This document shows, in pieces, positions 1 through 31,397 of a stretch of DNA of 31,397 nucleotides. A program made the position numbers and the translations under genes. Positions within the stretch are counted from its first letter, which is position 1. Each line of letters starts with the position of its first letter. The stretch lies in IMG/VR virus record IMGVR_UViG_3300001814_000002, positions 1-31,397 of that record; one strand, written 5' to 3'. The DNA comes from a virus. Under the pieces are notes generated by a model. That model made no database searches. It was not told the DNA's origin and was given only the letters and a program-made list of their open reading frames with translations.

Positions 1-675
1 GTTAATAGTCATGCACAACAGAGAATTGACTTGCTTAAACAATATGGAATTGAAGAGACATCCAATTTTATAATGAGTGATGGCCGACAAGTTGTCTTTG
101 ATAATAAGAATCATTTATTTGCTATTCTAAAAGTTAACATCGACTTTCCTTTATCATTTAGTCATAAAATTGATAGAGTACATAACTTCAGCCAAATAGT
201 TGATTGCGAATTATCAGTAGATGATTCAGTAGTCAAGAAAGAAGGAATTGGAAGAGCAGTTGTTGGAACATTAGTAGCTGGTGGTGTAGGTGCGATTATT
301 GGAGCTTTAACAGGCAAAAATAGGAATTTACTAAATAGTGTTAAAGTTAAAGTGATAGTTGAAGATGATGTGAATCCATTAATAGAATTTGTGATATTTA
401 ATGATTTTAAGAAAGGTTTAAGAAAAGGCAATCCCAAGTTTGAAAAAGTACTTCGAGATGCCGATAACCTGTATAGTTCATTCAAAGTGGCTATGAGCAA
501 AGAACATGATTCTAGAAGTGTTGAAACAGAAAACATCAGTAAACAAATTTCTAATGATTTGAATAGCAAAACAACTAGAGAAAAATTGCTTGAGCTACAG
601 GACCTGTTTAATGAATCATTGATTACACAGGAAGAGTATGTCGAAATGAAGAAAAAACTACTCGATAAAATCTGA
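1..675 (+). CDS. SHOCT-domain protein with glycine-zipper segment (5' end outside window)
   Basis: The frame is open from base 1, so the TTG at 31 is probably not the true start and the gene likely begins upstream. Counting from that TTG, residues about 76-97 form a small hydrophobic glycine-rich stretch (AVVGTLVAGGVGAIIGALTG), like a glycine-zipper or membrane-inserting hairpin. The last 35 residues (REKLLELQDLFNESLITQEEYVEMKKKLL, read in parts) match the SHOCT pattern: a short C-terminal helix pair common in phage and membrane-associated proteins and thought to mediate oligomerisation or nucleic-acid contacts. The charged middle has no motif I recognise. It lies 178 bases upstream of the TcmP operon, with a separate promoter between them, so co-function is not shown. 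SHOCT assignment is fairly sure; the function is unknown. Confidence 0.7.
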   Translation, partial: VNSHAQQRIDLLKQYGIEETSNFIMSDGRQVVFDNKNHLFAILKVNIDFPLSFSHKIDRVHNFSQIVDCELSVDDSVVKKEGIGRAVVGTLVAGGVGAIIGALTGKNRNLLNSVKVKVIVEDDVNPLIEFVIFNDFKKGLRKGNPKFEKVLRDADNLYSSFKVAMSKEHDSRSVETENISKQISNDLNSKTTREKLLELQDLFNESLITQEEYVEMKKKLLDKI

Positions 676-799
676 TAAAAAGCAAAAACCAATTATTCAA
701 AGTTAGTAAAAACTATTTTGAAAGGTAAATCTCTAGAAACATGCGTAAATAGTAGCTAAAAGCTGAAATGGTTGATGAATTATAATATTAAGGTTATCT

Positions 800-827
800 T
801 TCAAAAATATTGAAATTCACATATAAT
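800..827 (+). promoter_or_regulatory. Probable sigma-A promoter of the TcmP operon
   Basis: A perfect TATAAT at 822-827 has a TTCAAA (4/6 match to the -35 consensus) at 800-805, with a 16-base spacer. It sits 26 bases before the TTG start at 854, in an AT-rich gap. No convincing terminator follows the upstream gene, so read-through is possible. Confidence 0.45.
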
Positions 828-853
828 TTAATAAAGAAAATGGGGGTATTATT

Positions 854-2110
854 TTGAAAGAAAATTGTGAATATAGAGCTACTAATTCTGGAAAATGTTA
901 TTTTGGTCCAAAGAAAAAGAATAACTCAGATGAGATTCATATTGGTACGGAAAACAAGATACAATTTATTGAATCATATGTTGAAGGATGGATTAATAAA
1001 TTGTTAAATGGTCCATATCCATATGAAAGCTTAGTTTTTGTCGATGCGATGTCTAGTTGCGGTGAATATATAAATAAAAACAAGGAGAAAATTGAAGGTA
1101 CATCTTTGAGAGTGTTAAAACTCTTCAATAAATATGCAAATAGTGAAAAGTACAAGGGTAAAAAATACTATCTAATAGTGAATGATTTAGAAGAACGTGA
1201 AATAGAATGTCAAAAATGTAGAATTAATAGTATTGGGAAGAATAAAAATGTTTTTACAATTGAAACGGTTTCTGATGTTAAGGATTTTTTAATTAATCCT
1301 GGAAATTTCCTTCCAAAAGCTGAAAATTTCCATCTTTTGCTTTTATATGATCCCTACAAAGTAAATATTCTTTGGAAGGAGTTAAAACACTTCTTAACTG
1401 TACCTATTAGCAAAAATGGTAGCAAACTAAAATTCGATTTAATCATTACTCATTTCGGACAACATGATACACTTAGACTTGATCTAGATAATATTAAAGA
1501 TGAAGTTAAAAATAGACTTGAGAACTCATACAAAATGAGTCTAGATAAACTTTCTGAATTATTAGGTAATGACTCAGAATTCGAGAAAAAGAGAAAATTG
1601 AGAGAGAGATTTCGTGAAGTTATTGCAGATGAGCTCCAGGTAGATGAACGAGATATATCATATGCGCCAGTGTTCAATAAACTCAATAAAGATGTATATG
1701 ATATTGTTTTTTACTCGACTGATTCAAAAGCAAGGCAGTTGTTTAAAAAGACCATTTATTTAGCTACAAAAGATAGATTGAAATCTTCGGAGTCATATGG
1801 ACAACTAGACCTTAACCTTTCAGTATCGGATGATGAAAAATATCATGCAAGTATTGAAGAGTTACGTGAAATTCAATATTATTATTCTGCTAAATCATAT
1901 GCTAGCATTGTAGCTCACTATTTCGCTGGCAAAGAAATAACAAATGATCAACTTAAGGATTTCTTGATAAATCATGAGTTTATACCAAGTGAAAGTGTAA
2001 AAACAGATCTTGACAAATTCTTGAAAGATTTACATGGGGTTAAGATATGTTCAAAACCATCGAAGACTTATGTGTTTCAAACCATTAATGGTGATAGGAC
2101 AAAAATATGA
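854..2110 (+). CDS. tcmP: Three-Cys-motif partner protein TcmP
   Basis: This 418-aa protein resembles the TcmP family, which is regularly encoded beside a Gp37/Gp68-like protein with a three-cysteine motif. The N-terminal half reads as a Rossmann-type, methyltransferase-like fold: VDAMSSCGEY at about 63-72, EGTSLRVL at 81-88 and a DPY element (YDPYKV) at 165-170. These sit where TcmP proteins usually have a DxFAGxG-like loop, a GSP-like turn and a DPF. The C-terminal half is charged and helical with no recognised domain. The TTG start is supported by a GGGGG Shine-Dalgarno run at 842-846. The stop overlaps the next ATG by four bases, implying translational coupling to the three-Cys protein. 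The biochemical role of TcmP is not established. The family call is confident; a methyltransferase activity is only inference. Confidence 0.8.
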   Translation: MKENCEYRATNSGKCYFGPKKKNNSDEIHIGTENKIQFIESYVEGWINKLLNGPYPYESLVFVDAMSSCGEYINKNKEKIEGTSLRVLKLFNKYANSEKYKGKKYYLIVNDLEEREIECQKCRINSIGKNKNVFTIETVSDVKDFLINPGNFLPKAENFHLLLLYDPYKVNILWKELKHFLTVPISKNGSKLKFDLIITHFGQHDTLRLDLDNIKDEVKNRLENSYKMSLDKLSELLGNDSEFEKKRKLRERFREVIADELQVDERDISYAPVFNKLNKDVYDIVFYSTDSKARQLFKKTIYLATKDRLKSSESYGQLDLNLSVSDDEKYHASIEELREIQYYYSAKSYASIVAHYFAGKEITNDQLKDFLINHEFIPSESVKTDLDKFLKDLHGVKICSKPSKTYVFQTINGDRTKI

Positions 2111-2826
2111 ACAAAACAAGAATTGAATGGACAGAGTCAACCTGGAATCCAATTACCGGATGTACTCAAATCTCTACAGGATGTTTGAATTGTTATGCAA
2201 AAAAGATGGCTAACAGATTGAGCGCAATGAAGAATCCAAGATATTTAAACAACTTTAAATTAACGATTCATAAAGACTTGTTTATGCAACCTTTGAATAT
2301 TAAGGACGGAAAGGTCATTTTTGTCTGCTCTATGTCGGATTTATTCCACGAGGAGGTTGATTTTGAAACTATATCTGAAATTTTTGATGTTATGAAAAAG
2401 GCAGACTGGCATATTTTTCAAGTATTGACCAAAAGAAGCAGAAGATTAAAAGAATTTTCAGAAATTTATGAAATCCCTGAGAATATATGGATTGGTGTTA
2501 CAGTAGAGCATGAGTCACTTGCACATAGAATCGATGATTTGAGAGACATCAAAGCAAAAGTGAAATTTTTAAGTTGTGAACCATTATTAGGATCTTTAAA
2601 TAATTGCGATTTTCATGGAATTGATTGGATTGTAGTTGGCGGAGAGTCTGGCGCAAATGCAAGGCCATTAAAAGAAGAATGGGTGTTAGAGATCAGAGAT
2701 AAATGTGCACAAATGAACATTAAGTTCTTTTTTAAGCAATGGGGTGGATGGAACAAGAAAAAGAGTGGTAAGTTACTTGAGGGTAAGATATATTGTGAAA
2801 TGCCAAATTTAGATTATATTATCTAA
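2107..2826 (+). CDS. Phage Gp37/Gp68-like (DUF5131) three-cysteine protein, TcmP partner
   Basis: The 239-aa product opens with the family hallmark: a W-T-x-S-T-W-N-P-I-T-G-C block followed by two more cysteines, giving C19-x6-C26-x2-C29 and then YA. This resembles a radical-SAM-like cluster motif, although the spacing is not the classic CxxxCxxC. Other family signatures are visible: FVCSMSDLF at about 75-83, FQVLTKR near 110-116, IWIGVTVE near 135-142, and FLSCEPLL, WIVVGGESG and FFKQWGG further on. Length is normal for the family. It starts inside the tcmP stop codon, so the two proteins are probably made together. Binding of an iron-sulfur cluster or SAM is inferred from the cysteines, and no substrate is known. 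The family identification is strong; the function is open. Confidence 0.85.
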   Translation: MNKTRIEWTESTWNPITGCTQISTGCLNCYAKKMANRLSAMKNPRYLNNFKLTIHKDLFMQPLNIKDGKVIFVCSMSDLFHEEVDFETISEIFDVMKKADWHIFQVLTKRSRRLKEFSEIYEIPENIWIGVTVEHESLAHRIDDLRDIKAKVKFLSCEPLLGSLNNCDFHGIDWIVVGGESGANARPLKEEWVLEIRDKCAQMNIKFFFKQWGGWNKKKSGKLLEGKIYCEMPNLDYII

Positions 2827-2849
2827 TATTCTATAAGGAGAATCTCAAA

Positions 2850-3383
2850 TTGAGTAAGCAAAAAACCAATATTGAAATCATTAATAAATGGATAACTATT
2901 GATCCCAAAAAAATTGATAAATCTGCAAATTTCTTGAATATCATTCAGTTCTATTTATTCAACTGTCCAGTAAAAAATATAAATCATTATTCTGCTGTTA
3001 CAGTTAATGAATATGGATGGGATAAAGGAAAACTCCCAAAACTTAAAGGAGACATGTTAAGTGATAATAATCTCAAGAATAGAGTTTTCATTTGCAATAA
3101 TCTTAACGATGTTGAACTAACTATTCTCAACAACAATTTGTATGGCAATCAATTTACTAATGAGGAATTTGTAGTTTGTTGGAGGAATGAGAAAAACATT
3201 GTTGAAGCTTTACTTTATCTGATAAGGTGTGCATTTGCTCATAGATCATTTAGAGTAGTAAAAAAGAATAATGAGAAGTATTACTATTTAGCTAATGTCG
3301 ATAAAGGTAGAATTAAAGGAAGAGCTATATTAAAAGAATCCACATTACTTAAATGGATTACTAATATTCAAAATGGTAGTTAG
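2850..3383 (+). CDS. Small HEPN-like protein, third gene of the TcmP operon
   Basis: This 177-aa protein starts at a TTG preceded by AAGGAG at 2835-2840, only 23 bases after the three-Cys gene. A rho-independent terminator follows it, so it closes the operon. The one clear motif is in a predicted helix at about 119-134, EALLYLIRCAFAHRSF. It holds R126-x4-H131, matching the R-x4-6-H active site of HEPN RNases and the usual 'LRNxxAHG' style of HEPN helices. The rest is basic and asparagine-rich with no recognised domain. HEPN proteins often act as RNases in toxin-antitoxin and abortive-infection systems, so an effector role is possible. The match rests on one short motif and could be coincidental. 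Confidence 0.55.
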   Translation: MSKQKTNIEIINKWITIDPKKIDKSANFLNIIQFYLFNCPVKNINHYSAVTVNEYGWDKGKLPKLKGDMLSDNNLKNRVFICNNLNDVELTILNNNLYGNQFTNEEFVVCWRNEKNIVEALLYLIRCAFAHRSFRVVKKNNEKYYYLANVDKGRIKGRAILKESTLLKWITNIQNGS

Positions 3384-3392
3384 AGCAGACTG

Positions 3393-3421
3393 AAACTTCG
3401 GTACTTATCGAAGTTTTTTTT
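3393..3421 (+). terminator. Rho-independent terminator after the TcmP operon
   Basis: AAACTTCG at 3393-3400 pairs perfectly with CGAAGTTT at 3409-3416 across an 8-base loop and runs into a T tract. It lies 10 bases after the HEPN-like stop and 32 bases before the packaging module, separating cargo from late genes. Confidence 0.85.
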
Positions 3422-3452
3422 GTGCTAATTTAAATGTGATAAGAGGTGTCTG

Positions 3453-3899
3453 ATGGCTAAGAGTAAATGGGATCAAGTCAAATCGAAGTTACATCTTGTC
3501 GAAAAGTGGGCAAGAGATGGTTTAAGAGAAGATCAAATTGCTAAAAACCTTGGTATTTCTGTCACTACCTTAGAAGTCTATAAGAAGCAATACCCTGAAG
3601 TTTCTAAAGCCTTAAAAAAGGGGAAAGAAACTTTAATCACTGAACTTGAGAATGCACTTATTAAGAAAGCACTTGGGTATGAGTATGAAGAGAAGAAAGT
3701 CTATACCAAAAATGAGAATGGTAATTCAGTGACTTATACTGAGATCACTAAGAAACATCAACCTCCAGACACAGGTGCGCTCTTCGGTTTACTCAAGAAC
3801 AAAGATCCTCAAAACTATTCTGATAATCCACAAATGCTGCAGCTTAAGAAACAAGAACTTGAACTTCGAGAAAGACTTGCTAAAGCAGAGGAATGGTAA
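3453..3899 (+). CDS. HTH protein resembling a terminase small subunit
   Basis: This is the first gene of the late module, 148 aa, with an AGAGGTG ribosome site before the ATG. Residues about 15-50 form a helix-turn-helix (REDQIAKNLGISVTTLEVYKKQYP). It is followed by a helical stretch and then the segment PPDTGALFGLLKNKDPQNYSD. That segment closely follows the 'PPDTxALxFxLKNRxPxxW' signature of many small-terminase and related HTH proteins. The C-terminus is a charged coiled coil (MLQLKKQELELRERLAKAEEW). A DNA-recognition role at the packaging site is likely. A second, P27-like small-subunit candidate lies at 4746, so which of the two is the true TerS is not settled. This one could be a regulator or accessory packaging factor. 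Confidence 0.65.
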   Translation: MAKSKWDQVKSKLHLVEKWARDGLREDQIAKNLGISVTTLEVYKKQYPEVSKALKKGKETLITELENALIKKALGYEYEEKKVYTKNENGNSVTYTEITKKHQPPDTGALFGLLKNKDPQNYSDNPQMLQLKKQELELRERLAKAEEW

Positions 3900-4612
3900 T
3901 GGCCAAGTATACAGCCCTTGCCGATTTCTATAAAAGTCACGAGTGGAGATCATTGCGATTCAAACTTATGAATGAGCGAAGTCATCAAAGCAAAGGACTA
4001 TGTTGTCAACACTGTGGTGAAATCATTCATAAAGAGATTGATTGTATAGCTCATCATATAAAAGAGCTGACGCCAACTAATGTCCACGATGCAAACATAT
4101 CACTTAATCCGAAGAATATTCTGTTGGTTCATCATCGATGTCATAACGAAATCCATGAACGGTTTGGATATCAATCAACACAAAAAGTCTATATCGTTTA
4201 TGGTCCACCACTCTCAGGGAAGACCACCTTTGTTAAACAAAACAAAGGCCGAAAAGATATTGTGTTGGACCTTGATGAACTATACAAAGCTATAACACTA
4301 CTACCTGCCTATGATAAGCCAACCGAACTAGCCCAAAATATCTTTCAATTAAGAGATGTATTACTGGATCAAATCAAAACACGAACAGGCAAATGGTCTC
4401 AAGCATGGATCATCGGTGGTTATCCAAACTTTGTAGAGCGTGAGCGATTAGCTCATCAACTTGGAGCAGAACTTTTATTCATTGAGGCTTCCCAAGAAGA
4501 GTGTCTACATAGACTATACCAAGATAAGGATAAACTGCACGTTCAAAGGGAATGGCAGCAATATATCCAACAGTGGTTCCTAAGATTCATTCCTGATCCC
4601 CCCCGGGTCTGA
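3899..4612 (+). CDS. HNH endonuclease fused to a P-loop kinase-like domain
   Basis: This 237-aa protein joins two domains. Residues about 10-90 are an HNH nuclease: zinc-binding C36-x2-C39, the catalytic-type HH pair at 52-53, N73, and a second metal pair C81-H82 with H86. Residues about 96-237 start with a Walker A motif, GPPLSGKTT at 102-110, then LDLDELYKA near 123-131, as in zeta-toxin/polynucleotide-kinase-like P-loop kinases. The ATG at 3899 is preferred over the in-frame ATG at 3893: it overlaps the upstream stop as TAATG and leaves good spacing from GAGG at 3888-3891. HNH proteins next to terminase genes are known packaging components in HK97-like and staphylococcal cos phages, so a DNA-packaging role is likely. 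The kinase's substrate is unknown; DNA-end processing is a guess. Confidence 0.8.
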   Translation: MAKYTALADFYKSHEWRSLRFKLMNERSHQSKGLCCQHCGEIIHKEIDCIAHHIKELTPTNVHDANISLNPKNILLVHHRCHNEIHERFGYQSTQKVYIVYGPPLSGKTTFVKQNKGRKDIVLDLDELYKAITLLPAYDKPTELAQNIFQLRDVLLDQIKTRTGKWSQAWIIGGYPNFVERERLAHQLGAELLFIEASQEECLHRLYQDKDKLHVQREWQQYIQQWFLRFIPDPPRV

Positions 4613-4620
4613 ATCTTAGG
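4579..4620. repeat. Perfect 11-bp inverted repeat around a GC-rich core; candidate cos-type site
   Basis: CCTAAGATTCA at 4579-4589 is mirrored exactly by TGAATCTTAGG at 4610-4620. The 20-base spacer contains C7GGG at 4598-4607. It spans the stop codon of the HNH-kinase gene and lies just upstream of the P27-like TerS gene. No T run follows, so it is not a standard terminator. Its position between hnh and terS and its GC-rich centre in AT-rich DNA fit a cohesive-end site, but this is inference. Confidence 0.5.
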
Positions 4621-4652
4621 CAATCAGCTGGGAACTGGACCAGGGACAACAG

Positions 4653-4733
4653 ATGCACACAATCCAAAAATTTGAGAAAATCTCCCAAGTTTTGGAAAAA
4701 GTGGTGAAAGAAAATCAAACTCAAGAAACGTGA
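4653..4733 (+). CDS. Possible 26-aa coiled-coil peptide
   Basis: An ATG at 4653 opens a 26-codon frame (MHTIQKFEKISQVLEKVVKE followed by NQTQET). It ends at a TGA that overlaps the ribosome site of the next gene. CAGGG at 4641-4645 lies 7 bases upstream. The heptad-like I-F-I-V-L-V spacing suggests one amphipathic helix. It fills most of the only notable gap in the packaging module. Size alone makes it uncertain, and the region might instead be part of a packaging site. Confidence 0.35.
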   Translation: MHTIQKFEKISQVLEKVVKENQTQET

Positions 4734-4745
4734 GGAAAAGCAGTC

Positions 4746-5075
4746 ATGACTGAACTTGAAAAACTCCAAGAGATCTTTCAAAAGATAGATCCTGATAAAC
4801 AAAAACTTGTGGAGAAACTTCTTCATGACGCAGCATTCCTCTCGGAGCAAAATGAAGATTTGCGCAAGATGATTGAAGTCACAGGCATGGTGAAGTTTCA
4901 TCCTACCAACCCAAACTTACAGAAACCCACCGAAGCTGCTAAGCAGTATCTAAGGAACCTACAAACCTACTCTGTAGTCATCAAAACCCTGAACACAGTC
5001 TTCACTAAGAATTCCATTGAGGAAGAAGATGACTTCGAGCGATTCTTACATCAATCCATCGATGAGGCGTTGTGA
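4746..5075 (+). CDS. terS: P27-family-like terminase small subunit
   Basis: The 109-aa product is all-helical and follows the P27-type small-terminase plan. An N-terminal helix pair (LEKLQEIFQKIDPDKQKLVEKLL) leads to the stretch FLSEQNEDLRKMIEVTGMVKF. A PNLQKPTEAAKQYLRNLQTY segment then corresponds to the 'KPNPAxKxxxxAxxxxxxL' part of the family. The tail is acidic. A GAGG ribosome site precedes the ATG, and the stop overlaps the GTG of the large subunit, the classical TerS-TerL arrangement. It should bind the packaging site and recruit TerL. The HTH protein at 3453 is a rival TerS candidate, but direct coupling to TerL favours this one. Confidence 0.7.
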   Translation: MTELEKLQEIFQKIDPDKQKLVEKLLHDAAFLSEQNEDLRKMIEVTGMVKFHPTNPNLQKPTEAAKQYLRNLQTYSVVIKTLNTVFTKNSIEEEDDFERFLHQSIDEAL

Positions 5076-6715
5076 CCTATCTTGAACAGTACCTTAATGC
5101 CATTCTAGCTAAGGAGATCATTGTCGGTTATGAATTAACCACAGTGTTAACCCAACTCGTTAATGATCTGACGGATGAGCGATACATCTATGATGTGAAG
5201 CGAGCTCATCGACGAATTGCCTTTATCGAACGATTTTGTAGACATACCAAGTCACCCTTTCATGGGAAGCCCTTCATTCTTGAGTTGTGGGAAAAGGCCT
5301 TCATCGAAGTGGTCTATGGTTTCGTACGACGGTCTACCAATCGACGACGATTCAAACGAGTCATCTTGCTGATTAGTCGTAAGAATGGGAAATCGACTCT
5401 TACTGCCGCATTGGCCTTTACTGAACTGATGATGGGAAGTGGAGGTTCAGATATTGTCTGTTCTTCCAATGATGATGCCCAGGCTTCAATTATCTTTTTA
5501 GAGATTGGTGCCATGCGAGAGATGTTTGATCCTTCGAGCAAGCGAACTCATAAGAATTTGCGCTGGATCATCAATAAGAAAAACAAGAGTAAGGTGTTCA
5601 AGCTTTCTGAGAAGACTCAAAACAAAGAAGGCTACAACATTGAGTTCGGTATCTTGGATGAATCCCATGAGATGAAGGATAACTCCATCGCCAAACCGAT
5701 TGAACAATCACAATCGACCAAAGATGAACCCCTCTTTATCAACATCACCACTGAAGGATTTGTGAATGATGGATACCTAGATAAAGAACTACAGTATGCA
5801 CGACGAGTAATCCATCAAGAGTATGAAGATGACACTTTGCTTGCATGGTTATACACCCAAGATAGTGAAGCTGAAGTTTGGCAAGATGAATCAAGTTGGA
5901 GTAAATCCAATCCATCCCTAGGGCTCATTAAGAAGCGAGAATATTTGCGAGATCAAATCCATAAAGCGAAGCTGGATAAAGGGGATCGCATGTATGTCTT
6001 AGCCAAAGACTTCAACATTAAGCAAAATAATGCGCAAGCCTGGTTAATGGAGCAAGATATTAATCATACGGATACATTTCATATGGAAGACTTCATTGGA
6101 AGCATTGCTTTAGGTGCAGTGGACTTATCTGAGACAACTGACCTTACCTGTGCCAAGATCCTATTGATGAAAAAAGGAGATCCAACCAAATACATCGCCA
6201 CTCGCTACTTCATTCCTGAAAGTAAAGTTGTTCAGGGAAGTTTGGATGATAAGAAAGATTACTTGAACTGGGCTCGACTTGGACTGATTGAAATAACTGA
6301 AGGTAATGAAGTGGATCTCTCCCAAGTCGCGAAATGGTTTCTAGATTTGTATAAACACTACAAGATTCGAACATACAAGACAGGATATGATAATCGTTTT
6401 GCGAAGACGTGGTTAAGTGCAATGGAAGGATATGGACTTGAAACTGAGCGAGTGGATCAAAACCGATTTACTCTCTCTAATCCGATGAAACTTCTTGAGG
6501 CGGATCTTAAATCACGACTTGTTAACTTCAACAATCATCCGATTGATAAGTGGTGTTTATCTAATACTGCGATCAAAGTCGATAACTTGGGACTGGTCAT
6601 GCCAGTCAAAGTAAATGATATGCGCAATCGACGTATCGATGGAGCGGTGACCATGATTATCTTGTATGCCATGTGGCAGCGTTATCGCACAGAATTTCTT
6701 GAAATGGTGAGGTGA
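5072..6715 (+). CDS. terL: Terminase large subunit (TerL)
   Basis: This 547-aa protein is the ATP-driven packaging motor and nuclease that cuts concatemers at the portal. The GTG start overlaps the TerS stop (GTGA). The ATPase domain shows an adenine/ADP-binding arginine region (RRFKRVILLISRKNGKST, Walker A-like at 102-109) and Walker B ILDE at 194-197 with the adjacent SHE. A coupling-type segment, INITTEG, lies near 224-230. The RNase H-like nuclease domain begins near residue 340, with a first acidic residue in GAVDLSETTDLT (D351) and further acidic positions near the C-terminus (RRIDGAVTMIILY). Length and motif order fit the HK97-like 'Terminase_1' group. The call is firm; the packaging mode (cos or pac) is not shown by this gene. 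Confidence 0.95.
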   Translation: MTYLEQYLNAILAKEIIVGYELTTVLTQLVNDLTDERYIYDVKRAHRRIAFIERFCRHTKSPFHGKPFILELWEKAFIEVVYGFVRRSTNRRRFKRVILLISRKNGKSTLTAALAFTELMMGSGGSDIVCSSNDDAQASIIFLEIGAMREMFDPSSKRTHKNLRWIINKKNKSKVFKLSEKTQNKEGYNIEFGILDESHEMKDNSIAKPIEQSQSTKDEPLFINITTEGFVNDGYLDKELQYARRVIHQEYEDDTLLAWLYTQDSEAEVWQDESSWSKSNPSLGLIKKREYLRDQIHKAKLDKGDRMYVLAKDFNIKQNNAQAWLMEQDINHTDTFHMEDFIGSIALGAVDLSETTDLTCAKILLMKKGDPTKYIATRYFIPESKVVQGSLDDKKDYLNWARLGLIEITEGNEVDLSQVAKWFLDLYKHYKIRTYKTGYDNRFAKTWLSAMEGYGLETERVDQNRFTLSNPMKLLEADLKSRLVNFNNHPIDKWCLSNTAIKVDNLGLVMPVKVNDMRNRRIDGAVTMIILYAMWQRYRTEFLEMVR

Positions 6716-6719
6716 TCCA

Positions 6720-7976
6720 ATGGGATGGTTTGACTCTGTCAAAAGCATGTTTAACAAATCCAAAGATGGATCGTCCTCCCAACTAGCTATGATCAATGGG
6801 AATCCACCCATTTACAGTCAGTTTGGTCAAAGTGTCTTTGCGAGTGATGTGGTCCAACAAGCCATCGCATGTATTGCCCAGGAAATCAGTAAATTGACTC
6901 CCAAGCATGTTCGCTTTGATCGCCAAGGTCTTCAAAATACCGTGATTGGACCACTCAACGATTTACTAGAGTATGGACCCAATGAGTGGATGACCACGAA
7001 AGATTTTTTAGAGAAAATCACCTGGCAGCTCTTTCTTAACTACAACGTCTTCATGCTTCCAGTCAAAGAAACATCAAAAAGTGGAGAAGACGGTGTCCCA
7101 AGGATACGAGCCATCTATCCCTTGGATCCTCAACAAGTCAGTTTCTTGGTGGATGGATCTGGAGAACTTTATGTGGAGATGATCTTTGCGCACAGTGATA
7201 AACTCACGCTAAGATACCAAGATCTTATCCATTGGCGGTACCGTTATTCTGTGAGTCCATTTATGGGAGGCAACGAGAATGGTCAACCGGATACCCACGC
7301 GTTACTTCAAACCGTTGAGATCAACCATAAACTACTTCAATCCATTGAGAAATCGGTGAATTCCTCCATGCAGATTTATGGGGTGATGAAATACAACACC
7401 ATCCTAGATGAGGATCATATGAAATCAGAGATCCTTCGCTTTGAAAAAATGTTGGCTGAAAATAAGAATGGGATCATTGGGGCCGATTTGAAATCCGAAT
7501 ACATTCAAATCAAGCCGGATCCTAAAATGGTCGATACCGAAACCTTGGCATTTATTGATTCCAAGATTCTACGTCACTATGGCGTTCCACTCCCGATTCT
7601 GACTGGAGACTTCACGCCCGATCAATATCAAGCCTTTTATGAAAAGACACTTGAGCCCTTAATCAACTCATTAACCCAAGTGTTTACCAAAAACCTGTTT
7701 TCACTCAGAGAACTTCAGTTTGGCAATAAAGTGATCTTTTATGCCAACAATCTACTCTACATGGCTTTGGATAAACGCGTCGCCTTAGGAGAACTTTTAG
7801 GTAATCGAGGAGCGCTAACTAACAATGAGCTTCTAGCTTTATTTGGCTATCCTCCATATGAAGCAGGCAATGTTCGCCTCATGTCACTTAACTATGTGGA
7901 TGTGAGTATCGCGAATCAATATCAAATGAGTTTATCCCAAACCACCAAGGAGGATCCTGATGCAACACCATCTTAA
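6720..7976 (+). CDS. HK97-type portal protein
   Basis: The 418-aa protein forms the dodecameric ring at the capsid vertex through which DNA is pumped and to which the tail attaches. Family features include the amphipathic start MGWFDSVKSMF, an early VVQQAIACIAQEISKLTP helix, the wing-region WQLFLNYNVFMLPV, HWRYRYSVSPFMG, and the stem/crown segment YGVPLPILTGDFTPDQYQAFYEKTLEPLI typical of HK97 portals. A GAGGTG ribosome site precedes the ATG, four bases after the terL stop. Its last 17 bases overlap the protease gene, whose strong GGAGG site lies inside the portal coding sequence. Gene order and length are standard. Confidence 0.93.
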   Translation: MGWFDSVKSMFNKSKDGSSSQLAMINGNPPIYSQFGQSVFASDVVQQAIACIAQEISKLTPKHVRFDRQGLQNTVIGPLNDLLEYGPNEWMTTKDFLEKITWQLFLNYNVFMLPVKETSKSGEDGVPRIRAIYPLDPQQVSFLVDGSGELYVEMIFAHSDKLTLRYQDLIHWRYRYSVSPFMGGNENGQPDTHALLQTVEINHKLLQSIEKSVNSSMQIYGVMKYNTILDEDHMKSEILRFEKMLAENKNGIIGADLKSEYIQIKPDPKMVDTETLAFIDSKILRHYGVPLPILTGDFTPDQYQAFYEKTLEPLINSLTQVFTKNLFSLRELQFGNKVIFYANNLLYMALDKRVALGELLGNRGALTNNELLALFGYPPYEAGNVRLMSLNYVDVSIANQYQMSLSQTTKEDPDATPS

Positions 7977-8589
7977 CAAGCAACCTATCTGTCGATCCTT
8001 TGTATCAGACTTTAAAGTCGAAGGCAATAAAGTGGTTGGCTTAGCAGCGGTGTATGAAAGTCGTACCAACATCGGCAACATGTTTACCGAAGTGATTGAG
8101 CGAGGAGCGTTTGATGGCAGTGACCTTACCGATGTTCTATTCTTTGTAAATCATGACATGAACAAGATTCCACTGGCTCGAAGTCGTCGCAACAATGGAA
8201 ATAGCACCATGACACTCTCGCTGGATGAGCGAGGTCTCAACATGGAAGCTCTCTTGGATGTGGAGGGTAACAGTGAAGCCAAAGCACTTTACTCGGCCAT
8301 CTCTCGAGGAGATATCAGTGGGATGTCGTTTCTATTTACGATTAAAGAAGACACATGGGAAAACTTAAACTCGGAGATGCCCACTCGACGCATTAAAAAG
8401 ATTGCACGAGTGAGAGAAGTATCGGCTGTTAATTTCCCTGCATATCAAGAAACCGAAATATTGGCTCGAGATGGTGTTTCACTGGAGAGTGAGCAACAGG
8501 CACTGGATCAGGCACGAGCCCTAGGAGTGGAGACTCAACAACGCTGTGAGATTTGGCGTTTAAGAAATGCAATCTTAGCCCAGAAATGA
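7960..8589 (+). CDS. Prohead serine protease (HK97 family)
   Basis: This 209-aa maturation protease cleaves the scaffold-like delta domain of the capsid protein and is lost before DNA packaging. The expected catalytic triad is visible: H65 in VNHDMNK, S123 in the strand GDISGMSFLF and E153 in RVREVSAVNFPAY. This is the herpesvirus-like order seen in HK97-type proteases. The start is set by AAGGAGG at 7947-7953, placing translation within the 3' end of the portal gene. The C-terminal 40 residues are helical and glutamine-rich, as in proteases that associate with the capsid delta domain. Confidence 0.93.
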   Translation: MQHHLNKQPICRSFVSDFKVEGNKVVGLAAVYESRTNIGNMFTEVIERGAFDGSDLTDVLFFVNHDMNKIPLARSRRNNGNSTMTLSLDERGLNMEALLDVEGNSEAKALYSAISRGDISGMSFLFTIKEDTWENLNSEMPTRRIKKIARVREVSAVNFPAYQETEILARDGVSLESEQQALDQARALGVETQQRCEIWRLRNAILAQK

Positions 8590-8595
8590 GGACCC

Positions 8596-9825
8596 ATGAA
8601 CAAAGAAAAACTCAATGAATTATTGAAACAAAAACAATCCAAGATTGATGAGTTACTTGCCCGATCACAAACCAGTGAGAACGTGGAAGAACTCAAAACC
8701 ATCCATGCTGATCTTGAAAGCATCAAACACGAGATGAGCGAACTTCGCTCGATCCTAGATGATGCCCATGAAGGAGAAGCTCGCAGTCAAAGTAAAGCCA
8801 CTATCTTAGCCACCTATGGCGTGAAGAAAGAGGAGACTGTGACTCGCACTCAAACCCTTGATGAAGAAGAAAAACGTGCACAAGTGTTTATTGACACCAG
8901 CAAATTCAACATCTCGATTGAGGAAGTCCGAGCTATCACCATTGGATCAGGAAATCTGATCACTCCAAAACCTGTTCAATCCACCATCAATGAGAAATTC
9001 AATGAAGTTTCATCGATCATTGAACAAGTGAACACGGTCTCTGCAGAGCGCATGGGAGAATATGAGGTTCCTTATGTGGTCGGTTACAGTGAAGGTGGCA
9101 TTACCCTTGAAGGTGAAAATTACAGTGATGGAGAACCTGTATTCAATTATGCATCCATCAAGCCTGTGAAGATTACGATTTACACTGAAGTGTCTGAGGA
9201 AGTGAGCAAACTCACACCAGTGCAATACCTCGCGAAAGTTCGCCAAGCTGCACTGATTGCTTTACGCAAAAAAGTGGCTAAACTAATTCCACTTGGAAAC
9301 CCTTCAGCCACCCCTGCAGAAATCACAGGGATCATTCATGCTCCTGCGATTACCGATGGATCTATTGAACTTACAGGCATTGATGAATTCACTCTTCGCA
9401 AGATTGCGATGTCGTATGGTGGAGATGAAAATGTCATTGGTAATGCCGTACTCTTAATCAACAAAGCAGACTTAATTGCCTTTGGCGATGTTCGAGGAGC
9501 AGATAAGAAGTCTGTGTATGAGATTACTCCAGACCCATCCAACCCCAATGCGGGGATCATCAAAGATGGTGGACTATCCGTGCGATACACCATCAATAGT
9601 GCTCTAAAAGCGGTGACCGCCGCTACCACCCCTGCCAATACGACCTGTATGATCTATGGAAATCCAAGTTCGTATGAACTTGCACTCTTTAGCCCGTATG
9701 AAATTAAGGTCTCAGAAGACGCCGCCTTTAAGAAAGGCATGCTTGCCGTGAAGGGTAGTGTGTTTGTGGGCGGGAACGTTGTGAACGCTAATGGATTTGT
9801 CTTGATTGATAAGAAAGCAACCTAA
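8596..9825 (+). CDS. HK97-fold major capsid protein
   Basis: The 409-aa precursor has an N-terminal coiled coil at residues 1-70 (LNELLKQKQSKIDELLAR and onward), the delta domain normally removed by the protease encoded just upstream. After a linker rich in E, T and K, the HK97 fold follows: residues near 105-150 form the N-arm and spine (SGNLITPKPVQSTINEKF), then the E-loop and P-domain (YEVPYVVGYSEGG, ITIYTEVSEEVSKL). The A-domain near 270-400 ends in KGSVFVGGNVVNANGFVLID. The order portal-protease-capsid confirms it. A GAGG site lies 6-7 bases before the ATG. Whether subunits become covalently cross-linked cannot be told from the sequence. Confidence 0.93.
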   Translation: MNKEKLNELLKQKQSKIDELLARSQTSENVEELKTIHADLESIKHEMSELRSILDDAHEGEARSQSKATILATYGVKKEETVTRTQTLDEEEKRAQVFIDTSKFNISIEEVRAITIGSGNLITPKPVQSTINEKFNEVSSIIEQVNTVSAERMGEYEVPYVVGYSEGGITLEGENYSDGEPVFNYASIKPVKITIYTEVSEEVSKLTPVQYLAKVRQAALIALRKKVAKLIPLGNPSATPAEITGIIHAPAITDGSIELTGIDEFTLRKIAMSYGGDENVIGNAVLLINKADLIAFGDVRGADKKSVYEITPDPSNPNAGIIKDGGLSVRYTINSALKAVTAATTPANTTCMIYGNPSSYELALFSPYEIKVSEDAAFKKGMLAVKGSVFVGGNVVNANGFVLIDKKAT

Positions 9826-9838
9826 AGGATGAACCCCC

Positions 9839-10126
9839 ATGAGTGAAGCAGAGTTCTTAGTTGAAATCAAAAAAGGGTTAGGTGTGAGTGGAAACTACCA
9901 TGATGCAACCCTACTACGACACCTTAAAGATGTGAAAGCGTATTGCAAAAGCGCGGGTGTCAGTGACGCGATCCTGAGTAGCGATGCTTCCATTGGGTGT
10001 TTGATTCGAGGGATTGCGGATGCGTGGACTCAAGAGAGTGGAACGACTCGCTTTAGTCTCATGTTTCAACAACGCCTTATCCAGCTCATTATACTCTCAC
10101 AGACTCAGGAGACCAATGATGGTTAA
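9839..10126 (+). CDS. Head-tail connector (gp6-like DNA-packaging adaptor)
   Basis: This 95-aa, mostly helical protein directly follows the capsid gene, where HK97-type phages encode the gp6/gp15-like adaptor ring that docks under the portal. The pattern FLVEIKKGLGVSGNYHDATLLRHLKDVKAYCKSAGV is typical of gp6-like adaptors, in which a first helix, a short acidic turn and a second helix pack as a ring. An AAGGAT ribosome site precedes the ATG. The gene ends inside the start region of the next one. Position carries much of the argument. Confidence 0.75.
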   Translation: MSEAEFLVEIKKGLGVSGNYHDATLLRHLKDVKAYCKSAGVSDAILSSDASIGCLIRGIADAWTQESGTTRFSLMFQQRLIQLIILSQTQETNDG

Positions 10127-10469
10127 ACCAAAAGAAATCCATGCCCTGATTACCCCGGTCAAGATCATGAAGCGAGTGGTCACCTGGGTAAGTGGTGCGG
10201 CTGAAAGCAGTTATATTGAACCCGATGAACCCATCTTGTTTTGTAACTTCAAAACCTTTGGAGGCACAGAGTCAGTAGTGAATGGACAGATCGTTAATAT
10301 CGCCACTGCCACTTTGACTACATGGTATCGCCAAGATATTCAATCCCCGGATCGGATCATTCTATTATCGGATAACAGTATTTGGGAAATCATCGGAGAT
10401 CCTGAAAACTATGAGATGCGAGGACAGTATATGCAACTTCGAGTGAAGAAAATCAGTGGAGGTGCCTAA
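10119..10469 (+). CDS. Head closure / head-tail adaptor protein
   Basis: The 116-aa product is beta-rich (FCNFKTFGGTE, TATLTTWYRQDIQSPDRIILLSD, WEIIGDPENYEMRGQYMQLRVKKI). This is the usual make-up of SPP1 gp16-like or 'phage head-tail adaptor' proteins that close the portal channel after packaging. The W-E-I-I-G-D-P-E-N plus final-strand pattern is characteristic of that group. The frame is open back to 10014, but AGGAG at 10107-10111 supports initiation at ATG 10119, or at ATG 10116 directly before it. It overlaps the preceding gene by 8 bases. Confidence 0.75.
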   Translation: MVKPKEIHALITPVKIMKRVVTWVSGAAESSYIEPDEPILFCNFKTFGGTESVVNGQIVNIATATLTTWYRQDIQSPDRIILLSDNSIWEIIGDPENYEMRGQYMQLRVKKISGGA

Positions 10470-10876
10470 TGAGTAAGAACTCACTGACACTTACATTACA
10501 AGGAGTTGAAGAACTCCTCAAAGAAATTGAGAAGTTAGGGGGGAGTGTGAACGCGGCGGCTGAAAAGGCCATCCTTGCGAGCGCTCACCCCTTTACTCAA
10601 GATTTGAAACAATCCATTGCTAAACACAAACGATCAGGACTCACAGAGAAAGCCCTACGCTCTCCTCAACAGGTGAAATGGGAAGGCAATCGTTGCAGTT
10701 TGCACGTGGGATTTGATTTATCTTCAGGTGGACTCCCTGCAATTTTCTTAGAATATGGAACCCCAAGAATGAGTGCTCGCCCTTTCATTCGACCAGCCAT
10801 TGCCAAGGCAAAACGCAATGCCAAGTTTCATCAGGTTGCTGCACTAAAAGCGATCATGAAGGAGCTTCAACCATGA
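10469..10876 (+). CDS. HK97 gp10-like tail-completion protein
   Basis: This 135-aa protein has the HK97-gp10 family look. An N-terminal helix (LTLTLQGVEELLKEIEKLGG) precedes a helix that keeps the ring subunits together, then the conserved segment FLEYGTPRMSARPFIRPAIAKAK, which corresponds to the family signature 'EFGTxxMxAxPFLRPAxx'. A GGAGGTG ribosome site lies in the end of the previous gene, and the two overlap by one base. It is likely part of the head-tail joining or tail-completion complex. Confidence 0.85.
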   Translation: MSKNSLTLTLQGVEELLKEIEKLGGSVNAAAEKAILASAHPFTQDLKQSIAKHKRSGLTEKALRSPQQVKWEGNRCSLHVGFDLSSGGLPAIFLEYGTPRMSARPFIRPAIAKAKRNAKFHQVAALKAIMKELQP

Positions 10877-11232
10877 ACGTACGGGATCGATTACTCAATG
10901 CTCTTGAACCCTTGGGGGTCGAAGTGCGTTATCAAGGGTCCCTTAGTGATGAGGAACCTTTATCAGAGACGCTGATCACATATCAAATCATCGATTCAAG
11001 TGATGAGGGTTTCTATGATAATGAAGCCACCAAAGCGATCACACAAATTCAGTTAATGATTTATTCTACCAAGATGTCGATCATCAAAGATCTCCCTGAT
11101 CACCTCAGTCAGCTTATTAAACAGGCTGGCTTTGTGCGTGAGAGTCGAGGTAAAGATGCAGGTTTCTTCAACCATCACTATGCATGGTTGATGGAAATCC
11201 ATCATACAGAAAGGATGCCAATGCATGAGTAA
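10873..11232 (+). CDS. Tail terminator / tail-completion protein
   Basis: The 119-aa alpha/beta protein fits the tail-terminator slot between gp10-like and major tail protein genes. Such proteins cap the growing tail tube and join it to the head. Recognisable features are an N-terminal helix (RDRLLNALEPLG), a central strand pair (ETLITYQIID, AITQIQLMIYST), a helix (IKDLPDHLSQLIKQAG) and a final HHYAWLMEIHH strand, the order of gpU/DUF3168-like folds. AAGGAG at 10858-10863 drives initiation, and the gene overlaps the upstream stop by four bases. The function is inferred mainly from position and predicted fold. Confidence 0.65.
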   Translation: MNVRDRLLNALEPLGVEVRYQGSLSDEEPLSETLITYQIIDSSDEGFYDNEATKAITQIQLMIYSTKMSIIKDLPDHLSQLIKQAGFVRESRGKDAGFFNHHYAWLMEIHHTERMPMHE

Positions 11233-11854
11233 TACGTATGTCTATGAAGAATACCAAGGATTTGATTCCTTAATGTTTGCTCAGATCACCAAAGATGATG
11301 CCACCTCATACACCACTGCTGTGCCCGAGATTCTTGCGCCAGCTGGAGAAATCTCAGTAAAGACAGATCGCTCCAGTGAGCCCAAGTACTACGATAATCA
11401 ACCGTATCTGATTGTCACGGCTGAAGGATTTGATGAAGCAACACTGACGGTGCCTGTGTTACCGATTCGACTGGTGGCCCGACTCTTAGGAAAAGTGGTA
11501 GACACGACCACTGGAGCGCTCTTGGATAGTGGAGAGACCCAAAGTCAATACTTTGCAATTGGCTATCGCTTGCGCTTTACCGATGGAACCTATCGTTATG
11601 TCTGGAGACATAAAGGTACCTTCCGATTGGATGAAGAAGCGGCCAAAGCCAAAGACGCTTCAACCGACACCAACAATCACAAGCTCATTTTCACGGGGAT
11701 CACCACCAAGTTTAAGTTCACACTTCCAAACAATCAAAAGCGCAGCAGTAAGCAAATTGTAGTGGATGAGCGAGACGCTAAAGCGGATGTCTCGTCTTGG
11801 TTTGAACAAGTCGTTACCCCGGATAACCTTGCGCTGATTACGCTCACCCCCTAA
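11225..11854 (+). CDS. Major tail tube protein
   Basis: This 209-aa protein is beta-rich and matches phage major tail proteins of the phi13/HK97-type group. An early LMFAQITKDDATSYTTAVPEIL is followed by PAGEISVKTDRSSEPKYYDNQPYLIVTAEGFDEATLTVPVLPI, a FAIGYRLRFTDGTYRYVWRHKGTF strand set and the C-terminal FKFTLPNNQ. It should polymerise into hexameric rings around the tape measure. It overlaps the previous gene by eight bases and is followed directly by the tail-assembly chaperone genes. Confidence 0.85.
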   Translation: MSNTYVYEEYQGFDSLMFAQITKDDATSYTTAVPEILAPAGEISVKTDRSSEPKYYDNQPYLIVTAEGFDEATLTVPVLPIRLVARLLGKVVDTTTGALLDSGETQSQYFAIGYRLRFTDGTYRYVWRHKGTFRLDEEAAKAKDASTDTNNHKLIFTGITTKFKFTLPNNQKRSSKQIVVDERDAKADVSSWFEQVVTPDNLALITLTP

Positions 11855-11857
11855 TCA

Positions 11858-12160
11858 ATGATGAACTCGAGTATTAATCTAAAAATATATGATGCTCAAA
11901 ACGAGATCATTGCTGAGTTTCATGAGCACCGCATTCGCTGGGGTCTCATTGAAGATGTAGTGGAACTTTCTGAAGGCTTAGAAGGTAAAAGTGAGCGAGA
12001 AGCGTATGTCGCGATGGGGCAGTTTATGCAAAAGGTGTTTCCATCACTGACCCATGACTTGCTTCGCCAAGCGGATGTAGCGGATGTCAAAACCTGCTTC
12101 AATCAAATTGTTGCTCTAGTGCAAACCATTGGAGAACCAAGCGAAAAAAAACAGCCTTAG
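11858..12160 (+). CDS. Tail-assembly chaperone, short form (gpG-like)
   Basis: The 100-aa zero-frame product lies between the major tail protein and the tape measure, the invariant place for the chaperone that coats the tape measure before tube polymerisation. It begins with strands (INLKIYDAQNEIIAEFHEHRI) followed by helices (VVELSEGLEGKSEREAYVAMGQF, LTHDLLRQADVADVKTCFNQIVALVQTI). It ends eight bases after an A8 tract that allows a -1 frameshift. ATG 11858 and ATG 11861 are both possible starts. Confidence 0.85.
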   Translation: MMNSSINLKIYDAQNEIIAEFHEHRIRWGLIEDVVELSEGLEGKSEREAYVAMGQFMQKVFPSLTHDLLRQADVADVKTCFNQIVALVQTIGEPSEKKQP

Positions 12161-12369
12161 TCAGTGAGTCACCCCAATCAAGTTCTGTCCTGTTGTTTCA
12201 GATGGTGATGTCACTGTGTCAGATGTTTCCCTCACTGGATCCACTGTACTTACGTCAAGTGGACGCGATGGAAGTGATTGTTTTGATTCGCAAGATTACA
12301 AGATCATCCTCTGGATCATCTCAAGCCAAGCGCAAGAAAGTGTATGCTGACCAGGTAGCCTGGTTTTAG
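11858..12369 (+). CDS. Tail-assembly chaperone, long frameshifted form (gpGT-like)
   Basis: A -1 slip on the A8 tract at 12144-12151 leaves the zero frame after codon 98. It then reads 72 more codons to a TAG at 12367-12369, giving about 170 aa. The extension begins TALVSESPQSSSVLLFQMVM and ends in a lysine/arginine-rich stretch (SSQAKRKKVYADQVAWF). It closes one base before the AGGAGG ribosome site of the tape-measure gene. The -1 frame has no in-frame start with a ribosome site of its own and no stop across the 200-base 'gap', as expected for the conserved siphophage G/GT programmed frameshift. Frameshift efficiency cannot be read from sequence. Confidence 0.85.
12145..12151 (+). promoter_or_regulatory. 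Slippery heptamer for -1 programmed frameshifting
   Basis: Zero-frame codons read GAA AAA AAA CAG, so A-AAA-AAA at 12145-12151 is an X-XXY-YYZ slippery site. Two lysine tRNAs can re-pair in the -1 frame. The zero-frame stop (TAG 12158-12160) follows closely. Confidence 0.85.
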
Positions 12370-12380
12370 GAGGTGAGCGA

Positions 12381-14321
12381 ATGTCAAATCAAGAAATACT
12401 CGGTGGTAAATGGACTCTAGATACCACGGATCTTAAAGCTGGCATTTCCGAAGCCAATCGCTTGATTCGTGTGGCCGATTCAGAGTTTAAAGCCGTAGCC
12501 GCCAGCATGGGACAATGGGGCAATCAAGCCGATGGACTCAGTGCAAAGATCAAGTCATTGACCACCATTGTGGATGTGCAAGAACAAAAGGTTCAAGCCT
12601 TAAAAGAGCAACATCAAAATATTGTGTCCACTTCAGGTGCCCATAGTAAAGCGGCTCAAGAACTTGAAATTCAAATTAATAAAGAAACCGCCTCTTTAAA
12701 TCGCAATAAACTCGAGCTTCAAGAGTCCAAAGTTGCGTATCAAAACATCATTGATAAGACTCAAGAAACCGCTCAGAAAAAAGAAGAGCTCAAAAAGAAG
12801 ACGGAACAACTGACAGCGTCCATCAATGAAATGGGTAAAAAGGCAATGGTGACCTTAACTGCCGCAGCCGCTGCTGCGAGTGCAGCACTCGGTAAGCTGA
12901 TGATTGACTCAGGCAAATTTGCGGATGATCTCATTACACTTTCCAATAAAACCGGTATCTCCGTCACTCAACTTCAAGAGATGAGTTATGCAGCCCGCTT
13001 TGTGGATGTGTCAGTCGAAACGATGACCTCGTCGATGAATAAACTCACCCGCACAATGGAGAGTGCACAAAGTGCCATGCAAAGTGGCAAACTCAATGAT
13101 CAAGCCAAAGCTTATCAACGCTTAGGCATTGAGGTCACACACCTAGATGGATCACTGCGAAACAATAAAGACGTCTACTATGAAACCATTGATGCTTTAG
13201 GGCAGATGAGTAATGAGACCGAGCGAGACGCTTTAGCCATGCAACTCTTTGGTAAATCGGCCACTGAACTCAACCCTTTGATTAAAGCAGGTTCTAAAGA
13301 ATTTGAGCGACTGGCCCAAGAAGCTCACAGTGTAGGAGCAGTGGTTAGTGAAGATGGAGTAAGTGCATTAGGAGCTTTTGATGATACGATGCAAACCCTT
13401 AATGCATCGACTCAAGGCCTCATGCGAGAAGCCCTTGCTCAATTGGCTCCACTTATAAATGAACTTTTAGTAAATCTTAAAGACATGATGCCTCAGATTG
13501 TTGATACAATACAGAATTTCATTACCTTTGTAATTGACAATGGACCTCTTATTGCGTCGTTAATTGCAGCCATAGGCACCGGACTTCTAGCATGGAATGT
13601 GGTCACAATGGTGCAAGGACTCATTACGGTCATCAAAGGATGGAAGCTCGCGACCGAAGGGATGACCTTATCGCAAGCTCTACTTAATATCGTGATGTCA
13701 GCCAATCCTATTGGGATCATCATTACGTTGATAGCCGCACTTGTGGGTGGACTCATAGTGTTATGGAACACCAATGAAGATTTCCGTAAAGCTGTTACCA
13801 AGATTTTTAATGATATCCTCAGTACAATTTCAAATGTGGTAAACAGTATTGTGACCTTCTTTACCGTAACGATTCCAAAGTCGCTGTCGGATGTTGGAAA
13901 GTGGTTTAGTGATATTGGAACTAATATTGTGAAGGGCATCTGGTCAGGGATTCAAGGCATGGGTCAATGGTTTTCAGATCAAGTGGGTAAATTCTTCAAT
14001 GGTATTGTGAGTGGTGCAAAGAAACTACTCGGGATCCAATCACCCTCCAAAGTTTTTGCGGGTATTGGAGAAAACATGGCCCAAGGACTTGGCCTTGGTT
14101 TTCAAGATGAAATTCAAACCATGCAATCTCAAATCCAAGAGGCTATTCCCATCCCCACCATGAACTCTGTAAGTGGGCACCAAGGAACCTCGCCATCCAG
14201 TGCAGGAGGTGCGTCGATCATCATTCATCAACACATTCAATCCCCCAAAGCACTCAGTGCCTTTGAAGTGTATCGCCAAACCAAACATGCAGGTCAGCTC
14301 ATTGCGGCCACGTTGAAGTAA
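12381..14321 (+). CDS. Tail tape measure protein
   Basis: This 646-aa protein fixes tail length and is ejected during infection. Its N-terminal 150 residues are a coiled coil rich in Q, E and K (VQEQKVQALKEQHQNIVSTS, KKEELKKKTEQL), led by the typical start LDTTDLKAGISEANRLIRVADSEFK. A hydrophobic alanine-rich segment lies near 154-172. A central helical domain contains 'GISVTQLQEMSYAARF', a common tape-measure element. Two strongly hydrophobic stretches near 385-420 and 440-465 probably insert in the host membrane. The C-terminus carries the usual GIQSPSKVFAGIGENMAQGLGLGF motif. An AGGAGGTG site sets the ATG. It is short for a tape measure; at the usual 0.15 nm per residue the tail would be near 100 nm. 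Confidence 0.92.
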   Translation: MSNQEILGGKWTLDTTDLKAGISEANRLIRVADSEFKAVAASMGQWGNQADGLSAKIKSLTTIVDVQEQKVQALKEQHQNIVSTSGAHSKAAQELEIQINKETASLNRNKLELQESKVAYQNIIDKTQETAQKKEELKKKTEQLTASINEMGKKAMVTLTAAAAAASAALGKLMIDSGKFADDLITLSNKTGISVTQLQEMSYAARFVDVSVETMTSSMNKLTRTMESAQSAMQSGKLNDQAKAYQRLGIEVTHLDGSLRNNKDVYYETIDALGQMSNETERDALAMQLFGKSATELNPLIKAGSKEFERLAQEAHSVGAVVSEDGVSALGAFDDTMQTLNASTQGLMREALAQLAPLINELLVNLKDMMPQIVDTIQNFITFVIDNGPLIASLIAAIGTGLLAWNVVTMVQGLITVIKGWKLATEGMTLSQALLNIVMSANPIGIIITLIAALVGGLIVLWNTNEDFRKAVTKIFNDILSTISNVVNSIVTFFTVTIPKSLSDVGKWFSDIGTNIVKGIWSGIQGMGQWFSDQVGKFFNGIVSGAKKLLGIQSPSKVFAGIGENMAQGLGLGFQDEIQTMQSQIQEAIPIPTMNSVSGHQGTSPSSAGGASIIIHQHIQSPKALSAFEVYRQTKHAGQLIAATLK

Positions 14322-14323
14322 GC

Positions 14324-15172
14324 ATGATGAAACTAACGTTTACCAATCACCTTAACCAATCCCTATGGATCAATGATGAACAGCACTTCTCACTCATTTA
14401 TGTCTCAGGTTTTCAACCTCCTAAGGCAAGCATTCAACTGGGTTCACTTCCTGGAGTGGATGGATCCATTCATCTTCATTCCAAAGTAGAACAGCGAACT
14501 ATTCAATTGACACTACAACTTCACCATGATGGTGAAAGCAGTCGTAGGTCCTTAACAAGTCACTTCAAAGTCAATCAAAAAGGAACCCTTCATGTGGAGG
14601 ATGCACATCGCCATGTGATCATTGAAGCATGGGTAGAATCATGTGAGTGTCTAGTGATGAGTTGGCCTCTCAAAGCCATGATTTCACTAGTATGTCCTCA
14701 GCCTTATTTTGAAGAAGCCAGTGAGCAACAACTTGAGCTTGCTTCCATTACACAAGCATTGAGTTTTCCTCTCAATCTTCTTTCAAGTGGACAACCCTTA
14801 GGAAGCCTTTCGTTGTCTACTCCCATGAATGCCTATAATCCCGGGGATAAAGAGATAGGCTTTATTGTTCGTTTTGAATGTGTTTCGGCCGTAACTAATC
14901 CCAAGCTTATTAATATGGAGAGCGGAGCATACCTAGAACTACACACCAACATGGAAGCAGGTCAGGTCATTGAAATTAATACCCAAGTCGGGCATAAGCG
15001 CATTGAAATGGTCTTATCTAGTGAGCGAGTGAATTTGTTTTCAACCCTCTCTCTAGGATCCACCTTTTTCCAACTTAAAGAAAAAGATAATATCCTGCTT
15101 GCGACCAGTGAGTTAGGATCCACAGGGCTGATGACTCAACTTCGTTATCGCCCACAATACAGTGGGGTATAA
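14324..15172 (+). CDS. Distal tail protein (Dit-like)
   Basis: The 282-aa protein follows the tape measure, where siphophages encode Dit, the hexameric hub joining tail tube to tip or baseplate. The N-terminal half has the expected beta-rich tube-like domain (GFQPPKASIQLGSLPGVDGS, IQLTLQLHHDGESSRRSLTSHF, LVCPQPYFE), common in 'phage tail family' proteins. The C-terminal half (FIVRFECVSAVTNPKLINME, GAYLELHTNMEAGQVIEINT, KRIEMVLS) is the second beta-sandwich. The ribosome site is weak, and ATG 14327 directly follows ATG 14324, so the start may be either. Confidence 0.85.
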   Translation: MMKLTFTNHLNQSLWINDEQHFSLIYVSGFQPPKASIQLGSLPGVDGSIHLHSKVEQRTIQLTLQLHHDGESSRRSLTSHFKVNQKGTLHVEDAHRHVIIEAWVESCECLVMSWPLKAMISLVCPQPYFEEASEQQLELASITQALSFPLNLLSSGQPLGSLSLSTPMNAYNPGDKEIGFIVRFECVSAVTNPKLINMESGAYLELHTNMEAGQVIEINTQVGHKRIEMVLSSERVNLFSTLSLGSTFFQLKEKDNILLATSELGSTGLMTQLRYRPQYSGV

Positions 15173-15173
15173 G

Positions 15174-17078
15174 ATGCATTGCAAAGTGTATAACCAAGCT
15201 ATTGAATGGGTGGGTGTCATTGATTCGATTAAATCACTCATATGGCATCGCAGTTTTTATGAATCCGGTGAATTTGAACTGGTGGTCCCAGTCACTGTTA
15301 TTCATCAAGATTTGCTTCAAGTCCAACACTACCTTACCAAAGATGATCGAGGAGAGTTTGGCATTATCGAAACCATTCACATTGAGCAGAATGAGGATGG
15401 GGAATGGATGACCTGCAGTGGACGATTGGGACCCTCTCTCTTATCACGTCGGATCATTTATGAGCGAGTGACTATTAGTAACACTGTTGAAATGGTGATG
15501 AGAACTTTAGTGACCACCTCGTGCATTACCCCAAATAATCCTGCGAGAGTAATGCCCAATCTTATGTTAGCTCCTTTTGTGGGGCATGCACCGACGGTAA
15601 CTATGCAGGTGACCTATCGAAACTTAAGTCAAACCCTCTATGAACTAACTCGAACTCATCAAATAGGATGGGACATTCGCCTTGACCCCCTTCAGCGAAA
15701 ACTAGTCTTCTTCACTTATGAACCAAGTGATAAAACCGCTACGCAAACTGCTGGACCTCAAGTGATTTTTAGTGAAGACTATGAAAACATCCGATCCTCT
15801 ACCTATGAGCGAAATCAACGCTTCAAGCAAAGTGTGGTACTTGTCGGAGGTCAAGGTGAAGGGGATGAGCGCATCCTCGTTGAAGTGGGAAGTGATGAAG
15901 GGTCTCCACGAGTCGAAGCGTTTGTGAATGCGAAGGATCTTCGATGGGAAGCGGAGATGAGTGAGAGTGAATATCTGGATGCACTCATTCAGCGAGGATG
16001 GCAAGCCATCGAACCTGAAGTCGAATATCTTGAAGCAAGTGTAGTCCTCAATGGTTCGGTAAGACTCCATGATGATTTTGATCTAGGAGACATCGTGACC
16101 ATTCAACAATCCCGTTGGAATAAAACGATTGAAGCACAGGTGAGTGAAATCAGTGAAGTATGGGATGAACAAGGCATTACCATTCAACCCATCTTTGGCC
16201 AATCGTTAAGCCGTGTCACCACCAAATCCACTCCTGACACCTCAGGCACTAGTGAAGGTCAAAGTCTGAATGTCACCCCCAATAAAGCAATCGTAAGCGA
16301 TAGTGGTGGAAACATCATTGCGTCATCGGTATCAAGTCAAGAAGTTGGTTATCTAAGTGGTGTAACATCTTTAGTTCAAACTCAACTTAATGGTAAACAA
16401 GCCACCATTTCAGGGGCAGCCAGCAGCATTACCTCCAGTAATCTCACTAGCAGTCGTGCACTTGTCAGTGATGGAAGTGGCAAAGTCGCGGTGAGCAGTG
16501 TCACCTCCACTCAACTGGGAACATTATCAGGGGTAACTTCTGCGATTCAAACTCAGTTGGATGGGAAAGCAGCCAACAGTCATACCCATATCGTTTCACA
16601 AATTACCGACTTTCTTGATAAGGTCTATCCTGTTGGAGCGATTTATATGTCCACCAGTGCAACCTCTCCAGCCACACTCTTTGGAGGAACCTGGGCTGCG
16701 ATTCAAAACCGATTCCTAGTGGCTGCCGGTGCGACCTATAGTGCAGGATCAACAGGAGGAAGAGCATCGCATGCGCATACCTCAGCTCCCCATAAACATG
16801 GAGCAGGATTTGAAAGTGGTGGAGATGGTGATTTGTGGGCTACGGTAACTGGATCGACAGGGTATGTTTACTTTAGAGAAGATGGCACAGTTCCAGCCTC
16901 TCAAGCGACATGGCCTGCGACCCATCGTGTTAGTGGTACCTATGGGACAACCTCAAATAGTGTAGGTGGTGGAGCGGATGTGCGTGGGTATACTTCAACG
17001 ACTACCCCAGATTCTACTGGATCATCAAGTTCACTCCCTCCGTATCTATCTGTGTATATGTGGCAACGAACTGCCTAA
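15174..17078 (+). CDS. Tal-like tail tip protein with fibre repeats and collar-type C-terminus
   Basis: This 634-aa protein looks modular. Residues 1 to about 360 resemble the Siphovirus ReqiPepy6 Gp37-like/Tal hub (IKSLIWHRSFYESGEFELVVPV, DDRGEFGIIETI, IGWDIRLDPLQRKLVFFTYEP, FDLGDIVTIQQ). From about 362 to 470 come two 57-residue fibre-shaft repeats. Near 485-510 is the collar/baseplate element VYPVGAIYMSTSATSPATLF followed by GGTWAAIQNRFLVAAG, and a glycine, serine and histidine-rich tip ends at SSSLPPYLSVYMWQRTA. The frame extends upstream to GTG 15162, but ATG 15174, just after the dit stop and six bases from a GGGG run, is the better start. It probably couples the tail hub to a receptor-binding tip. 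Confidence 0.82.
   Translation: MHCKVYNQAIEWVGVIDSIKSLIWHRSFYESGEFELVVPVTVIHQDLLQVQHYLTKDDRGEFGIIETIHIEQNEDGEWMTCSGRLGPSLLSRRIIYERVTISNTVEMVMRTLVTTSCITPNNPARVMPNLMLAPFVGHAPTVTMQVTYRNLSQTLYELTRTHQIGWDIRLDPLQRKLVFFTYEPSDKTATQTAGPQVIFSEDYENIRSSTYERNQRFKQSVVLVGGQGEGDERILVEVGSDEGSPRVEAFVNAKDLRWEAEMSESEYLDALIQRGWQAIEPEVEYLEASVVLNGSVRLHDDFDLGDIVTIQQSRWNKTIEAQVSEISEVWDEQGITIQPIFGQSLSRVTTKSTPDTSGTSEGQSLNVTPNKAIVSDSGGNIIASSVSSQEVGYLSGVTSLVQTQLNGKQATISGAASSITSSNLTSSRALVSDGSGKVAVSSVTSTQLGTLSGVTSAIQTQLDGKAANSHTHIVSQITDFLDKVYPVGAIYMSTSATSPATLFGGTWAAIQNRFLVAAGATYSAGSTGGRASHAHTSAPHKHGAGFESGGDGDLWATVTGSTGYVYFREDGTVPASQATWPATHRVSGTYGTTSNSVGGGADVRGYTSTTTPDSTGSSSSLPPYLSVYMWQRTA
16257..16580 (+). repeat. Two tandem 171-bp fibre-shaft repeats (truncated second copy)
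   Basis: Copy A begins at 16257 and copy B at 16428, exactly 171 bases (57 codons) later. Each encodes a SxxSSxxSxxxGxLSGVTSxxQTQL core followed, in A, by NGKQATISGAASS. The same unit with the same period recurs three times in the fibre gene at 17462. Copy B runs out into the collar domain. Confidence 0.85.
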
Positions 17079-17090
17079 GAAAGGAACACA

Positions 17091-17450
17091 ATGCTTTATT
17101 CCATGATGTTGGTTCTTCCCCTCGCCATAGGGGTTAATATCCTGCTTGGGTTTGCGATTGCGAAAACTTCATTTCATTATGATAAGCAACTCTTACTTCA
17201 AGGGATCTTTAAAGCTACAGCCATCTACGCTGCGATAGGAGGATTTGTGCTCATCGCACGAGTAATTCCTTTAATCGATGTGGAGGGAGTAGGTCAAATT
17301 GATATCCTTAATGCCTTAACGATTATCGTCTCTTCAGTCTTAGGAGTTTATATTGTACAAGGACTTCAAAAGCTCACCCAAGCCTTAAAGCTCAAAATTA
17401 AAGTACCAGTGCAAACTGATGTGGAACATCAAGCACATGGCACAGAGTAA
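17091..17450 (+). CDS. Three-helix membrane protein, likely holin
   Basis: This 119-aa protein has three hydrophobic segments at about 4-25, 36-62 and 73-93, and a charged C-terminal tail (LKLKIKVPVQTDVEHQAHGTE). This is a class-I-holin-like layout. It has an AAGGAAC ribosome site and lies between the tip protein and a fibre gene, upstream of the endolysin. A holin makes membrane holes that release or activate the endolysin. I recognise no specific family, and a structural membrane protein remains possible. Its place among fibre genes, not next to the lysin, is slightly unusual. Confidence 0.55.
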   Translation: MLYSMMLVLPLAIGVNILLGFAIAKTSFHYDKQLLLQGIFKATAIYAAIGGFVLIARVIPLIDVEGVGQIDILNALTIIVSSVLGVYIVQGLQKLTQALKLKIKVPVQTDVEHQAHGTE

Positions 17451-17461
17451 GGAGATTTAGT

Positions 17462-18547
17462 ATGGCCATTCGAAGTGGTTTCTTTAATAGTATTAACAAC
17501 GATCGATTGTATTCAGCCAATGAGTTTGCGGAATACTTTTCGACCTTTATTGGCAATGGCGTCTTTCCAACACCTGCAAACAGTCTTCAAGTCGTCGTGA
17601 GTGAAGGGGTGAATGTACTTGTTAAAGCTGGGAAAGCATGGATCAATGGATACTATTTTGTGAGTGATGCGGATGAATCGATTCTGTGTACGCCTGACCC
17701 CTTGCTTCTTCGCATGGATCGGTTGGTGTTACGACTTCATTTTAGTGCTCGACAGATTACACTGGAGCGAAAAATAGGCACACCAGCGTCAAGTCCAAGT
17801 GCACCGTCACTGACACGAAATGCTGAGATGATTGAACTCTCTTTAGCAATCTTGACTCTACCTGCAGCCACCTCAACGATCACTTCAGCGATGATCAGTG
17901 ATACCCGAAGTAACCCCAGTGAATGTGGGTTTGTCGCTTCCACCATCACTAACATTCCGATCATGAGTGTCAATAAAGCTCTCATATCCAATGTAAGTGG
18001 AGAATTGGATGTCAGCACCATCAGTGCACTTGAGTTGTCGATGCTTGCGGGTATTAGTAGTAATATCCAAACTCAACTCAACAGCAAACAAGCCACGATT
18101 AGTGGTGGAGCTTCCACGATTACCAGTAATAATTTAACCACCTCCCGAGCTCTTCAATCGGATGGCAGTGGTAAGGTATCGGTGAGCAGTGTGACTTCCA
18201 CTGAACTTGGATATCTCAGTGGAGTCAGCTCATCACTTCAAACTCAGCTCAATGCAAAGCAAGCCACTATCAGTGGAGCAGCTTCCACACTAGTGAGTAG
18301 TAACCTGACAAGCAATCGAGTAATGGTGTCAGATGCGAATGGTAAAGCCTCAGCAGGATCCATTACATCAACGGAGTTAGGGACTCTCTCTGGAGTTAGT
18401 TCATCCATTCAGACTCAACTCAATGGAAAACTAGGATCCACTGCCCAAGCCGCTGACTCCCTAAAGATAAATGGTAAGAAGCTGCATGTGGGCACGACTG
18501 CCCCTGTAAGTCCTGCGGTGGGTGATCTTTGGGTGGATACCAACTAA
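17462..18547 (+). CDS. Tail fibre / baseplate protein with triplicated shaft repeats
   Basis: The 361-aa protein starts with a globular N-terminal domain of about 160 residues: RSGFFNSINNDRLYSANEFAEYFS, then GVFPTPANSLQVV and GKAWINGYYFVSD. This is a pattern common to siphophage baseplate/BppU-like proteins. Three 57-residue repeats follow, with core SVTSTELGYLSGVSSSLQTQ, and then a short tail (KLHVGTTAPVSPAVGDLWVD) common in fibre tips. AAGGAG lies 8 bases before the ATG. The repeats match those in the gene at 15174 at protein and partly at DNA level. It likely forms a trimeric fibre used in host recognition. Confidence 0.8.
   Translation: MAIRSGFFNSINNDRLYSANEFAEYFSTFIGNGVFPTPANSLQVVVSEGVNVLVKAGKAWINGYYFVSDADESILCTPDPLLLRMDRLVLRLHFSARQITLERKIGTPASSPSAPSLTRNAEMIELSLAILTLPAATSTITSAMISDTRSNPSECGFVASTITNIPIMSVNKALISNVSGELDVSTISALELSMLAGISSNIQTQLNSKQATISGGASTITSNNLTTSRALQSDGSGKVSVSSVTSTELGYLSGVSSSLQTQLNAKQATISGAASTLVSSNLTSNRVMVSDANGKASAGSITSTELGTLSGVSSSIQTQLNGKLGSTAQAADSLKINGKKLHVGTTAPVSPAVGDLWVDTN
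17948..18442 (+). repeat. Three tandem 171-bp fibre-shaft repeats
   Basis: Units begin at 17948, 18119 and 18290, each exactly 171 bases apart. Units two and three share long near-identical runs, for example TCAACTCAGCTCAAT-type sequence encoding QTQLN. Unit one is more diverged. The third unit is shortened where the fibre tip begins. Confidence 0.85.
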
Positions 18548-18549
18548 GT

Positions 18550-19179
18550 ATGGCCATCAAAACCTTTGGGATTAAACCCACACTCACCAGTGCGTATTGG
18601 GGTGGAGTACCTTACTATGCCAATGTTGCCTATCGCACGGTGATGCCTGAGCGGGGAAAGATCATTTCACTGTCGTTAAGACTTGCTCGATACTCTGATT
18701 CAGAAGTGCCCATAGTGTGGGGGATGATATGGAATCGCAGTAACGGAGCAACATTAGCTCAATCCAATCACTCTCATTCTCCTAATAATACATACTCCAA
18801 CTTAGCCAGTCTTCAAACTTATACCTTTAGTTTTGATAAGCAACTCATAGAAGCAGGAACCTTATTATGGATTGGCTATGGAAAGCGTTCCAATCAAAGT
18901 GGACGAGCCTTTCACTTTGGAGCAAACAATAACACTTCAGGGCATTTCATCGATTACAACGATGTGAGTCAAAGTGCTCCTGCCACCACATTCACAGCGG
19001 CAAGTACTCATTCCAACAATGCTCTTTGGGTAGAAGTCACGTATGAAAGTGGAGGAGAGATTAAGGTATGGGATGGTAGCACACTGGTAACTAAACCAGT
19101 GAAAGTCTTTAATGGATCATCATGGGTAGTTAAACCTGTGAAGCATTTTAAAGATGGCCAATGGCAAGAAAGTCAATAA
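18550..19179 (+). CDS. Putative fibre-tip or receptor-binding protein
   Basis: The 209-aa protein follows the fibre gene by two bases. ATG 18550 is chosen over the in-frame GTG at 18529, which lies inside the upstream gene; no strong ribosome site is visible for either. Residues 1-165 look like a beta-sandwich (TVMPERGKIISLSLRLARY, YTFSFDKQLIEAGTLLWIGY, NALWVEVTYESG) rich in N, S and aromatic residues, as in carbohydrate-binding tips. The last 40 residues carry a threefold 'KVWDGSxxVxKPVKxFxxGxW' repeat (IKVWDGSTLVTKPVKVFNG, then SSWVVKPVKHFKDGQW), seen at the end of many phage structural proteins. Receptor binding is inferred from position and composition. Confidence 0.6.
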   Translation: MAIKTFGIKPTLTSAYWGGVPYYANVAYRTVMPERGKIISLSLRLARYSDSEVPIVWGMIWNRSNGATLAQSNHSHSPNNTYSNLASLQTYTFSFDKQLIEAGTLLWIGYGKRSNQSGRAFHFGANNNTSGHFIDYNDVSQSAPATTFTAASTHSNNALWVEVTYESGGEIKVWDGSTLVTKPVKVFNGSSWVVKPVKHFKDGQWQESQ

Positions 19180-19189
19180 GGAGATCATC

Positions 19190-19312
19190 ATGAAGAAGCC
19201 TCATGAAGAATCAGAAGTTATCGAGGATCTTGATTTATCTCAAGAACTCGCGTTTTTATTAGAAGAAGAAAGTGAGGAGTCCCATGAGCAAGACCAACCT
19301 AGGACTCGTTGA
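19190..19312 (+). CDS. Small acidic protein upstream of the endolysin
   Basis: A 40-aa frame has an excellent AAGGAG site at 19178-19183 and an ATG at 19190. The peptide is strongly acidic (MKKPHEESEVIEDLDLSQEL, then AFLLEEESEESHEQDQPRTR). It runs 29 bases into the endolysin gene, whose own GAGGAG site lies within it, suggesting translational coupling. Short acidic ORFs of this kind are common just before lysis genes in Bacillota siphophages. Function unknown. Confidence 0.65.
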   Translation: MKKPHEESEVIEDLDLSQELAFLLEEESEESHEQDQPRTR

Positions 19313-20060
19313 ATACGCGAAGAGTAAACTCAGTGTTCCTACGACTTATATGCTGGGAGGATTTGGAAGGTCTTTAACCCAAGCTATGATTGATCGTCGA
19401 GTGAAGGAGTTAAAATGTCCCCATACAATACGAAACTTATCCACCATCCAACAAGGACTAGGCAAAGCCTGTTTTGATTGTGTTGGGCTTATCAAAGGAT
19501 ACCTGTGGGAACAAAAACCAGGCGTCGTCTCCTACAACATCCCTAAGGGAAGTGATCAAAATGTTGGGATGATGTATCGATCCTGTAAAGTTAAAGGAGA
19601 TTTTAAAGACATGCCAGATACTCCAGGACTACTTGTCTTCACTAAGGATCTTGGTCATCTCGGCATTTACATTGGAAAAGATTCCAAAGGTAATCGTGAA
19701 TACATTGAATCGACTCCAGCACGAAATCAATGGGGTGTTACAAAAAGCAATGATCAGCTCCGCACATGGGCTTACTGGGGAGAGTATAGTTTCATTGATT
19801 ATGTGAGTAAAAAAATGCCCACACCATTAAACCCTGGAGATATTGTGTATGTGAGTGGTGTTGGACGCTCCAGCAGTTTAGGCACAGGACGCTCCACCGC
19901 TAACTATCGCAACAAACGGATGGTGATCATCAAACATCTTCCTAAGTCTCCATATCCATATGGTTGTTCAACAATGATCTATTCACCTGTTGGTGAGGAA
20001 GGATCACGCTATATTACTGCCTACTTCAAAGAAGAATCACTGAAGAAGAATCGACTATGA
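19284..20060 (+). CDS. Endolysin with NlpC/P60-like peptidase domain
   Basis: The 258-aa lysin has an N-terminal cysteine-peptidase domain. C66 lies in ACFDCVGLIKGYLW, the usual 'DCxGxxxxxx' nucleophile helix, and H125 lies in DLGHLGIYIGK, the usual H-[GV] strand, with a polar third residue likely near N148. Such enzymes cleave peptidoglycan stem or cross-bridge peptides, or act as amidases. After a linker (KKMPTPLNPGDIVYV), residues 181-258 form an SH3-like or cell-wall-binding module (GVGRSSSLGTGRSTANYRNK). The frame extends to GTG 19272, but GAGGAG at 19274-19279 fixes the start at ATG 19284. No signal peptide is seen, so a holin is needed for export. Confidence 0.82.
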   Translation: MSKTNLGLVEYAKSKLSVPTTYMLGGFGRSLTQAMIDRRVKELKCPHTIRNLSTIQQGLGKACFDCVGLIKGYLWEQKPGVVSYNIPKGSDQNVGMMYRSCKVKGDFKDMPDTPGLLVFTKDLGHLGIYIGKDSKGNREYIESTPARNQWGVTKSNDQLRTWAYWGEYSFIDYVSKKMPTPLNPGDIVYVSGVGRSSSLGTGRSTANYRNKRMVIIKHLPKSPYPYGCSTMIYSPVGEEGSRYITAYFKEESLKKNRL

Positions 20061-20338
20061 ATAGTGATACCTCATTAAGTATTTCAGTGATCATTGCGAT
20101 CTTAGGATGTTTTGTGGGGTTAGCAGGATGGATTCGAGGTCGAGATACACGGATCATCAATGATTCTGAGTGGAAAGGCATGGTAAATGCCAAACTTGAT
20201 ATGGCCATTGGACTTAGAAAAGATCACGATGAGCTTCAAGATCGTCATAACCAACATTCCGAACGAATCGGACGAGTAGAGGAATCAACCAAAGCAGCTC
20301 ATCGAAGAATCGATGCGATTGAAAACAAGAAACAATAA
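20057..20338 (+). CDS. XhlA-like small membrane/coiled-coil lysis protein
   Basis: The 93-aa protein overlaps the endolysin stop by four bases. Residues 8-26 form one transmembrane helix (ISVIIAILGCFVGLAGWI), followed by a basic RGRDTR. A soluble helical domain (LDMAIGLRKDHDELQDRHNQ, then HSERIGRVEESTKAAHRRID) forms a clear coiled coil. This layout resembles hemolysin XhlA-type or accessory holin proteins, though XhlA usually carries its transmembrane helix at the C-terminus, so it could instead be a spanin-like or anchoring factor. It is the last late gene and is followed at once by a terminator. Confidence 0.55.
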   Translation: MNSDTSLSISVIIAILGCFVGLAGWIRGRDTRIINDSEWKGMVNAKLDMAIGLRKDHDELQDRHNQHSERIGRVEESTKAAHRRIDAIENKKQ

Positions 20339-20357
20339 AAGGGCATTGCCCTTTTTT
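20338..20357. terminator. Bidirectional terminator ending the late operon
   Basis: AAAGGGC at 20338-20344 and GCCCTTT at 20348-20354 form a 7-bp stem with a 3-base loop. A T run follows on the plus strand (20352-20357). On the minus strand the hairpin is followed by TTTTATT, so it can also end the small reverse-strand gene that stops at 20356. Confidence 0.85.
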
Positions 20358-20466
20358 AGTCTAGATACAAATCTAATAGTAAGTCTTTATGCTTTGATAA
20401 GATTAGATGATTCTTAACAACGATCCAATAATCAACAAAACAACTTAAAGCAAAATCATGTTCCAT
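20356..20466 (-). CDS. 36-aa reverse-strand ORF convergent with the late operon
   Basis: A reverse-strand ATG (20464-20466) has a GGGAGG site 5-6 bases upstream. It opens a 36-codon frame (MEHDFALSCFVDYWIVVKNH, then LILSKHKDLLLDLYLD) that ends in the terminator hairpin. A TTGAAC / AATTAT promoter lies upstream on the same strand. The peptide has a hydrophobic, aromatic-rich middle and an acidic end. It is too short for motif assignment, but promoter, ribosome site and terminator together argue that it is expressed. It could be a lysogenic-conversion or anti-defence peptide; that is a guess. Confidence 0.5.
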   Translation of the reverse strand: MEHDFALSCFVDYWIVVKNHLILSKHKDLLLDLYLD

Positions 20467-20521
20467 ATCGTCCTCCCATTTAGATATTAGCAACAAAATA
20501 CGATTTTCCTAGAAATAATAA

Positions 20522-20550
20522 ATAATTCGTAAATCTATCATCAAGTTCAA
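20522..20550 (-). promoter_or_regulatory. Probable minus-strand promoter for the 36-aa ORF
   Basis: On the minus strand TTGAAC (20545-20550) and AATTAT (20522-20527) are 17 bases apart. This places transcription start some 50 bases before the small ORF's ATG. Confidence 0.4.
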
Positions 20551-20562
20551 ATTCACAAATTG

Positions 20563-20571
20563 TGCTATAAT
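20563..20571 (+). promoter_or_regulatory. Extended -10 promoter reading toward the RM cassette
   Basis: TGCTATAAT at 20563-20571 is a perfect TATAAT with an extended TG motif; no good -35 is present. It would make a leader of about 230 bases before the first methyltransferase, covering the hairpin region 20630-20711. Confidence 0.5.
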
Positions 20572-20629
20572 TTTTGTAAATCAAACTTCATTGTTCATAC
20601 TAGTAATTATGTTCAAAACATAGTTAAAA

Positions 20630-20711
20630 TTGTTTCAAGTGCTTGCGAAAGTTATCTTGATTGCTGAGTGGACTTAGTTTGAGAGCAGTGGTAATGAATG
20701 TTTTGAAACAA
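20630..20711 (+). other. Structured leader region, possible RNA element
   Basis: TTGTTTCAA at 20630-20638 pairs perfectly with TTGAAACAA at 20703-20711. Inside it ATTGCT (20660-20665) can pair with AGCAGT (20684-20689). No ORF with a ribosome site fills this stretch, which lies between two promoters. It may be a regulatory leader or small RNA controlling methyltransferase expression. A match to a known RNA family was not recognised. Confidence 0.3.
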
Positions 20712-20756
20712 AGAAGATAGTTGTAGACTACTTTAAGGTTATTATTAATGATTCAA

Positions 20757-20784
20757 TAGACTTAATTAATATTTGTGGTATATT
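20757..20784 (+). promoter_or_regulatory. Promoter immediately upstream of the methyltransferase operon
   Basis: TATATT at 20779-20784 with TG at 20776-20777 forms an extended -10. TAGACT at 20757-20762 is a weak -35 with a 16-base spacer. The transcript would start only about 13 bases before the ATG at 20804. Confidence 0.45.
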
Positions 20785-20803
20785 GTTCAAAAAGAGGTTC
20801 TAT

Positions 20804-21835
20804 ATGAGATATATTGGAAGCAAAGTATTACTTCTAGATTACATTAATAGTGTAGTAGATGAGCTAGCACCTGAAGCAAAAAGTATGTGTGATATATTTT
20901 CAGGTACAGCAAGTGTTTCTAGATACTTCAAGGAAAAATTCGAGATCATATCTAATGATCTCTTATATTTTTCATATGTACTTCAAAAAGCAACTATTGA
21001 GAATAACTTCATTCCCAATTTTGAAGAAGTTAAATCTGTACTTGGGATTAATGATGTGTTCAGTTATTTGGAAAACGAGAAATACCCTGATGTTGAGAAA
21101 ATTGGGTTCTTTTATAATAATTTTTCTCCAAATGGGGGAAGAATGTACATAACTGATGATAATGCTCTAAGGATTGATAGTTCGAGGCTATTTGTTGAAG
21201 ATTGGAAAAGAAGAAAGTTATTATCAGAAAATGAATACTATTACCTAATTGCGTGTATTGTTGAGGGAATTCCATTTATCTCAAATATTTCTGGAACATA
21301 TGGAGCTTATCATAAAACTTGGGATAAAAGAGCACACAAATCATTTAAACTATTTAAGTTAGAAGTTGTCGATAATATGAAAAATAATAAATCATATAAT
21401 GAAGATGGTAACAATCTTGTGAGGAAAATTTCGGGGGATATACTTTATATTGATCCACCATATAACGAAAGGCAATATCTTCCTAACTATCATTTATTAG
21501 AAACCGCAGCACTATATGATTATCCAGAAGTTAAAGGAAAAACTGGTGTTAGGCCTTATCAAGATAAAAAATCAAAATTCTGTATGAAAAAAACGGTTTT
21601 ATCTACATTTGAAGATTTAGTTACCAACTCAAATTTTAAACATGTTTTACTTAGTTATAACTCAGAAGGCTTAATGACCTCAGATCAAATTGAAAGTGTA
21701 ATGAAAAAAATTGGTAAAGAAGAAACATTTAGAATTATTGAAATCCCATATAGAAGATTTAAGAGCAGATCAACAAATCATGATGGGGAAATTCACGAAT
21801 TCATATATTATATTGAAAAGGATCTAAAAAAATGA
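20804..21835 (+). CDS. DNA adenine methyltransferase resembling the N-terminal half of M.FokI
   Basis: The 343-aa D12-class N6-adenine methyltransferase opens with MRYIGSKVLLLDYI. It has the SAM-binding motif DIFSGTASVS (30-39) and catalytic DPPY at 217-220, followed by NERQYLPNYHLLETAALYDYPE. These blocks, along with FISNISGTYGAYHKTWDKRA, match my memory of the first domain of M.FokI, which methylates one strand of an asymmetric GGATG site. The actual recognition site here cannot be deduced. ATG 20804 with AAGAGG at 20792-20797 is preferred over the upstream in-frame TTG. It overlaps the next methyltransferase by four bases, so the pair is co-translated. It protects the phage or lysogen from the nuclease encoded at 23717. 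Confidence 0.85.
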   Translation: MRYIGSKVLLLDYINSVVDELAPEAKSMCDIFSGTASVSRYFKEKFEIISNDLLYFSYVLQKATIENNFIPNFEEVKSVLGINDVFSYLENEKYPDVEKIGFFYNNFSPNGGRMYITDDNALRIDSSRLFVEDWKRRKLLSENEYYYLIACIVEGIPFISNISGTYGAYHKTWDKRAHKSFKLFKLEVVDNMKNNKSYNEDGNNLVRKISGDILYIDPPYNERQYLPNYHLLETAALYDYPEVKGKTGVRPYQDKKSKFCMKKTVLSTFEDLVTNSNFKHVLLSYNSEGLMTSDQIESVMKKIGKEETFRIIEIPYRRFKSRSTNHDGEIHEFIYYIEKDLKK

Positions 21836-22740
21836 GTCTAGTAAAAAGTCCATTGAATTATACAGGGGGGAAATATAAACTACTTAGTCAAATACTTAAG
21901 TTCTTCCCTAAGGAAATTGACACTTTTGTGGATCTATTTGGTGGTGGATTTAATGTAGGTGTAAATGTCAAAGCAAATAAAGTTATTTATAATGATCAAA
22001 TAGACTATTTAGTAGAGATATTTGAATACTTCAAAAAACATGACATTGATTTACTGCTTGAAGAAATCAATCATCTAATCAACGAATTTGACTTGAGCTT
22101 ATTTAATCAAAAAGGTTATAACCAACTTAGAAGTGAATACAATTCATCAAAATCACCCATGAAGTTATTTACCCTAACTTGTTATTCATTTAATCACCAG
22201 ATAAGATTTAATTCTAAACATGAATTTAATGCGCCTTTTGGAATCAACAGAAGTTGCTTTAATGATAGAATAAAAAACAATTTGATTAGATTCTGCAATC
22301 AACTTAAAAGCAAAGATGTTGAGTTCTCGAATCTAAGTTTTGAGAATTTCAGGGTTACTGATCTGAATAGTAAAGATTTAGTTTATTGTGATCCTCCATA
22401 TTTGATAACTACAGGTTCATACAATGATGGAAAGAGAGGATTTAATGGTTGGACAGAGACTGAAGAACTATTACTCCTTCAGTTTCTTGATACACTTGAT
22501 GAATTAGGAGTAAAATTTGCATTATCAAATGTACTAGAGCATAAAGGGGTAAAAAATCAGATTTTAATAGAATGGTCAAAAAAATATAATGTGCACAGAA
22601 TTGACTCAAATTACGAAAATAGTAATTATCAATCGAAGAATACAGAATTCAAAAGTCTTGAAGTGCTAATAACTAATTATAATCTTGTTGAGGAGGGCAA
22701 TCAAATTGAAGTTGAGCAACTACAATTTATACGATGGTGA
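21832..22740 (+). CDS. DNA adenine methyltransferase resembling the C-terminal half of M.FokI
   Basis: This 302-aa D12-class enzyme has an N-terminal SPLNYTGGKYKLLSQIL element (6-22), the SAM motif FVDLFGGGFNVG (32-43) and DPPY at 187-190 in DLVYCDPPYLITTGSYN. The blocks NQIRFNSKHEFNAPFG and FALSNVLEHKG resemble what I recall of the second M.FokI domain. With the upstream gene the two proteins sum to 645 aa, close to the fused enzyme. It likely methylates the opposite strand of the same asymmetric site. The start overlaps the previous stop (ATGA). It also overlaps the third methyltransferase by 35 bases. Confidence 0.85.
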   Translation: MSLVKSPLNYTGGKYKLLSQILKFFPKEIDTFVDLFGGGFNVGVNVKANKVIYNDQIDYLVEIFEYFKKHDIDLLLEEINHLINEFDLSLFNQKGYNQLRSEYNSSKSPMKLFTLTCYSFNHQIRFNSKHEFNAPFGINRSCFNDRIKNNLIRFCNQLKSKDVEFSNLSFENFRVTDLNSKDLVYCDPPYLITTGSYNDGKRGFNGWTETEELLLLQFLDTLDELGVKFALSNVLEHKGVKNQILIEWSKKYNVHRIDSNYENSNYQSKNTEFKSLEVLITNYNLVEEGNQIEVEQLQFIRW

Positions 22741-23710
22741 AGAACCAGTTTTATTGAAAGAAGTCTACCCAAATTATCTGGAAATGAATTTGCCAAAATG
22801 GGTACTTGATGATATTGAAAATGCATATGTAGTAGGATCATCGTTCAATGCAGTAGTATTGCCAGGGAATAGAAGATACAGCTTAAATAATAGACTTAAT
22901 CATTTATCGGGATCCGAATGGATATATTTCACTAATTCTGTAATAAATACAAAATTTAATACAAAAGGAAAAGATTCATTTGCACATAATATTAGAAAGA
23001 TTCACCCAACACCAAAACCACCTCAATTAATGAGAGAAATAATTGAATTTTTTACAAAAGAAAATGAATTGGTAATTGATTTTTTTATGGGAGTAGGAGG
23101 AACTCTACTAGGAGCTAGTTTAGCAAATCGAAGGGCTATAGGTTTCGAATTAAATCCTGACTATATATCCGCTTATATCAAGGCTGCTAATGAGCTAAAT
23201 ATTAAAATTGAAAACTCTTTTTGTGTTGATAGTGTTGAAGCACTTGAAAACAACCAGTTTATGAAAGAAGTATTAAACGGTGATGAGGTTTCTTTGATTT
23301 TAATAGATCCTCCATACTCAAACATGATGAGTCGCAAGAAGACTGGGGGAGATTTACCAATTCATGGTGCTAACGGAACACCATTTACAAATTCATCACT
23401 TGATTTGGGTAATGTATCTTATGAGGTATTTAAAGAGAAGTTTCTTCGTACAATTATATCCAGTGTTAAATATTTGAAACATCGAGGATATCTAGTTGTC
23501 TTTATAAAAGATTTGCAGCCTGAAAAGAAAACGACGAACTTATTGCATGCAGATCTAATTGAGATAATTAATAGTATTGATGGACTTTATTATAAAGGAC
23601 TAAAGATTTGGGCAGATCAAACAACAAAGTTGTATCCTTATGGGTATCCATTTTCATTTGTAGCTAATCAGATCCATCAATATATATTAGTTTTTAGGAA
23701 AGAAAATTGA
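22706..23710 (+). CDS. Third DNA methyltransferase with permuted motif order
   Basis: The 334-aa protein has HPTPKP at 100-105, the SAM-binding FMGVGG at 127-132 and FELNPDYI at 147-154, then DPPY at 201-204. So motif X precedes I and IV: the reverse of the beta-class order, more like gamma/alpha enzymes, with the N-terminal 100 residues as a possible target-recognition region. The DPPY points to N6-adenine or N4-cytosine methylation. TTG 22706 is chosen for AGGAGGG at 22691-22697; the frame also extends to TTG 22685. It overlaps the previous gene by 35 bases and ends six bases from the convergent nuclease gene. It could modify the same site, single strands, or a second site. Confidence 0.75.
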   Translation: MKLSNYNLYDGEEPVLLKEVYPNYLEMNLPKWVLDDIENAYVVGSSFNAVVLPGNRRYSLNNRLNHLSGSEWIYFTNSVINTKFNTKGKDSFAHNIRKIHPTPKPPQLMREIIEFFTKENELVIDFFMGVGGTLLGASLANRRAIGFELNPDYISAYIKAANELNIKIENSFCVDSVEALENNQFMKEVLNGDEVSLILIDPPYSNMMSRKKTGGDLPIHGANGTPFTNSSLDLGNVSYEVFKEKFLRTIISSVKYLKHRGYLVVFIKDLQPEKKTTNLLHADLIEIINSIDGLYYKGLKIWADQTTKLYPYGYPFSFVANQIHQYILVFRKEN

Positions 23711-23716
23711 GAATTT

Positions 23717-25096
23717 TCAAACTAATCCAGTAAAAGCATTTCTGATTACCAAAGGTGCATTTTCATTTATTACAATATTCCCATCTTCACTTATATAAAG
23801 TAACACACTAGGGTGTGGAATATTGCTCAAGTTACCTCCGAAAATTGTTAACCATTTTGAGATTGTATGTTTTGGATAGTTTTTTATTATAAACTCATTT
23901 GTGATACTACCGTAATTATTTAATTCACTTATTCCATTTGCAAGGGTTTTCAGTTGCTTTCCTTCAATTATTAAAATCTCTTTTGTTGCTTCACTCAATA
24001 GTATTAAATCTGGAATAAATAGTAATTCACCTTGAGAATCCTTTTTTGGTAGTACAACAAAAGGATTATTTTGAGTTTTGAAATAACCGCGTTCACAACC
24101 AGCGTGGTTCTGATATATCGCTTTTAACCCGAAATTTTCGGCAACTATATGTAGAAAAATAGAAGCTATTTTTTCTGATGATTTTTCATAATGCCAATAA
24201 TCGGTAGGAAGTTCGAAGTCTGGGATTGAAATTCCTTCCATTTCAATTGATAAAAGCTTACAAATGCTTAAGAATTTATTCCCGGTTTTGAGACTATTGA
24301 TATATGATTGACTCACTCCATGATTTCTTAATAGAATTCCATTCTTCCAACCTAGATCTCTTATTGTCTTACTTATACATGAGATAGCTCCAATATTCGG
24401 GTCATGAGCAATGTTTCCTGATCCGATTGGTTTTTCTAAACGACCTGTAACTACAATCACATTTACATTCATAGTAATTGTAATTGGAACATTTCCGGCA
24501 GGAGGTAATCTCATTTGACTTTTCAATTTGATGAGATCATTGATTGAATTGAAAGAACTGAACCACGAACTAATATCTTTGCCTACAATTTTAACATCCT
24601 GTGTCAAAAGCATATTAGTACCGAATACACTTGTAGCACTCGGCTTTTTATTTTGTCTTACAATCAATTCATCATTATAAAGCATATATTTTTTAATATT
24701 CTTGAAGAAGATATCTATAAAAGCAAACTTTGAAGCTCTTTGATATACTCCGGTGTTTCGGGATTCATCATCACTGGTTTTTGTTTCTTCAATTGCCATT
24801 AGTACATTGGGACCACAATAATTGCCTTCTGGTTTCTCAACTTGTTTTACAATCAAAAAATCGAAAAAACTCGATTCACCTGAAACCGTCAATATGAAAA
24901 TATTCGAAATATTCTTTAGCTTTATGCCGACAAGACAATAAGAAAAAGAAAAGAAACCATCTTTTACAATAGGGGTAATAGTTGGGGTTGTATTTTCCTC
25001 AATACTATCTCCGAAATCATCACAATATAATTCAATTATCTTCAACAATACAGAAACCTTAGGCCGTTCTTCAGTTAAAATCCACAAGTTTTCCAT
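23717..25096 (-). CDS. Probable type II restriction endonuclease (PD-(D/E)xK)
   Basis: This 459-aa protein is convergent with the three-methyltransferase operon. Its C-terminal part holds a classical nuclease core: P362-D363 in FIPDLILLSEA, a short loop, then E378-G-K380 in ILIIEGKQL, with a preceding helix containing E320. This is the PD-x(n)-(D/E)xK metal site of restriction enzymes. A segment near 254-283 (GILLRNHGVSQSYINSLKTG) looks helix-turn-helix-like and could contribute to site recognition. A second E-E-T-K cluster lies at 103-106. I do not recognise the exact family. It has a good GGAGG site and its own promoter. Being next to FokI-like methyltransferases suggests cleavage of an asymmetric site, perhaps as a type IIS enzyme; it does not look like R.FokI itself. 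Confidence 0.7.
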   Translation of the reverse strand: MENLWILTEERPKVSVLLKIIELYCDDFGDSIEENTTPTITPIVKDGFFSFSYCLVGIKLKNISNIFILTVSGESSFFDFLIVKQVEKPEGNYCGPNVLMAIEETKTSDDESRNTGVYQRASKFAFIDIFFKNIKKYMLYNDELIVRQNKKPSATSVFGTNMLLTQDVKIVGKDISSWFSSFNSINDLIKLKSQMRLPPAGNVPITITMNVNVIVVTGRLEKPIGSGNIAHDPNIGAISCISKTIRDLGWKNGILLRNHGVSQSYINSLKTGNKFLSICKLLSIEMEGISIPDFELPTDYWHYEKSSEKIASIFLHIVAENFGLKAIYQNHAGCERGYFKTQNNPFVVLPKKDSQGELLFIPDLILLSEATKEILIIEGKQLKTLANGISELNNYGSITNEFIIKNYPKHTISKWLTIFGGNLSNIPHPSVLLYISEDGNIVINENAPLVIRNAFTGLV

Positions 25097-25116
25097 GAAA
25101 TTCCTCCATTAGAGAA

Positions 25117-25125
25117 ATCATATCA
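25117..25125 (-). promoter_or_regulatory. Extended -10 promoter of the restriction nuclease
   Basis: On the minus strand TGATATGAT (25117-25125) is an extended -10. A GGAGG site (25103-25107) and the ATG at 25096 follow, giving a very short leader. It lies beside the arm repeats of attP, so integrase binding there could affect it. Confidence 0.45.
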
Positions 25126-25149
25126 CAACTAAAAAACAGTTTATATAAA

Positions 25150-25170
25150 ATGTGGTCACAATGTGGTCAC
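25150..25170 (+). repeat. Two arm-type integrase repeats, left of the att core
   Basis: ATGTGGTCAC occurs at 25150-25159 and 25161-25170, spaced 11 bases (about one helical turn). Three further identical copies lie right of the core. Such clustered direct 10-mers are the usual arm-type binding sites of tyrosine integrases. Confidence 0.7.
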
Positions 25171-25180
25171 GACAAAATAA

Positions 25181-25201
25181 AAACCGCTGTTTAAGCGGTT
25201 T
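25181..25201. terminator. Hairpin next to the att core, possible bidirectional terminator
   Basis: AAACCGC at 25181-25187 pairs with GCGGTTT at 25195-25201 with a 7-base loop. The flanks are A/T-rich, but the T runs are short. It lies directly left of the tRNA-like core, so it may resemble a tRNA-distal terminator acquired from a host att region. Confidence 0.45.
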
Positions 25202-25210
25202 ATTTGCATG

Positions 25211-25230
25211 TTGGCAGGGGTAGCAGGACT
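25211..25230 (-). other. attP: Phage attachment core: 3' end of a tRNA, probably tRNA-Trp
   Basis: Read on the minus strand this 20-base segment gives AGT, CCTGC (T-stem), TACCCCT (acceptor strand), discriminator G and CCA. Both AGGGGYA-type acceptor pairing and the ending CCCCTGCCA match Bacillota tRNA-Trp. Identity to a tRNA stops in the T-loop (after ACT on the plus strand), so it is a fragment, not a tRNA gene. It is bracketed by arm repeats, as expected for attP. The exact crossover and host tRNA are inferred. Confidence 0.7.
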
Positions 25231-25242
25231 GATGGAAAAGCT

Positions 25243-25306
25243 TTACCAAGTATAACAAATCCACTCTTTAGAGGGTTTTTATGAGCTGTCTCTTACCAAG
25301 TTTAAC
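25243..25306 (+). repeat. Imperfect 14-base direct repeat within attP
   Basis: TTACCAAGTATAAC at 25243-25256 recurs as TTACCAAGTTTAAC at 25293-25306 (13 of 14 bases). Between them GAGGGTT (25271-25277) and AACCCTC (25304-25310) form an inverted repeat. These may be binding sites for an excisionase or host factor. Confidence 0.4.
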
Positions 25307-25321
25307 CCTCATTTTCAAAAA

Positions 25322-25355
25322 ATGTGGTCACAAATGTGGTCACAGATGTGGTCAC
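25322..25355 (+). repeat. Three arm-type integrase repeats, right of the att core
   Basis: ATGTGGTCAC at 25322-25331, 25334-25343 and 25346-25355, with 12-base spacing, is identical to the two left-arm copies. The stretch 25356-25421 holds no further feature I can support. Confidence 0.7.
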
Positions 25356-25421
25356 TAATGGAAAATAATCGGACATAATATTTGAAATTATAAATATAAA
25401 TGAGTGATTGGTTAAGTTGAT

Positions 25422-25430
25422 TGTTATAAT
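25422..25430 (+). promoter_or_regulatory. Extended -10 promoter for the EVE-HNH gene
   Basis: TGTTATAAT at 25422-25430 is an extended -10 with perfect hexamer. A second TATAAT at 25436-25441 lies just downstream. The leader to the GTG at 25496 is about 60 bases. Confidence 0.45.
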
Positions 25431-25495
25431 AACATTATAATTCGTCATGTTCAACTAATTTTGTGAAACAATGATTTCAATAGGAGGGCGGGAAA

Positions 25496-26881
25496 GTGGC
25501 TAACTGGATCATAATCACCAATCCAAAATTTTACGATATTGTAGGCGCATTCGAGAAATATAAAGAGATTGATTACAAGCAAAGTACTGACATAAAAACT
25601 GGAGATACAGTTTATATTTACATGGCACACCCTTATCAGGAAATAAAGTATAAGTGTGTAGCACTAAAAACAGACTTAAGCTCTCGTGAAGTGGACACAA
25701 GTGAATTCGATATAGATAACACAAACTATAAAGATGCTGGCCGCTATATGACTTTGGAACTTCAAGAAATTTATGATGAGTATATTACTCTTGAAGATCT
25801 ACAAGATATAGGGATCAAATCAGTTCAAGGACCATTTAAAGTGAGTGAACGACTTCAAAAATTGATTGATGATAAAGTCCAAAAAGGTAAGAATGAGATT
25901 AGACAAACTCAAGTGTTTTTTGTCTTTCAGAATAAGAGTTATCAAGAAGAATCTAGTGAAGGCTATTTGTGGGCACCCAAGAGAAATGATAAAGGTCATA
26001 TCATTGCTCATTGGGACTTAATGAGAAAAGTCAAAAAAGGTGATTTGATAATTCATAGTTTTAATAGAAGAATAGTCGCTGTCAGTAGAGCAAACAATGA
26101 TGCATATTCTAGTGAAAGACCTGAAATCAAAGGAACACATTGGAATATTAATGGATGGCGTGTAGATGCTAAATATCATGTTCTTGAAACCCCAATTGAC
26201 ACTATAAACTTAAGAGATCATTTCAGAAAAATCCAACCTAAGAAATTATCCCCATATAATATAAAAAATAGAGGGAATACAGGTTACTTGTACAATGCAA
26301 ATGTTGAGATGCTTAACTATCTAGTTGAAGTCATTCGAAGTGAATCAATAAAGGATTATGCATCTGTTAGTGAACTAATAAAAAGAAATGATATTGATTT
26401 TACTCATGCAATTTATGACGATGAGCAACTCGAGCAAGTCGTAGCTGAAATTATCGAATCAGGTTATGAATCAATAAGCACAGATGATGATCCACATCCG
26501 GTTGATAAACCAGATTACATATTCGAAAACAGCAAGAAGAAATTTAAAAGAAATGGAATGGTAGCCTATAAGGCGTTAAAGAGAGCGAATTTCAGTTGCG
26601 AGATAGACTCAGAACATCCAAGTTTCATTAGGCGAAAAACGAAGAAAAATTATACAGAACCACATCATTTGATTCCTATGGAATTTCAGGATCGGTTTGA
26701 ACATTCACTTGATGTTGTAGCTAACATCGTTTCCTTATGCAGTAATTGTCATAATCAAGTTCATTATGGACTTAGCAATTTAGAGATAGTTGAAGCTCTT
26801 TTCAAAAAAAGAGCAAATGACCTGAAAAAAAAGGGAATTGAGATTAGTATTGAAGAATTATTCAAATTATATAATGATTAA
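25496..26881 (+). CDS. EVE/PUA-HNH nuclease, probable modification-dependent (type IV) restriction enzyme
   Basis: The 461-aa protein joins two PUA-superfamily-like sensor modules to an HNH nuclease. Residues 1 to about 125 begin MANWIIITNP with GDTVYIYMAHPYQEIKYKCVA, typical of EVE domains that flip out modified bases. Residues about 137-250 repeat the theme (YLWAPKRNDKGHIIAHWDLM, then GDLIIHSFNRRIVAVSRA), closer to other PUA/EVE-like readers. Residues about 350-425 form HNH: H390-H391, N410, C415-x2-C418-H419 and H423. EVE-HNH enzymes are known to cut DNA with modified cytosines such as 5-hydroxymethylcytosine. Start: GTG with AGGAGGG at 25483-25489. It sits alone right beside attP. Likely role: exclusion of phages with modified genomes; the base recognised is unknown. 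Confidence 0.8.
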   Translation: MANWIIITNPKFYDIVGAFEKYKEIDYKQSTDIKTGDTVYIYMAHPYQEIKYKCVALKTDLSSREVDTSEFDIDNTNYKDAGRYMTLELQEIYDEYITLEDLQDIGIKSVQGPFKVSERLQKLIDDKVQKGKNEIRQTQVFFVFQNKSYQEESSEGYLWAPKRNDKGHIIAHWDLMRKVKKGDLIIHSFNRRIVAVSRANNDAYSSERPEIKGTHWNINGWRVDAKYHVLETPIDTINLRDHFRKIQPKKLSPYNIKNRGNTGYLYNANVEMLNYLVEVIRSESIKDYASVSELIKRNDIDFTHAIYDDEQLEQVVAEIIESGYESISTDDDPHPVDKPDYIFENSKKKFKRNGMVAYKALKRANFSCEIDSEHPSFIRRKTKKNYTEPHHLIPMEFQDRFEHSLDVVANIVSLCSNCHNQVHYGLSNLEIVEALFKKRANDLKKKGIEISIEELFKLYND

Positions 26882-26984
26882 ACTTAACTTTTCGGAATAC
26901 CACATGTCTACCTCTTTCTAAACAATTTTGATAGGATTAGAGATATACGCAAAAATGAAATAATATAGATTAAGGAAATGGAAA

Positions 26985-27809
26985 ATGGAGACAAAATTTA
27001 ACTATTATAACAATGAAGAAATCAATCTTTATCTCGGAGATTCGTTCAAAATATTAGAGCTACTGCCGGCAGAGTCATTTGACATGATTTTTGCAGATCC
27101 TCCATATTTTTTATCAAATAATGGGATTACTTGTCAGAGTGGTGAAATGGTCTCCGTTAATAAAGCTGAATGGGATATGGGTTTTAAGATTGAGCAAATT
27201 CATGATTTCAACGTAAAATGGTTAAAAATGTGCAAGCGATTATTAAAACCGAATGGCACTATTTGGATATCAGGAACAATGCATAATATATATTCAGTAG
27301 GTTTAGCTCTTCAAGAATTAGACTATAGAATCTTGAACAATATTACGTGGAGAAAATTGAACCCTCCACCAAATTTGTCATGTCGATTCTTCACTCATAG
27401 CACTGAGACAATACTTTGGGCGAGTAAAGGGAAGAAAGCAAAGCATTATTTTGACTATCAATATATGAAAAAAATAAACGGTAACAAGCAAATGAAAGAC
27501 GTATGGGATTTACCAGCCATTAGCAAAAAGGAAAAGATTCATGGTAAGCACCCTACTCAAAAACCTGAGAAACTACTAGAAAGGATTGTGTTAGCGGCGA
27601 CTAAATCCGGTGACAAAATACTTGATCCTTTTAATGGAAGTGGGACTACAGGTGTTGTGGCTGTAAAATTAGGAAGAAGCTATGTTGGCATAGATTTAAG
27701 TCAAGAGTATCTTGATCTTACGATTAGACGTTTAGAATCAATCAAATTAAACAAATATGGAGGGGATAATGAAGCTAGAAGAGGCGAAAATCAAGCTACG
27801 TCAAATTGA
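26985..27809 (+). CDS. Beta-class DNA methyltransferase resembling M2.DpnII (DpnA)
   Basis: This 274-aa enzyme has beta-class order: DPPY at 38-41 (MIFADPPYFLSNNGI), a central target region, HPTQKP at 189-194, and the SAM loop FNGSGTTG at 216-223 with GIDLSQEYL. The sequence WISGTMHNIYSVGLALQEL, then ILNNITWRKLNPPPNLSCRF and THSTETILWA, closely follows what I recall of DpnA. DpnA methylates adenine in GATC, also on single-stranded DNA. It begins the operon, with AAGGA before the ATG. It overlaps the MutH-like nuclease by 41 bases. In DpnII systems DpnA protects incoming single strands during transfer; a similar role on newly injected or replicating phage DNA is inferred. Confidence 0.85.
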   Translation: METKFNYYNNEEINLYLGDSFKILELLPAESFDMIFADPPYFLSNNGITCQSGEMVSVNKAEWDMGFKIEQIHDFNVKWLKMCKRLLKPNGTIWISGTMHNIYSVGLALQELDYRILNNITWRKLNPPPNLSCRFFTHSTETILWASKGKKAKHYFDYQYMKKINGNKQMKDVWDLPAISKKEKIHGKHPTQKPEKLLERIVLAATKSGDKILDPFNGSGTTGVVAVKLGRSYVGIDLSQEYLDLTIRRLESIKLNKYGGDNEARRGENQATSN

Positions 27810-28431
27810 GAATATTCCATTAAGAGTATTTATAAATGAGGATGATTTTGCAGATATTATTAGAGCTAAAGGAAGAACGGGGCAATTACTGGAGTTAGCA
27901 ATTGGATTAAATAATGGTGGAGGCAGATTGGATTTTGAAGATGGAGAACTGAAAACCAACAAATGCGATAGAAATGGAAATCCGAAAGAGACAGTATTTA
28001 TTACTCAGATTAGTGGGATGATTGATGATTTGATTACTGGTAAACCTTTTTACGAATCTATTGTATATCAAAAGATAAAGAACTTATTATATGTGCCAAT
28101 ATGCAAGGATTCACAAGATCCGAGAGAGTGGTATTTCATGCCCAATATCCATGCTAACTTTGAAGATGAGCAATTTATCGAGATTATTACTCAAATAAAG
28201 CATGACTATGAACTGATTTGCTCAGACATAGTGAGACTCTTGAATGCTTCACCAACATCATTCATACATACCAGTGGTGGTGAATATATTCAGATTAGAA
28301 CAAAAGATGGCATACCTTATAACCCTATCTATTCGAATGTTTATAATAGGTACATTTCAAATAAGAATTATGCATTCTACTTTAAGAAGAGGTTTGTTTA
28401 TGCACTAAAAGAAGCAGGGAGGAGAATATAA
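27769..28431 (+). CDS. MutH/Sau3AI-like GATC endonuclease
   Basis: The 220-aa protein carries the MutH-superfamily nuclease pattern. KGRTGQLLELAIG (35-46) corresponds to the helix with the first catalytic glutamate. D55 and E60-L-K62 lie in LDFEDGELKT, followed by ETVFITQIS. MutH and Sau3AI cleave at GATC. Here the D-to-ExK spacing (five residues) is two shorter than in E. coli MutH (seven, from memory), so the active-site loop may differ. Length matches single-domain MutH (about 229 aa), not two-domain Sau3AI. GGAGGGG at 27759-27765 and ATG 27769 set the start; an in-frame ATG lies at 27757. It overlaps the upstream methyltransferase gene, and its TAA overlaps the next ATG by one base, so it is translated with partners. 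Flanking DpnA and Dam-like enzymes support GATC restriction. Confidence 0.78.
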   Translation: MKLEEAKIKLRQIENIPLRVFINEDDFADIIRAKGRTGQLLELAIGLNNGGGRLDFEDGELKTNKCDRNGNPKETVFITQISGMIDDLITGKPFYESIVYQKIKNLLYVPICKDSQDPREWYFMPNIHANFEDEQFIEIITQIKHDYELICSDIVRLLNASPTSFIHTSGGEYIQIRTKDGIPYNPIYSNVYNRYISNKNYAFYFKKRFVYALKEAGRRI

Positions 28432-29174
28432 TGTCATATGATTTGATGAGAGATAGACTTTTAAGACACTTTAAAAACGAGCATGATATTTGGGATGAGT
28501 TTTTGAAGAGAAAAAAAGAACTAGAATTAAATGGACAAAGGAGTTCAATTCCAAGTATATCAAATACGAACACAGTCACAGTTAATAGAGATATAGGAAT
28601 AACAATATCTTATCCAGGATATAAAACAGATTTTAAATATGGCAAATACGTATATGATTATCGAGTATCGTTTAAAGGAATTGCTATTTCTCATCCAAGT
28701 ATTATTATTGATCTCTTTAATAAAGCAGTACAACTTGGCGACAATTATAAATTGCTAGAGAAATTCTTGATTGATTTAGCAAAAAAAGGTGATGCAATTG
28801 AGCTTCAAAATCACCAGTTTATTTGCGATTTCAATTTTTCATCACCCGATCCACACTTGTTAGAGAAAGCTAATGTTGTTTATAGAAGACAGAATAAATT
28901 ATATTTGATTGATTCAAATAGAGATTTCAATTTTTCTATAAAGGAATTAGTTGAGTTAATGTCTTGGATCACATTACAAGAAGATATTAACTATCCAATG
29001 GAAAAAGGGTTTCAAGGTAGAAGGATGCCGTATTATCGTTATATTGAAGCTGTATACTGTGGTAAACATAATGAACGTAATTTATCTGAGGTGGTAGAAC
29101 GTGCGTTGGCTCATAACCGTCCAACTCTGTGGTCAGAGATTGATTATTCAGCTATCACGAGACTTGGAAACTAG
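28431..29174 (+). CDS. Unknown protein of the GATC restriction operon
   Basis: This 247-aa protein has a strong GGGAGGAG ribosome site and starts on the last base of the MutH-like gene, so stoichiometric co-expression is likely. It is soluble, rich in K, N and aromatic residues, with a beta-rich region at about 53-85 (IGITISYPGYKTDFKYGKYV, YDYRVSFKGIAISHPSI) followed by helices. No catalytic motif was recognised. Sau3AI has a second, non-catalytic MutH-like domain that helps DNA binding. A separately encoded equivalent would fit this place, but no sequence evidence shows that fold. Alternatives are a controller or a DNA-translocation partner. Confidence 0.6.
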   Translation: MSYDLMRDRLLRHFKNEHDIWDEFLKRKKELELNGQRSSIPSISNTNTVTVNRDIGITISYPGYKTDFKYGKYVYDYRVSFKGIAISHPSIIIDLFNKAVQLGDNYKLLEKFLIDLAKKGDAIELQNHQFICDFNFSSPDPHLLEKANVVYRRQNKLYLIDSNRDFNFSIKELVELMSWITLQEDINYPMEKGFQGRRMPYYRYIEAVYCGKHNERNLSEVVERALAHNRPTLWSEIDYSAITRLGN

Positions 29175-29186
29175 GAGGAAGTCTAA

Positions 29187-29711
29187 ATGCCAACTAAACA
29201 CCAGTTATATTTCAGCAATAAAGGAACGAGAAATGAAGTAAGAATGAGGGTTGTCAGTGCATTTTCAAGTGAGGAACCGGGTAATGGTAGTGGAGAAGCG
29301 GCTTCAAAACATATATATGAAGTTGAGCATTTAAGTGATGGAGATAAAGTTCTTCTGGTTAGACCATCACGACTTCATAATGGATTTGATTTTCTAATAA
29401 CATTAGAGAAAATGAGTTTTAAGGAAAAAGGAAACAATAGAAATGCTCCAAAATTCGATGATCTCTTCGCTGACTTGAGGTTAAAAAAAGAAAACAACTT
29501 AGAAAGATTTCAGAATCTTGTTCAATTACTTGAACGTGTATTTTTATGTGAGTATGTTTCAGATGAAGAGATTAATGCACTTGGAGAATGTGAAGGTTGG
29601 ACTATTGAAATGGTTCTTAAAGTATCAAAATGGTTCTTTATTGAGCAAGACATTAGATATTGGAATTATTCTGGAAGATTAAAACTTTGGAATGGGATAA
29701 AAAACATATAG
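29187..29711 (+). CDS. Unknown protein, last gene of the GATC restriction operon
   Basis: The 174-aa product has a very good GGAGGAAG ribosome site 12 bases after the previous stop, so it belongs to the same operon. The N-terminal half is beta-rich with a likely DNA- or ligand-binding look (KHQLYFSNKGTRNEVRMRVV, KVLLVRPSRLHNGFDFLITL). The second half is helical and acidic. No motif for a nuclease, ATPase or methyltransferase is visible. It ends directly against the convergent Dam-like gene with no gap and no visible terminator. Its consistent place suggests a restriction subunit or specificity factor; unproven. Confidence 0.55.
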   Translation: MPTKHQLYFSNKGTRNEVRMRVVSAFSSEEPGNGSGEAASKHIYEVEHLSDGDKVLLVRPSRLHNGFDFLITLEKMSFKEKGNNRNAPKFDDLFADLRLKKENNLERFQNLVQLLERVFLCEYVSDEEINALGECEGWTIEMVLKVSKWFFIEQDIRYWNYSGRLKLWNGIKNI

Positions 29712-30614
29712 TTAAAAATTCATGATTAGTAGTTCGGTGATGCTTCCTCTATTTTCTTTTTTTGAATTTATCATACGCTTTGCCTCAATTCTCAAAATAT
29801 TATAATTTGAGTACAAATCGTCGAAAAAATTATCGGACATGTCAGTGTTTTTTGGATCTGAATTGCTTAAGAGAACTCTTGCACCTTTATCAGAACATAG
29901 TTTAAACCAACTAGCTAGCCTTTTTTGACTGTCATCATTAAAAGCTTCCCTAGCATAGCTATTAAAGCTTGAAGTCGTAGAAAGTGGTCTATAAGGAGGG
30001 TCTAAATATATAAAAGCCATGTCATTCACAAATGGTGAAACATTTTCGAAATCACCACTCAATATGGTGGCTTTTTGAAGCATATTACTACAAGCAATAA
30101 GATTGGCTTCATCACAAATCTTTGGATTTTTATAATCTCCAAAAGGAACATTAAAACCACCTTTAGAGTTTTGTCGATACAAACCATTAAAGCATGTGCG
30201 ATTTAAGAAAATCAAGTATGCTATGTGTTGGATTAAAAAAGAGTCAAATACCTTATAGTCAATAACATCTTTTTGATTGTTAAATTCATTTCGTATTTTG
30301 TAAAAGAATTCCTTTTGTGCGCTTTGATCTAAGAAATGATACTTAATCTCGATTTTTTTAAGTTGATCAACAAGGTCTAAAACATTCGATTTTACAACTC
30401 GATATGCGGTTGCCAATTCAATATTGAAATCATTGATCACATAATGCTCAAATAAGTTAGTATTTGCCACTTCAAAGAAAAGTGCTCCTCCTCCAATAAA
30501 TGGCTCAATGTAAGTTGTATATCCCGCATCACTGGGTAAGTATCCTTTTAAAACTGGTAAAAGCTGTCCTTTACCACCAGCCCATTTTAAAAAAGGTTTT
30601 GCATCAGGTTTCAT
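29712..30614 (-). CDS. dam-like: Dam/DpnM-like GATC adenine methyltransferase
   Basis: This 300-aa D12-class enzyme has the full Dam signature: FLKWAGGKGQLLPVL (8-22), SAM motif YIEPFIGGGALFF (35-47), NRTCFNGLYRQNSKGGFNVP FG in two parts (138-158), and DPPY at 205-208 in FIYLDPPYRPLSTTSSFNSY. Such enzymes methylate adenine in GATC. The second ATG (30614) is preferred: GGAG lies six bases before it, and the promoter's predicted start leaves the first ATG (30626) nearly leaderless. It is transcribed toward the restriction operon from its own promoter beside the integrase gene, so protective methylation could be set up independently of the nuclease. Confidence 0.88.
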   Translation of the reverse strand: MKPDAKPFLKWAGGKGQLLPVLKGYLPSDAGYTTYIEPFIGGGALFFEVANTNLFEHYVINDFNIELATAYRVVKSNVLDLVDQLKKIEIKYHFLDQSAQKEFFYKIRNEFNNQKDVIDYKVFDSFLIQHIAYLIFLNRTCFNGLYRQNSKGGFNVPFGDYKNPKICDEANLIACSNMLQKATILSGDFENVSPFVNDMAFIYLDPPYRPLSTTSSFNSYAREAFNDDSQKRLASWFKLCSDKGARVLLSNSDPKNTDMSDNFFDDLYSNYNILRIEAKRMINSKKENRGSITELLIMNF

Positions 30615-30632
30615 ATTTTTCTCCATTTTTAT

Positions 30633-30641
30633 AGTATAACA
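30633..30641 (-). promoter_or_regulatory. Extended -10 promoter of the Dam-like gene
   Basis: On the minus strand TGTTATACT at 30633-30641 is an extended -10 without a good -35. It lies in the 60-base gap between integrase and methyltransferase and gives a short leader. Confidence 0.45.
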
Positions 30642-30674
30642 GATTAGATAAATACTTTAGTGTTAATTTAATCT

Positions 30675-31397
30675 TCAATCAGTATTGTCAAGAAGTTCAA
30701 TGATTTTACTCTCGTTTTCTTTTAGTAAATGAGTATAAACCTTTAGTGTCATATTAATGTCCGAATGCCCGAGTCGTTTAGAAACTGCTACAATGTTCGC
30801 GCCTTTGTTAATAAGGAAGGTTGCATGACTATGACGCATATCATGAAGTCGTATTTTGGGAATTGGCTTTTCTCCACGTGCAATAAGGTGTTCATTACAG
30901 AGTTTTATTCCATTAGAAAAATAGCGTTGAATTGATGTGGAAGATAAATGTTCATTTCCGCCAAAGAGTAAATGACCTTCAGTTTCAATGAGGGGCTGGA
31001 TCATCTCTAATACATGTTGATTAATTTGAATCTTACGACGACTAGAATTTGTTTTAAGAGATTTGAATTCACCACTGTATTGATGCATCGATTTATTGAT
31101 ACTAACGACACCATCAACAATATCACGCTTCTCAATAGCTCGAGCTTCACTTCGTCTCATCCCAGTGTAGTACAAGAAGGTGAAGTATGTTTTATATACA
31201 TAATGATCCACATGCTCAATGAAGAGTTTAAACTGATCAGGTGTCCATACTTCCTTTTCTCTAAATTCAGTGGATTTGAGAGGAACAATTTTAAGGAGTC
31301 GAGCGTGATCTTTCAGCTCATAATAATCATATCCAAATCGTGACACACTCTTCAAAAGAAAAATGGCTTTGTTCCGGTATCGGACTGCAGCCTTTTC
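30675..31397 (-). CDS. int: Tyrosine-family phage integrase (5' end outside window)
   Basis: The reverse-strand frame is open to the last base of the window (EKAAVRYRNKAIFLLKSVSRF precedes the internal TTG at 31355, read in parts), so only the catalytic half is present. All active-site elements are visible: R in TGMRRSEARAIE, the HxxR box in RLHDMRHSHATFL, H in LGHSDINMT and the nucleophile Y in VYTHLLKENE. This is the standard Bacillota prophage integrase catalytic domain; the arm-binding and core-binding N-terminal part lies beyond 31397. Its 3' end faces attP about 5.3 kb away, across the GATC and EVE-HNH genes, an arrangement consistent with cargo inserted between int and attP. Confidence 0.9.
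   Translation of the reverse strand, partial: EKAAVRYRNKAIFLLKSVSRFGYDYYELKDHARLLKIVPLKSTEFREKEVWTPDQFKLFIEHVDHYVYKTYFTFLYYTGMRRSEARAIEKRDIVDGVVSINKSMHQYSGEFKSLKTNSSRRKIQINQHVLEMIQPLIETEGHLLFGGNEHLSSTSIQRYFSNGIKLCNEHLIARGEKPIPKIRLHDMRHSHATFLINKGANIVAVSKRLGHSDINMTLKVYTHLLKENESKIIELLDNTD

Follow-up and report, generated by a model that had tools for sequence, protein, structure and literature searches.

The pairing of TcmP with a DUF5131 protein is listed by PADLOC as a candidate for phage defence under the names PDC-M30 and PDC-M41. Among 100 P. aeruginosa strains, 32 were predicted to carry PDC-M30, and 68.8% of these 32 were phage-resistant (a correlation only); PDC-M30 has also been found embedded in bacterial defence islands (PMC10855318). 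The pair is widespread, and our literature search on TcmP, DUF5131 and PDC-M30 found no study of its function. TcmP (TIGR04474) also occurs in pairs with radical-SAM proteins (TIGR04471-like or PF04055). HEPN proteins of the pEK499_p136 type (PF18736) are known from restriction-modification and Pgl operons according to a survey of HEPN proteins (PMC3710099), and surveys of BREX and Dnd systems describe HEPN proteins as stand-alone auxiliary effectors (PMC12839542, PMC10853773), the Dnd modification loci occurring with HEPN or DNase partners (PMC10853773). Tha of S. aureus, a prophage-borne HEPN RNase with an R-x4-H motif, blocks other phages (PMC11087260).

Here we describe a phage cassette that combines elements of these systems. 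It lies in the IMG/VR virus record IMGVR_UViG_3300001814_000002, positions 1 to 31,397 of which, i.e., the 31,397-base stretch analysed, are referred to as the window. The first two genes of the cassette match both components of PDC-M30 (the sister of which is PDC-M41), in the same order and overlapping, but the matches are to two components only, A and B, and a third, HEPN gene is not known there. Gene order and homologous partners are also shared with the TcmP + radical-SAM pairs, in which, however, the cysteines are spaced C-x3-C-x3-C instead of the C-x6-C-x2-C of the DUF5131 protein of the window, and whose downstream genes include type III or type I methyltransferases and HindIII-like or GmrSD nucleases but not such a HEPN gene. 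The third protein resembles the pEK499_p136 HEPNs in their R-N-x3-H motif, in that about half of its relatives match this family weakly, and in the restriction-modification and Pgl/BREX genes that accompany both families (PMC3710099); it differs in being divergent, in the predicted beta meander that follows the motif, and in carrying R-C instead of R-N. Unlike the three-gene arrangement found here, Tha is one protein of 301 aa that has a large N-terminal part and lacks enzyme partners (PMC11087260). Dnd and BREX are likewise modification-linked loci in which a stand-alone HEPN serves as backup effector (PMC10853773, PMC12839542), but the window genes examined did not include any recognised part of Dnd or BREX. 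HEPN-MNT toxin-antitoxin systems also place a HEPN protein beside an enzyme that could modify it; the window has no MNT, and the gene order and partners differ. What is new here is the combination of known candidate parts, a PDC-M30-type pair and a HEPN-like protein, in a defined phage slot. The first-pass annotation of this DNA had proposed a possible uncharacterised defence system, which holds for the function but not for the pair as such, since it had already been catalogued as a candidate.

Phage and operon structure

The window contains the genes for the small and large terminase subunits and for the portal protein, and several DNA methyltransferases are carried in the right arm of the phage. 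As judged by eye, ORFs at 19272-20338 and 30675-31355 (minus strand) resemble lysis genes and a tyrosine integrase, and the phage is therefore probably temperate. The GC content is ~30% in the cassette versus 42-46% in the structural genes.

All three genes of the cassette are on the plus strand. Gene 1 (tcmP, 854-2110) encodes 418 aa and has a TTG start with GGGGG at 842-846; gene 2 (DUF5131, 2107-2826; 239 aa) overlaps it by 4 bases in an ATGA; and gene 3 (HEPN-like, 2850-3383; 177 aa, TTG start) follows after a gap of 23 bases and has its own ribosome-binding site (AAGGAG at ~2834). No terminator was detected between these genes. The sole terminator detected is intrinsic, lies at 3392-3417 and, within the element 3392-3420 (plus strand), forms the right border of the slot in which the cassette resides. 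Its hairpin is kept before the small terminase gene in close relatives and the terminator is therefore part of the phage backbone and not of the cassette. A promoter-like site, TTCAAA-N16-TATAAT, at 800-827 (plus strand), with its -10 box within the cassette, scored highest in our scan (10/12); the region contained 22 such sites compared to 21.2 in shuffled sequences, so that this site is a plausible promoter that the scan does not prove. The ATGA coupling, the 23-base gap, the terminator, and the cysteine and R-x4-H motifs discussed below were all found where the first-pass annotation had placed them. The operon that it described is confirmed.

The TcmP and DUF5131 proteins

Gene 1 scores above the cut-off of TIGR04474 (65.9 versus 53 bits; E 5e-18), and its residues 25-178 match PADLOC PDC-M30A (1.1e-7, PADLOC's own thresholds not being applied to the PDC-M30 matches). 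An AlphaFold2 model built from 13 sequences (pLDDT 69) matched methyltransferases in Foldseek. In VIA-align the best nine matches were all E. coli RlmJ (Z 13.7-14.0, rmsd 3.5-3.8, ~224 residues), among them 6qdx (Z 14.0, rmsd 3.7, 224 residues aligned), with a Legionella DUF519 protein in tenth position. RlmJ is the N6-methyltransferase of A2030 of the 23S rRNA in E. coli. Gene 1 itself had no significant match in a sequence search of solved structures, and a profile of 28 TcmP sequences run against the PDB sequences gave weak matches that were mostly to RlmJ (E 0.04-0.26). Across these 28 diverse TcmPs only M1, K35, Y42, D64, G70, D166, and P167 are invariant, a set that fits the D-x5-G of a SAM site and the D-P of motif IV. 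Motif IV reads D166-P167-Y168 and not D-P-P-Y, and it is not certain that TcmP is catalytic because a single proline replaces the two of RlmJ. Homology thus identifies gene 1 as an RlmJ-like protein with a predicted class I methyltransferase fold, in agreement with the Rossmann-like TcmP originally assigned.

Gene 2 is matched by PF07505 (DUF5131, phage Gp37/Gp68 type) at 7.5e-93 (310.9 bits, cut-off 28.9) and by PADLOC PDC-M30B (2e-109) and PDC-M41B, and falls under the cut-off of TIGR04471 (1.9e-26). The three-cysteine motif noted earlier is C19-x6-C26-x2-C29, which is invariant in 7 sequences and has a spacing different from the canonical C-x3-C-x2-C of radical-SAM enzymes; a search of solved structures by sequence gave nothing significant. 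The alternative partners of TcmP are Radical_SAM proteins, one of which matches PF04055 at 9.6e-13, and aligning DUF5131 with these partners by hhalign resulted in a probability of 95.4% (E 1.7e-8, 195 columns). Because of this homology to the Radical_SAM partner family in profile comparison, DUF5131 belongs among the relatives of radical-SAM proteins, although its cysteines are unusually spaced, and gene 2, judged by homology, a radical-SAM-related three-Cys enzyme that is a regular partner of TcmP.

The distribution of the pair is consistent with such a partnership. A DUF5131 or radical-SAM gene adjoins tcmP in 67 out of 83 loci, and several of the 16 loci lacking such a neighbour end at contig ends. 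Phages commonly carry DUF5131 (161 phage records), and TcmP is present in 36 out of 80 viral DUF5131 loci. Among sampled genomes of two phyla, TcmP scored above the cut-off in 37 out of 396 and 29 out of 398, and among those of Clostridia in 13 out of 391. The 44 genes found downstream of a pair include 8 of the type III methyltransferase family N6_N4_Mtase (several of these cases being close relatives and hence representing fewer independent events), 4 of the type I family N6_Mtase, 2 HindIII, 2 GmrSD, and 1 TIR/SEFIR. Restriction components mainly occur behind the pairs of the radical-SAM type, and DUF5131 pairs are often without a third gene. Since the pair is elsewhere often followed by a restriction component, it may be a modification module that is joined to swappable nucleases, in which case the nuclease in the window would be an RNase.

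The HEPN-like protein and its relatives

On its own, gene 3 gave no direct family match, matched no HEPN model, and yielded nothing significant in a search of solved structures by sequence. Plasmid and genome searches revealed relatives in Treponema, Collinsella, and gut and rumen Clostridia. The R-x4-H motif recognised in the initial reading corresponds to R126-x4-H131, and both residues are invariant in all 13 family sequences, as are W14, F34, P40, Y55, W57, N116, I125, A130, R158, T165, L166, W169, and G176. PF18736 (HEPN pEK499_p136) is matched by 6 of the 13 family members (best 1.9e-4) but not by the window protein itself, and HEPN_Apea by one. In the AlphaFold2 model (pLDDT 82) the R126-H131 motif closes a helix (117-130) and is followed by a beta meander; Csx1-type HEPNs have a beta-hairpin after the motif (PMC3710099). 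A fold search with this model in the PDB and BFVD gave no match at E <=0.001, and HEPN was absent among the matches listed, which does not exclude a HEPN fold. The HEPN-like character initially attributed to gene 3 is thus backed by the conserved R and H and the PF18736 matches and not by the fold searches, which makes the assignment a sequence-based one. We consider gene 3, by homology, to be a HEPN-like protein with an R-x4-H motif and probably an RNA-cutting protein. A match to DzbB (Dazbog; 4e-4) was observed in 2 of the 13 family members.

The relatives of gene 3 occur in a variety of contexts. Two are found in BREX loci, one between pglX and pglZ and the other after pglX; another occurs with TIR-TPR and SPFH proteins, the TIR-domain protein being its neighbour; six are in operons with SPFH, membrane or zinc-ribbon-TPR proteins; and one lies between genes that, as judged by eye, are hsdS- and hsdR-like. 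No tcmP gene adjoins a gene 3 relative in any of the plasmid and genome loci examined, including 8 additional loci, and conversely no gene 3 HEPN was present at the 83 tcmP loci or at the 36 viral loci with TcmP and DUF5131. In the 391 Clostridia genomes, the gene 3 family was detected in 7 and co-occurred with TcmP in one, on different contigs. Searches of viral contigs with gene 1 alone and gene 3 alone revealed no relatives, and a phage collection contained one relative of gene 1 and none of gene 3. A second instance of the three-gene set was therefore not found in the loci examined, and the case for coupling gene 3 to the pair comes from a single operon. Linkage of the 177-aa family to tcmP, which the first-pass annotation had named as a check, is not supported, as ~120 tcmP loci lack this HEPN gene and none of the gene 3 homologues examined lies beside tcmP. 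By this check, its suggestion of an effector that depends on the two other proteins is unproven.

A cargo slot before the packaging genes

A search with the large terminase yielded 79 related loci for comparison of the region in which the operon is located. The nearest relative, L204, is 99.75% identical to positions 1-810 of the window at the DNA level, has no match to 811-3393, and becomes similar again from 3394 onwards. For L137, the match on the left stops at 804, and that on the right sets in at 3394 as well. The homology to relatives thus ends at 804-810 and restarts at 3394, which defines an exchangeable cargo cassette at 811-3393 (plus strand). It is preceded by a 28-base left border element (TGAATTATAATATTAAGGTTATCTTTCA; 776-803) that is conserved upstream of differing cargo: it is identical in L204 and L137, has 2-3 mismatches in four further relatives, and is weaker in three others, and in 969 kb of other loci it was matched once at <=6 mismatches. 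The left neighbour of the slot is the 3' part of a SHOCT-domain gene (1-675, plus strand; 308 aa in L204), and the right neighbour the terminase small subunit gene (3453-3899, plus strand; phrog_309, 7.6e-36). The products of both are 100% identical to those of L204, and the small subunit is also 100% identical in L137.

The comparison with L204 and L137 reveals that the cassette is swapped as a block. In L204 it is replaced by a single gene whose 388-aa product is a Ser/Thr protein kinase (PF00069, 3.9e-31); the cargo of L137 includes a DUF262 protein (PF03235 GmrSD_N, 3.6e-24). Since the exchange borders are shared by both relatives, the three genes occupy a cargo hotspot and move as one block. 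The kinase and DUF262 replacements, together with the PDC-M30 match, bear out the earlier proposal that defence-type cargo occupies the slot before the packaging genes. We limit this statement to the closest relatives, because some slot genes of more distant ones are host-like; two of these relatives carry slot genes resembling a host ABC transporter and a host metal ATPase. The possibility that the operon represents host DNA flanking a prophage was rejected: in L204 phage-shared sequence is present on both sides, and the exchange borders in L137 are identical.

Possible function of the cassette

We tentatively favour the explanation that the cassette at 811-3393 is a prophage-borne anti-phage defence system in which the modification pair encoded by genes 1 and 2 is coupled to a HEPN RNase effector. 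Genes 1 and 2 would jointly place a modification on RNA or DNA or sense when it is lost. Gene 3 would be an endoRNase that remains harmless until another phage disturbs the modification state, upon which it would cut RNA and abort the infection. The coupling of gene 3 with genes 1 and 2 is what we infer from a set of three genes that has been seen only once, and this is the weakest point of the explanation.

It is nearly as likely that two independent units are stacked in the slot, the pair serving defence or fitness as one unit and gene 3 being a HEPN abortive-infection effector that senses infection on its own and came to lie behind the pair by chance. The pair and the HEPN family are each widespread without the other, the slot accepts varied cargo, and defence by a single prophage-encoded HEPN protein is known, as the RNase Tha is triggered by tail proteins (PMC11087260). 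The 23-base spacing, the shared terminator and the inclusion of all three genes in one exchange block are, however, less easily reconciled with stacking, as is the finding that the position after the pair is elsewhere often taken by a restriction component.

A toxin-antitoxin system, in which TcmP and DUF5131 would neutralise the gene 3 toxin by modifying either the HEPN protein or its RNA target, is unlikely. HEPN-MNT pairs, in which the MNT AMPylates the HEPN protein, offer a precedent for a HEPN toxin under the control of an adjacent modifying enzyme (cited in PMC11087260), and both upstream genes look SAM-using and would be made before gene 3. However, the domain search found no MNT nucleotidyltransferase domain in genes 1 and 2, and relatives of gene 3 exist without the pair, so that the family needs no such antitoxin.

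Coupled defence could also take a more specific form, i.e., the pair would mark self RNA and the HEPN protein would destroy RNA that lacks the mark or has lost it, as an RNA restriction-modification version of a general module with interchangeable nucleases; we regard this as quite unlikely. Counter-defence or help to the lytic cycle, in which genes 1 and 2 would modify RNA or DNA to evade anticodon nucleases or restriction by the host and gene 3 would cut host RNA during takeover, would be in line with the frequency of DUF5131 in phages and the methyltransferases in the right arm but is very unlikely, given that the kinase and the DUF262/GmrSD protein exchanged for the block indicate cargo of the defence type and that PDC-M30 is also embedded in bacterial defence islands.

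The predicted RlmJ-like methyltransferase fold, the relationship to radical-SAM proteins and the frequent restriction components next to the pair can each be put to the test. Should the pair prove to be a modification module, this would account for a defence candidate that has been catalogued without being characterised. The compact cassette allows the pair and the putative RNase to be tested together, and the same slot with the kinase provides the control.

Relatives of the HEPN-like gene and TcmP pairs at other loci

In Clostridia, relatives of the HEPN-like gene 3 occur in a recurrent operon (loci L008, L010, L011, L013, L016, and L018) composed of genes for an SPFH/Band-7 zinc-ribbon protein, a membrane protein, and a zinc-ribbon-TPR protein, to which a TIR-domain protein is added at L006. 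This type of operon could represent a separate defence-like system. At L005 (3818-6639), the HEPN gene has a pglX-like gene on one side and, on the other, a pglX-like fragment in inverted orientation, a layout as in an invertible cassette.

At two other loci, TcmP and a radical-SAM gene are followed by a HindIII-like restriction enzyme (L051, 5885-7204; L053, 6010-7263), and no DNA methyltransferase was recognised near these enzymes within the examined part of the flanks. The TcmP and radical-SAM pair might be their protecting modifier. A TcmP-DUF5131 pair similar in type to that of the window is present at L135 (3083-6299); a phage-type HNH gene lies close by, and AbiE-like genes were noted by eye in its vicinity.

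Other cargo and the right arm of the window

At L148, L140, L149, L152, and L142, the slot upstream of TerS holds, as judged by eye, varied other cargo: PHP-ATPase, DUF2971-like and trypsin-like, aminoglycoside-phosphotransferase-like, metal P-type ATPase with ArsR, and ABC transporter genes. The gene directly after TerS in the window (3893-4612; phrog_4581) is annotated as a terminase small subunit, and its product has an HNH-like N-terminal part fused to a P-loop domain.

The second low-GC arm of the window (20783-30626), flanked by lysis genes and the integrase, carries at least four DNA methyltransferases according to PHROGs (at 20783, 21832, 26985, and, on the minus strand, 29712), and a further methyltransferase-like gene was read by eye at 22685. 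An HNH protein is also encoded there (25496-26881), the N-terminal part of which resembles, by eye, two EVE-type domains.
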